NCBI GenBank assembly: GCA_030789695.1
Contig: CM061140.1
Coordinates: forward strand, 82,646,422 to 82,710,421
Direction of reading: 5' to 3'
Source: Scilla litardierei
Taxonomy: Eukaryota > Streptophyta > Magnoliopsida > Asparagales > Asparagaceae
DNA: 64,000 nt
Position 1 is the first letter of the stretch, and the number at the start of each line of letters is the position of its first letter. Below, piece by piece: positions 1 through 64,000 of this stretch. A program made the position numbers and the translations under genes. The notes under the pieces are model-generated. The model was given only the letters and a program-made list of their open reading frames with translations. It was not told the DNA's origin and ran no database searches.

Positions 1-671
1 CGTTTCTTTCCCCTGTGCGAGGAACTAGTAACCATGTGCACTTCTGCACTTGGCTTGGCGGCCACAAACCGCTCTTCCTCTAACTCGAGGTGCTTAGAAA
101 CATCGCTGAAATTCTTGATGCTCTCATTATGAGTGAGATGCATCTTCATTTGTTCCCATTCGATTGGTAGGAAACGTATGACCGCTTGGATTTGTTGCTC
201 ATCAGTGAGCACATGACCTGCATCCTTTAACTCTGAAATAAGATTCGCCATGTGTCGCAGATGCATTCCCATGGAATGATTTGGACGCTTTTTGTACGAA
301 TCGAATTTTATAGTTAAAGAGCGAAGTTTGGTCACCGAGGTGCCACCAAACTTCTCCTCCAGCTTGGACCATATGTCCATAGCTAGGTCATGTTCTCGGA
401 AGATTCGCATTATGTCATCGGCCATACTTGATAACAATGTAATGCAAGCAATCTTGTTCTTCCGAGACCAAGCATCAAAGGCTTCCTTGTCTCTTCTGTG
501 TTGGGCCGTAGTGCCTAACTCAGGTTCGATCATTACGTTCGTTAGTGTTTCGAGCACTTCTTGCTCCTCTAGAATATATTGTATCTTTATGGACCATAGT
601 TTGTAATTATCCCCGTTGAGTTTTTCACCTTTGTTCAACTCAGCGACGATGTTCTTAGTGGTGGAAGACAT
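1..671 (-). CDS. copia Gag polyprotein, N-terminal part (partial)
   Basis: Start codon at 671-669 on the minus strand. The frame stays open to position 1, about 223 codons, so the stop lies outside the window. The protein starts MSSTTKNIVAELN and matches the Gag of copies B and C, including the LNGDNYKLWSIKIQ segment typical of the plant copia UBN2-type Gag. In the family Gag packages element RNA into cytoplasmic particles. B and C carry nonsense codons in this part of gag (7638-7640 and 32777-32779) and A does not, so A is the best-preserved gag of the three as far as it can be read. The zinc knuckle would lie to the left. Whether the remaining polyprotein is intact cannot be seen. Confidence 0.85.
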   Translation of the reverse strand, partial: MSSTTKNIVAELNKGEKLNGDNYKLWSIKIQYILEEQEVLETLTNVMIEPELGTTAQHRRDKEAFDAWSRKNKIACITLLSSMADDIMRIFREHDLAMDIWSKLEEKFGGTSVTKLRSLTIKFDSYKKRPNHSMGMHLRHMANLISELKDAGHVLTDEQQIQAVIRFLPIEWEQMKMHLTHNESIKNFSDVSKHLELEEERFVAAKPSAEVHMVTSSSHRGKK

Positions 672-2045
672 TTTTAGCTTTAAAATGCTGCAAAAGACAT
701 AAAAAAAAGTTCGGTCAAAAACATTGCATAAATTTCACATTTGATAAGTTACTTTCGAAAAATATTGAAGATGTTGCTCTAGAATCGGAAAGGTCATCGC
801 GATGCCAATCACCATCTAGAATAACTTTCAATATTTCCCCATCACTTATCAAACAATAGTACTCTTATAGTACTTGCAGCAGAAAAACGATTTTGAAAAA
901 CGTATTTTGCAAACGTATTTGAAAAACGTATTTTGCAATCGTATTTTGCAAACGTATTTTGCAGCGGGAGGTAGTGACCTGCCCCGGCCATTGCCGGAGT
1001 CGAGCCGTGGCCGTGCTAAGGCCGGATTCCCCTTGCATGGGGTTTTGCCGTATGCAACTGCCGCCGGTCCCGTATGGACCGGCCATGCAGACCCCCCATC
1101 ACCTTGGTCGAGGCCAGGGCTCGGCAGTCCTGGCTTGGCCAGGGCCGGGCCTCCTTGTCGTGGCCATGGCCCCTCGGCCAGGGCCTCTGCCCTGGCCGAG
1201 GCCGGCCAGGGGGCCCTGGCCCCTCAGCCAAGGCCTCTGCCCTGGCCGGCCAGGGGCCCTGGCCCCTCGGCCAGGGCCTCTGCCCTGGTCGAGGCCGGCC
1301 AGGGGGCCCTGGCCCCTCGGCCAGGGCCGGCGCCCTGGCCTTATGTAGGGCACCTTGGCCCTGGCTAGCCAGGGCCGACCACGGCCCTGGCCGAGGCCCT
1401 GGCCCTGGTAGAGAGGCCAAGATGGCCTGGCCTGGCCCTGGCCAGAGAGGCCATAGCCGGCCATGGCCCTGGTAGAAGCCAGGGTGCCTTTGCCCTGGCC
1501 TCTGCCAGGGCCGGCCTTAGCCCTGGCCGAGGCCAGGGTGGCCCTGGCCGGCCGCCCTGGCCGATGCCATGGCCGGCCATGGCCATGGCCGGCCGGCCTT
1601 CCCTTGGCCGGCCTGCCTCCCCTTCATGGAGTCCACCCCCCCCCCCCCCTTCGGGGGGGTGTGCTTGGTTGTCATTGGCCGAAGCCAACCCCCTCCCCAA
1701 TACGGAGGGGGTGCATTGCACCATGCCCATCCATGGCAATCGTCTTCTCGATGAGAAGTTTTGGTAACCATCATCTTCTCCGATGAGACACCCGTTCGTC
1801 GACAAAGTGGTTATGTTTTAATGGCCGTGTGCCAAAAAATATATAACACACTTGGATGAACGGTCAGTTCTTCCCGTCACGGAGAGTTTCTGCCATATCC
1901 GTAATGACAGAAGACCCTAACGTGAAAAGAATAACTGTTACGTTCTCTCCATCACGATATGCTCCTACCATATCTAAAATGGTAGGAAACTCATTCGTGA
2001 AAAAGACAACGCCTCGTTCATCGGTGAGACCGGGGCGAACCCATG
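672..2045 (-). other. copia A 5' leader (PBS to gag), noncoding
   Basis: About 1.4 kb between PBS and gag start. It holds a GC-rich block at about 1090-1620, an adjacent poly-C/poly-G stretch near 1636-1660, and short repeats of the type GATGAGACACCCGTTCGTCG near 1783-1805. The long frames on both strands of the GC-rich block come from its lack of stop codons and show no protein family features. The same leader layout occurs in copies B and C. Confidence 0.75.
1090..1620. repeat. GGCC/CCTGGCC-rich low-complexity array in copia leader
   Basis: Dense array of GGCC, CCTGGCC, GGCCAGGG and GGCCCTGGCC variants. Nearly every ten bases contain a self-complementary GGCC. The units are irregular in length, so this is a degenerate short-period array and not a clean tandem repeat. 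Equivalent arrays lie in the leaders of copies B (8390-8815) and C (33840-34253 and 44990-45140). Confidence 0.85.
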
Positions 2046-2059
2046 TGGCTCTGATACAA
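2046..2059 (-). promoter_or_regulatory. primer binding site of copia A (initiator tRNA-Met type)
   Basis: On the minus strand this reads TTGTATCAGAGCCA, one mismatch from the plant initiator tRNA-Met PBS TGGTATCAGAGCCA. It lies one base inside the LTR edge at 2061, which fixes the orientation of A. Confidence 0.8.
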
Positions 2060-2060
2060 A

Positions 2061-2642
2061 TGTAGGATCCCGTCGCGTGGAGGATAGAGGTGCAGGATCC
2101 TATCAAAACAGCGACGTTAGGATCGAATAATTAAAGTAGAGACTTACGTTTGCGTACGCGACACCGTAATCTTTTAACTTTGCCCTCGGATTCGCCACAA
2201 CGGTCGATACTTCGTCACGGAGGATCGAAGCAGAGTTTCACCGTCTAAATCTCTATTTAAAAGAGGATTTTAATGGAAGGGAGAAGAAGAACATAAGATG
2301 CCTTTTGCAAACTTATGGCATGGAAAGTGTAGTATGAATGCCTTACCCTTGGGTCCTATTTATAGGCTTTAGGGGTAGTTATTGTAGGAAATAACTAAAT
2401 ATAAGCTTATTAGCCTATATTAGCACATTCATTTATCCTCTTCTTCTTTCACTTATCAAGTGCCTTTATGCACTTATAAAGTGACTTTTTCCACTTATCG
2501 AGTGGCTTTTTCCACTTATCGAGTGGTCCTTTTCACACGAGAAAAGGTTCCCTTCGTGCACGCTTTCGTGCACGCGACATCTGAGGTCTGTATACCCTCA
2601 TACATCCCCTCATGGGTGTATTCGTGTCGTCCATATCCAACA
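2061..2642 (-). repeat. copia LTR shared by A (5' LTR) and B (3' LTR)
   Basis: On the minus strand it starts TGTTGGATATGG and ends GGATCCTACA. On its left is a PBS and leader (element A); on its right is a polypurine tract (element B). It therefore serves as 5' LTR of one copy and 3' LTR of the other. It has about 30 extra bases (2061-2090) compared with the LTR at 9372-9923, giving a near-duplicate of the LTR end. A TATA box lies at 2356-2364 on the minus strand, with four palindromes upstream at 2450-2526. Confidence 0.9.
2450..2526 (-). promoter_or_regulatory. palindrome array upstream of copia LTR TATA box
   Basis: Four inverted repeats: CACTTATCAAGTG (2450-2462), CACTTATAAAGTG (2471-2483) and CCACTTATCGAGTGG twice (2491-2505, 2512-2526). 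In the minus-strand reading they lie about 90-170 bases upstream of TATAAATAG at 2364-2356. The same array recurs in the other LTRs of the family, with small changes. Confidence 0.65.
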
Positions 2643-3660
2643 TCTCCCACTCACACTTGAGGGGATTGTAAGGAAACATCTTTCCTTCAACTCTTCTGTT
2701 TATCATACCGAGAAATAGACCGTGTGACCGTCATGCGCATAGAGTCCGCTGTTGTGCACTTGTTAGAGATACACAACACTCCTCGAGGTGCAAAGTTGAG
2801 TAGATCAACGCATGCTTTACCCTAGATTATTTCTTCACATTTTTTATACTTTATATTCAACAATTGAATCCCATCTGGATTACAATTGGCTGGCCAGCTT
2901 TGAATCTCTAAAGTCCAAATGTGAATATGAAATTAATCTTCCTCTTCTTGCGATCCTTTTGATCTTGACTTGACTTGCTTTTCTAACATGCCCCGCCGGA
3001 CCGAATTGACCATAGTACATAAGTAACATGCTAAGATAGCAATCACCCGGTCAAATCTAAAGGAACCAATTAGAGTCCATAAGGGTAATGAATTAAGACC
3101 CATATGGTCTTTGGGTCTCACATAATAGTAAACTTATTTACTATTCTAACCCAATGGTCAAAAATGCATACGTAGTATGAATACGTATTACAACATCGCT
3201 CCTTTCCCAGGGAGTGTATGTCTCAATGATGTTGTAAGGATGATGATCAGACACCATAATGTCTGACTTTGAGTCCTTTTTTCTACTCAAATAATCCTTT
3301 GGACTCACATCCCGCATTTAGACAGATAGGATTTCAAAATCCTCTTAGATCTTTTGAAAGCATCCATATGATGCAGATCTTTCATACGACCATTTTGTTT
3401 AAGTCATGACTCTAAATCATCCGTCTGATGATTTTGACTTCAAACAGGTCTCATCTCTATTCTATCCGTCTGATAGAATAAAGCGGTTGCTCATGTGAGA
3501 GAGCCAACCTCAATCTGTCCGACATACTAGAAAGTATAGCTGAGATTTCAAAAATGTACACAAACATTTCTCAAGAAATTCATATGCAATGTTTGAAAAA
3601 GAACTTATTCTTTTATTAAATTTGATCATTTACAGACATGGGAATTTACATTGGTACAAC
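2643..3660 (-). other. copia B polypurine tract and 3' UTR
   Basis: Directly next to the LTR the minus strand reads GAGTGGGAGA, the polypurine tract that primes plus-strand DNA synthesis in the family. The rest of this kilobase up to the pol stop at 3661 has no supported gene. A near-identical stretch occupies 28071-29089 in copy C, so it is element 3' UTR and not host sequence. Confidence 0.8.
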
Positions 3661-6600
3661 TCAGCTCTTACGCAATCCTTGAGATGATAAGTGTTTGTAA
3701 AACACATCTCTGGGGATCGCCTTCGTGAGTGGATCCGCTATCATCTCATGCGTAGATATGTACCTTATGTCTACCTTCTTGGTCTTATCATAGTATTTTG
3801 CAAATTTGTAGCGGATATCTATGTGTTTGGTCTTACAATGGAATTTAGGATCTTTGACATAGGCTATAGAAGCTTGACTGTCGCTGTGTATAGGTACAGC
3901 ACCTGAGTCACTTGCATCAATTAGCCTGTCTAAGAACTTTCTAAGCCAAACAGCCTCTTGGACTGCCATGCTAAATGCTACAAACTCGGCTTCCATAGTT
4001 GAAAGTGCGATGCAGGATTGTTTCTTGCTACTCCAGGATATTGCACCAGATCCGAGTAGAAAAACATATCCTGAGGTCGATCGTCGCTCATCGAGATCAC
4101 CTGCCCAATCAGCATCAGTGTAGCCTTCGAGCCTCAAGGCATCTCCTTGATAGCATAAAGCATAGTCTACCGTTCCTTTGAGATATCGCAATATCCTCTT
4201 AACCGCTTTCCAGTGTACTTGCCCTGGATTGGATTGGTAACGACTTACCATTCCAACGGCAAAACAGATGTCCGGTCTTGTACACATCATAGCGTACATA
4301 AGACTACCAACTGCACTGGAATATGGAACTTTTTCCATAATATCCTTTTCCTTTAGGTTCTTTGGACATGGTTTCAGAAATAAATTGTCGCACTTGCTTA
4401 TAGGAGTATCAATGGACTTGCAGTCCTGCATATTAAAACGTTCTAAAACCTTCTTTATATAAGTCTCTTGTGAAAGAGAAAGAAGTTTCTTCGAACGATT
4501 CCTTGAAATCTTAACTCCGAGGATATATGCGGCTTCTCCCATGTCTTTCATCTTAAAAACTGATGAAAGCCAAGCCTTGATATCCATCACAAAGCCCTTG
4601 TAATTTCCGGCTATTAAAATGTCATCTACATATAGAGACATAATAACGTACTTGCTCTTAATCCTCTTGATATATACGCAGTTGTCTTCATCAAGCATGG
4701 AAAAACCATTTGATAAGACAACTTCTTGAAATCGTATATACCATTGCCTCGAGGACTGTTTAAGACCATATATGGACTTACGAAGTTTACAAACCTTATG
4801 TTTGTTTCCTTCTTTTACAAACCCTGTTGGTTGTTCCATATAGATCTCCTCGTCCAATTCTCCATTGAGAAAGGCAGTCTTTACATCCATCTGATGTAAT
4901 TCGAGGTCTAAGCAAGCTACCATAGCCAGAATCAGGCGAATTGAGGTAAAACGAACAACAGGTGAGAAGGTCTCTTCGTTGTCTATCCCTTCCTGTTGCG
5001 TAAAACCTTTCGCGACAAAGCGAGCTTTATATCTGTCTATAGAGCCATCAGCCTTATGCTTGATCTTGAGAACCCATTTGTTCCCAATAGCTCTACGTCC
5101 TCTGGGTAAGTCAACTAAGTCCCAGACTTGGTTAACTTTCATGGATTCCAACTCTTCCTTCATCGCTTCCATCCATTTGTCTTTAGCAGGGCATGATACG
5201 GCCTGTTTGAAAGTAGCAGGATCGTCATCATCTTGTAGTAAAGTCATAAAGGTTTGCGGAAATTCATCCTCAAATCTTAGAGGAGCCAACCTTGTACGAC
5301 TACTACGTCGTATTTGAGATTCTTCAAGTCCTTGTTGACTCGAATTTAGATCAATTCTAATATCACTCCCACTTGGAATGTCGTTAGAAATGCTCCCACT
5401 TGAATCATTATTCCCGTATGGAATAGGATTAACATCATTCGAATCATCCATTGGTGAAGTTTGAAACGTATTTTCGTCTTCACCAAGAATTCTCCCACTC
5501 GAATGAGGTAATCCTTCTTGATCATTAATCTCAAATAGAGATAAGTCCTGACTTATCTCGTCCTGTCTTGGAAACTCGTTTTCCAAGAAAGTGACATCCC
5601 TCGACTCAAATTCAATTAGACCTCCATTGTCTTTCTGACCAATGAAAACATAACCTTTGGAGTTTTCTGCGTATCGTATAAAGATACATTTCCTTCCCCG
5701 TGGCCCAAGTTTCCCATACTTATGGGAGGAAATATGTGTGTAGGATGCACATCCCCAAGGTTTTAAAATGCTTAAGTCAGGAGACCTTTGGTTCCACAAC
5801 TCATAAGGAGTGGAGCTAACTGATTTCGAGGGTACGCGGTTCAAGATGAAAGCGGCCGTCAATAATGCATGACCCCAAAAGGTGATTGGCAAGTTAGCTT
5901 GCGCCATCATTGAATGGACCATTTCAATTAAAGTCCTATTTCTCCTTTCTGCAACACCATTTTGTTGCGGAGTATAAGGCATAGTTACCTGATGAACTAT
6001 GCCATTTTCATCACAAAGTTCCTTAAAACTTGCTGATTGATATTCACCGCCCCTATCGGTTCGCAAGACCTTAATCTTGCGATCTAATTGATTTTCCACT
6101 AAACTCATATAGTTTTTAAAGTAGGTTAATGCTTCACTTTTGTGGGATATCAAATAGATATGTCCGAATCGGGTGAAGTCATCAATAAAAGTGATGAAAT
6201 AGGACTTCCTGCGTCTTGTCTTGGCATTCATCGGACCACATATGTCCGAATGGATGAGCTGTAATGGAACCTCGGCCCTTGTGCCGGTTCCAAACGGCTT
6301 GCGACAAGATTTCCCTACAAGGCAATGTTCGCAGGTCGACATTTCAACCTTTGAAACATTGGATAGAAGGCCACGTTTGGCAAGTCTATCCATTCGTGTT
6401 GGTCCAATGTGAACAAGCCTTGCATGCCAACAAATTATATCGGACTCATAAGTCGAAGAATTTGTAACAAGGAAATTTTCATTACAAAATGAAGAGTCAT
6501 ACATTGTATTTAATACAATAAATCCTTTGAATACGTACCCAGTACCAATTAAGGAATTATTACAAAACAAGTCCACTTTACAATCTCGAAAAAACCAGCT

Positions 6601-7080
6601 ATAACCAAGACCCATTAACACGACCACAGATATAATATTCCTTCGAATATCTGGAGCGAAGAGGACATCATGTAGTAAGATAGTGCAGCCGTTGTCCAAG
6701 ACTAGCTTGCAAGTCCCAATGCCTTTCACTTCAACATGTGTGTTGTTTCCTACATAAATCCACTTTGTTCCTTGGGGTATCCGGTGATACTCCACGAAGG
6801 ACCGTCTGTCCCTTGCTATGTGGTCGGTGGCACCTGAATCAATTATCCAAAATGGATTAGATTCCAGAAGAAATATTGAACTAGAAACACATATGTAACT
6901 AGCATAATTACAAGTTTCCTCGTCGCTTCCACTTGTACACGAACGAGCATAGTGACCGAGCTTATTGCACTTGAAGCACTTGATCTTCTTTAAGTCTTTC
7001 TTCTTGTGCCATTTCTTATGCCCACCCTTAGTTTTGGGTTTCTTAGTAGACTCAGGTTGCTTATTACGTTCATTAGTAAA
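3661..7080 (-). CDS. copia B Pol: zinc knuckle, protease, integrase, RT, RNase H
   Basis: Open frame on the minus strand from about 7080 to a TGA at 3661. Landmarks in order: CCHC zinc knuckle CFKCNKLGHYARSC (about 6982-6940); protease motif DSGATDH (about 6840-6820); integrase with HSDICGP, TDRGGEY and NGVAERR supplying the DDE residues (about 6250, 6055, 5957); RT with [16 protein letters not shown] and YVDDILIAG (about 4630); RNase H with ADWAGD and STMEAEF (about 4105 and after). It ends LRKS. Conventional start codons are scarce because it is the 3' part of a gag-pol polyprotein. A 19-bp deletion near 7124 puts it out of frame with its own gag. As an enzyme set it looks intact, but it could not be made as a normal Gag-Pol fusion. 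Confidence 0.9.
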   Translation of the reverse strand, partial: FTNERNKQPESTKKPKTKGGHKKWHKKKDLKKIKCFKCNKLGHYARSCTSGSDEETCNYASYICVSSSIFLLESNPFWIIDSGATDHIARDRRSFVEYHRIPQGTKWIYVGNNTHVEVKGIGTCKLVLDNGCTILLHDVLFAPDIRRNIISVVVLMGLGYSWFFRDCKVDLFCNNSLIGTGYVFKGFIVLNTMYDSSFCNENFLVTNSSTYESDIICWHARLVHIGPTRMDRLAKRGLLSNVSKVEMSTCEHCLVGKSCRKPFGTGTRAEVPLQLIHSDICGPMNAKTRRRKSYFITFIDDFTRFGHIYLISHKSEALTYFKNYMSLVENQLDRKIKVLRTDRGGEYQSASFKELCDENGIVHQVTMPYTPQQNGVAERRNRTLIEMVHSMMAQANLPITFWGHALLTAAFILNRVPSKSVSSTPYELWNQRSPDLSILKPWGCASYTHISSHKYGKLGPRGRKCIFIRYAENSKGYVFIGQKDNGGLIEFESRDVTFLENEFPRQDEISQDLSLFEINDQEGLPHSSGRILGEDENTFQTSPMDDSNDVNPIPYGNNDSSGSISNDIPSGSDIRIDLNSSQQGLEESQIRRSSRTRLAPLRFEDEFPQTFMTLLQDDDDPATFKQAVSCPAKDKWMEAMKEELESMKVNQVWDLVDLPRGRRAIGNKWVLKIKHKADGSIDRYKARFVAKGFTQQEGIDNEETFSPVVRFTSIRLILAMVACLDLELHQMDVKTAFLNGELDEEIYMEQPTGFVKEGNKHKVCKLRKSIYGLKQSSRQWYIRFQEVVLSNGFSMLDEDNCVYIKRIKSKYVIMSLYVDDILIAGNYKGFVMDIKAWLSSVFKMKDMGEAAYILGVKISRNRSKKLLSLSQETYIKKVLERFNMQDCKSIDTPISKCDNLFLKPCPKNLKEKDIMEKVPYSSAVGSLMYAMMCTRPDICFAVGMVSRYQSNPGQVHWKAVKRILRYLKGTVDYALCYQGDALRLEGYTDADWAGDLDERRSTSGYVFLLGSGAISWSSKKQSCIALSTMEAEFVAFSMAVQEAVWLRKFLDRLIDASDSGAVPIHSDSQASIAYVKDPKFHCKTKHIDIRYKFAKYYDKTKKVDIRYISTHEMIADPLTKAIPRDVFYKHLSSQGLRKS

Positions 7081-7748
7081 CTTCGAATGATCATTCCGTT
7101 TCTTTCCCCCGTGTGAGGAACTAGACTTGGCTTGGCGACCGCAAGCCGCTCTTCCTCTAACTCGAGGTGCTTAGAAACGTCGCTGAAGTTCTTAATGATC
7201 TTATTGTGAGTGAGATGCATCTTCATTTGGTCCCACCCATTTGGTAGGGAACGTATGACTGCTTGGATTTGTTGCTTATCAGTGAGCACATGACCTGCAT
7301 CCTTTAACTCTGAGATAAGATTCGCCATATGTCGCAGATGTTTCCCCATGGAATGATCTGGACGTTTCTTGTATGAATCAAATCCTATAGTTAAGGCGCG
7401 AAGTTTAGACACCGATGTGCCACCAAACTTCTCCTCTAGCTTGGACCATATGTCTATGGCTAGGTCATGCTCTTGGAAGATGCGCATTATGTCATCTGTC
7501 ATACTGGACAATAACGTAATGCGGGCTATCTTGTTCTTCCGAGACCAAGCATCAAAAGCTTCCTTGTCTCGTCCGTGTTGGGTCGTAGTGCCCAACTCGG
7601 GTTCAATCATTACGTTCTTCAGAGTTTCGAGCACTTCTTACTCCTCTAGAACGTATTGTATCTTAATGGACCATAGTTTGTAATTATCGCCGTTGAGTTT
7701 TTCACCTCTGTTTAAATCAGCGACGATATTCTTTGAAGCGGAAGACAT
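7081..7748 (-). pseudogene. copia B gag, disabled
   Basis: Starts at 7748 with MSSASKNIVADLN. After the VLEE segment there is a TAA at 7640-7638, where copies A and C have a glutamine codon (CAA). The frame then continues from METLKN-like sequence to about 7125, where 19 bases present in A and C are missing between CTAG and ACTTGG on the plus strand. The deletion shifts the frame, so the C-terminal end of gag reads as unrelated residues. Two independent lesions make this copy unable to produce full Gag. Confidence 0.88.
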
Positions 7749-9356
7749 TTTACTTTTAAAATGCTGCAAAAGACACAAAACCGAAGGTTTGATCAAAAAC
7801 ATTGCATTAAAAATTCTTAAAATATAATTCCCACTTGAAATGATAATAGAATATCCCATTTGGATAGTTCTAATTTCAACTCCCACTTGGAATGATATTT
7901 ACAATTTGATAAGTTACTTTCGAAAAATATTGAAGATGTTACCCTAGAATCGGAAAGGTCACTACGTTTCCAATCACCATCTAGAGTAACTTTCAGTATT
8001 TCCCCATCACTTTATCAAATAAAAGTACTCTTATAGTACTTTGCAGCGGAAAAGCGTTTTTGAAAACGTATTTTTCAAAACGTATGAAAAGGTATTTTTC
8101 AAAAAATGTATATTTCAACCTAGTACCCTTATGATACTAGCGAAATATTCGGCATTTCCTGGCCATTTGCCGGGGATAAGCCGTAGCCGTGCCAAGGCCG
8201 GATCCCACCTGAGGGGATTTTTTTTTTCAAACCATCGTCGCCGGCTCCCGTATGGATCCAGGCGCTTCCCCCTTCTATAGGAGAATTTTGCCGCATGACG
8301 ACTGTCGTCCGCCCCGTATGGGCAAGCCATGCATGTCACATTCATGCAAACCCCCCCGCCAAATACAGGGTCAACCGGGGCTCGAAACTGGGCTCAACCG
8401 GGGCTCGGCACTGGCCGTGGCCAGGGCCGGCAGTGGTCGGGCTGGCCTCGGCCTGGCCCTGACCACTGCCAGGGCTGGCTGGCCTGGCCCTAGCCGCCAC
8501 CAGGGCCGGCCAGGGCCCTCTGGCCCTGGCCTGGCCTCGGCCAGAGGCCAGCCAGAGGCTCTGACCTCGGCCAGAAGCCGGCCAGGGCTTGGCCGAGGCC
8601 GGCCAGGGGCTCTGGCCTCGGCCAGAGGTCGGCCAGGCCTGGCCGAGGCCGGCCAGGGGCGCGGGCCTTGGCCAGAGGCCGGCCAGAGGCCGGCTCTGGC
8701 CTGGTCGAGGCCGGCCAAGGCCCCCTGGCCATGGCCGTGGCCTGGCCATGGTCGGCCATGGCCCTTTGGCCTTGGCCGGCCATGGCCCATATGGCCATGG
8801 CCGGCCACCCCCTTGCATGGGTTTGGCCGCACACCCCCCCTGAGGGGTGGCCATGGTGGTTTTTGGCCGTAGCCAACCCCCTCCGCATGGGGAGGGGGGA
8901 TGCATTGCCTCCATGCACCAAAATTATCATCTTCTCCGTTGAGAATAACCACCATCTTCTTCTCCGATGAGACACCCGTTCGTCGATGAAGCACTCGTTC
9001 ATCGAGAAAGTAGTTATTCTCCAATGGCCGTGTGCCAAAATGAAGAAATAACATACTCTAAAGTTCGCAAACTACACGCTCCACATGAAGAGAGTTCACA
9101 TTCCCTATGAATGGAGACTCATCATCCATGAAGAGTGCGAGCTTGACGATATGAACGGTCGGTTCTTCCCGTCACGGAGAGTTCCTGCCATATCCGTAAT
9201 GACAGAAGACCCTAACGTGAAAAGAACAACCGCTGCGTTCTCTCTGTCACAAAGCGTTCCTACCATATCCATAATGGTAGGATACCCATTCGTGAAAAAG
9301 ACAACGCATCATTCATCGGTTCGACGGGGCGACGGTTTGACCGGGGCGAACCCGTA
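7749..9356 (-). other. copia B 5' leader, noncoding
   Basis: About 1.6 kb between gag start and PBS. It contains AT-rich sequence next to gag, two CCCGTATGG-type repeats (about 8248 and 8312), the GGCC array at 8390-8815 and short TCCGATGAGACACC / TTCGTCGATGAAG repeats near 8963-9005. Sequence near 9100-9340 repeats almost exactly at about 45430-45660 in copy C. No coding region is supported. Confidence 0.75.
8390..8815. repeat. GGCC-rich low-complexity array in copia B leader
   Basis: Same class of array as in A. The common unit here is GGCCTCGGCCAGAGGCCGGCC or part of it. It is far more GC-rich than its flanks. All six frames stay open over long stretches, giving spurious Gly/Pro/Ala/Arg-rich translations that I do not call as genes. 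Confidence 0.85.
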
Positions 9357-9370
9357 TGGCTCTGATACCA
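9357..9370 (-). promoter_or_regulatory. primer binding site of copia B
   Basis: Minus strand TGGTATCAGAGCCA, an exact match to the plant initiator tRNA-Met PBS. One base separates it from the LTR edge at 9372. Confidence 0.92.
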
Positions 9371-9371
9371 A

Positions 9372-9923
9372 TGCAGGATCCTGTCAAAACAGCGACGTTA
9401 GGATCGAATAATTAAAGTAGAGACTTACGTTTGCGTATGCGGCACCGTAATGTCTGAACTTTGCCCTCGGATTCGCCACAACGGTCGATACTTCGTCACG
9501 GAGGATCGAAGCAGAGTTTCACCGTCTAAATCTCTATTTAGAAGAGGATTTTAATGGAAGGGAGAAGAAGAACATAAGATGCCTTTTGCAAACTTATGGC
9601 ATGGAAAGTGTAGTATGAATGCCTTACCCTTGGGTCCTATTTATAGGCTTTAGGGGTAGTTATTGTAGGAAATAACTAAATATAAGCTTATTAGCCTATA
9701 TTAGCACATTCATTTATCCTCTTCTTCTTTCACCTATCAAGTGCCTTTATGCACTTCTAAAGTGACTTTTTCCACTTATCGAGTGGCTTTTTCCACTTAT
9801 CGAGTGGTCCTTTTCACACGAGAAAAGGTTCCCTTCGTGCACGCTTTCGTGCACGCGACATCTGAGGTCCGTATACCCTCATACATACCCTCATGGGTGT
9901 ATTCATGTCGTCCATATCCAACA
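9372..9923 (-). repeat. copia B 5' LTR
   Basis: On the minus strand it begins TGTTGGATATGG and ends CAGGATCCTGCA next to the PBS. It is 552 bp long and closely similar to the LTR at 2061-2642. Right of it another LTR of the family begins at once, without intervening host DNA. Confidence 0.92.
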
Positions 9924-10417
9924 AGAGAATCGAAGAGACTTACGCTAGCGTACACTGCGCTGTAGTCTCTGAACTTTGCCCTCGGATTCGCCACAACGGT
10001 CAGTACTTCGTCACAGAGGATCGAAGCAGCGTTTCCACCGTCTAAATCTCTATTTGGAAGAAGAACTAAATGGAAGGGAGAAGAGGAAGAGGTTTACCTT
10101 ATGCAAACTTATGGCATGAAGGATTAGCCTAAAATGCCTTACCCTTGTGTCTTATTTATAGGCTTTAGGGGTAGTTATTGTAGGAAATAACTACATATAA
10201 GCTTATTAGCTTATATTAATACCCTTTCTTATCCTCTTCTTCATGCACTTATCAAGTGCCTTTATGCACTTATAATGTGCCTTTTTCCACTTATCGAGTG
10301 GTCCTTTTCACACATGAAAAGGTTCCCTTCGCACATGCTTTCATGCACGCGACATCTGAGGTCCGTATACCCTCATACATCCCCTCATGGGTGTATACAT
10401 GTCGTCCATATCCAACA
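9924..10417 (-). repeat. truncated third copia LTR
   Basis: Sequence from ACTTACGCTAGCG to CCATATCCAACA aligns along its length with the LTRs at 2061 and 9372 but lacks about the first 40 bases on the left. It is more diverged than the A/B pair, for example CACTTATAATGTG where the others have CACTTATAAAGTG. It abuts the B LTR directly. The likely explanation is that the A/B array inserted into an older LTR of its own family. Confidence 0.8.
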
Positions 10418-12005
10418 ATTTATTCTAAATTGACTAATTAAACAAATCTATATGATCATATCACTATCGAGAGGATTCGTGTTTATTTAAAGCATAAAAA
10501 CTACACTACGGCTACACTACTGAATTAATATCACCTATAGCAAAAGGCGGATCCAGTATCTTTGCCAGTGTAGGCAACTTCTCCAACTGCTCCTTTCGTG
10601 GCTCCACCAGGTGCTTGTGTCAACAGACTTCATCAGATTTCAGCAATGCGGCTTCCAGCATCTCTACAAGGACTCCATATGTACTCTACAAGAGATAACC
10701 CACATCAATCTGATGTGGATAATTCTTCCCCAAAATAAATGTATTCCAAAGAGGGTTATTAACATAAGTATTTAAGATTAAGGATGGTTGACAACACTTC
10801 CCTGGAAATAAATCTCTACTCTCGTGCACCATGTTGACCAACTCCTCGTTGTTTGCTTCAGGTTCTTCAGGTAACTATGACATATACGCATGGGTCTCAT
10901 CAGGCAACTCCTCATCATCGTCAGACTTATCCCATCGCACCTCCCGATCATATTCAATAGCATCCATGGTAGGTGGCTCCTCGCTCTCCTCCTCGTATTC
11001 GTCCCATTGTGCCGCTTAATCATATGTATGTATATCCTGAAAAGGCACAATGAGTCATCAAAATATGAATCATAGTAAACATAAGCTCTATGGGATAGTC
11101 CTCGACGTCAATGGAAGGGTGGTCCTTTGAGGGATGCTTAGCCGCTGTAGAAAGTGGAGGTGGCTGTGGCGGCTCAAACGAGGGGGGCACAATTCGGGCT
11201 CCATCTGTGTGCAGCTGTCATCGTCCCAAGTCAGGTCCTCCTCGATGGTATGCTTTGACAATGCAGGCATGACCTCCTCAATAATATCCTCTGATGGTAT
11301 ACGCTGCTCTGACTCATGTGGGTGGCATGGGGAGCCACGATGGCACAAGCTGACTCCGCAGTACCAGGTGCCGTTATGTCGTCAGAGATGGCAATATTAA
11401 AGAACATAATACCTACCCCAAGCTGAACATGGATATCCTCCTCAATGGTACATGTAGCAGACACATAATTCATAATAAAATTGACGAGCTCACAATCTTC
11501 TGGATCACCTGCCCGATGGCTAATGAGCCAGAAGACCGAGCTGCGTCAATAAGCTTTCTAAGGCTGCGGCATATCTCCGATCCTCGAAGGTTGTCGCATG
11601 TGTCCTCCTCAAGAACTCCAATAAGGGTCCCTGCAATCCTCTAGTGAAGAGAGGAAATAGCTTCGAACCATCCCACACATAGTCTGACTCCGTCTGAAAC
11701 ATTCCTAACATTCCTTAGAACCTGTAAAAGGCTTCCCTGAAGGACTCTCCATCAGCCTGATTGAATGTAGCGAGATATATGAAGGATTGTATAGAACCCG
11801 ATCGCATCTTCTTTGGAAGCACCATCGCTGCATCAACTGTACCTAATCAAGCAAAGTTAATAACCTGGAGAAGAATGTCAGTTGCATAAGAGAGACAAAG
11901 ATAAAATAAAATAACTTGGTGGGGGAAATCACTCTCTTTTCTTTTGTTCTTTTTTCGCTGTCAAATCAACCTAATTGTGATAAATAGATAATATGGCGTA
12001 ACGCC
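10418..12005 (-). pseudogene. decayed gag-like region of element I
   Basis: Several short minus-strand frames look like pieces of one protein. One at about 11830-11520 contains SFIYLATFNQADGESF and LLEFLRRTHATTFEDRRYAA. A proline-rich piece with FEPPQPPPLSTAAKHP lies near 11170-11130. An acidic piece with WDEYEEESEEPP and KSDDDEELPDE lies near 11010-10890. The order from the PBS leftwards suits a gag-like protein followed by an acidic linker. Stops and frame changes separate the pieces. I do not recognise a specific domain with certainty, so the gag assignment is an inference from position. Confidence 0.4.
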
Positions 12006-12023
12006 TCCCCGGCAACGGCGTCA
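12006..12023 (-). promoter_or_regulatory. primer binding site of element I (tRNA-Asp type)
   Basis: Minus strand TGACGCCGTTGCCGGGGA, one mismatch from TGGCGCCGTTGCCGGGGA, which is complementary to the 3' end of plant tRNA-Asp and typical of Athila/Tat gypsy elements. It starts six bases from the LTR edge. Confidence 0.82.
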
Positions 12024-12029
12024 AAAACT

Positions 12030-14057
12030 TGATCATCCCGGAATTAACTCCAGAAACGATGTCATTTTATCGCAAGCGCGTGGTATAGCGACAAGCGGGT
12101 ATCGAACACGGGGAGGCAGTTCTATACTACCGTTCTACGCCTAGGTTGGGTTAGACTTACGAGTTTTATTAGTGGAGATAGATTATGGGGTGTCGTAATG
12201 GTGATGGATGCGAAGGTCCTGTCACTCGATATCGCAAACTGACTCCACACAAAGAAAGAAAGAAAATATAAAAGACTAGGGCATTAGGAGTCACAGCTAG
12301 GATCATTTGATGTCAATACTGGGTTAGAATTCTTACATTGAATTGGATTTATTAGGGAGAGATTGTCGCATCTAATATGTATAACTCATGGCTCTCACGC
12401 CACTCGTCCAACGTATCACGTGTTAGCCCCACCTTGTGGATAGACTCCCACATGATACGTGCATTAAGAACGAAAACTATACTCAATCTATGCCCATACC
12501 ACCACGTGGGAATTAAAGCTTCGATCTATGACTGTGTGGCTCTCATTGATACTACTATCATATGTCATCAATTAGTAACATAGGAATGTCTGTAGATCCC
12601 GTTAGAAGTTCATGCCACCTCATGGGAACACGAACCCTAATTGGATCCCCCTAACATACCTAATTAAGTCCATATGATATCTGCAGAAGTCTGCGACACC
12701 TCGTGGGAATACGAACCCTATATGGAATCTCCTACAAACTTGGCTGAATCAACCAAATCACATCCCTTTTATATCAAAACAACCTAAAAATCCTAACTTT
12801 ACATGTAAATCCTAAGATCCTAGGGCTACCCTAGATAAGACTACTCACAATTCATAGAAATAGATATGAGATCGACATGCATCGAAGAGAGATAAACAAT
12901 AATTAATCGCAAGGAATACTGATGGAATTAAAGAGAAAAAATACTTATCTTGATACAAGGGAGGGGCATATGGCATAGCCTAACTTCAAAAGATAGTCTC
13001 CACAAAGCTTCAAAGAAAATAAGATCTAACCTCCTCTAATGATGGCTACAATACCAATATATAGTCCCCTTAAACCATAGCAAATAACGCTAGAAAAACC
13101 CAGCAAAATCCCTCTGAAATTCGGCCCAAATCTGACTCTGACCACAACTTATTGGTGGACCCCATCTGTCTCAGCCCGAGTAGAAACAACACTCGGTCGA
13201 GTGCAGATTTTAGCATTGTAGCGCCATCTTGTAGAATTTCTGTAGAATTCATCCGACTTCCGATTGACACGTTCTTGGTGGCGTTGGAACCTTCATGAAG
13301 TCTACTATCCACAAAAAATATGAAAAGAATAATTTTCCAACTTGAATGATTGTAGATCTCAAAAGAGTGAGAGGCTGTCTGAAAAACTGGGTGCTTCACT
13401 TACTCGACCGAGTGCAGTTGAAGTCAGTCAAGTATCCTTCGTACTCGTTCGAGCTACAGTAGGATGTTGCTTTAGTTGCAGTACTCAGTTGAGTCACTGA
13501 TCTGCTCGATCGAGCTACAGTAAGCTGTTGAGGCCTTCATAAACTACATTCTGTTTGGATTTAGCTCGACCGAGTGGCTGCAATACTCGGTCAAGCTGCC
13601 TTTGCGCTCTCTGACTTCGGCTAGGATGGATAAGTGGTAGCCGACCACGTTGTATCGATCGAGTAACGATCCCACTTGGTCGAGTGGAGCGTGGACTTTA
13701 CCTTTGGAGCTCTTGGTGTCAGTCTAGATGGCAGCTCGGTCGAGTATAGAGGCACTCGACCGAGTAGTCTAGAAAAGCAGTGCATATCTCCATAGAGCTC
13801 CCTTCTCATTCTTCTCCTCAATTCTTCTCTTCCACCAAGTCAAGCACCTAGGAGACGACACCATGGATGCTATGGCGATCTCGGATGTGTCCATAACTCC
13901 AATTTGCTCAAAATCTCCTCAAAACTCCTGAAAATGAGAATAAAGCTCCGAAAGTGATATGATATAATAAACAATCAAATGAGTGACAAATAAGAGTTTA
14001 GAGCGACTAAAATGGCGTGAAATGATGCGATAATATATGTAAAATATGGACACATCA
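12030..14057 (-). repeat. LTR of element I
   Basis: About 2,028 bp, with TGATGTGTCC and GGATGATCA ends on the minus strand. It holds a TATA-like TATATATTGG at 13064-13055 (minus) and, upstream of it, about ten near-palindromes of the ACTCGACCGAGT type between 13191 and 13765. In the downstream half a segment with ACCTCATGGGAACACGAACCC (near 12620) repeats in diverged form near 12695. No gene is supported. Confidence 0.72.
13191..13765. promoter_or_regulatory. ACTCG-AC-CGAGT near-palindrome array in U3 of element I
   Basis: Copies at about 13191, 13402, 13443, 13504 (perfect GCTCGATCGAGC), 13564, 13584, 13653, 13672, 13733 and 13754. Some are followed by a shared GCTACAGTA tail, so part of the array spread as a larger unit. 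All lie upstream of the TATA-like site at 13055-13064 in the minus-strand reading. Confidence 0.6.
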
Positions 14058-14260
14058 GTTACGAAGCTCGAGAAGAAGAAATGCAGAACTACAAGCTGAT
14101 TGCCAAAGTTGAGCTAACCAAATTCAGGTGGGTGGAGATCCATCATGTACCACGATCAAGGAACCACCAAGCTAATGCCTTGTCAAAGCTCACCTCGTCC
14201 TCACCAGCATGACTAGGTTGAATAGTGTACGTGAAGCATCTTTAACACTCGAGTAGAGGA
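14058..14260 (+). pseudogene. gypsy J RNase H, C-terminal fragment
   Basis: Plus-strand translation contains ELTKFRWVEIHHVPRS followed by NHQANALSKLTSS. This is the end of the plant gypsy RNase H, where the motif before DALSKL normally carries the last catalytic Asp; here it reads NALSKL. The fragment begins immediately at the edge of the element I LTR and stops within about 150 bases, with lesions before the integrase. Confidence 0.7.
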
Positions 14261-14383
14261 GCTGCTAAGCCTTGACCAAGGAGTCACTTGGATGGACTCC
14301 ATTATTAAGTATCTCAATACTGGGGAAAAACCAACCGACCCTGTAGAGGCACGAAAGCAACAACGAGGAGCCTTGCAGTTTTT

Positions 14384-15538
14384 TTGCTCGATGGTTCATT
14401 ATACAAGCGACGATGGACCAGGTACGATGCATTTCCTTACCTCAAATGCTTGACTCGGCAAGAAGCACTCTATGTGATTCAAGAAATTCAAGAAGGAGAC
14501 TGCGAAAATCCTTGTGGGAGGAAAGGTTTTAGCCTTGAAAGCCTTGAGGCAAGGTTACTTCTGGCCATCCATGTTCAAGGAGGCGATTGAGTATGTGCGG
14601 AAGTGCCCTACTTGCCAGAAGTTGAAAAAGCATATCTCGGCCCCTCTGACAAATCTAATCCCCATAATTAGTCATATTCCTTTTTTCAAAGCAGGGATTA
14701 GATATCCTTGGTCTGTTTGCACCATCGAGTGGGTAATGGAAATTTTTGATTATGGCAATCGACTACTTCACCAAGTGGATCGAGGCAGAGCCACTGGCCC
14801 GCATCACTTGGAAGGAAGTCAGGAGTTTCGTGTGGAAATCAACCATATGTCGACTTGGCATCCATCAATCCATCTCAACGGATAATGGGACACAATTTGA
14901 CGGTATCGGATTCAGGGATTTCAGTTCTGAGATAAGGATCAAGTTGCACTTTGCTTCTGTGGCTCATCCATATTCCAATGGTCTAACAGAAGCATCTAAC
15001 AAGTGCATTCTCGAGCCCTTGCAGAAGAGGGCAGGAAAGGCCAAAGGAACAGGGCCAGAGGAGCTCTCTAGCATCATATGGTCATACAGGACAACTCACA
15101 AAGCCTCGACAGGAGAGACCCCTTACATGCTCGCTTACAGATGTGAAGGGGTCATCCCAGTTGAAGTCAACGACCAACCTCTTCGTCTCCGATACTTCGA
15201 TGAAGAGTGAAACTCAAAGGGACTCGAGCTCACCTTACAGTTGCTCGACAAGATTCGAGAATGCGCTCTGACCACCCTTGTCGAGTAAAGGGGACATATG
15301 GATGTCTACTTCAATTCGAAGGTTTGAGAGCGTAGCTTCCGCATATGTGATCTTACGTTGCGAAAGGCCATTTTTTCCCCGAGATCGCTAAGCAGGGAAA
15401 GCTCACTACAAAGTGGGAGGGTCCCTACAAAGTGATTGATGTCCTCGGCCCAGCCACCTATTGACTCTCCATGATGGATGATAAAGAGCTTCCTCATCCT
15501 TGGAATGTCGAGCATTTGCAAAAGTACTACCAATGATC
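14384..15538 (+). pseudogene. gypsy J integrase (H2C2 zinc finger, core, C-terminus), broken
   Basis: The zinc-binding part shows the RKCPTCQKLKKH Cys pair after GYFWPSMFKEAIEYV (about 14540-14640). The core follows in a different frame: AIDYFTKWIEAEPLA carries the first Asp (about 14750), STDNGTQFDG the second (about 14880) and SNGLTEASNK the Glu (about 14980). TPYMLAYRCEGVIPVE is typical of the plant gypsy integrase. After a stop at 15210 the C-terminal KWEGPYKVIDVLGPATY and HPWNVEHLQKYYQ appear, with at least two stops inside. At least one frameshift and several nonsense codons disable it. All three catalytic residues survive. Confidence 0.85.
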
Positions 15539-15639
15539 GTACCAGCCAAAAACAACAAATTGTATGGGTCATAATTCGCCTTTGTATTTTTGAGCCAATA
15601 AATACTTCATAAATACGAGGTTGACCATCTTTTGTCTGA

Positions 15640-16540
15640 GCAGACCTTTTATTGTCGTCAGACATAAGCCAAGGGATCCCTTGTCACTGAACAACGTCGT
15701 TCATAAACCGAAGGGACCATGTCCCTCACAACCGAATGACCCTTATCGTCAGCCATAAGTCAAGGGACCAATCCATTTCCACAGAATGACCCGCAATTAC
15801 CTACGACCATAAGCCGAAGGAGCCAAGTCTCTCGCAACCGAACGACACTCATCGTCAGCCGTAAGCCAAGGGGCCAATACCTTGCCACTGAACAACCCTC
15901 GATTGTTGTCGGCCATAAGCTGAAGGAGCCATTCCCCTCGCAATCAAATGACCCTCGGCGTCGGCCATAAGCCGAAGGGAACACGTCCCTCGCAATCGAT
16001 GACCCTTCTCGTCATTCATAAGTCAACAGACCAATCCCTTGCCACTGAATGACCTACGATAGTCATCGACCATAAGCCGATGGGGCCAAGTCCCTCACAA
16101 CCGAACGACCCTAGTCGTTCAGGCATAAGTTAATGGACCAATTCCTTTCCACTGAACGACCCACGATTGTCGTCAGCCATTAGCCAAAGGGACCACTTCC
16201 CTCACAACCGAACGACCCATGTCGTCAGTCGTAAGTCAAGGGACCAACCCCTTGCCACTGAATGACCCATAATTGTTGTTGGCCATAAGCCAAAGGGGGC
16301 CATTCCCAACGCAACCAAACGACCCTCGTCGTCGGCCATACGCCGAAGAGACCATATACCTCGCAACTGAACGACCCTTGTCGTCAGCCGTAAGCCAAGG
16401 GGCCAACCCTTTGCTACTGAACGACTTACCCTTGTCATCAGTCGTATGCGAAGGGATCAACCCCTTGCCACTGACGACTTACCTTAGTCATCGATCGTAA
16501 GGTGAAGGGGTCTGACACCTCACAATCGAGTGACCCTTAC
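15640..16540 (+). repeat. 60-bp / 120-bp tandem repeats in 3' UTR of gypsy J
   Basis: About fourteen diverged units of roughly 60 bases, in two alternating types: one around CTCGCAACCGAACGACCC, the other around TTGCCACTGAACGACCC. Both contain CGTCAGCCGTAAGCCAAGG or variants, so the higher-order unit is about 120 bases. The array lies after the integrase stop and before the antisense ORF. Tandem arrays at this position are known in Tat/Ogre elements. Frames across it have no protein features. Confidence 0.82.
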
Positions 16541-16789
16541 CACATGGGCTGCAACATTAGGATCATCCCTACAAGGAAATAATGCTCGATACATCAACGG
16601 CCCAAATTTAGTCGACTTTCAAGATAAACCTTGAGTCGTTGAGGGGCCATATACGTGCATTCATATACATAAATGAGGATAAGAAATTCAAAAACTCTTT
16701 TCTCATTTATTAGTCGAAAATTTATATGTTGTCTGCTTTCGAGCAGTCTTACAAAAAAAAGTAACTTAAAAAGACTAATGCTCTAAGAA
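16541..16789. other. spacer between tandem array and antisense ORF, no gene
   Basis: Moderately AT-rich sequence including CATATACGTGCATTCATATAC near 16646. It would be the 3' flank of the antisense ORF. Nothing else is recognisable. Confidence 0.5.
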
Positions 16790-18800
16790 GAAGGGCCACT
16801 GCTCGATGTAAAAATGTTCTGCATCGCTTGCATCGCCACAGTGAACTTGGTCGTAAGATTAGCTTTGTAAGCCTCGGCTGAGGCTGCTGATCTTTCCAAG
16901 ATAGCGACTTTGGCTCAATGCTCGATTATCTCTTTCTTCGAGGCTTCTAAGTCAACTTGGAGCTGAGATCTTTCCTTCTCCAATTAAGTCTCAGCCGCTT
17001 TCTTGACAGAAGACAATGAGGCAAGGCTCTTCTTGGCTTCCGCGGCTACCCACTCGGCTCCATCCTTATCCACGAGTGCCCTTCCCAAATCCTCCTCCAT
17101 CTTCTTCATCTGAGCCTCGAGCTCGGAAGCATTCCAGTCAGCGGCTTCCGCCCAATGATGTCCGTCGACCATATCGACGACCCGACGCCGCAAGCCCGCG
17201 CTGAAAATTGACATAGGTAAAAGACGTCGATTAGCTGGGTCGGTAACTTAAGTTGAGGGCAAAGGCATGGAAAACTAACCTTGTAGCCACAACACACAAA
17301 GAAGTTGGCCATCCTCTCGACGTCTAACCCCTCAAGGAACTCACGATCGCGGGGAAGAGTGGAATTCTCCACCAATCGAGCATTCGTCCCAAAATCCAGG
17401 AGGGCCGAATCATCCTTCCTAATGATAAATTAAGGCTGATGGGTTCACCTCGAACATCACTCAAAGAGGTAGTCGGGTGCGGATTCAACATCAGAGCTCG
17501 ATCGAAATCCGAAGGGATAGGACCAACCAAGGGAATCGGAGGGTTGATACTACCCCACGGCCATTTATCCTGAGGGTGGCTTATGTGTGATTTGGCTATT
17601 CCCTGAGGCTCAGGGGGAGCAACCATCTGACCCATTAAAGCTTGGAATGAAAAGACACTACCTTTCACCCTAGGCGAGATGGGAGGAGTCGGCTCTACAA
17701 CCCTCTTCTTCTGTTTGGAGTTTTTCCTTTCACGGGAGGGAAGACTCCTTTTTTGGTTACGTGCTCAGGCCCCGAAACCGTGACAGGTTCGCCAACTCCT
17801 ACTATAGGAGCAGCAGAGGTGGAGTTGGAGCATGGGGCAGGACTGTACGATGAATGGCCCGACTCAAAATTTCCCTCGACAAAACTCGAGAGGATGACCC
17901 CGAGGTCCCCCTGACTTTGCCTCCCTCGGAGGAGTATCTTTGACTGAGGGGAAGAGGGGATTGAGCACTTGAGCCCCAAACACTCTTCTTCTTCTTTTGC
18001 TGCTCCATCCAAATCGGACACAACTCAGGGTTTAAGCTTCTGTGAGCTCCTCCAGCCATATCTACAAATAAATAATATAATTACCATAAGTGGTCGTAAT
18101 GAAAACCCAAAAGCAGTGGGTATTACCCTGACTCCACAAAATGGTCTTCATCCGATGGTTGTCCAACGAGTATGAGGTCGACCTCTCTTGACACGGTCGG
18201 CTTAAAAGAAGTTCGACTGCCTTGATCTTGTCAGGTAATACCCAAATTCTCTAGAAATATTACGGTTAGGAGTACACCAACCATTGAGGATCGGCCCAAT
18301 GTTTGGGAGGAAAACGAGAACAAAAGTGTCCTCTTAATTGGGATTGGAGATAGGGAGATCATAGATGAGCTTCCTCTCTGGGCGAGCTATAATGTAGTAC
18401 CACACCTTATGAGGGTCTAGCACCACTCAAAAGAAATGTCTAAACAACTGAATGGATGGTCGAACTCCGCAATACTTGCAAAGCACAGTAAAGCAAACCA
18501 TGGGGGAAATTGCCTCAGGCGCAAGCTGACAGACGGAAAGTTCCAGAAAACATAAAATCTCCATTATAAAGGGCTGGAGAGGAAAACACAGATCAAAGAG
18601 GATAGATTTCGGATACACTCCAATTTCATTTCTCTGAGGGAAGCAAATCATTTCATTGAATTCCAGAAACCTAACCATATAAGGGGGATAGAGACAATTT
18701 GACCAGATCTTAGCAGACGAATCATAAGAGATCTCCGACACCTTCTCCAGAATCTCTCGAGGAGATTTTGAATCTAGATATCATCAAAGAACAGGAGTTC
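16790..18800 (-). pseudogene. antisense ORF of gypsy J (putative gypsy-type transposon protein), decayed
   Basis: Minus-strand pieces in order. From 18741: QPFIMEILCFLELSVCQLAP and YCGVRPSIQLFRHFF, then WYYIIARPERKLIYDLP, matching the plant family catalogued as putative gypsy type transposon (Transposase_28, PF04195, by my recognition). A proline/serine-rich middle follows at about 18060-17320. A piece with DREFLEGLDVERMANFF lies near 17350. A coiled-coil-like tail with ELEAQMKKMEEDLGRAL and KKSLASLSSVKKAAET lies at 17130-16984, ending near 16790. Frameshifts and stops split it. Its function is unknown in the family. Its position, opposite in sense and downstream of integrase, matches Grande/Retand-type elements. 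Confidence 0.68.
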
Positions 18801-19250
18801 TAGGCTCCATGTGGAGTCCTTTTCCTTTTCCAGGAACCACAACGTATTGAGAAGGTCAAAGGCACCGCATGATCTCCTTATAAGACGGCTCCTGAATCCT
18901 CACATGCTACAACATAGCCATAAGATCAAAAGCCTAGACGAGAAAAGAAAGCTACCTTATCGAAATCAGACGAATTCCAGAGAAAGCAGACGAAAAGTCG
19001 AGCTTTCAAAAATTTGGGGACGAAGTAGGAATGCATCTTGTCTTTCTTCTTCCCCATTTTATACTGGGAAACCCAAGTCAGCCGTTTGATGAGCGGCACG
19101 TGTCAAAGTTTGATCTCAGGAGACGGCGAGGATCAAATTTGAAGGCACAGGGTTTTAACAGCATAATTCAAATAGGTCCGCTTCGATTGCCGTGCCCATT
19201 TAATATGACTTCACATCACTCGGTCTCAATCAATGCTATTTCCTGAGCAC
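18801..19250 (-). promoter_or_regulatory. upstream region of the antisense ORF, with G-box
   Basis: No supported gene. A CACGTG G-box core within GGCACGTGTCA lies at 19097-19102, about 300 bases upstream of the antisense ORF on its strand. It may belong to that ORF's own promoter; this is inferred from position only. Confidence 0.35.
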
Positions 19251-20053
19251 ATATAATGTGGGCTATTGTTTCTTATCGATTTCTAATATGATTTATTAGT
19301 AGTTCCTTTGCTCTAGGGCAATGGGATGAACCCTATGGATCTAATGTTTGAATTGTGAGATCTATTGAATTGATATGATATTAGGCTTGTTAGAAAGGTT
19401 AGATCTTGATTGATTTACTATAGATAGGTAGTGATTTCTCTTGGATCTCTTGAGCTCGACAGAGGATCTTGATCCAAGGAAAGCCCTAGATATTCGATTT
19501 AGGATTACAATCGAGATTTCCTAGATTTGGTGCGCGACGGTGACTAAAGCTAGCATTTTTATTGTTCTCATATACTCTTATTCGTTACACGACAGTGAAC
19601 GAATACGAATTATCACGATCTAGATCCAAACTCAAGTTGCACAACAGCGAGCTTGAGTTGGGATTGGACGAAATTGTCGACCTTAATGCTAGTGGTCTAG
19701 ACTAGGCTTGCACGACAGCGAGGCTCTAGTTTAGATTGCTATAGACCTACGATAGCGCGACAGTGTGCATCGGTTCTCCAATTAGTTGTGACACGTTTAC
19801 CTTAACTCAAGTTTGATTGCATGGTATTTCGTAACTCATGTTGATGACTTGAAAATCCTTCGTGGGGATTCCCTAGCCCTAGACATCTTTATTATATTGA
19901 ATTTGCATTAACACTCGAACGATTGATACACGATCCATTCTCAAATGATTTTCCACTAAATAGCTTAGTAACCAAAATAGAGTACCGTCATTAGTCCTCC
20001 CTGTGATTCGATACCCGCTTGCCACTTAATCGTGCACTTGCGGTAGAGCTACA
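19251..20053 (+). repeat. LTR-like end of gypsy J (K)
   Basis: The final part, ATTCGATACCCGCTTGCC followed by GTGCACTTGCGGTA, matches the U5 ends of elements I (reverse strand), D and E, so this is the 3' part of an Athila/Tat-type LTR. It stops short of a clean CA end at about 20053, where element H begins. Five copies of a CGACAGYGA-like motif lie at about 19535-19760. The left boundary is not sharp. Confidence 0.5.
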
Positions 20054-20334
20054 TTGTTTTTCGGGTGTATATCCGGGAGCGATCAGAATCCCTCATGTAT
20101 CTTGTGGACGACCTGCTCAACTATTGCGGGCCCAAGTCATTTTAAATAAGGCAAGACGTCGTATCTCGTGCAACGCTTTTGATAAAGAACGTCACCGAAG
20201 ATCCCGAACGTCAAGGCCCTTCTTTCAACCTTTCGTGCTTCTAGTATGTCTTTAGGTAGGGCTCCGGTCTCTAAGTAGGCGACGATCGGGCTCATCCACG
20301 ATGGCTCCTGGTTGAAGCTCAGTAGCTCGCCCTT
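20054..20334 (-). pseudogene. gypsy H pre-integrase fragment
   Basis: Minus-strand translation continues from RNase H into SWMSPIVAYLETGALP and LEARKVERRALTFGIF, the linker typical before the integrase zinc finger in plant gypsy elements. Decayed traces of the next segment (GDVLYQKR, LPYLK) follow, with stops. The integrase core is absent. Confidence 0.6.
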
Positions 20335-21170
20335 CTATATGCTTGGTATCAGCAGGTTCTCGACGTAGATAGCTTTTCCAATCTTGGCCTTAGAAGAGGA
20401 TGCTAACTTTGAGAGGGCGTCGGCCCGAAGATTGTTCGACCTGGGCAGATGCTGGATCGTTGCTTTTTTAAACTTGAGGAGCTCGGCCCGGGTGCACTTT
20501 AGGTACTGCTTCATCAGGTCCTCCTTTGCTTCGAAGCTGCCTTGAATTTGGTGGACGACGAGCCTTGAGTCGCTTATCAACAGCACATTCATTGCCCCAA
20601 GCGTTTGGCAGAGCTTCAGCCCATTGAGGGAGGCCTCGTACTCTGCCACTTTTTTGGTCGCCGAAAAACTTAATCGGCGTCCATACTCTAGTAAGCTTCC
20701 TTCGTGGGTCTCTGTCACGATGCCAGTCCCGCTTCCCGAACCCATGGTTGATCCATCAACATGGACTACCCATAGCTCGCCTTTGGATTGGGTCGATATT
20801 GAGGGGGGGATTCACGCTGGTGTGCTGCAATTGTTCTATGTCCGACCGGGCATCCAGCGAAGCTTTGCCAATCTCCTCGACAGTGCACTCCGTCACGAAG
20901 TCCGCCCGCGCCTGACCCTTGATCGTCGCCCTGGGCTTATAGATGATGTCGAACTCGCTAAGCTCGACACTCCAATTTAGCATTCGGCCCGATCTCTCTA
21001 GCCCCTTTAGATTTTTCTCGAGTGGCGAGTTGGTGTAGACCACGATGGTGTGTGCCTGGAAGTATGATCGGAGCTTCCTCGCCGTTGAGTTAAACAGTAG
21101 GCAAACTTCTCTATGGGGCTGTAGCGGGTCTCTGCCTCCCAGAGCACCCGACTAGTGTAGTAGACCAGCC
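20335..21170 (-). pseudogene. gypsy H RNase H region
   Basis: Two parts. A first RNase-H-like segment at about 21160-20760 contains WSVELSEFDIIYKPR and KGQARADFVTE. A second at 20745-20335 contains KKVAEYEASLNGLKL, LISDSRLVVHQIQGSF and SNNLRADALSKLASS, carrying the Glu and Asp residues of the plant-type RNase H. Two RNase H regions are a known feature of the Tat lineage. Frames are broken by a stop near 20745 and another near 21043. Confidence 0.75.
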
Positions 21171-22357
21171 TCTAGATGCCACCGTCTTCTTTAATTAGGA
21201 CCGATCTGACAGCATCTTCGATGGCAACGAGATAGAGGCCGAGTCGCTCTCCTCCCTCTGGTTTTACGAGCAGCGGCAGGCTCTGTAGATAAGCTTTTAT
21301 CTCACCAAAGGCTTGGGCACAGGAGTCGTCCCACTCGACCTCCTTACTTATACCCTTTCTTATATTGAGGGCCTTCTGTAAGATCTGGAAGAACGGGAGG
21401 GACCTCTCGTCAGACTTTGATAAGAATCTCCCTAGTGCGACGATCCGCCCGTTCAGCTTCTGTAAGTCACTGATCTTCCTCGGCTCGTTCATGTTGATGA
21501 GGGCAGATATCTTGTCGGGGTTGGCCTCAATCACTCGCTTGGTGATCATGAAGCCGAGGAACTTCCCCGACTGGACGCCGAATATGCACTTGGCCAGGTT
21601 AAGCCGCAGGTTGTAGCGCTGCACTTTTTAGAATGTATCCTCAAGGTCAGTAAGGTGATCCTCGGCCTTCTTTGATTTGATAGCATGTCGTCGATGTAGA
21701 CTTCGAGATTCCTTCCGACTTGGGGATGGAAGATCTTGTTAACCATCCGTTGATAGGTCGCACCGGCGTTCTTGAGTCCGAATGGCATCTTCGTGTAGCA
21801 GAATGTCCCCTGGTCAGTGATGAACGACGTATTCTCCTCGTCGTGGGTCGCCATCTGGATTTGATTGTAGCCCAAGAAGGCATCTATGAAGGTCAGCAGC
21901 TCGTACCCAGAGGCATTGTCCACCAAGTGGTCGATCCTCGGTAGAGGGAAGCTATCTTTTGGGCATGCCTTATTGAGGTCGGTGAAGTCCACACACATAT
22001 GTCAGTTGCCGATGGGCTTCTTCACCATCACCATGTTGGCGAGTCAGTCAGGTTAGTTCACTTCTCTAATGAATCTGGCCTTAAGGAGCCACTCCACCTC
22101 CTCGCCTGCTGCCCGCATCTTTTCTCCCCCCACCCTGCGCACTCTGCTTCTTCTGCCTGACAGGGCGAGCTTCTGGGTCTACGTGAAGCTTATGGGCGAT
22201 CATAGTAGGGTCGACTCCAGGCATGTCTATGGGTGACCATGCGAAAATATCAGCATTCTCCCTAAGGAGGTCGACTAGCCCAACCTTCAGCTCAGTGGGC
22301 AGCTTTGTCTGCTTCCTCCGCCACTGGCACCTCAGCTACATCCTCCAACAGAGCTGG
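21171..22357 (-). pseudogene. gypsy H reverse transcriptase, frameshifted
   Basis: The N-terminal part has DPTMIAHKLHVDPEARPVRQ (about 22210-22150). The catalytic domain contains DFTDLNKACPKDSFPLPRID, FIDAFLGYNQIQM and the YIDDML box at about 21700-21681. Right after YIDDML a one-base loss shifts the frame, and sequence resumes with LNLAKCIFGVQSGKFLGFM (about 21600) and the thumb/connection region to 21172. Stops also occur between the two catalytic parts. The catalytic Asp pair is kept, but no full-length enzyme can be made. Confidence 0.85.
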
Positions 22358-22953
22358 TCATTGATGAACAAAGTCTTTCCGATCGTCGAAGAGGTTGATC
22401 GGCAGGGCTTGCTTGGACTTTTTGTGCTTGGTGGAGCCTACGTAGCAGCTTCGAGAGAGATTCTGGCATCCTTGCACCTGTCGAACCCCCTGCAGAGTCT
22501 GGAACTTCCCCATTTGATGCAGCAGCAAGGGAAGAGCTTCAATGGCAGTCATATAGGGCCTCTTGATGATGTCATTGTACGCCGAAGCAATGTCAACGAC
22601 GACGAACTGGGTCATCTGAGTGACGACCTTTGGCTTCTCCCCCAGGGTGACGGGCAAGGTGATTACTCCGACAATAGGCACCAATGGCCGGTGAAGCCGA
22701 CAATTGGGCCCATGCATGGCTTTAGCTCCGCATACTTTAGCCCCATCTTCTGGATTGTGGACAAGAACAAGATATCGCACGAGCTTCCAGTGTCGATTAG
22801 AAGCCGGCTTACGATGGCCGGCCTAATAAAAGCCTCGATGACGATGGCATCTTCATGTGGTAGCTCAACTCCCTTAAGGTCGTCATCAGATAAGGAGATG
22901 GGGGGACGAGCTACCCTCTTCCGCTTTGCCCATGTGCCAGTGCCCACCATCAT
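22358..22953 (-). pseudogene. gypsy H aspartic protease, frameshifted
   Basis: Contains VSRLLIDTGSSCDILFLSTI, with the active-site DTGSS, at about 22810-22750. After GFTGH the frame changes and resumes with GVITLPVTLGEKP and VVDIASAYNDIIKRP, the flap and C-terminal parts of the Tat-type protease. A one- or two-base lesion lies near 22690. In the family this enzyme processes the Gag-Pol polyprotein. Confidence 0.78.
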
Positions 22954-22956
22954 AAT

Positions 22957-24174
22957 CTATCGAGCATAGGTCTTTCGTACTGACGCTGATGTACCACCCG
23001 AGGCCGGTTCGTCGCATATCACATTCATACGTTTGATCGACTCGGGCATTTGATGGGCAACTTGCTCGACGTCGGGGGTCGGTCGAACAACTCTTGCGGG
23101 TACTCCACCCTCGCACTCCGGCCTTCGTTGGTCAACGAACCTTAGGAGATGCATGTCCTGGATTAGCCGCTCTATGTCCCGCTTCAAGGTGCAGTACTCA
23201 TCGGTATCATGATCGTGGTCCTGATGATATCGCCAGTACTTTTGCAGATATCTTGCGGTGGGCTTTGACTTCATCTCCAGAGGTGCGTCTTTGAGAAGCA
23301 TGTTCGTCATGGCCACCGTCATCACCTCCACCAAGGGGGCATTAAGCATCGTGTAGTGAGCCTCTGGCGCTCTTTCGGGCTTGCTTGTCGGAGGGGGGTT
23401 CCTGAGGCCGAGGAACCCCTCAGCGGACCAGGGCAGTCTTGCTCCTGAGGGCCTCCTTGGTCGTGTCCTCGGGAGTGGTCTTGATCATGCCCTCTGAGGC
23501 GGTCCTGATCACGCCCTTGGGGGCGGTCCTCCTACCTCAGTTGGATATTAGGCTGTTCTTCGACACGGGGTGCTTTGGTCGATGTGACCTCCTTCATCGT
23601 CCTTAAAGCCTCCTCACTTAGCATGAAGTTCTCCACCCAGGAGAAGAGGGTGTCGAGGTCGCCCAGTGGATCATGGAGTAGCGATTTGAGAAGACTCCTA
23701 TTTGCCAGTCCCTTCTTAAAAGGTTTCCATGATGAGCTCATCTATGTAGCTCGTCACGCTGAGTCTCTCTTCATTGAAGCGCTGTAAGAATTTCCGGATG
23801 GTCTCCCCCTCTTTCTGGACTACCATGAACAGATAGTCCAACGCCTTTCTCCTTCTTCGCCTGGCCAAGAACTGCTAATAGAACTTGCGGGAAAGATCTC
23901 CTAATGAATCAATGGAGTTGTTGGGCAAGCTGGTGTACAACTCCACAGCCGACTTCTTCAAGGTCGTCTGGAAAGCTCGACAAAGGAGGGCGTCATCCGT
24001 TCTGTGGATCTCCATCACTCACTGGTATCACTGCACATGCTCTAGGGGATTGTTTGAACCATCATACAGTTCAAATTAAGTGAGCATGAACCTATGGGTA
24101 CCAGGTTGAGATCACCCTCCTTGTCAGCGGGTTGGCCTCTTCGGAGTAGGGGAAGGCATTGGCGACCTTCGGGA
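22957..24174 (-). pseudogene. gypsy H gag, decayed and interrupted by copia F
   Basis: Minus-strand pieces read AFQTTLKKSAVELYTSLPNN (about 23980-23915), LDYLFMVVQKEGETIRKFL and RFNEERLSVTSYIDELIMETF (about 23845-23720), the Retrotrans_gag fold region. KPTARYLQKYWRYHQDHDHDT and EYCTLKRDIERLIQDMHL (about 23265-23150) form the C-terminal Tat Gag region. Many stops and frame changes separate them. The start is missing, because copia F has inserted at 24174/24175. Confidence 0.78.
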
Positions 24175-25326
24175 TGTTGGATCTGGATCCTAACCTAGAG
24201 GGGGGTGAATAGGCTTATAAAAATATTCTCGTGCAACCCACGAGGAATCATACGCAGTTAAAATCACACACAGAGTAAATAAGAGACAATCACAGAGTAC
24301 GCACAGATTTACCCTGGTTCGGTCGCACCAACGACCTACGTCCACCCCAAGCAAATACTAGCATCAATAAGTTCCTTCTGTACACCTACAATGGGGTCCT
24401 AGCTCCAACTTGTCACATGGACTGTACCACACTCACCAAAGTGCAGAACACTATCAACCTAGTAAATGCATGTCTTGACTGCACCAACACGTCAAGACCC
24501 TCTTGTCTAGCCGCAACCAGACAAGTCCAAAATAACACAAATATCGGTAAAGTTTCCCCTACAGAGATCGTTACACTAATAACGAATATAAAGAGTAAAG
24601 TTCTAGAAATGCTCAATTCGTGTCCGTATAGTCGTCTCTGTCAATCAGCATATCGTCAGCTTCAATCTGACGCAAACGGTGTCTCGATCTGACTCCTGGA
24701 TCTTAATCTGTCTCAAAAAGCACTCTGGTCTATGCGTATAGCAAGCCCTCTTCAAAATCAATTTAATTGCGGTCTGTGCACTCAGCAATTCACTTAACAA
24801 ACTTTCCACGACAGCTCTTCTATTTTACTTCGCTATCACATGATTTCGTTTTCACGCAATCGCTACGTCAGCACCGTTCAAATCGCATTAGAGCATGCAG
24901 TCAGCCGTTCAACTTCATCGGCCCCCTCAATGATGACGGAGCAAAACTCTGGCGCAATGACTTGCTTCAACGTCGACAGTAGCTTCGACTCCGACGGCGA
25001 CTCAACTTCGACTGTGAGGGCGATGACTTAGTAGCACTCGACGGCGGCCTCTCTGATTGATTCCCATTGACGTCGGAAGCTCCACGGCATACGACACTTC
25101 AGTGGTGACCTCAGTTCGACGATGGATATTCTCCCTCAGCAGCTCTTCGACGTGCAAATCGACGACGAGGGCAGCAGCAGGAATATCTCGACTTCGATGG
25201 ATGCTCGTCTTCTCCGATGACTCAACTACGACGGCGTCTCCAATGACAGCTCTGACTTCTCCACCTTTCACGGCAACGCTCCGACAGTGGGCTGCTCTGC
25301 GTTGAAGACGATGGCGAGAGGAGCTC
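24175..25326 (-). repeat. copia F 3' LTR, left piece
   Basis: U5-side portion of a roughly 2.0-kb LTR; it starts TGTTGGATCTGG on the plus strand. It is cut at 25326 by element E. AGCTC at 25322-25326 is one copy of the E target duplication. Near 25000-25260 there are many TCGACG-like trinucleotide-phased repeats. No gene is supported. Confidence 0.85.
25322..25326. other. target site duplication of element E (left copy)
   Basis: AGCTC; the matching copy is at 50590-50594, right after the CA end of the E right LTR. Confidence 0.88.
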
Positions 25327-26982
25327 TGATGAGCGTTTATATTCTATATATTCACACATGTCTTCTTTGTGATTTTCCGTTGATTTCCATCGTTTCATAC
25401 CCGTTCTTTCGTGTTTTTTGTATCTTTTCACTTTCTTCATGTTTTTGTGCGAATGCAGGATATTTCCAGTGTTGGGGACGTAAAAAGAAGATATAATGAG
25501 TCCCCAGAGCAACGGGAGGAGTCACGCACTATCCAGAGGGCCAAACGATGAATAAACCCATATTTCAACCCTCAACCGATCGGGTGGACACAGCCACCCG
25601 ATCAGTTGATGCACACGTATCCTACCCGGACGGCAACTAAAGAAGAGTAGCAGCTCACCCGACCGGTTCCGCGATCGGGTGAACTGACGAAACTCTCTGT
25701 CTGAATGTGCTGAATTCCAACCGATCGGGTGACATCTCACCCGATCGGTTCATCTGTAGCCGATTCTCCCAAAAGACGACCCGGAGAGCTGAACCGACGA
25801 CCCGCTCTCTCCAACCGCTCGGGCAGTGCGCCCGGTTGAAGATCTTCAAAGCTCTCATCCGATCGGTTGACTCATCAACCGATCGGGTGGCGATTTTTCT
25901 GCGGGTTTGGACCCGAACCATTAGGGTTTCGAAGTGGGGCTATAAATACACGAGGTTGGCCGACTGAAAGGGGATCTTCCTCAGTTTTTAGGGCTTTTTG
26001 CCCCTTTCTCTTGTGAGGCTTAGGTTAGTTTAGATTAGGTCTTTTGATCAATAAGTCTTGTAATGGATTGAAGATTCAAACTCAAGATAAGTATTTCTTT
26101 CTCTTATTTTCCATTGTTTTATATTGTTTTCATTTTGCTCAATGGTGAACGTTTGTATGTCTTTTCTGTTGCTTGTTTTAATGTTCTTCACCATTGAGTA
26201 GTGTCGATGAACCCTAATATGGGTTAAGGTAGGATTGATGCTTGGGTTGTTTCATTTGGCTTGGTTGTATGGCATGTGTTCGATGAAATGTGTCAATGGG
26301 GATTTCTAGCAATCTGAGTCCAATTCGTATGGCAACACACTAGTTGTGTTGGGCATTGGGGTCCGGTGTCTTGTCCAGTCAAGATCCGCTTCGATGTATT
26401 GCTAGAAAATCACATTCGACCTATTTGGCCATTAAGGTTACGCGAGGGTGTTTTATTGTCATTGGCAGGAAAAAGACCGCCTCTGACCGTCGGGCCAAGG
26501 GGGAATAAACTTGGCGGTTGACCCCCTAGCCATAGCTCATGCCCCTAGCGTATACATCGAGTCCTCGTGCATGGGAACGGCTTGGACAAAATATTGGGAG
26601 TTATCATTGTGGCCTTAATGCTCCCGGTTGCGGTCGGTGTTAATGGACATGGGAATGCCTACCGTCCGAAACCGGGTAGACCTAGCGTACTGGGCATCGA
26701 CAGGAATATCGGGCCCATGGATGCTAGGTACCAACTTTTGGGGCAATGTCTCACCCTGGGTCAAGTCAAATGCCAAGTGTCATGAATGCTCTAGCCCGTG
26801 TTAGCGGGGATTCATTTCATGTCTTTTTATTTCTTTCTTTTATTTCTACACTTCCACCCATATTTCTACACTAGCCATTCAAGCCATCCACCTCACTGAG
26901 TTTGATAAACCCGCACCCTACACTAACCGTGCACTTGCGGTAAAACGACACCGCGCCCAAACCGTAAATGGGGCAACGGTCA
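25327..26982 (+). repeat. element E left LTR
   Basis: Begins TGATGAGCGTTTATATTC and ends GGCAACGGTCA. The CCGATCGG palindrome array is at 25573-25890, TATAAATAC at 25941-25949, and a GC-balanced R/U5 region follows. It is 28 bases shorter than the right LTR, mainly from a deletion near 26866. Confidence 0.92.
25573..25890. promoter_or_regulatory. CCGATCGG palindrome array upstream of TATA box (E left LTR)
   Basis: Several 12-16 base palindromes such as CCAACCGATCGGGTGA. They are often arranged as inverted pairs, for example AACCGATCGGGTGA, CATC, TCACCCGATCGGTT near 25718-25752, and CCGATCGGTTGA, CTCA, TCAACCGATCGG near 25858-25886. The array ends about 50 bases before the TATA box at 25941. 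The right LTR repeats it at 49152-49468. Confidence 0.7.
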
Positions 26983-26988
26983 AGTTTT

Positions 26989-27006
26989 TGGCGCCGTTGC
27001 CGGGGA
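26989..27006 (+). promoter_or_regulatory. primer binding site of element E (tRNA-Asp)
   Basis: TGGCGCCGTTGCCGGGGA, an exact match to the Athila-type PBS complementary to tRNA-Asp, six bases after the LTR end. Confidence 0.92.
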
Positions 27007-27182
27007 GGCGTTCGGTTTGATATTAGCTTAGCTTGGGTTCGTTAGACTACACATAAAAAAACAAATACAATACCGAGAAATTTTTCCTCCACCATTATAT
27101 TATCTTTTTGTTATTCTCTTGTACTATTGACGCTCCTCTCTAGTTCTCTTATTTTTGTTGTCCAGGTATCTTAGGTGTAACC

Positions 27183-27543
27183 ATGTGGAGATCAAATTTC
27201 GATGCACAGATGGGAGGATACGATCATTATTTAGTTGTGGTTTGTGAGACTTATGGGATGGCGGGGCACATGTATTATGATTGCCCATTTACGCTTGAGA
27301 GCCTCCCCCTACACCAAAGCCAAACATTTTCCCACAACCATTGCCCAAAAACCTCCCATCCATTTCCTCAACCTTATATCCCTCCACCAACACAAGAAGA
27401 ATCAAGCCTCGTGTCTCTCCTTGAAAGTGCCATGTTTAACCAAAGCCAATTCTTACAAAACTTGATGGCACCAATCACCGAGCCTACACCAAGGAGAGGG
27501 GACGAAGGAGAGGATATACCCGCTTTCATGGTTGAGACCACCA
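27183..27543 (+). pseudogene. element E ORF, 5' part (zinc-knuckle-like), interrupted by copia C
   Basis: Starts MWRSNFDAQMGGYDHYL about 180 bases after the PBS. It contains CETYGMAGHMYYDC, which has the spacing of a CCHC zinc knuckle with the second Cys replaced by Tyr. A Pro/His-rich stretch and a segment with FNQSQFLQNLMAPITEP follow. The frame is cut at 27543 by copia C, and the same frame resumes at 46242 after the target duplication, so the ORF was open when C inserted. The knuckle suggests a shortened gag. The rest is unfamiliar. Confidence 0.6.
27539..27543. other. target site duplication of copia C (left copy)
   Basis: CACCA directly before the LTR; the second copy is at 46237-46241. 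Confidence 0.92.
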
Positions 27544-28070
27544 TGTAGGATCCTATCAAAACAATGTTAGGATCGATAAATGAAGTTGAGACTTACGCTT
27601 GCGTACGCGGCACGGTAATCTCGGAACTTCGCCCTCGGATTCGCCACAACGGTCGATACTTCGTCACGGAGGATCGAAGCAGAGTTTCACCGCCTAAATT
27701 TCTAACTAGAAGAGGATTTTAATGGAAGGGAGAAGAAGAACATAAGGATGCCTTATGCAAACTTATGGCATGGAAAGTGTGAATGAATGCCTTACCCTTG
27801 GGTCATATTTATAGGTTTTAGGGGTGGTTATTGTAGGAAATAACTAATTATAAGCTTATTAGCCTATAAAAGCACATTCATTTATCCTCTTCTTCATTCA
27901 CTTATCAAGTGCCTTTATGCACTTATAAAGTGACTTTTTCCACTTATCGAGTGGTCCTTTTCATACGAGAAAAGGTTCCCTTCGTGCACGCCTTCGTGCA
28001 CGCGACATCTGAGGTCTGTATACCCTCATACATCCCCTCATGGGTGTATTCGTGTCGTCCATATCCAACA
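27544..28070 (-). repeat. copia C 3' LTR
   Basis: 527 bp, plus-strand ends TGTAGGATCC and CCATATCCAACA. It differs from the other LTR of C at about ten positions by eye. It carries the family CACTT/AAGTG palindromes near 27900-27955 and a minus-strand TATAAATAT/G box near 27808. Confidence 0.94.
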
Positions 28071-29089
28071 TCTCCCACTCACACTTGAGGGGATTGTAAG
28101 GAAACATCTTTTCCTTCAACTCTTCTGTTTGTCATACCGAGAAATACGCCGTGTGACCGTCATGCGCATAGAGTCCGCTGTTGTGCACTTGTTAGAGATA
28201 CACAACACTCCTCGAGGTGCAAAGTTGAGTAGATCAACGCATGCTTTACCCTAGATTATTTCTTCACATTTCTTATACTTTATATTCAACAATTGAATCC
28301 CATCTGGATTGCAATTGGCTGGCCAGCTTTGAATCTTTAAAGTCCAAATGTGAATGCGAAATTAATCTTCCTCTTCTTGCGATCATTTCGATCTTGACTT
28401 GACTTGCTTTTCTAACATGCCCCGCCGGACCGAATTAATCATAGTCCATAAGTAACATGCTAAGATAGCAATCACCCGGTCAAATCTAAAGGAACCAATT
28501 AGAGTCCATAAGGGTAATGAATTAAGACCCATGTGGTCTTTGGGTCTCACATAATAGTAAACTTATTTACTATTCTAACCCAATGGTCAAAAATGCATAC
28601 GTAGTATGAATACGTATTACAACATCGCTCCTTTCCCAGGGAGTGTATGTCTCAATGATGTTGTAAGGATGATGATCAGACACCACAATGTCTGACTTTG
28701 AGTCCATTTTTCTACTCAAATAATCCTTTGGACTCACATCCCGCATTTAGACAGATAGGATTTCAAAATCCTCTTAGATCTTTTGAAAGCATCCATATGA
28801 TGCAGATCTTTCATACGACCATTTTGTTTAAGTCATGACTCTAAATCATCCGTCTGATGATTTTGACTTCAAACAGGTCTCATCTCTATTATATCCGTCT
28901 GATAGAATAAGGCGGTTGCTCATGTGAGAGAGCCAACCTCAATCTGTCCGACATACTAGAAAGTATAGCTGAGATTTCAAAAATGTACACAAACATTTCT
29001 CAAGAAATTCATATGCAATGTTTGAAAAAGAACTTATTCTTTTATTAAATTTGATCATTTACAGACATGGGAATTTACATTGGTACAAC
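28071..29089 (-). other. copia C polypurine tract and 3' UTR
   Basis: Minus-strand GAGTGGGAGA sits directly at the LTR edge. The following kilobase is nearly identical to 2643-3660 in copy B and has no gene. Confidence 0.82.
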
Positions 29090-32000
29090 TCAGCTCTTAC
29101 GCAATCCTTGAGATGATAAGTGTTTGTAAAACACATCTCTGGGGATCGCCTTCGTGAGTGGATCCGCTATCATCTAATGCGTAGATATGTACCTTATGTC
29201 TACCTTCTTGGTCTTATCATAGTCTTTTGCAAATTTGTAGCGGATATCTATGTGTTTGGTCTTACAATGGAATTTCAGATCTTTGACATAGGCTATAGAT
29301 GCTTGACTGTCGCTGTGTATGGGTACAGCACCTGAGTCACTTGCATTAATTAGCCTGTCTAAGAACTTCTTAAGCCAAACAGCCTCTTGGACTGCCATGC
29401 TAAATGCTACAAACTCGGCTTCCATGGTTGAAAGTGCGATGCAGGATTGTTTCTTGCTACTCCATGATATTGCACCAGATCCGAGTAGAAAAACATATCC
29501 TGAGGTCGATCGTCGCTCATCGAGATCACCCGCCCAATCAACATCAGTGTAGCCTTCGAGCCTCAAGGCATCTCCTTGATAGCATAAAGCAAAGTCTGCA
29601 GTTCCTTTGAGATACCGCATTATCCTCTTAAGCGCTTTCCAGTGTACTTGCCCTGGGTTGGATTGGTAACGACTTACCATTCCAACGGCAAAACAGATAA
29701 CCGGTCTTGTACACATCATAGCGTACATTAGACTACCAACTGCACTGGAATATGGAACTTTTTCCATAATATCCTTCTCTTTTTGGTTCTTCGGACATGA
29801 TTTCAGACATAAATTGTCGCACTTGCTTATTGGAGTATCAATGGACTTGCAGTCCTGCATATTAAAACGTTCTAGAACCTTCTTTATATAAGTCTCCTGT
29901 GAAAGAGAAAGAAGTTTCTTCGAACGATTCCTTGAAATCTTAACTCCAAGGATATATGCGGCTTCTCCCATGTCTTTCATCTCAAAAACTGATGAAAGCC
30001 AAGCCTTGATATCCATCACAAAGCCCTTGTCATTTTCGGCTATTAAAATGTCATCTACATATAGAGACATAATAACAAACTTGTTCTTATTCCTCTTGAT
30101 ATATACACAGTTATCTTCATCAAGCATGGAAAATCCATTTGATAAGACAACCTCTTGAAATCGTATATACCATTGCCTCGAGGATTGTTTAAGACCATAT
30201 ATGGATTTAAGAAGTTTACAAACCTTATGTTCGTTTCCTTCTTTTACAAACCCTGTTGGTTGTTCCATATAGATCTCCTCGTCCAATTCTCCATTGAGAA
30301 AGTCAGTCTTTACATCCATTTGATGTAATTCGAGGTCTAAGCAAGCTACCATTGCCAGAATCAGGCGAATTGAGGTAAAACGAACAACAGGTGAGAAGGT
30401 CTCTTCGTAGTCTATCCCTTCCTGTTGCGTAAAACCTTTCGCGACAAGGCGAGCTTTATATCTGTCTATAGAGCCATCAGCCTTATGCTTGATCTTGAGA
30501 GCTCATTTGTTCCCAATAGCTCTACGTCCTCTGGGTAAGTCCACTAAGTCCCAGACTTGGTTAACTTTCATGGATTCTAATTCCTCTTGCATCGCTTCCA
30601 TCCATTTGTCTTTAATAGGGCAAGATACGGCATGTTTGAAAGTAGCAGGCTCGTCATCTTCTTGTAGTAAAGTCATAAAGGTTTGCGGAAATTCATCCTC
30701 AAATCTTAGAGGAGCCAACCTTGTACGACTACTACGTCGTATTTGAGATTCTTCAAGTCCTTGTTGACTCGAATTTAGATCAATTCTAATATCACTTCCA
30801 CTTGGAATGTTGTTAGAATTGCTCCCACTTGGATCATTATTCCCGTATGGAATAGGATAATCGTCATTCGTATAATCCATTGGTGAAGGTTGAAACGTAT
30901 TTTCGTTTTCACCAAGAATTCTCCCACTCGAATGAGGTAATCCTTCTTGATCATAAATCTCAAATAGAGATAAGTCCTGACTTATCTCGCCCTGTCTTGG
31001 AAACTCGTTTTCCAAGAAAGTGACATCCCTCGACTCAAACTCAATTAGCCCACCATTGTCTTCCTGACTAACAAAAACATAACCTTTGGAGTTTTCTGCG
31101 TATCGTATAAAGATACATTTCCTTCCCCTTGGCCCAAGTTTGCCATACTTATGGGAGGAAATATGTGCGTAGGACGCACAACCCCAAGGTTTCAAAATGT
31201 TTAAGTCAGGAGACCTTTGGTTCCACAACTCATAAGGAGTGGAGCTAACTGATTTCGAGGGTACGCGGTTTAAAATGAAAGCGGCCGTCAATAATGCATC
31301 ACCCCAAAAGGTGATTGACAAGTTAGCTTGCGCCATCATTGAACGGACCATTTCCATTAAAGTCCTATTTCTCCTTTCTGCAACACCGTTTTGTTGAGGA
31401 GTATAAGGCATAGTTACCTGATGTACTATGCCTTTTTCATCACAAATTTCCTTAAAACTTGTTGATTGATATTCACCGCCCCTATCGGTTCGCAAGACCT
31501 TAATCTTGCGGTCTAATTGATTCTCCACTAAACTCATATAGTTTTTAAAGCAAGCCAATGCTTCACTTTTGTGGGATATCAAATAGATATGTCCGAATCG
31601 GGTGAAATCATCAATAAAAGTGATGAAATAGGACTTCCCGCGTCTTTTCTTGACATTCATCGGACCACATATGTCCGAATGGATAAGCTGTAATGGAACC
31701 TCGGCCCTTGTGCCGGTTCCAAACGGCTTGCGACAAGATTTCCCCACTAGGCAATGTTTGCAGGTCGACATTTCAACCTTTGAAACATTGGATAGAAGGC
31801 CACGTTTGGCAAGTCTATCCATACGCGTTGGTCCAATATGACCAAGCCTTACGTGCCAACAAATCACATCAGACTCATAAGTCTTAGAATTTGCAATAAG
31901 GAAATTTTCATTACACGAGGAATCATACATTGTACTCATTACAATAAATCTTTTAAATACAAACCCAGTACCAACAAGAGTATTATTACAACTTAAGTCC

Positions 32001-33193
32001 ACATTACAATCATGAAAAAACCAGTTATAGCCAAGACCCATTAACACGACCACAGAAATTATATTCCTTCGAATATCTGGAGCGAAGAGAACATCATGAA
32101 GTAGGAGAGTGCGGCCGTTGTCCAAGACTAGCTTGCAAGTCCCAACGCCTTTCACTTCAACAGGAGTGTTGTTTCCTACATAGATCCATTTCGTTCCTTG
32201 GGGCATCCGGTGATACTCCACGAAGGACCGTCTGTCCCTTGCTATGTGGTCGGTGGCACCTGAATCAATTATCCAAAATGGATTAGATTCCACAAGAAAT
32301 ATTGAACTAGAAACACATATGTAACTAGCATAATTACAAGTTACCTCGTCGCTTCCACTCGTACACGAACGAGCAAAGTGACCGAGCTTGTTGCACTTGA
32401 AGCACTTGATCTTCTTCAAGTCTTTCTTATTGTGCCACTTCTTGTGTCCACCCCTATGTTTGGGTTTCTTGGTAGACTCAGGTTGCTTTTTACGTTCATT
32501 TGTGAACTTCAAATGATCTTTCCGTTTCTATCCCCCATGTGAGGAACTAGCAACCATGTGCACTTCTGCACTTGGCTTGGCAGTCGCAAGCCGCTCTTCC
32601 TCTAATTCGAGGTGCTTTGAAATGTCGCTGAAGTTCTTGATGCTCTCATTGTGAGTGAGATGCATCTTCATTTGGTCCCACCCATTTGGTAGGGAACGTA
32701 TAACTGCTTGGATTTGTTGCTCATCAGTGAGCACATGACCTGCGTCCTTTAACTCCGAGATAAGATTCGCCATATGTCACAGATGTTTCCCCATGGAATG
32801 ATCTGGACGTTTCTTATATGAATCGAACCTTATAGTTAAGGCGTGAAGTTTGGACACCGATGTGCCACCGAACTTCTCCTCTAGCTTGGACCATATGTCC
32901 ATGGCTAGGTCATGTTCTCGGAAGATGCGCATTATGTCATCGGCCATACTGGACAATAATGTAATGCGGCCTATCTTATTCTTCCGAGACCAAGCATCAA
33001 AAGCTTCCTTGTCTCGCCTGTGTTGGGCCGTAGTGCCCAACTCGGGTTCAATCATGACGTTCTTTAGAGTCTCGAGCACTTCTTGCTCCTCCAGAACGTA
33101 TTGTATCTTAATGGACCAAAGTTTGTAATTATCGCCGTTGAGTTTTTCACCTCTGTTTAACTCAGCGACGATATTCTTTGAAGCGGAAGACAT
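29090..33193 (-). pseudogene. copia C gag-pol polyprotein, four nonsense codons
   Basis: One frame on the minus strand from MSSASKNIVAELN at 33193 to a TGA at 29090. Four in-frame stops interrupt it: TGA at 32777-32779 (CGA in B), TAG at 32528-32530, TGA at 30503-30505 (TGG in B, in RT) and TAG at 29174-29176 (GAG in B, near the RNase H end). There is no frameshift. Domains: Gag; zinc knuckle CFKCNKLGHFARSC (about 32405); protease DSGATDH (about 32265); integrase [32 protein letters not shown] (about 30060), where the residue after ILIA differs from B; RNase H DWAGD and STMEAEF. The catalytic residues seen are intact. Confidence 0.92.
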
Positions 33194-33839
33194 TTTACTT
33201 TTAAAATGCTGTAAAAGACACAAAAAACCGAAGGTTTGATCAAAATTTTGCATTTAAAATTTCTTAAAGAATATAATTCCCACTTGAAGTGATAGAATAT
33301 CCCATTTGGATAGTTCTAATTTCAACTCCCACTTGGAACGACATTTATTAATTTGATAAGTTACTTTCGAAAAATATTGAAGATGTTAATCTAGAATCGG
33401 AAAGGTCACTACGTTTCCAATCACCATCTAGAGTAACTTTCAATATTTCCCCATCACTTTATAAAATAAAAGTACTCGTATAGTACTTCGCAGCGGAAAG
33501 CGTTTTTGAAAACGTATTTTTCAAAACGTTTGAAAACGTATTTTTCAAAAAAAATGTATATTTCAACTTAGTACCCTTATGATACTAGCGAAATATTCAG
33601 CAATCCCTAGCCATTGCTAGGGTATAGCCGTAACCGTGCCAAGGCCGAATCCCCCTTTGTGGGCATTTTCTGCGAGCCATTGTCACCGGCTCCCGTATGG
33701 ATCCAAGCGTTCCCTCCTTCAGGGGAATTTTCCGCAGAGTTTTGCCGTTGGCCCCGTATGGGCTAGCCATGCATGTCTTCATCCATGCAAGCCCCGTATG
33801 GGCATGGCGCCCCTCCTCCCCAAAAAAAACGGGTTGATC

Positions 33840-34253
33840 GGGGCTCGGCACTGGCCGAGGCCATGGCCGGCACTGGCCCTGACAGCGACCAGGGTCAGCC
33901 TGCGGCAGCCCTGGCAGCTGCCAGGGCCGGCCTGCGGCAGCCCTGGCCACTGCCAGGGCCGGCCAGGCCACTGGCCTGGCCTCGCCAGAGGCAGGCCTGG
34001 CCTCGGCCTGAGGCTGGCCAGGCCACTCTGGCCTGGCCTGGCCTCGGCCAGAGGCCGGCCTGGCCTCGGCCAGAGGCCGGCCTGGCCTCGGCCAGAGGCC
34101 GGCCTGGCCCCCTGGCCTGGCCTCGGCCAGGCCACGCTGGCCTGGCCTGGCCTCGGCCAGAGGCCGGCCAGGCCCCCTGGCCTGGCCTGGCCTCGGCCAG
34201 AGGCCAGCCTGGCCTCGGCCAGAGGCCGGCCTGGCCACTCTGGCCTGGCCTGG
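33840..34253. repeat. GGCC-rich array in copia C leader (left of D)
   Basis: The clearest periodic version: CTCGGCCAGAGGCCGGCC with CTGGC recurs many times at about 34000-34240, spaced about 22-25 bases. It continues at 44990-45140 on the far side of element D. Confidence 0.86.
34249..34253. other. target site duplication of element D (left copy)
   Basis: CCTGG before TGACGTGCG; the second copy CCTGG is at 44990-44994 after GTCGGTCA. Confidence 0.9.
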
Positions 34254-34499
34254 TGACGTGCGTTTATATTTCATATATTCACGCACGTTTTCTTTTGTGT
34301 TTCTCCGTGTTTTTCCGCCGTCTTTTATTCGTTTTCTTGTATTTTCTAGTTTTCTTTCACTTTTCTTTGTTTATCCATGATTGCAGGGGATTGACCACGT
34401 AGGGGACGTTTAACGATGATATCCCAAGTCCCCGGAGCAACGGGAGAAGTCACGCGTGATCCAGGGGGTCAAACGTCGAAGAATTCATCTTTCAGCCCC

Positions 34500-34870
34500 T
34501 CACCCGGTCGGTTGGTCATCTCCAACCGATCGGGTGATGCACGCGTGCACCACCCGGTCTCAGCCGGAGCTCACATGGAAGTCACCCGACCGGTTCGCAG
34601 ACCGGTTCAGCGGGGGCCTGTTCTCTGTTTTCTCGAGCAAAATGCCAACCGATCGGGTGACTCTCACCCGATCGGTTCATCTGTAGCTGAAGATGAAGAG
34701 CTGAAGACACGGGCGCCAAACCGATCGCTTCACCCGACGGCTCCAAGATCCAACCGGTCACTCAAGAACTCACCCGACCGGTTCATGTGATCGGGTGAAA
34801 GCTCGCCGTTTTCTGTTATTATTTTGTAACGGATCAACCGATCGGTTGACTTGTCAATCGATCGGTTGAT
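34500..34870. promoter_or_regulatory. CCGATCGG palindrome array upstream of TATA box (D left LTR)
   Basis: About ten sites of the consensus TCAMCCGATCGGKTGA. Paired sites include AACCGATCGGGTGA, CTC, TCACCCGATCGGTT near 34647-34677, and TCAACCGATCGGTTGA, CTTG, TCAATCGATCGGTTGA at about 34834-34869. The array ends ten bases before the TATA box. Each half contains CGGTTG, which fits the plant MYB core CNGTTR. Confidence 0.72.
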
Positions 34871-34879
34871 GCGAGAGTC

Positions 34880-34888
34880 TATAAATAG
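34880..34888 (+). promoter_or_regulatory. TATA box of D LTR
   Basis: TATAAATAG following the palindrome array; the second LTR has it at 44057-44065. Confidence 0.75.
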
Positions 34889-35818
34889 AACCCCTAGGGT
34901 TCCAGAAACGGGGAGCTGCTAGTTTTTTACTGTTTTCTCACTTTGTGACGGCTGTAATTGTTACTCTTTTGTAAGTTTTCAGATCTTTCTCAAATTTTAG
35001 TATTGTCTTATCTACTCTATTACTTCCGCATTGCAATTGTCCGATTATGATTCCAACGGTTAATTTTTATTTAGATCGCTTTTTCATGGATTTTTGTGAG
35101 TAGTTCCCAAATCTGGGATTTTGGTGGAAACCCCTTCGGGGGCTCTTCCCGATGCGTCCATAGGGTTAGGAAATCGATAGGGACTAGGAATCTAACGGTT
35201 ACGCGGGGTGTTTCATTGTCATCGGCGGGAAAAAGACCGCCTTTGACCATTGGGCCAAGGGGGAATAAACTTGGCGGTTGACTCCCTAGCCATAGCTCAC
35301 ACCCATAGCGTAGACGTCGAATCCTAGCACGCGGGAGCGGCAGGATGAGACGTTGGGAGTTATCATTGCAGGCTTAGTGCTCCCGGGATCGATCAGTGTT
35401 AATGGACACGGGAGTGCCCACTGATCGAATCCGGGAAGTCCGGTGTATCATCCTGGGCACCGACCGGAATATCGGGCCCATGGGACGCCGGTACCACTTT
35501 CAGAGGCAACGTCTCACCATTAGACCCTAATCCCGATCGTTATCCATACCCGTAGGCCGTAACGACGAGAGCCGCTCGTTGGAGCGGAAACCAAAGTCCC
35601 GGGTTTATTTCTTTATTGTTCATACCCTTTGTTTCTTTCCGTGACAACCATTTACCGATTCGGGCTAGCTCGCCCCTCGGGGTGATTTAGGTCCTACCTG
35701 ACCCAAGCACAACCTCTCCTCCTTGAGTTCGATATTCCCGCACCCTACACTAACCGTGCACTTGCGGTAAACGACACTGCGCCCACACCGCAGATCGCTG
35801 GGGCGCCGGTCAAGTTTA

Positions 35819-35836
35819 TGGCGCTGTTGCCGGGGA
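35819..35836 (+). promoter_or_regulatory. primer binding site of element D (tRNA-Asp type)
   Basis: TGGCGCTGTTGCCGGGGA, one mismatch (T for C) from the Athila consensus, six bases after the LTR end. Confidence 0.88.
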
Positions 35837-36004
35837 GGCAACGTGCTTGTTATTTTAGGATCTCTTGAACCCTCGTGTCTAGCTCTCATCCCTACCTCGC
35901 GATAATTTTCGCATTCTCCTTTTTCTTTTTATTTTTCTTATTTTTATTTCTTATTTTATCTGTTTCTTTCCCACTTGTCGCTTCACTGGTGTTTGTTGTT
36001 TTTC

Positions 36005-38750
36005 ATGCGCAGGAGTTCAAGAAGTCTCGACGACTTGATTCCCCTCGATCCAGAGATTAACGCCACCCTTAGGCGCTTGGCCGCTGAGAAGCGAAGAAGA
36101 GAGGATCCCGAATCCATGGAGGAGAACACCCCGCCTTACAAGTCCCTGCTGGAGTACTCGATGCCTTCTATCGAGTCCACTTCCGCCATCCGTCCTCCAG
36201 CTATCACGGCCCAAAGCTTTGAGCTGAAGCCGTCTTTGGTGACATGGATCCAGCAGGATCAGTTTGCAGGTGCACCCATGGAGAGCACGATCGAGCACCT
36301 AGACGCCTTCTTGGAGAAATGTGACACCTTCCGGATTAATGGTGTCACGGCAGAGGCTATCCGTCTGAAGCTGTTCCCCTTCTCTTTGCGAGACAAAGCC
36401 AAGCAATGGCTTAGGGGAAAGGACCCCAACACTTTCAACACCTGGGAGAAGCTCTCCAACGCTTTTCTGACGAAGTTCTTTCCTCCGGGGAAGACCATGA
36501 AGTTGAGGAGTGAGATCTCCTCCTTCTCCCAGGCCAGCCACGAGTCCTTGCATGAAGCTTGGACGAGATATAAGGAAATGCAAAGAAGATGCCCTCACCA
36601 TGAGCTTCCGAAGTGGCAGATTATTAATCTGTTCTACAATGGGTTGAGGGATGACCTGAAATCTTCTATGGACGCCGCAGTTGGGGGTTCCTTCATGTCT
36701 AGGAGCGAGGATGATGCCGGACATATTCTGGAAAATATGGCATCCAACAATGAGCGGTGGTGTGACGAGAGAGCCACACCAAGATCCGGGGGTATACACA
36801 GAGTCGAGGACGTCGACAAACTTTCAAGCAAGTTCGACTTGCTTTCGACCCAGATCTCCGCACTAATGGTAGGAGCCGGTGGGGCCGGTACACAGCAAAT
36901 TTCAGCATTAGAATCCGAATTCTTTGGGGAATTCAACGGTGGTGAAATCTCACCACCGTTGGATCAGGCGGGCGCACTATTTTACAACCCCACGGGAAAT
37001 GCGCCGTATCCGCCAAGGACCAATTCCAACCCGGCCTACTCTCCAAACAACCGGAACCACCCAAACTTCAGTTACCGGCCACCATTTCAGCCCTCACCAC
37101 CTCAGCAGCCGCAGCAACAAACTTATCAGCCGGCTAGGCCACAGCAAAGTCAGGTTCAGCAGCAACCATTTCAGTAGCAACCTCAGCAACAATTTTACGC
37201 CCCCAGGAACCAGCAGCCATTCCAGCAGCAGCAGCAGTATGGCCAACAGAGGGCCGTCTCTCCGGTTGAGTCTCTCTTGACTAAATATATTACCAACCAG
37301 GAGAAGATCAACCAAAAGCTGGAAATGGGTCAGTGGACCCTCACGGACCAAGTAACCCAGCTGGGGTTACAAGTGGCGAATCTTTCAAGGTCACAAAACT
37401 AATTGCCGCCACAACCGGAGGTGAACCCGAGGGGAGCAACCCAAACATCGGCACTCGTGCACGAGCACGTAAATGTGTCCGCTATCGTTCTGAGAAGCGG
37501 GACACAAATTCCTACTAGAGTGCCCCTAGCAAACCGGAAGCACCATTGGTCGTTGAGAGACCGATCGGAAAATCAAACGACGCCGGTGCTTCGTCATCAA
37601 ACCCTATGACTCCGGAGGGAGTCTCTGAAGAAGAGAAGAAGAAGGAGGAAGGGAGCTCGAAAGTGTTCAAACCCGTTGTGCCATTTCCACAACGGTTAGC
37701 TCAGGCCAAAATTGATGAGAAATATGGCAAGTTCTTCGCCATGGTAAAGGACCTGAGCCTGCAAATCCCCTTCCTAGAATCAATCGAAACAATCCCCTCC
37801 TATGCGAAATTCCTGAAAGATTTGGTGACTAGAGGGTCTAGAAAAGAGAAAGTAGTATTGACGGCGGAGTGTAGTGCTCTCATCCAGAGGGCAAATCCGC
37901 CGAAACTCAAGGACCCGGGGAGCTTCTCAATTCCTTGCACGATCGGGGCAGTAAAGATTCATCGTGCACTCGTCGATCTCGGAGCGAGTGTTAGTTTGAT
38001 GCCCTTGTCGATGTACAAAAGGATAGGAATGGGAGATTTGGAGCCCACCGGTATGACCCTACAACTAGCTGACCGGTCGGTCAAATATCCGGTGGGAATT
38101 ATGGATGACCTACCCGTCAATGTGAAAGGGGTGCATGTGCCAGTGGACTTTGTAGTCATGGACATGCCTGAAGACGCACACACCCCAATCATCCTGGGAC
38201 GGCCTTTCATGGCCACTGCTGGCGTTTTGATTGATGTAAAGAACGGAAAACTCTCTTTAAACGTCAGCGGAGAAAAAGTTGAGTTTGATCTGGGGTTGTC
38301 CATGAAGTACCCTGATCCCCCTGATGACCCTCGGTGTAATTTGATGGAGATGGAAGAAGAAAAAGCTGTTGAAGAGAGCTCCTGGGAGATTCTCTTAAGA
38401 AACCCCCCCCCCCCCCCGATGACTTGGGGGATTTAGAAGAACAAGACGGCCCCAAGAACAAAGAAGCTGCTGGAAAAGCGAGTGCAACAAGAACGACCCC
38501 TCCCGGGTTCCCCAAGGCTCCTCCTGCGAGGAGAACGGGAAAAGAGCCCATGGACCTCACTAAAGACGAGGTCAGGATCCTAAAGAAGATGGCGGGAAGC
38601 GCCAACACGAAAGAGAAACCCCCGGATCCCAAGAACAAGGAGAGGGTAGTTGAGCAAATATTTCTCCAGCCGCTGACTACTCCAAGGGCCTTCAGCTCCA
38701 ATGAAGAAGAGATGCCGAACTTCGGACATCACCCGTATCAACCACCGTGA
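36005..38750 (+). pseudogene. Athila-type gag-protease of element D, with stops and frameshifts
   Basis: Starts MRRSSRSLDDLIPLDPE at 36005; upstream in-frame residues have no Gag features. The Retrotrans_gag region lies at about residues 75-240: FELKPSLVTWIQQDQFAG, LKLFPFSLRDKAKQWLRG, FFPPGKTMKLRSEISSF. A Gln/Pro-rich tail ends in a TAG at 37175-37177, where the flanks suggest a glutamine codon. The same frame continues past it to a TAA at 37400-37402. A frame change near 37540-37600 follows. The protease part has ALVDLGASVSLMPLSM, whose DLGAS replaces the usual DTG/DSG, as is typical of Athila, and HTPIILGRPFMATAGVLID. A poly-C run at 38403-38418 shifts the frame, and a Lys-rich tail runs to 38750. 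No RT follows. Confidence 0.87.
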
Positions 38751-39755
38751 ACATCTCTTGCGGGCGTCGAGCCAACGACGTTAAACAAGTGCGCTTCATG
38801 GGAGGCAACCCATGTTCTAAACTTTCTCCCCATTTTTTAGCGTTATTTTTGACTTTATTTTATCTATTTTTATAAATAAAATCAGCCGCGAGAACAGCCG
38901 TTCGGGGACTTAGACAAATCTGTTGGTTTTTGCAGGAACAAAGCCCCAACCGATCGGTTGATAACTCACCCGATCGGTTGGGATGTATCTGATACATGTC
39001 GAGATCTGTCCCCATATGACCCGATCGGTTGAAGAATGAAGAGACCGGGTGACAGACCGGGTGAGATGGGGAGAACTCTCGGAAATTTTTGGCGAATATC
39101 AACCGATCGGTTGAGTTCGAGCGCGATCGGTTGATGAGACCGTGTGAGCAGCCCTAAGTTCTCGGGAAAATGAGTGGAGCGGCCAACCGATCGGTTGACA
39201 AGTCAACCGACCGGTTCGCCTGTAGCATTTCTTCGGCAAGGATTTCGACCTAACCGTCAACTGATCGGGTGACAAGTCACCCGATCGGTTCGACTTAAAA
39301 CCCTATATAAACCCCCCGACACCCGCTCGTTTTCATCCTCGCCCGATCACCAAAATCGCCGTCGTTTCGCCTTCCTCTCCTCCCCAACGACCGATTCTCA
39401 CTCCCCCACGTCCTATACTCCTCTATTACTCCCTCTCTCACCTCCTCCATCAATCCCTCCATCATCTACACCCTCTCTCTCCTTCCATTTCAAATTTCTG
39501 ACCTAATTTCCCCCCAAACAACCCCATTTCGAAAAGTCTTGCCGGAAGAGATCGCCGCGGCTCCACGCTACTCTCGTTGAACAGTGTGGGGACGTCTACG
39601 AGCAAGCTCTGCCATTCCGCTTGGGTACACTCGCTCCTAAGCTTATTATTTATATATTTGCCCTATATATTGTGCTTGCTCGTTTGCTTGTGCTAGTGTG
39701 CATCCACTGTTTTTGTTTTTGTTTTTTGCACTCATTCATACATGCACTCTCGCAC
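38751..39755 (+). promoter_or_regulatory. D spacer with internal palindrome array and TATA box upstream of env-like ORF
   Basis: After the Athila spacer motif (38769-38815), CCGATCGG-type palindromes recur at 38946-39292, for example TCAACCGATCGGTTGA-like sites near 39101 and 39182, and an inverted pair GATCGGGTGA, CAAG, TCACCCGATCGG near 39263-39288. TATATAAA follows at 39304-39311, about 10 bases later. A pyrimidine-rich stretch of about 400 bases then leads to the ATG at 39756. Order and spacing copy the LTR promoter. I infer an internal promoter for the env-like ORF. Confidence 0.6.
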
Positions 39756-40789
39756 ATGGCTAAGGATAAGGACAAGGGTAAGGGGATTATGCAGGAGGAG
39801 GAACCGTCTCGAAAGAGACGAAAGCAAACACGCCCCCCTTCTCGTACACGAGCACTTACACTTGGCCCTCCCCCGCCTGTTATCCCCCCTGTGGACCCAA
39901 TGTTGGGCCCACATGGGTATATCTTAAAAACCAGGAGCACAAGGATTTTTACCGTAGGCTCGATGCTCGAGGGCATCTATCTACTAAGTTCCCGCACACA
40001 CAAACGCTTGTCGATCTCGGTGTCTTCACCGAGGTCGAATCTCTTTTCGCTAACTTAGGATGGTTGGCCTTTCTTAATGCATCTGCCATATCCTACCCGG
40101 CACTCACACTCGAATTTCTCTCTACACTTGTTTGGGAGTCCGGGTCGATCATTAAATTCAGGGTGCGTAACCGTAGTGTCACCACAAATCTGAACACGAT
40201 TAACGATATATTTGGTTTCCCCAATCTTGGGGATGATTCCATCCGACACTATGGGTACACGCCCGAGTTTGATGTCGATCAATTCTGGTTCCACCTCACG
40301 ATGTTCCGTGACTATCCCCGAGGAAGGGCCAAGGCCTCTTCCATCATTCATCCCGTGTTTCGTTTGGCCCACCGGATCATTTCATCTGCATTTTTTCCTA
40401 GGGACGAGTCCGGCACCGTGACTATCCCTGACCTTTTTATCCTTTGGGCCATGACTTTTCCTTTTTTCCGGGATGATGATGGAATTAGATTCAGGGCCCC
40501 TACCGTCCCCATCCATGGCGGCGATTGGCTTGTTTACAAGCTACTCGAGATCAGCCGGACCGGTAAGGGGAAGTTTTGTTGTGGGGGCATTATTACGATC
40601 ATCTGCTCTCACGCCCAATTCAATATTCCCATCCCCAATAATCTTCCAGCTGCCGCAGGACCCTCACAGCTTGATATTGATGTCATGCGGCACATCCACA
40701 TGATTAGACCCCACTCTGATGGCCGCTTCATCTTCAATTATGGCCACCCCCAGCCCCTTACACCATTCTCCCCAACCCCGCTCGCATGA
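39756..40789 (+). pseudogene. Athila env-like / ORF1-family protein of D (frameshifted)
   Basis: Starts MAKDKDKGKGIMQEEEPS with a Lys/Arg cluster (RKRRKQ) that could act as a nuclear localisation signal. After GPHGYIL the frame breaks at an A-run near 39928-39935 and resumes with HKDFYRRLDARGHLSTKFP, YPALTLEFLSTLVWE, FHLTMFRDYPRGRAK and LFILWAMTFPFFRDDDG, ending at a TGA at 40787-40789. This style matches the plant ATHILA ORF-1 and related putative transposon protein families, for which no function is established. It occupies the env-like position after pol. I see no signal peptide or clear membrane segment, so env is only a positional label. Confidence 0.65.
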
Positions 40790-41775
40790 CCATTGCTCTC
40801 GTGGGAGATTGGACCTTCCCACCTGATCCCGACTTCTTAGCGGGGTTGAATCTTCCTTTCCTTCCCGCAGATGCACGCAGACCACCATCCCTTGCCGCCC
40901 ACTTAGGCAAGCAGGATATCCCTGCGTCTAGGGGAGACTTAGGGGCTGGCCCGAGTCGTCCTGTTTTTGCTCCGGGACCGATCACGTCTGAGCACCTCTT
41001 CGCGGCCATTTCTGGCCTTGTCTCCTGTGCCGGCATGACCACTGCCGCCGGCACCTCTTCGACCTTACCTGGCGGCACCACCTCTGCCTCGCGTCAGTCT
41101 ACATCTTTTGGTCGCCGTCAGGTATCTGCCCATCTAGGTCTTGAGAGGGAGGTCGCTGCCCTTCGTGAGCTCGCCATGTCCTCTGCTTCCTCGGACCCAT
41201 CACCATCCTCCTTTCTTACTCACCCACATTTCCTCGCACTTGAGAGGAACGTGGCTGCCATTCTTCGCCTTCTCACTCATATCCACGGACCACCTCCACC
41301 TTCACCCCCTCCACCTTCACCACCCCAGCGATCTCCCCCTCCACCCACCCACACATCCCCACATTCATCGCCCCCCTCACCACATTCTTCTCCTCCCTCT
41401 TCTAATCTCATCCCGGCATCCACTTCACCCCTCCCAACCACTTCCATCGCACCCACGCTACCTCCTCCCTCCTCCTCCGTCACTCCATACGTGCGCCGGA
41501 GGAAATTGCCGGTGCGCTCCAGATCCCTCCCACCACCTCCCACCACCGTCACCACCGCATCTTCTTCCCCCATTTCTATTCCTCTCACCACCGCCTTCAT
41601 CGCCTTCCTACCACCACCCCCTACCCCCACCGACACTCCTCCCATTGTTCACACCACCGCTGCATCTATTCCTCCACCTCATTCCACACTTCTCCGCACA
41701 CCCCCAGCCTCCCCCGACCACCCAATCCCAGCATCTTCCAAGGAGGGCGAGGACTCACCTTCTCCTGCTTACTGA
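40786..41775 (+). CDS. proline-rich second ORF of element D
   Basis: 329 codons from the ATG at 40786, which overlaps the preceding stop as ATGA. The N-terminal half (GDWTFPPDPDFLAGLNLPFL, LEREVAALRELAMSS, FLALERNVAAILRLLTHIH) looks like a linker plus a short heptad-like helical segment. The C-terminal half is very rich in Pro, Ser and Thr, like an extensin-type low-complexity tail. In related elements this would be the C-terminal part of the ORF before it, so the overlap may be a frameshift lesion. Alternatively the ATGA is used for re-initiation. Function unknown. Confidence 0.5.
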   Translation: MTIALVGDWTFPPDPDFLAGLNLPFLPADARRPPSLAAHLGKQDIPASRGDLGAGPSRPVFAPGPITSEHLFAAISGLVSCAGMTTAAGTSSTLPGGTTSASRQSTSFGRRQVSAHLGLEREVAALRELAMSSASSDPSPSSFLTHPHFLALERNVAAILRLLTHIHGPPPPSPPPPSPPQRSPPPPTHTSPHSSPPSPHSSPPSSNLIPASTSPLPTTSIAPTLPPPSSSVTPYVRRRKLPVRSRSLPPPPTTVTTASSSPISIPLTTAFIAFLPPPPTPTDTPPIVHTTAASIPPPHSTLLRTPPASPDHPIPASSKEGEDSPSPAY

Positions 41776-43417
41776 TTTCACTATGTTTGTTTTTGACTAC
41801 CCCTTGCATATCTCTGCATTTCATTGATCATATCATTTTGCTAGCACTGTCATGTTTAGCTTGGGGACGTCTATTTTGGCGTGCTGTCGTGTTTTGTTTG
41901 TTTTTCTCATTTTTATGTGTGTGCTTGCTTTTCATTTTTTGAGTGTCGTGTCGTGTGGTTTTATTTTTATTTTTATTTTCGTGTCGTTTGATTTTGATTT
42001 TGATCTTTCTCTCTTTTTCAGTTTCATCTATGTGTTTTCCTCGTTTTCATTTCTTTTTGTGTCAGTGCGTATTCCCCCCCCCCCCCCCACTTTCATTGCC
42101 CTCCCGTACTCACTCATATTGCATTGAGGGCAATGCAAACTTCAGCTTGGGGGAGTCGCACTGTGTGCATCGTTTGAGTCCTTCTTTTTCGTTTTTTGTG
42201 TCGTTTTCATTGTGTTTTTATTTTTTATTTTCTTCTTTTTAGCTCTTTCTCCTAGAGATGAATCCTATGATGAATCGCCACAAAGTCACACACACCTAGC
42301 ATTGCATCGATAATCACACTCACTAACCCTAGGATTTCGAGTCCTCTTGCATTTCACGCATTGTGGGTCCACTTAGCTTTCTTGTGAGTCGTGCGTCGTG
42401 CCTGTCTATTTGGTGTGCTTCTGCTTTGTGATTTTACTTTATATACCTGTCCAGGAATGACCCCTAGATTATCATGCTTCGATTTGAATATGCGGTATTT
42501 GTTTCTACTATATGCATGCTATATTTATATCGTATATTTCAATTCGCATGCGTCGGAATTCCACAACTAAGGACTAGGATAACCCATTTAGCCTATGCTT
42601 TATTTAGCGAGAATAGTTTCCTTTGCCCGAGTGTTTAGATTTCGACTTCTTTTTTGTTTTACTTGGTGCAAATCCCCTCGTCGTGTACCGTTCTCCCACT
42701 TGGGAGAGTGCACATGTGTATAGCCAAAAACCCAAAAATCCAAAAAAAAAGAGAAAAGAAAAGAAAAACCCAAAAAGAAAAGAAAAGAAAAATTTTGTAT
42801 AGCCAAAAAACCAAAAAAATACAAATGCCCAAAACCCAAAAAAAAAAATTTCCGTGTGAATATTTTTTCCTACTTGCCGAGAATAAAGGGAAGGCGAGAA
42901 TTTGCACCAAGTGTTCTACTCCACATCATCTCAACCCCCTTCGTTATCGAAAACACTTGGCTTAGGAACTTTTTAGCTAGTATCTAGGCTATAGTGGCGT
43001 GATTTCCTTAACCCTAGTTATGGAGTCCCCGATGCATGATACGCTTCTATTCTTACTCTTCTAATGCATGCTTGAACTTATATTCGCCGCTTAATTCAAT
43101 TCGAATCTATATTTGGGTCATATCTTGGATTTGTGTATATCGAGCCTCATAGCACATTGTAGAAAGCGACACCATTTGCTAGTACACGACCACACTCACT
43201 CGCGCTTCACCGTGTGGGCCCATGACACTTATTTGGACTCGTTTTCCTAGGTTTAATGGTGTGATTTGGCGCTTGCTTGCTTGGTGTGTCGTTTTTGATT
43301 TTGGTGGCTCTGACGGACGATCTAGGATTTAGAGTTTTCTTTTTCTTTCTTCCTCTCTATTTTTCCCTTCCGAGCTCCTACTCTCACTCGTCTTCCTCGA
43401 GGACGAGGAAGAGTTCA
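41776..43417 (+). other. element D 3' UTR, no gene, conserved with element E
   Basis: Contains T-rich sequence, a poly-C run near 42076-42088, the hairpin TTGCATT, GAGGGC, AATGCAA at 42119-42138, a 16-base palindrome TCTCCCACTTGGGAGA at 42692-42707 and an A-rich block at 42723-42850. Complementary arms ACTTGGTGCAAAT (42661-42673) and ATTTGCACCAAGT (42900-42912) enclose the last two. The same series occurs in E at 47526-48390. Copies of AGCTTGGGGA occur at 41858 and 42144 besides the true polypurine tract at 43418. Confidence 0.72.
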
Positions 43418-43427
43418 GCTTGGGGGA
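43418..43427 (+). promoter_or_regulatory. polypurine tract of element D
   Basis: AGCTTGGGGGA three bases before the right LTR start TGACGTGCG. Position and composition fit the plus-strand primer site. Confidence 0.75.
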
Positions 43428-43430
43428 TTT

Positions 43431-44989
43431 TGACGTGCGTTTATATTTCATATATTCACGCACGTTTTCTTTTGTGTTTCTCCGTGTTTTTCCGCCGTCT
43501 TTTATTTGTTTTCTTGTATTTTCTCGTTTTCTTTCACTTTTCTTTGTTTATCCATGATTGCAGGGGATTGACCACGTAGGGGACGTTTAACGATGATATC
43601 CCAAGTCCCTGAAGCAACGGGAGAAGTCACGCGTGATCCAGGGGGTCAAACGTCGAAGAATTCATCTTTCAACCCCTCACCCGGTCGGTTGGTCATCTCC
43701 AACCGATCGGGTGATGCACGCGTGCACCACCCGGTCTCAGCCGGAGCTCACATGGAAGTCACCCGACCGGTTCGCAGACCGGTTCAGCGGGGGCCTGTTC
43801 TCTGTTTTCTCGAGCAAAATGCCAATCGATCGGGTGACTCTCACCCGATCGGTTCATCTGTAGCTGAAGATGAAGAGCTGAAGACACGGGCGCCAAACCG
43901 ATCGCTTCACCCGACGGCTCCAAGATCCAACCGGTCACTCAAGAACTCACCCGACCGGTTCATGTGATCGGGTGAAAGCTCGCCGTTTTCTGTTATTATT
44001 TTGTAACGGATCAACCGATCGGTTGACTTTTCAACCGATCGGTTGATGCGAGAGTCTATAAATAGAACCCCTAGGGTTCCAGAAACGGGGAGCTGCTAGT
44101 TTTTTACTGTTTTCTCACTTTGTGACGGCTGTAATTGTTACTCTTTTGTAAGTTTTCAGATCTTTCTCAAATTTTAGTATTGTCTTATCTACTCTATTAC
44201 TTCCGCATTGTAATTGTCCGATTATGATTCCAACGGTTAATTTTTATTTAGATCGCTTTTTCATGGATTTTTGTGAGTAGTTCCCAAATCTGGGATTTTG
44301 GTGGAAACCCCTTCGGGGGCTCTTCCCGATGCGTTCATAGGGTTAGGAAATCGATAGGGACTAGGAATCTAACGGTTACGCGGGGTGTTTCATTGTCATC
44401 GGCGGGAAAAAGACCGCCTTTGACCGTTGGGCCAAGGGGGAATAAACTTGGCGGTTGACTCCCTAGCCATAGCTCACACCCATAGCGTAGACGTCGAATC
44501 CTAGCACGCGGGAGCGACAGGATGAGACGTTGGGAGTTATCATTGCGGGCTTAGTGCTCCCGGGATCGATCAGTGTTAATGGACACGGGAGTGCCCACTG
44601 ATCGAATCCAGGAAGTCCGGTGTATCATCCTGGGCACCGACCGGAATATCGGGCCCATGGGATGCCGGTACCACTTTCAGAGGCAACGTCTCACCATTAG
44701 ACACTAATCCCGATCGTTATCCATACCCGTAGGCCGTAACGGCGAGAGCCGCTCGTTGGAGCGGAAACCAAAGTCCCAGGTTTATTTCTTTATTGTTCAT
44801 ACCCTTTGTTTCTTTCCGTGACAACCATTTACCGATTCGGGCTAGCTCGCCCCTCGGGGTGATTTAGGTCTTACCTGACCCAAGCACAACCTTGCCTCCC
44901 TGAGTTCGATATTCCCGCACCCTACAATAACCGTGCACTTGCGGTAAACGACACCGCGCCCACACCGCAGATCGCTGGGGCGTCGGTCA
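43431..44989 (+). repeat. element D right LTR
   Basis: 1,559 bp, same length as the left LTR. Differences seen by eye are nearly all single-base, most of them transitions. Palindrome array at about 43677-44046, TATAAATAG at 44057-44065. Confidence 0.94.
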
Positions 44990-45694
44990 CCTGGCCTCGG
45001 CCAGAGGCCGGCCTGGCCTCGGCCAGAGGTCGGCCAGGCCCCCTGGCCTGGCCTGGCCTCAGCCAGAGGCCGGCCATGGCCGGCCATGGCCATTTTGGCC
45101 TTGGCCGGCCATGGCCCTTTGGCCATGGCCGGCCTCCCCCATTCACGGGGTTGGCCGCACATCCCCACCGGAGGGGGTGGCCGTGGTGGTGTTCATCGTC
45201 ATTGGCCGTAGCCAACCCCCTCCGCATGGGGAGGGAGATGCATTGCCTCCATTGCCCATATGGCTATAGATTTCATGCACCAAAATTCATCTTCCCCGAT
45301 GGGAATAACCACCATCTTCTTCTCCGGTGAAGCACCCGTTCGTCGAGGAAGTAGTTATCCTCCAATGGCCGTGCGCCAAAAAAAATAACCCACTTCAAGA
45401 ATTCGTAAACTACGCACTCCACATGAAGAGAGCGCCCATTCCCTATGAATGGAGACTCAGCATCCATGAAGAGAGCGATTTTGACGATATGAACGGTCGG
45501 TTCTTCCCATCACGGAGAGTTCCTGCCATATCTGTAATGGTAGGAGACCCTAACGTGAAAAGAACAACCGCTGCGTTCTCTCTGTCACGAAGCGTTCCTA
45601 CCATATCCATAATGGTAGGATACCCATTCGTGAAAAAGACAACGACTCGTTCATAGTTTCGACGGGGCGACGGTCTGACCGGAGCGAATCCGTA
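44990..45694 (-). other. copia C 5' leader, PBS-side part
   Basis: Resumes with the CCTGG target duplication and the GGCC array to about 45140. It continues with repeats like those of the B leader (TTCTTCTCCGGTGAAGCACCC, ATCCATAATGGTAGGATACCC). No gene. Confidence 0.78.
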
Positions 45695-45708
45695 TGGCTC
45701 TGATACCA
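45695..45708 (-). promoter_or_regulatory. primer binding site of copia C
   Basis: Minus strand TGGTATCAGAGCCA, exact initiator tRNA-Met PBS, one base from the LTR at 45710. Confidence 0.93.
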
Positions 45709-45709
45709 A

Positions 45710-46236
45710 TGTAGGATCCTGTCAAAACAACGTTAGGATCGATAAATGAAGTTGAGACTTACGCTTGCGTACGCGGCACGGTAATCTCGGAACTTCGCCC
45801 TCGGATTCGCCAGAACGGTCGATACTTCGTCACGGAGGATCGAAGCAGAGTTTCACCGCCTAAATCTCTAACTAGAAGAGGATTTTAATGGAAGGGAGAA
45901 GAAGAACATAAGGATGCCTTATGCAAACTTATGGCATGGCAAGTGTGAATGAATGCCTTACCCTTGGGTCCTATTTATAGGTTTTAGGGGTGGTTATTGT
46001 AGGAAATAACCAATTATAAGCTTATTAGTCTATAAAAGCACATTCATTTATCCTCTTCTTCATTCACTTATCAAGTGCCTTTATGCACTTATAAAGTGAC
46101 TTTTTCCACTTATCGAGTGGTCCTTTTCACACGAGAAAAGGTTCCCTTCGTGCACGCCTTCGTGCACGCGACATCTGAGGTTCGTATACCCTCATACATC
46201 CCCTCATGGGTGTATTCGTGTCGTCCATATCCAACA
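45710..46236 (-). repeat. copia C 5' LTR
   Basis: 527 bp, matching 27544-28070. TATA box on the minus strand near 45974 and palindromes near 46065-46120. Confidence 0.94.
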
Positions 46237-46241
46237 CACCA

Positions 46242-47033
46242 TGCCTTCGGCCACCACAGACACATCTCATACCGACACCCCATTTTTCCATCACTACCAC
46301 TTGGATGACGAAGCATTTTTTGATGATGATAGTGAGGATGGGGAGACTTCTCTAGGATCTGTGGGAGAGACTTTTTGTCTTGATTTGAATACACTGCATG
46401 AGTCCTACGAGAGCACCGAGGAGACTACAGAGCTCATGCATACCGTTGAGGAGGATGTGCAAGAGGGCTAGGATGCGATCGTCCACTTCTTCTACGGCTG
46501 AGCATCTGCTTGAGCATATCGCCCCTATTCGGGGAGATTTTCATACTCACTCCCACTCCACTTTTGAGTCTCGCTTTTCACTTCCTATTTCTTTAGACTC
46601 ATGTATATTTGACACACCATATCTCTCGCAGGACACAGGATCTACTTCCCTTGAGGTATGCTGCGGTGTGTCACCACCTGGAGAGCCACTTCTCATGGAG
46701 AGCGAGGATTTGGTCGTTGCTAGTATAGAGGATAACGACCCATTCTCAGGGAGTATTCGTCACCCTTTTATTATTTTTCCATCTTATGTTGACGATTATC
46801 TCTGGGATACATTTATTTTGGGAAATAATTTCTTACCATGGACTAATGTACCTCGTCCTTTACAGGTCACAGGTGGACACATACGAGGGATGCTTGGAGG
46901 TGCATTGCTTGGGTCCATTGGCACACGTGGCACAGCGCTTCTGGCGGAGCCACAGAAGGAGCAGTTAGAGCAGCTACCTGCCCCACTCCAGATCTTGGAT
47001 CCGCCTATGCTCAGGTGTATCCTAATCCAGTAG
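46242..47033 (+). pseudogene. element E ORF, 3' part, unfamiliar protein
   Basis: The frame that entered copia C at 27543 leaves it here and continues through an acidic stretch (DDEAFFDDDSEDGETS) to a TAG at 46469-46471. A second frame then stays open to 47033 with SSTSSTAEHLLEHIAPIRGD, SLPISLDSCIFDTPYLSQD, FGV-free hydrophobic segments and PRPLQVTGGHIRGMLGGALL. A frame change near 46440-46490 probably joins the two. I do not recognise the family. The position, in front of an Athila 3' UTR, would suit a shortened gag/env-like product. It could also be chance openness in part. Confidence 0.4.
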
Positions 47034-47690
47034 TGTAGAAATTTACAGCTTTCTAGTTTAGATTAGAATAATCTTGTCTCCTCTTATTGGCGAGGGGAGC
47101 GTATCTAGGGTTTGTTTTTGCATCATAATAACCCATCATGTTGTGCCCTTCTATCACTTCTCCCGCCTATACCCCACATCATCTACCGAGGAGGACGAGG
47201 ACACTTCCTCTTCTGCATTCTGACTTCTTTCTTTTCCGGTTTTCCCCCTAGCATATTTTTGCACCACATTGATCATATCATATTACTAGCCTTGTCATAT
47301 CTAGCTTGGGGGAAATCGACTTTTGTTTGTTTTGTCGTGTGATGTCATTGTGTGTCTGTTTATGTGTGTCATTTGGATGTGCTTTTGTTTCTTTTATTTA
47401 CGTGCTTCTTTTTCTTTTTCTTTATTTTTTAGTTTCGTTCGTGTGTTTTTCATGTTTTTCACCTTTTTGTGTCGGTGATCACCCCCCCCCCCCCCATTTT
47501 CTTTGACCTCCCGTATAAACTATTATTGCATTGAGGGCAATGCAAGTTTTAGCTTGGTGGAGTCGTACTTCGTGCGTCATTTGTGTCGTTTTTCTTCGTT
47601 TTTGAGTCGTTTTCCATCGTGGTTTTCTTTTTCTTCTCATCTTTTATCCTCTCTCTCCTAGAGATGACCCCATATGATGAATTGCCACCG

Positions 47691-47766
<76 letters not shown>

Positions 47767-48905
47767 CATAGCTTCGATAACCGCTTTCACTAACCCTAGG
47801 AAATCGAGTCCTACTGCATTTATGCTTCATGGGTCCACTTTGCTTTTTATGTGAGTCATGTTTCGTGACTAGCTAGTGGTGTGCTTCTACTTTGTGATGT
47901 TGATTTATATACCTATCCTTGGTTGACCCCTAGATTATCATGTTTCGATTTGAATTTGGGGTATTTTCTTCTACTGTCTGCTTCTTTATGCATGATATAT
48001 ATGTATCGTATGCTTCGTTTCGCATGTGTCGGGATTCCACAATTAAGGACTAGGATAACCCATTTAGCCCAAGCTCTAATTTGCGAGAATTATTTTCTTT
48101 GCCCAAGTGTTCAGATTCTGAATTCCTTTTTATTTTACTTGGTGCAAATCCACTCGTCGTGTACCGTTCTCCCACTTGGGAGAGTACACATGTATATATC
48201 CCAATATCCAAAAATCCAAAAAAAAGAGAAAAGAAAAACCCAAAAAAAGATAAGAAAAGAGAAAAGAAAAAAATATGTATATCCAAAAAAGCCAAAAAAA
48301 TACAAATACCCAAAACCTAAAAAATTACAGTGTGAATATTTTTCCTATCTACCGAGAATAAAGGGAAGGCGAGAATTTGCACCGAGTGCTCTACTCCACA
48401 TCTTCTCAACCTCCATCATTTTCGAAAACACTTGGCATAGGGACCTTGTAGCGATTATCTAGGCTATAGTGTGGTGATTTCCTTGTCCCTAGCTGTGGAG
48501 TCCCCGATGCATGATACGCTTCTATCCGTATACTCTTCTCATGCATGATTGAGCTAATATTCACCACAATTTCAAATTGAATCGATATTTGGGTCTTTCT
48601 TTGGGTATGTGTATATGGAGCCTTATTGCAAAATGTAGATAGCGACACCATCTGCTAGCGCACGACCACACTCACTCGCGCTTCACTGCGTGGGCCCACG
48701 ACACTTGTTTGGACTCACATTCCTTGGTTTGGTGTTGTGTTTTGTCGTATGCTTGCTTAGTGTGGCGTGTTTGATTTTGTTGGCTCTGATAGGCGATCTA
48801 GGATTTTGTTTTCTCTTTCTGTCTCTTTCTCTCTATTTTGCCCTCCGAGCTCCTACTCTCACTCGTCGTCCTCGAGGACGAGGAAGGGTTCAGCTTGGGG
48901 AATTT
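47034..48905 (+). other. element E 3' UTR with microsatellite and polypurine tract
   Basis: Homologous to the D 3' UTR. Hairpin TTGCATT, GAGGGC, AATGCAA at 47526-47545; poly-C run near 47481-47495; AC repeat 47693-47762; complementary arms ACTTGGTGCAAAT near 48137-48149 and ATTTGCACCGAGT near 48376-48388 around an A-rich block; palindrome TCTCCCACTTGGGAGA at 48168-48183. AGCTTGGGGGA-like copies lie at 47303 and 47551. The polypurine tract AGCTTGGGGAA is at 48892-48902, directly before the right LTR. No gene. Confidence 0.75.
47693..47762. repeat. (AC)35 microsatellite
   Basis: Uninterrupted AC dinucleotides, about 70 bases. The same place in D (42286-42296) has only about five units, so the expansion is specific to E. 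Confidence 0.97.
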
Positions 48906-50589
48906 TGACGAGCGTTTATATTCTATATATTCATGCACGTCTTCTTTGTGATTTTCTGTTTATTTCCATTGTTTCATACCCATTCTTTCGTGTTTTTTGT
49001 ATCTTTTCACTTTCTTCATGTTTTTGTGCGAATGCAGGAGATTTCCAGCATTGGGGACGTAAAAAGAAGATATAATGAGTCCCCAGAGCAACGGGAGGAG
49101 TCACGCGCTATCCAGAGGGCCAAACGACGAATAAATCCATATTTCAGCCCTCAACCGATCGGGTGGACACAGCCACCCGATCGGTTGATGCACGCGTATC
49201 CTACCCGGACGGCAACTAAAGAAGAGTAGCAGCCACCCGACCGGTTCCGCGATCAGGTGAACCGACGAAATTCTCTGTCTGAATGTGCTGAATTCCAACC
49301 GATCGGGTGACATCTCACCCGATCGGTTCATCTGTAGCCGATTCTCCCAAAAGACGACCCGGAGAGCTCAACCGACGACCCGCTCTCTCCAACCGCTCGG
49401 GCAATGCACCCGGTTGAAGATCTTCAAAGCTCTCACCCGATCGGTTGACTCATCAACCGATCGGGTGGCGATTTTTCTGCAGGTTTGGACCTGAACCATT
49501 AGGGTTTCGAAGTGGGGCTATAAATACACGAGGTTGGCCGACTGAAAGGGGATCTTCCGCAGTTTTTTAGGGCTTTTTGCCCCTTTCTCTTATGAGGCTT
49601 AGGTTAGTTTAGATTAGGTCTTTTGATCAATAAGCCTTGTAATGGATTGAAGAATCAAACTCAAGATAAGTATTTCTTTCTCTTATTTTCCATTATTTTA
49701 TATTGTTTTCATTTTGCTCAATGGTGAACGTTTGTATGTCTTTTCTGTTGCTTGTTTTAATGTTCTTCACCATTGAGTAGTGTCGATGAACCCTAATACG
49801 GGTTAGCGTAGAATTGATGCTTGGTTTGTTTCATTTGGCTTGGTTGCATGGCATGTGTTCGATGAAATGTGTCAATGGGGATTTCTAGCAATCTGAGTCC
49901 AATTCGTATGGCAACACACTAGTTGTGTTGGGGATTGGAGTCCGGTGTCTTGTATAGTCAAGATCTGCTTCGATGTATTGCTAGAAATCACATTCGACTT
50001 ATTTGGCCATTAGGGTTACGCGAGGGTGTTTCATTGTCATTGGCGGTAAAAACACCGCCTCTGACCGTCGGGCTAAGGGGGAATAAACTTGGCGGTTGAC
50101 CCCCTAGCCATAGCTCACATCCCTAGCGTAGACATCGAGTCCACATGCATGGGAATGGCTTGGACGAAATGTTGGGAGTTATCAGTGTGGCCTTAATGCT
50201 CCCAGTTGTGGTCGGTGTTAATGGACATGGGAATGCCCACAGTCCGAAACCGGGTAGACCTAGCGTACTGGGCATCGACCGGAATATCGGGCCCATGGAT
50301 GCTAGGTACCAACTTTTGGGGCAATGTCTCACCCTGGGTCAAGTCAAATGCCAAGTGTCATGAATGCTCTAGCCCGTGTTAGCAGGGATTCATTTCGTGT
50401 CTTTTTATTTCTTTCTTTTATTTTTACACTTCCACCCACATTGTCCGCGTAGCTAGCACACAACCTAGGCGAGGCTAGTAGCCATTCAAGCCATCCACCT
50501 CCTTGAGTTCGATAAACCCGTACCCTACACTAACCGTGCACTTGCGATAAAACGACACCGCGCCCAAACCGTAAACGGGGTGCCGGTCA
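48906..50589 (+). repeat. element E right LTR
   Basis: 1,684 bp, begins TGACGAGCGTTTATATTC and ends GTGCCGGTCA, followed by the AGCTC duplication. Palindrome array 49152-49468, TATAAATA at 49519-49526. Confidence 0.92.
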
Positions 50590-51469
50590 AGCTCTTTGAC
50601 GGCAGCAAGGTTCTTGGTGGGAGGAGGAGAACGACAGCTCTTGGCGTTGTTCCTCTGGCAGCTCTTGACGTTGGGATGGTGACTCACCGATGACAACTCG
50701 ACGTGCAGCAGCGACAACTTGGATGGTGAAGACGGCAACTTGAGGACGACAGCGGTCTTCTCTTTGGCAGCACGGGGGCATGGCACCGATGTGCTTTTGG
50801 CTTCTCTGGCGAGCTGAAAGGATCAGCATCGATGATGGGCTTCTCTTCAGTTCTCGGCAGCTTTGTGATGGATTCGAGGCTTTGGCTTGCGTGCAGCTTG
50901 ATGTTGAAGGAGGGGTTTTGCGTGAGTTATTTTTTGCCTTGAAGAAAAATATATGGCCAATTTGTTTTTGTGTATACCGCTGCTTTTTCTTTTTGTGTAA
51001 GCCCCCTCTCCTTCTTTCTGTTGGCTGCCGCAAGCTTTCTTTAGGGTTTTTGCCATGAGTGCTAGCATGAAGAATATTTGATGCTTATATAGATAGAGGC
51101 TCAGGTTTTATGGGGTAGGTTGCGGCTTGAGGAGGCTTGGACCAAGTCTAACACTCATATGACTTGAGGAGGCTTGGACCAAGTCAAACATTCATTTTGG
51201 ACCAAGTCTTATACTCATATGTCTAAGGTTCAATCGTTTTGGACCAAGTCTAAATGCGAGTGGCTAGGACTTGGTCACCACCAACTAGAAACACCAAATT
51301 GGACCAAGTCCAAAAGCCCATGGAACCCAACTTCCTCCATCATATTGACTAAGTCATCTCTTAGTGGAATTACGGGCTAGCCATTCCTGAAACACACTTA
51401 GCACACATGTTAATAGCAACACACGTTTGTCATCATCAAACTAAAGATCCTAGATCATTGCGTCCAACA
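50590..51469 (-). repeat. copia F 3' LTR, right piece (U3 side)
   Basis: Starts with the AGCTC duplication and ends GCGTCCAACA at 51469. On the minus strand this is the LTR start TGTTGGACGC. TATATAAG lies at 51091-51084 (minus). Five TTGGACCAA palindromes lie upstream of it at 51136-51307. Frames in 50600-51060 have no protein features. Confidence 0.82.
51136..51307. promoter_or_regulatory. CTTGGACCAAG palindrome array in U3 of copia F
   Basis: Cores at 51136-51146, 51173-51183, 51197-51205, 51239-51247 and 51299-51307, each TTGGACCAA, most followed by GTC. The array lies 45-215 bases upstream of the TATA box at 51084-51091 in the minus reading. Repeated palindromes in the LTR are an established Sirevirus feature. 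Confidence 0.7.
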
Positions 51470-52032
51470 ATATCCCCCTTTTGATGATGACAACCCAATG
51501 AAAGATTTGAGCAAATAGGTAGGCGTGTGTGAAGTGTGATGAAGGATGTAATGCAAATGAGTAATGCAATGAGATGTCAGCATGCACACAATATAGGAAT
51601 GGAATAAGCATGCTCGCCCTATTTTCAAGCCCCCCTTCATCAAACAATACCATATTAAGCTCCCCTTCATCAAATAATACCAAACCATCACAAATAATGC
51701 CAAATATTTCTTTCTTTTCATCTTTCTTTCTTTTCTCTCCCTTCGTTAGCATCAAAAGTGGGCTAATGAAGTCACCAAATATCACATGCAAAAATAAATT
51801 TTTATTGAGTATAGTCACTTGCATGTATTTCCTACAAAGTAGACAATTCAAGTTCAAAGAAAATCATAATGTAGACTTCACCACCATTGTGTAAGTGTGG
51901 TAATATAAACAGTCGTACCAAATATAAACAATGAAGTACAAAGGGAGATTCAATTGAGACATCAACCAAAACAATCCACATTTTTCGATTAACATGAATT
52001 TCACTAGGATTGATTTTTCCCACCTCATTAAA
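51470..52032 (-). other. copia F 3' UTR with three polypurine tracts
   Basis: On the minus strand AAAAGGGGGATAT abuts the LTR (51473-51482 is the purine core). Two further tracts of the form TTTGATGAAGGGGGG and TTTGATGAAGGGGAG lie at about 51631-51643 and 51661-51673. Multiple tracts of this kind are known in Sireviruses. A minus-strand frame at 51857-51450 crosses them and is a by-product of the repeats. No gene. Confidence 0.68.
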
Positions 52033-54926
52033 TGTCACGGTCGCTTTTTGACCGTATGTTTTTCGTGCGCATACCTTCTTGTTCGTACGCGTATTTTTGG
52101 GCCCTCCTCTTGTGTCCCAAATGCATGAAGTTATATGTCGTTGTGACCCTCTGAGAGAGTATTTATTTGTGGAATTTTTCGTGAACGTCATTTCATGGCT
52201 CATTCTCCCACAAAACAGCCTTGTTTGAAGGGGTGTCATAACTTTAGACTTCAACCTTTGATTTTTTTATTTTTAGTTTTGTTTTTCGTTCACCTAGCAT
52301 ATGAACGATCATCGTAGTCTCGATCCTCTCTTCGACACGGTCGTCTCGATATTTTTCTTGTATTTATCAGACACCGTTAGACCGACCTTTCACTCTAATC
52401 ATCTTTAATCTCTAATTAGCCTAGACTAATTCAAATTCAAACACTAATTAAATCTAATTAAATCCTATAGGAATCCTACATCGATCACATGAAATATATT
52501 CTCCTAGCTAATTGCAGCATAAGTCTACCCTTCCCCTCTCACACACTCTCTCTCCAATCAACCTAAATCTACCCTCCTTTCAACCCCTATTTAGCAATCA
52601 CCCTTCATTTTAATTATTAGCAACTCACCCTAGGGTTTTCTCACGCAACCGGCCGTCGAACCCATCCTACATCAACCCGGAACCCCACGGCCCTCTCCCT
52701 TGAGGCTGCCACTGGCCATCACCATTGGCCAAGCCCCATTGCCGACGATCTCCTCCTCCACCCGAATAAAACACCGGCAGCCCCTACACAAAACTGCCGA
52801 GCCCACCTAAAAACGGCCGGCCTTCCACCACACCCAGGCCGCACATCCTGCTGGCCATCCTAGCTCTAGCCACCCATCTTCCTCCACGTGTGGCGTCGCC
52901 CGGATTTGGCCATCACCCCACCAAACTAACCGGCCGAACACCCAGCCGCAGATTCATGCTATCGCACCACTATCTCCCTAGATTCGACACCAGCATGCTC
53001 CTTCCCCTCATGTCGCCAGCCTCCCCATGATGGCCACCTCGTGCAGATGCTCCTCCCTCTAATAACCTGCCCTCTCCCATCATCCATGGCTGCCCCATTC
53101 ATCCCCCATAATCTACCGAACCCCACTTCCCCTTGTCGGCCTCCCCTCTAGCCTCAAGCCACTCGGCCCCTAGGCCGAGCACCCCATGGCAGCCCCTGTC
53201 ATTCGTCTTCTTCCCGCGGCCACCTTCGCCGTCGTTTCGCTGCCTCTAGTAGTCGTCGTCTTTGCCGTAGTCCGATGTACCTTGCACGCTACCGGAATCC
53301 AACCCCTGACGTCGCTACCCGACGTCAGTGTAGCTCTCGCGTCGTGTTGAGGTATATCCCCGATCTATAGGAAACCCAAACACTGCATGTTTTAATAAGA
53401 TAAAAATCATGATTTTATTGTTTTGGTTAAATAACTAATTGAGATTAATAATATGGGACTATAGGATTGGTGATTGGTGATTGAGCACATCAGGAGTTCT
53501 GGACTATTGAACTGAGGATTACGGACGTTATATTAGGCAAGTGAAACTTGCTCAGATTATTGATAGGACATGTTTAGGCCAATCTGTGATTTGTGTAAAA
53601 GAGACTAGGCGGTGAAATGATAGTCCCCTAGAAGCCCATACTTGATCTAGCTTGACAACGAAGCTAGATCTGACACCATGCTTGATCTAGTTTGACAACG
53701 AAGCTAGATCCGACACCCTTGCCATGCCATGAATCATGCATATCACATGTCACGTTTATTTTGATATAACTGTATACAATTCAATATCTACTATCATACC
53801 ATCATATTGCATATCGCATGTCATTTCATGCATTGAATGTTTTGTCGTGAATGTGTAGCACACGCTACTATTGAAATGTAAGCTGCGGTAAGTAGGATTT
53901 TGACTCCTACATCATGAATAAGGCTAGATGCTCCCCTATGCCAAATAAAGAACAATTCCTGGCTTGTGTTCCAGAAGCATGAAATATAAGCTGCGGCGAG
54001 TAGGATTTTGACTCCTACATCATGAATGAGGCTAGGTGCTCCACTATGCCATATACAGAACACTTTCTGGCTCGTGATCCAGAAGATGAGCGCCAGTTCA
54101 TGCACACGTGGAGGGGTAAGGTTAAGCGGTCACTCAGCGTAGAAGTGTGCCCGTACAACAACTTCAGCTGAAAGGCGTAAACCATGTGCACGCGTGAATA
54201 CAAGTTAATCGTGAAATCGTGAAGTCTTAAATATTGTTTAGTAGCTCTTGCTATGATGGGCCATGCATTACAAAATATCATTTTCATATTTAACTGCTGC
54301 ATTCATTAATATATCATGTCATGTCATCATCATTTTTAAAACTGCTAAGTTATAGTCATCTTATAACTGTTGCACTTTACGTTTCCTTGCACAAAAGTCT
54401 CCTTTTCCCTTTTGGAGATTTTTGCTGACATGTGCCCTTTTCTCTTTGGGTGTCACATGTCAGGCTTTGAGTTTGAGGTAGTTGTTGAGGACTACCAGGT
54501 TGCTGACGTCATGCTTGAGGCTTTTGCTGACGTCCAGTTCGAGATCATCGGAGACCAGTGCTAGTCTCAGTTGGAGGTTTTTCTTAGTTGTTGTTTGTTT
54601 TCTAGTAGCTGTTGTTAGGTTGTTCGGTGCGTAGAACCCTATTTATGTTTTAGTTTCAGCCATGCTTAGGCCTTTCTTTTCAGACTCTTGTATTTATTTT
54701 ATGACTATATCTCTGGATGCATCGAATAAAGATTTGGATGTTGCTTTTGAATGTTGGTTAAATTATTGCCTACTTTCAATTATTATTTTTGTTGTTGTTT
54801 CATTGCAATGTAAGAATCTACGAATGGATGAACACACAGACGCTTATCAGATTGTAGCTTCACAGCTTCAGTCTGAGCGGACCTCTTCGCGTCTCGCCTT
54901 CCATACTTGGGAAGCGGGGCGTGACA
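52033..54926. repeat. element G left LTR
   Basis: 2,894 bp. Contains two 41-base repeats, with arms GATCTAGCTT and AAGCTAGATC seven bases apart, at about 53640-53715, and two copies of a roughly 110-base repeat containing GTAGGA, TTTTGAC, TCCTAC at about 53875-54090. No gene; ORFs here are short and lack domains. Confidence 0.85.
53640..54090. repeat. tandem stem-loop repeats in G left LTR
   Basis: Two kinds of tandem unit, each with an inverted repeat: the CTAGCTT/AAGCTAG unit (two copies here, three in the right LTR at about 60030-60145) and the GTAGGA/TCCTAC unit (two copies in each LTR). The copy-number difference shows change after insertion. Confidence 0.75.
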
Positions 54927-57159
54927 GGTTTTTTTGGTGGCCCATGTAGGTCTTTGCACCTGCGAAATATCGAAACAACGATAATAATAAAACATCCATT
55001 GAAACATTCGAAACATTCGAGTCATAAAATTTGAGTCTAATGTGAAGGTTTTCCTTGTCTTAGATGGTAGGAAGACTTAGATAGACATCCAAGTTTGATA
55101 GTCATGTACCTTCGTAAGATTTAGTCGTACTCATCTTAGGATACCTTAGTAACCTCTCACTCAGCCCTGACCATATTAGATTTCTAGAGTTTTTTTCCTT
55201 TAGTCGTTTGCTATGGTCCATCAGATTTCAGGCCCAGCAGAACGTAATCTTGATTCTCTAAGGACCCTTTCCATGAGACCTCTATTACAGTCTAGTTCAT
55301 TAAAAAGCCTTAGTGCTAAGTTTCTCCTAATCACTAGTCGGCCCGGTGATTAAAACCCTTGATTTCTATCATTTTCCTAATCATTACACTTTTGAGCTAA
55401 TAACCATAGAATCCCATCGTAGCAGATTCACTAAGTTACTTTCCAGTCATATTTACGTTTTGAATATTTGATTCACTTCCTTACTTTCGTTTCACGTGAT
55501 TCCTTCATGTCGTTCATTATCAATCGTTAAATCTTCCCCATTACCATCCTGATTCGTTGAAAAGTATTTTCAATATTATTTATTTGGAATTCCTCTCCAT
55601 GTTTAAAGTCTTTGAAAACATTTAGCATGAGCTTAAACTTCCTACCTTCAGTCGACTTAAATGCATTCTTTGAATTTCGAAAAATTTTGGCCAAAATCTT
55701 TAAATTACTACCTTATAATATTTTCTAACCTATGTCTTTCATACTCATGTGAATATCTTACTTTCTTCATATAATGACTTTTCGATAATCCAATATACCA
55801 CTTCTTCTCTTACTATATATATATTACTCAAACCTATTTCAAACAACTTATTGTACCGTTCTCTAAATATTTTTCTATACAAAAGAGAACTCCAAATTTT
55901 CAAGCACGTCCGTTTTTATATTCTTCATTTTTTCCTACTCCAAAGTTCTTAGTACAAATCTAATTCCAATTGCAGAACAGTCACTTCATCTCTATACTAA
56001 TTATTCTTTCGTCTAATCCCTATTTCGTATTTTAACTTATATCACCTACACACTATTCTCCTGTATTTTATAAGGATATTATTATATCATTCTTTCCCTT
56101 ACTTAAATATTCACAATTTTATCTCTGTTTCATCTAACCCAGTTATCTCCTTATCCGTGCTTCATCTACCCGTTCATCCCGATCTTGCTTCGTTACGCCA
56201 TTTGATTTCGGTTCCCTTGCTATTGCTTAGTCATCATACTAGTGCTTGGCGTTGCCTCTGTCAACATTATTATAGTATGGTGGGCCCATTAGTATTATTG
56301 TGATGTCGTTATGGTGCATGTATATAGGTAGAGTGTGTGGACCCGTGTGTGTGAACCCGCATACCACTGTTTGTCTCTTGTATACTAATGTTTGTCTCTT
56401 GTGTTATATATGCATATTCAGTGTTATTCATGATACATATGAAGTTGTATGAATGATAGTATTTATAAATATTTGTGTGGATAGCTATACCACGTTAGGG
56501 ATGTCTGAGTATATTAGAATTAGTGTTGGAATATTTACTAGTGGTGTATGTAGTTTGAAGGTACTTGTAAATGCTTGAAATAGTATACTATTAAAGCCAT
56601 GTGTATGTTAGGTGTAATGATAATAGGTGTATTTATAGTTAAGTGTGCAGGCCTATTTTATGATCTATATGTTAGTATGTATGAGCGTGTGCTTGTACGT
56701 GGATATGTATGTGCCTAGTCATAAGGTAGATATATACATACTATATGAATATGTGTGAAATACGTATGGAATAGGGTTATAATTTTGTTTAGTATTGCTT
56801 GCCTTTACGGGATGTTGTGTGTGTACGTATATACCATGAGGTATACACGATTATTGTATGCCGTAACTATGGATGTATATGTATATGTAGTAGCACACTA
56901 ATTATATGTAAATTTCTATGGTGTGAATATATTATATGTATGTGACTATATGATGAATGCATGTATAAGAGGGTGTATTAAGATTGTATACATGTACTGA
57001 TATTTGTAATATTGTTATAGTATGTAAAGTGATTGCATTATGGGGGGTTACTTGACTAAATATAAAGTGTGATTGATATTATTGTGTGTATATCATAGCA
57101 TGTGTTTTTACCTATTTAGTGTGGCGAGTAATATGATTACGTTGGTATGTATGTATGTA

Positions 57160-57196
<37 letters not shown>

Positions 57197-58192
57197 TAGA
57201 GTGGTATGTTGGTATGGGTATAAATATCGTGTTATATAAGTATTATGGTTCTTGTATGAGTCTTTGAGTCTCACTCATGCTTGAGTGGGTATACTCTAAG
57301 TATATTGTTATATTTGTCTGTGGTGTGTGTATAGTGCTATGAACATAGTAATGAATGATGTGTGTATAGTGATAGGTTTGGTTGTGCATGGTTACGTTAC
57401 ATACATGGTTATAGGTGGCTATACCATTATGGATATATATATTGTTTTGTAGTATATTTCTTTACGGAGAACTTACATGTTTGAATGTGTATATGCTAGC
57501 TAAACTAGGTGTGTAGAATGTGCTAAGTATATAATGGTATGAGTGGCATGTATGAATAGTATATTAGCGTGTGTAGGCGTGCACCATGCACGGGTAAGTA
57601 TGTGCTTAGCTATAGGTGTTTGCGACTGTGGTATGTGTGTTGTGTCTTGAATATAGTTATATGATTGTATGTGATGTGTATATATGATGAAGTATCTGCG
57701 TGCATTTGAATAACTATATATTTGTGTATTTATAGTGGGAGTGAATGTATATTAGATATAGCAAACTTGACTCAATATTGTATGGTGTGATTACCTGTGT
57801 TGATATGTTTGGTGTTGGATGTACACTAGGAGATATAAAGGAGTAGTATATCCATGTTTGTTTTGTACATAGTCAGTTATCTATAAGTGAAGTACTATGA
57901 TTGTATTTGCTAGTGTGAAACTATTTTATGTATGTATCTGTACCATGGCTATGTGATAAGTGAGTGATAGTTATATAAGGGATGTACGTGACTATATGAA
58001 TGATTGGAGTACGTGTATGAATTTGACTGTTAATGATAGGTATAAGTATAGAATGTGCATATATAAGCACTTGTAGTAACTATACATGGTTTCAATTATA
58101 GTGTGATCTGATTAGGATAGTTACTAGAATGGCTTGATATATATTTTTTAGTTAGAAAGTTCACGGACGGACTTTACTCTAAGGTGGGTAGA
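54927..58192. other. internal region of element G, no gene
   Basis: Two compositional halves. About 55000-56230 is AT-rich with C and T high on the plus strand (TTCCTTACTTTCG style). About 56280-58180 is poor in C and rich in T, G and A (TATGTGTGTATAT style) with quasi-repeats of TGTGTATA. It includes (TATG)n, (TG)n and (TA)n at about 57145-57197. No PBS matching a common plant primer and no protein similarity is visible. Confidence 0.7.
57145..57197. repeat. compound microsatellite (TATG)n (TG)n (TA)n
   Basis: TATGTATGTATG followed by about six TG and about thirteen TA units, inside the C-poor half of the G internal region. Confidence 0.93.
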
Positions 58193-61100
58193 TGTCACGG
58201 TCGCTTTTCGACCGTATGTTTTTCGTGCGTGTACCTTCTTATTCATACGTAATTTTTTGTGCCCTCCTCTTGTGACCCAAACACGCGAAGTTATATGTCG
58301 TTGTCACCCTCTGAGAGAGTACTTATTTTTGGAATTTTTTGTGAACGTCATTTCATGGCTCATTCTTCCACAAAACAGCCTTGTTTGAAGGGGAGTCGTA
58401 ACTTTAGACTTCTACGTTTGATATTTTTATTTTTAGTTCTATTTTCCATTCACCTAGCACGTGAACGATCATCGTAATCTCGATCCTCTCTTCGACACGG
58501 TCGTCCCGATATTTTTCTTGTATTTATCGAACACCGTTAGACCGACCTTTCACTCTAATCATCTTTAATCTCTAATTAGCCTAGACTAATTCAAATTCAA
58601 ACCCTAATTAAATTAAGAGAATAATGGGTATCATACGCCATATGAGAGGGTCTTTCATATTCCCTCTCACATAAACGGGGCAAGTACAAGCCCACAAGTA
58701 CAAGCCCACATAGGTTTGTACTTGTTGTACTTGCCCCCTTTATGTGAGAGGGAATATGAGAGACCCTCTCATATGACATATGATACCCATTATTCTCTTA
58801 AATCTAATTAAATCCTATAGGAATCCTACGTCACAAGAAATATATTCTCCTAGCTAATTGCACCCTAAGTCTACCCTTCCCCTCTCACACACACTCTCTC
58901 CAATCAACCTAAATCTACCCTCCTTTCAACCCCTATTTTGCAATCACCCGTCATTTTAATTGTTAGCAGCTCACACTAGGGTTTTCTCATGCAACCAGCC
59001 GCCGAACCCATCCTCCATCAACTTGAAACACCATGGCCCTCTCCCTTGAGGCCGCCGCCGGCCATCACCGCCGACCAAGCCCCATTGTCGGCGATCACCT
59101 CCTCCACTCGAATTAACGCCAACAGCCCCTATACAAAACTGCCGAACCCACTTTAAAACGGCTGGCCTTCCCCCCCACACAGGTCACACATCCTACCGGC
59201 CATCCTAGCTTTGGCCACCCATCTTCCTCCACGCGCGGCACCGCTCGGATCCGGCCATCACCAACCAAACTGACCGGCCGAACACCCAGCCACAGCGTCA
59301 TGCTGCCGCACCCCTATCTCCCTATATCTGACACCAACCTGCTCCTTCCCCTCATGTCGCCGGCCTCCCCTTAATGGCCACTGCGCACAGCTGCTCCTCC
59401 CTCTAACAACCTGCACTGTCCCATCCTCCACGACTGCCCCCTCCATCCCCCACAATCTACCAGACCCCACTTCCCCTTGCCGGCCTCCCCTCTATCCGCA
59501 AGCCACCCGGATCCGCACACCAACCTGCCGGCTCCACAAACTGCCGCGAGCCCCTAGGCCGAGCACCCCCCGACAGCCCCAGCCATTCATCTTCCCCCTG
59601 TGGCCACCTTCGATGCCATGTTCGATGCATCTAGTTGTCGCCGTCTTCGCCTTAGTCTGCCATACCTTGCACGCTACCGGAATCCAACCACTGACGTCGC
59701 TACCCGACGTCAGTGTAGCTCTCGCGTCGTGTTGAGATATATCCCTGATCCGTAGGAAACCCAAACACTGCATGTTTAAACAAGATAAAAATTGTAATTT
59801 TACTGTTTTGGTTAAATAACTAATTGAGATTAATAATATGGGACTGTAGTATTGGTGATTGGCGATTGAGCACATCGGGAGTTCTGGACCGTTGAACTGA
59901 GGATTACGGACGTTGTATCAGGCAAGTGAAACTTGCTCAGATTATTGTTAGGCCATGTTTAGGCCACTCTGTGATTTTGTGTAAAAGAGACTATGCAGTG
60001 AAATGATGGTCGCCTAGACGCACATACTTGATCTAGCTTGACAAAGAAACTAGATCCGACACCATGCTTGATCTAGTTTCACAACGAAGCTAGATCTGAC
60101 ACCATGCTTGATTTAGTTTGACAACGAAGCTAGATCCGACACCCTTGCCATGTCATGAATCATGCATATCATATGTCACGTTTATTTTGATATAACTGTA
60201 CGCAATTCAATATCTGCTACCATACCATCATGTTGCATATCGCATGTCATTTCATGCATTGAATGTTTTGTCGTGAATGTGTAGCACACACAACTATTGA
60301 AATGTAAGCTGCGGCGAGTAGGATTTTGACTCCTACATCATGAATGAGGCTAGGTACTCCCCTATGCCAAATAAAGAATAATTCCTGGCACGTGTTCGAG
60401 AAGCATGAAATATAAGATGCGACGAGTAGGATTTTGACTCCTACATCATGAATGAGGCTTGGTGCTCCCATATGCCATATATAGAACACTTCCTGGCTCG
60501 TGATCCAGAAGATGAGCGCCAGTTCATACACACGTGGAGGGGTGGGGTTAAGCGGTCACTCAGCGTAGAAGTGTGCACGTACAGCAACTTCAGCTAAAAG
60601 GCGTAAACCCTGTGCACATCGTGAATACAAGTTAATCGTGAAATCGTGAAGTCTTGAATATTGTTTAGTAGCTCTTACTATGACGTTCCATGCATTGCAA
60701 AATATTATGTTCATGTTTAAACTGCTGCATTCATTAATATATCATGTCATGTCATCATCATTTTTAAAACTGCTAAGTTGTAGTCATCTTATAACTGTTG
60801 TACTTTACGTTCCTTGCACAAAAGTCTTATTTTCCCTTTTGGAGATTTTTGCTGACATGTATCCTTTTCTCTTTGGGTGTCACAGTCTGGCTTTGAGTTT
60901 GAGGTAGTTGTTGAGGACTACCAGGTTGCTGATGTCATGCTTGAGGCTTTTGCTGACGTCCAGTTCGAGGTTACCGGAGACTAGTCGTAGTCTCAGTTGG
61001 AGGTTTTTCTTAGTAGTTGTTTGTTTCCTAGTAGCTTATGTTAGGTTGTTCGGTGCATAGCACCCTATTTATGTTTTAGTTTCGGCCATTATTGTGGCCT

Positions 61101-61353
61101 TTCTTTTCAAACTCTTATATTTATTTTATGACTATATCTCTGGATGCATCGAATAAAGATTTGGATGTTGCTTTTGAATGTTGGTTAAATTATTGCCTGC
61201 TTTCAATTATTATTGTTGTTTTTGTTTCATTGCAATGCAAGAATCTGCGAATGGATGAACACACAGACGCTTATCAGACTGTAGCTTCACAGCTTCAGTC
61301 TGAGCAGACCTATTTGTGTCTCGCCTTCCATACTTGGAAAGCGGGGCGTGACA
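58193..61353. repeat. element G right LTR
   Basis: 3,161 bp. Longer than the left LTR because of the MITE at 58613-58801 and a third CTAGCTT/AAGCTAG repeat. Otherwise collinear with it. Confidence 0.87.
58613..58801. mobile_element. foldback MITE in G right LTR
   Basis: Terminal inverted repeats GAGAATAATGGGTATCAT (58617-58634) and its exact complement (58780-58797), flanked on each side by TTAA. The arms pair over about 73 bases with about four mismatches, leaving a short middle with ACAAGTACAAGCCCAC direct repeats. The left LTR lacks it at the equivalent position (near 52448). The element has no coding capacity. TSD length (TTAA or TAA) is uncertain because the site is AT-repetitive, so the superfamily is left open. 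Confidence 0.85.
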
Positions 61354-61789
61354 TTATAGATGAGTTCAAGGTACCAAACCCCTGAAACATAGCCTATAAG
61401 TTTCTAACATGCGCATGTAGCTATAACAATAATACAGTGATTTCTACAAGGATATGAATAAACATTCAAGAAATACCACTTATAATAAATCATAAAGAGG
61501 TATTCTTTAAGCACAATTTTTTTTATTTTTGGTTTTTCAATTTTTTTTGTTTTTCTTTTATAAAGAACTAAAACAAGCCTTAAAAGCAAACAAACAAGCA
61601 CACAAACAAAAATTAAATCAAGTACACACACAAAACAATAAAGGTATGCAATGAATGCAAAGAGGGAAAAGAAATATACATTCGCGTCGCTATTTGACTA
61701 AGGAGCTAACGAATGAAACTTTCAGTGCACTGTTCCTCGCCAAATCTCTACCTCACCTACATAAACGGTGTTAAGTGTGATCTTGAAAT
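61354..61789 (-). other. copia F spacer between gag and insertion G, no gene
   Basis: AT-rich with T/A homopolymer runs near 61517-61560. Pol would be expected to follow gag here, and no copia pol motif appears on either strand. Confidence 0.6.
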
Positions 61790-63645
61790 CTAACAAGGTC
61801 CACTAGTGTTAGCCATTAATGTTTTAGGAACCCACACTTGTTTGAACTTTATGTTCGTGTTCCTAAACTTACAATAATAGGATGTGTGACCAACACTATC
61901 ACAAGTAAAGCACTTTGCATGCATATTTTTCACAATAGAAGGCACATTGTGGAGTTTCTTAAATTTGGGCTTTTCAACGTTTTTCGAACCAAATCCAAGT
62001 CCTCTTCTATTATTGCCATATAATTGATTTTCAAGTATGGTATCCAACGAATGTATACCAATTGAAAATTTTCTTAATGATACTTCTAGATTAGAAACTT
62101 TGAATTTTAATAATTTATTTTCATCCACAAGCAAAGTACATTTCAAGTATGGTATCCAACGAATGTTTACTAATATCTTGTTTTCCTCTTCCTTCTTTTC
62201 AAAATCAATCATTTTTCTTTTAAAGTCATTATCCAACATGCAGAATTTATCATTAAGCTCTCTAATCATATAGTCTTTTTCAGTTTCGAGCTTAGTCAAA
62301 TCTTGCTTAAGCATGCTAATATCATTCAATAAGGAAGGATAAGTAAGACAAGTAGCTTTTTCAGGCATGCTAGCTTTTTATTTTTCAAGTGACACAACTT
62401 TAGCGTTACATGCAATAAGTTTCTCTTTAAGAACATCCACTTCATCAGAAATGTCACAGTTTTCTTTTTGCAATTTAAAGCTAGCATTCCAATGGTCATT
62501 AACGTGAGTTCTAGCTCATTTATCTCATTTTACATTCCTTTAAAAACATCCAACAATTCAACTTTAGTAAAGGAATTTACCTCATTGTTGTTTGCCATTA
62601 AACAGACGACAGCGGAGTGGGCTACCACCTCTTTATTCTCATCCTCAGCTTCGCTGTCCATGTCCCACGTTAGCATCTTGGCTTTTCCTTTGTCTTTAGC
62701 AACCTGAGCAGTCTCTTGTCTGCATTGCTTCGTGAAGTGTCCCTTTTCCTGCATCTGAAGCATTCAACTCTATTAGCAGAATCTTCTTCAAAGGAATTTT
62801 TATCGTAATTAAAAGTGTTAAAGCGAATGAACCTTCTATGCATTTTTGATCTTCCTTGAGGAGTTCTGACAAACTTTCTGAAATTTCTAGCCATTAGCGC
62901 CATCTCCTCATCATCATCTTCATCTTCGCTAGCTTTCAGAGCAAGTGGCTTCGAAGCTTTTTCCTTCTCCTCAGGTTTCTCTCTTTCTTCAATATTTTGT
63001 AATTCAAGCTCATGGGATATTAAATTATCTATCAAGTCCTCCACCCTCATCTGTGACAGATCTTTCGCTTCTTGGATGGCGGTGACTTTAGGCCTGAAAG
63101 AGCTTGGCAGTGCTCTTAATATCTTCCTCACCTGTTCAAGGCTAGAATATGGCTTACCGAGCGAGCTAGACTTGTAGATGATGTTGGTGAACCTCGCAAA
63201 CATCTCTGATATGATCTCTAATGGTAGCATGTGAAATCCCTCATACTCTGTGCTCAGAAGTGCAAGTCTAGACTCCTTAACCTGTGGCGTTCCCTTGTGC
63301 GTAACCTCCAATGTATACCATATTTCCTATGCAGTTAGACAACGTGAGATATGATTGAATTCAGATTTATCTAATGAACAAATGAGAGCATTCATATCTT
63401 TAGCATTAAGAGAATAAAGTCTCCAATCATTATCATCCCATTTATCATCAAGTTTAAGCATCTCAACATTTTCAATTTTAATGACATGTGGTTTATATCC
63501 TTTTTCAACAATTTTCCATGCTTTATAATCAATAGAAATTAAGTAGATTCTCATACGATTTTTCCAATAAGCATAATCTACTCCATTAAATCTAGGGGAC
63601 GTGATATGGACTGCCCTCAGCAAAAGCACTATCAATTGGGTCCAT
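61790..63645 (-). pseudogene. copia F gag, Sirevirus-like, multiple lesions
   Basis: Likely start at 63645 (MDPIDSAFAEG). NGVDYAYWKNRMRIYL and WKIVEKGYKP follow in another frame. A TAG interrupts at 63327-63329. VRKILRALPSSFRPKVTAI and LIDNLISHELELQ (about 63140-62995) are typical copia Gag. A one-base loss in an A-run near 62745 breaks the first zinc knuckle (CFRC then GHFTKQC). A coiled-coil-like part, LNDISMLKQDLTKLETEKDY, follows, and a second intact knuckle, CFTCDSVGHTSYYC, near 61935-61894. QVWVPK at the end is a Sirevirus Gag signature. A 23-base direct repeat (62034 and 62142) lies in the coiled-coil part. Confidence 0.8.
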
Positions 63646-63674
63646 GGTCAATCCTATGCTAGATCCTAAAACCT

Positions 63675-63686
63675 GCTCTGATACCA
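63675..63686 (-). promoter_or_regulatory. primer binding site of copia F
   Basis: Minus strand TGGTATCAGAGC, initiator tRNA-Met type, two bases from the LTR start at 63689. Confidence 0.9.
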
Positions 63687-63688
63687 AT

Positions 63689-64000
63689 TGTTGGATCTGG
63701 ATCCTATCCTAAGGGGGTGAATAGGCTTATAAAAATATTCTCGTGAAACCCACGAGAAATCACACGCAGTTAAAATCCCAGGCAGAGTAAATAAGAGACA
63801 ATCACAGAGTACACATAGATTTACCCTGGTTCGGTCGCACCAACGATCTACGTCCATCCCCAAGCAAATACTAGCATTAATAAGTTCCTTCCACACACCT
63901 ACAATGGGGTCCTAGCTCTAACTCCCCACCTAGATTGTACCACACTCACCAAAGTGCAGAACACTATCAACATAGTAAATGCATATCTTGACTGCACCAA
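63689..64000 (-). repeat. copia F 5' LTR, partial (runs off right edge)
   Basis: Begins TGTTGGATCTGGATCC and matches 24175-24485 over the visible 312 bases with about two dozen differences. Only the U5 side is in the window. Confidence 0.9.

Follow-up and report, generated by a model that had tools for sequence, protein, structure and literature searches.

An Athila-like retroelement with a candidate internal promoter built in the palindrome grammar of its LTRs

Foamy viruses have an internal TATA promoter for their downstream genes, with a regulator that is common to this promoter and the LTR. How the env-like ORFs of plant retrotransposons are expressed is unsettled; the proposals comprise stop suppression, splicing, and an internal promoter (PMC2829016, PMC3414828). 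In Sireviruses (Ty1/copia), palindromes with a CGG-CCG core are found in the LTRs before the TATA box and again before ENV (Bousios et al. 2010, PMC2829016). According to the available parts of that paper, these box arrays are CpG rich, the linker boxes occur only in ENV-bearing elements (77 of 79 before ENV), and an internal ENV promoter was proposed and supported but not conclusively identified by the authors. For Athila6A, transcriptional start sites, ORFs, and an intron were defined from structure and RNA data, and an ENV ORF promoter, or internal promoter region, is named (Panda et al. 2016, PMC4977677). An earlier sequence-only reading of the DNA analyzed here knew of no such promoter in Athila elements; this claim of novelty fails in part, being contradicted by the Athila6A report and preceded by the Sirevirus palindromes that stand before TATA and env. 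Maize Grande gene23 is likewise served by a promoter of its own (Gomez-Orte et al. 2013, cited in PMC7264820 and PMC11963269). Pol-less elements with gag and env are common among Arabidopsis Athila (Marco and Marin 2008, PMC2410132); the EST table of that paper contains 89 entries in env rows (two repeats included), 30 in gag rows, and no pol row, and pol was the source of none of the 48 ESTs assigned to elements that contain it, a skew toward env that could have causes other than a promoter. The available parts of PMC3276544, PMC11963269, and PMC12844716 contain nothing on an env promoter in Athila. Among the matches listed in our literature searches, which covered titles and the beginnings of abstracts (most subscription papers being outside coverage), there is no report of a palindrome array common to the LTR and the pre-env region of a Ty3/gypsy element.

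The window, that is, the whole 64-kb stretch of DNA that was analyzed, contains an LTR retroelement at 34254-44989, henceforth element D, with the following parts:

34254 to 35812, plus strand: 5' LTR of 1559 bp; the target-site duplication CCTGG lies on both sides of the element
35819 to 35836, plus strand: primer binding site TGGCGCTGTTGCCGGGGA, TGGCGC type
35906 to 37177, plus strand: gag ORF (PF03732, E 3.5e-23)
37519 to 38436, plus strand: aspartic protease ORF (PF13650, E 2.1e-6)
38373 to 38750, plus strand: ORF overlapping the protease ORF in another frame
39782 to 40786, plus strand: PF03078 ATHILA ORF-1 domain (E 7.5e-27)
43431 to 44989, plus strand: 3' LTR, with the same palindrome array as the 5' LTR at 43677-44046 and a TATA box at 44057

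The two LTRs are 98.4% identical (25 differences), and the primer binding site is of a type that we take to be tRNA-Asp. A tRNA-Asp site is given for Diaspora and Calypso, which are relatives (PMC1142308). We found an ATHILA ORF 3' of the gag part together with the PF03732 gag, the aspartic protease, the tRNA-Asp-type primer binding site, a 5-bp target-site duplication, and TG..CA LTRs, although gag, protease, primer binding site type, duplication, and LTR ends also occur in other Ty3/gypsy lineages. Scanning 21 of the 31 stop-to-stop pieces of at least 80 aa (the complete plus-strand set of 15, and 6 of the 16 minus-strand pieces) gave no Pfam match to reverse transcriptase or integrase, and as far as scanned element D is a pol-less element with gag and an env-like ORF. 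By its domains, D is classed as an Athila-like element of Ty3/gypsy type; we did not file it as a Sirevirus because no pol was found and because the PF03732 gag and PF03078 point to Ty3/gypsy. From its position, the PF03078 ORF is assumed to be the "env" of the Athila papers. None of 4227 known RNA families reached its gathering score in 34200-45050. A run of 15 C at 38403-38417 lies at the frame change between the ORFs 37519-38436 and 38373-38750, and CATGGGAGGCAACCCATG, a hairpin-like motif, lies 3' of the protease ORF at 38797-38814. Hairpin motifs of this kind are presumably a feature of the pol end in Athila-type elements, and a pattern related to CATGGGAGGCAACCCATG had no match in viral_contigs.

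Between the protease part and the ATHILA ORF lies a region whose order of elements is like that of the LTR promoters, and the features of both are as follows:

34500 to 34869, plus strand: palindrome array of the D 5' LTR, 10 boxes at 12/16 or better, upstream of the TATA box in that LTR
34880 to 34887, plus strand: D LTR TATA box TATAAATA
38916 to 38936, plus strand: splice-acceptor-like sequence TTTTTGCAG/GA, the slash standing before the first exon base at 38936, 10 nt before the internal array
38946 to 39292, plus strand: internal palindrome array, ten 16-bp boxes near TCAACCGATCGGTTGA
39304 to 39311, plus strand: internal TATA box TATATAAA
39335 to 39755, plus strand: putative leader, with its start placed at the A at 39335 in TTTTCATC

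The coordinates of the boxes, of TATATAAA, and of the ATG at 39756 agree with those of the sequence-only reading. We defined a box as a 16-mer fitting TCA[AC]CCGATCGG[GT]TGA at 12 or more of its 16 positions; this pattern was drawn up after the arrays had been seen, which makes the test post hoc, but the margin is wide, the internal array having 10 boxes against a mean of 0.13 and a maximum of 3 in 1000 first-order Markov simulations of the region. Eight of these boxes score 13-16/16 and two (39037 and 39119) just 12/16. They are arranged in five doublets (38946+38966, 39017+39037, 39099+39119, 39183+39203, and 39257+39277), each 20 bp from start to start, and the two weak boxes are the second members of the second and third doublets. 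The successive start-to-start distances are 20, 51, 20, 62, 20, 64, 20, 54, and 20, and when ten boxes are placed at random, at least five of the nine gaps are equal with a frequency of 2.5e-5 (again post hoc). The 20-bp spacing corresponds to about two DNA turns, a regularity absent from the sequence-only reading. Across the 64-kb window there are 54 box matches, 47 of which belong to five arrays (those of the LTR pairs of C and D, and the internal array; element C is described below) and 7 lie elsewhere, compared with 2-10 matches in each of 20 simulated windows; as the LTRs of each pair are copies of each other, the five amount to only three separate arrays, two of which stand in related LTRs (C and D). 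The array had been said to be absent from the gag-protease part of D, which is correct for boxes at 12/16, although the 8-mer CCGATCGG occurs there once (37561) and CCGGTCGG at 38073. The CpG observed/expected ratio is 1.33 in the internal array and 1.22 in the LTR array, against 0.70-0.80 in gag, protease, and the ATHILA ORF, a level that may be analogous to the CpG islands reported at Sirevirus boxes. The 16-mer box matches 11 stretches of viral_contigs, which we take for chance, and the doublet pattern matches none.

Two other readings of the array region were tried and rejected. Although TTGAC/GTCAA words reach a higher density in the array (3 in 381 bp), just a single one of them is a complete W-box, and a W-box reading was dropped. 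A bidirectional promoter was considered on account of a TATAAA on the minus strand, 72 bp ahead of the internal array; CTATAWA, however, is missing there, and within 150 bp before either type of LTR array the minus strand has neither TATAAA nor CTATAWA. This TATAAA and an AATAAA at 38875 lie shortly 5' of the array (38866-38880), as a possible antisense TATA and a possible poly(A) signal.

The stretch 27533-46236, which carries D and which, from its repeats, is a putative nested element, splits what reads as one further LTR element, element C (5' LTR from 25327, 3' LTR end at 50589, AGCTC on both sides). In the remaining interior of C (~3.2 kb) there is no box, and the three plus-strand pieces of at least 90 aa that were scanned have no Pfam match, PF03078 included. 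An element with neither internal array nor PF03078 match agrees with the Sirevirus rule, one absence being weak evidence. The window also contains two 6.8-kb stretches (2091-8802 and 27544-34250) that are 92% identical, and part of the second flanks D; a minus-strand ORF in part of 27544-34250 is presumably a copia-like gag.

Palindromes followed by a TATA box are common to the internal region and to the LTRs of C and D. This order had already been noted for the D LTR by the sequence-only reading, and it holds: the CTATA word begins 11 bp past the last box in the internal region and 10 bp past it in the D LTRs, compared with 50 bp in the C LTRs. The TATA box lies 358 bp from the first box in the internal region, against 380 bp in the D LTR and 369 bp in the C 5' LTR (368 bp in the 3' copy). 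With the boxes masked, however, 22 of 200 shuffles reach the score of the internal region against the D LTR and 47 of 200 reach its score against the C LTR, whereas none of 200 does so for the D LTR against the C LTR, which are clearly homologous. The claim that the array is an internal copy of the LTR promoter is thus unsupported as a statement of descent, since outside the boxes the array resembles neither LTR significantly. The array shares the grammar of the LTR; the putative internal promoter could be a duplicate of old date whose spacers have drifted, or the same boxes could have been assembled independently. Alternatively, the array could be a relic, the remnant of an LTR after recombination or nested insertion; the same boxes and an array length similar to that of the LTRs would fit this, and recombination among Athila families has been reported (PMC2410132). 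We nevertheless regard a relic as improbable, given the lack of significant similarity outside the boxes to the two LTR families compared and a site before the env-like ORF that matches the place of the Sirevirus boxes and, by name, that of the Athila6A promoter. Doublets in the LTR arrays are looser (19-22 bp) and are accompanied by pairs at 12-13 bp. In the LTR arrays 25572-25890 and 34500-34869, which are related copies, doublet partners complement each other better than boxes across doublets, and the LTR doublets look as if each were one inverted repeat of about 36 bp.

The plus strand of the 64 kb has 12 CTATAWA words, and five of these start 10-50 bp past the five arrays. Past the last internal box, CTATATAAA is followed by a pyrimidine-rich stretch, of which 39335-39520 (186 nt) is 75% pyrimidine and contains no ATG. 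A pyrimidine-purine start candidate, TTTTCATC, lies 31 nt past the TATA box, although such a dinucleotide is common. The putative leader has one ATG (39742) against 3.5 expected (P 0.11, a weak depletion), and a second TATA-like word at 39663 is nearer the ATG at 39756. A TATA box with clustered upstream sites is the anatomy of a Pol II TATA promoter, as far as sequence anatomy goes.

Downstream, the ORF is spread over three frames, the PF03078 domain being in the second and the others as follows:

39756 to 40055, plus strand: frame from the ATG at 39756, 100 codons, stop at 40056
40720 to 41772, plus strand: proline-rich ORF in the third frame, with no Pfam match above the cut-off

An env-like ORF had been said to begin at the ATG at 39756. 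The ATG is there, but its frame has only these 100 codons, and the conserved domain is in another frame. An intact env gene is therefore rejected for this copy, and because the ORF is split, D itself would give a truncated product at most. Hydropathy is modest in the ORF pieces, whose best windows reach at most 1.49 over 19 residues; a strongly hydrophobic stretch at 39642-39728, upstream in the ATG frame, probably reflects no more than a T-rich composition, another frame scoring almost as high (2.77 and 2.64). A single-sequence fold of the piece 39782-40786 was useless (mean pLDDT 33.3). Among 932 word-sharing candidates none was a relative at E 0.001 in a protein search that reaches only relatives with common 5-residue words, and ORF patterns matched 2 stretches of viral_contigs and 15 of genome_contigs, none of which was confirmed as a relative.

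We consider that 38946-39335 is probably a Pol II promoter inside this Athila-like pol-less element, from which a separate mRNA for the PF03078 ORF would be made. A dimeric palindrome-binding factor, host or element encoded, would occupy pairs of sites two DNA turns apart and drive initiation near 39335, directed by the TATA box. The resulting short mRNA would carry the PF03078 ORF and end in the 3' LTR; the LTR promoter would use the same sites, so that both promoters would answer to the same factor. The sequence-only reading had likewise proposed a second promoter for the downstream ORF, and this appears to be the best reading of the anatomy, but the ORF it would serve is broken in this copy. 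Also counting against a promoter are the good acceptor-like site before the array, the TATA-like word nearer the ATG, the weak second box in two of the five doublets, and the single copy of the internal region.

The acceptor-like site bears on a different explanation, in which the mRNA for the ORF is a spliced form of the LTR transcript, with 38936 or a site in the leader as acceptor, and the array is a transcription factor platform or enhancer and no promoter itself. The site at 38936 is the top-scoring of all AG sites in 35813-40000 (by a crude consensus score), splicing has been reported for Bagy-2 (PMC7264820), and acceptors have been predicted for BAGY2 and Athila (PMC2829016). However, an RNA spliced through 38936 would carry the seven ATGs of the array and strong hairpins (fold z -9.1) 5' of the ORF, which we count in favor of the promoter; in addition, no GT donor matches 8 of the 9 letters of the consensus in 34880-39756, and the TATA box 11 bp past the array would be a coincidence. 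We judge splicing to be rather unlikely. Another explanation is that the array is no promoter but gives rise to hairpin RNA or is targeted epigenetically (siRNA, methylation). It folds far better than 100 shuffles (the same z of -9.1), but palindromes fold by construction. Doublet partners complement each other better than boxes across doublets for 11 doublets (strict P 0.0024, which is too small because the C and D LTR doublets are related), but the five internal doublets taken by themselves do not reach significance (P 0.12). As the TATA box would also be left unexplained, we hold this explanation to be very improbable.

The promoter reading that we favor places D beside several described systems. 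Like foamy viruses, D would have, by analogy, an internal TATA promoter and a regulator common with the LTR. A full two-promoter circuit as in foamy viruses is a highly speculative extension of this analogy: the internal promoter would supply the ATHILA ORF product, a dimeric DNA-binding activator of the phased doublets that switches on its own promoter and the LTR, the grammar having arisen independently in copia Sireviruses and gypsy Athila. Because the same code stands at the LTR promoter and at the candidate internal one in D, a common regulator of both is directly testable. In Grande, an accessory gene between pol and the 3' LTR has its own internal promoter, as the env-like ORF of D would; Grande gene23 is antisense and belongs to a different lineage. 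With the pol-less Athila families, D shares the structure LTR, gag, and env-like ORF with no pol found; those of Marco and Marin, in contrast, are from Arabidopsis, and the word promoter is absent from the main text of PMC2410132. Athila6A is of the same lineage and has an internal promoter for the env ORF, but the available parts of PMC4977677 mention neither palindromes nor a vocabulary common with the LTR. The arrangement of an internal env promoter thus appears to have been glimpsed already in other plant retrotransposons, and D appears to be a clear new example; as far as our searches show, what is new is that a Ty3/gypsy-type element has a single box vocabulary for its LTR promoter and its putative internal one, together with the 20-bp doublets. 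D offers a concrete, testable candidate for an internal promoter whose paired palindromes follow the code of the LTR, and its lineage differs from the Sireviruses in which such boxes were described. As in Sireviruses, palindromic boxes lie in the LTR before the TATA box and again before the env-like ORF; unlike the copia Sireviruses, D is of Athila type with no pol found, the box core is CCG..CGG, a TATA box follows the internal array, and the boxes form 20-bp doublets. The boxes of Sireviruses and of D suggest convergence on one design.
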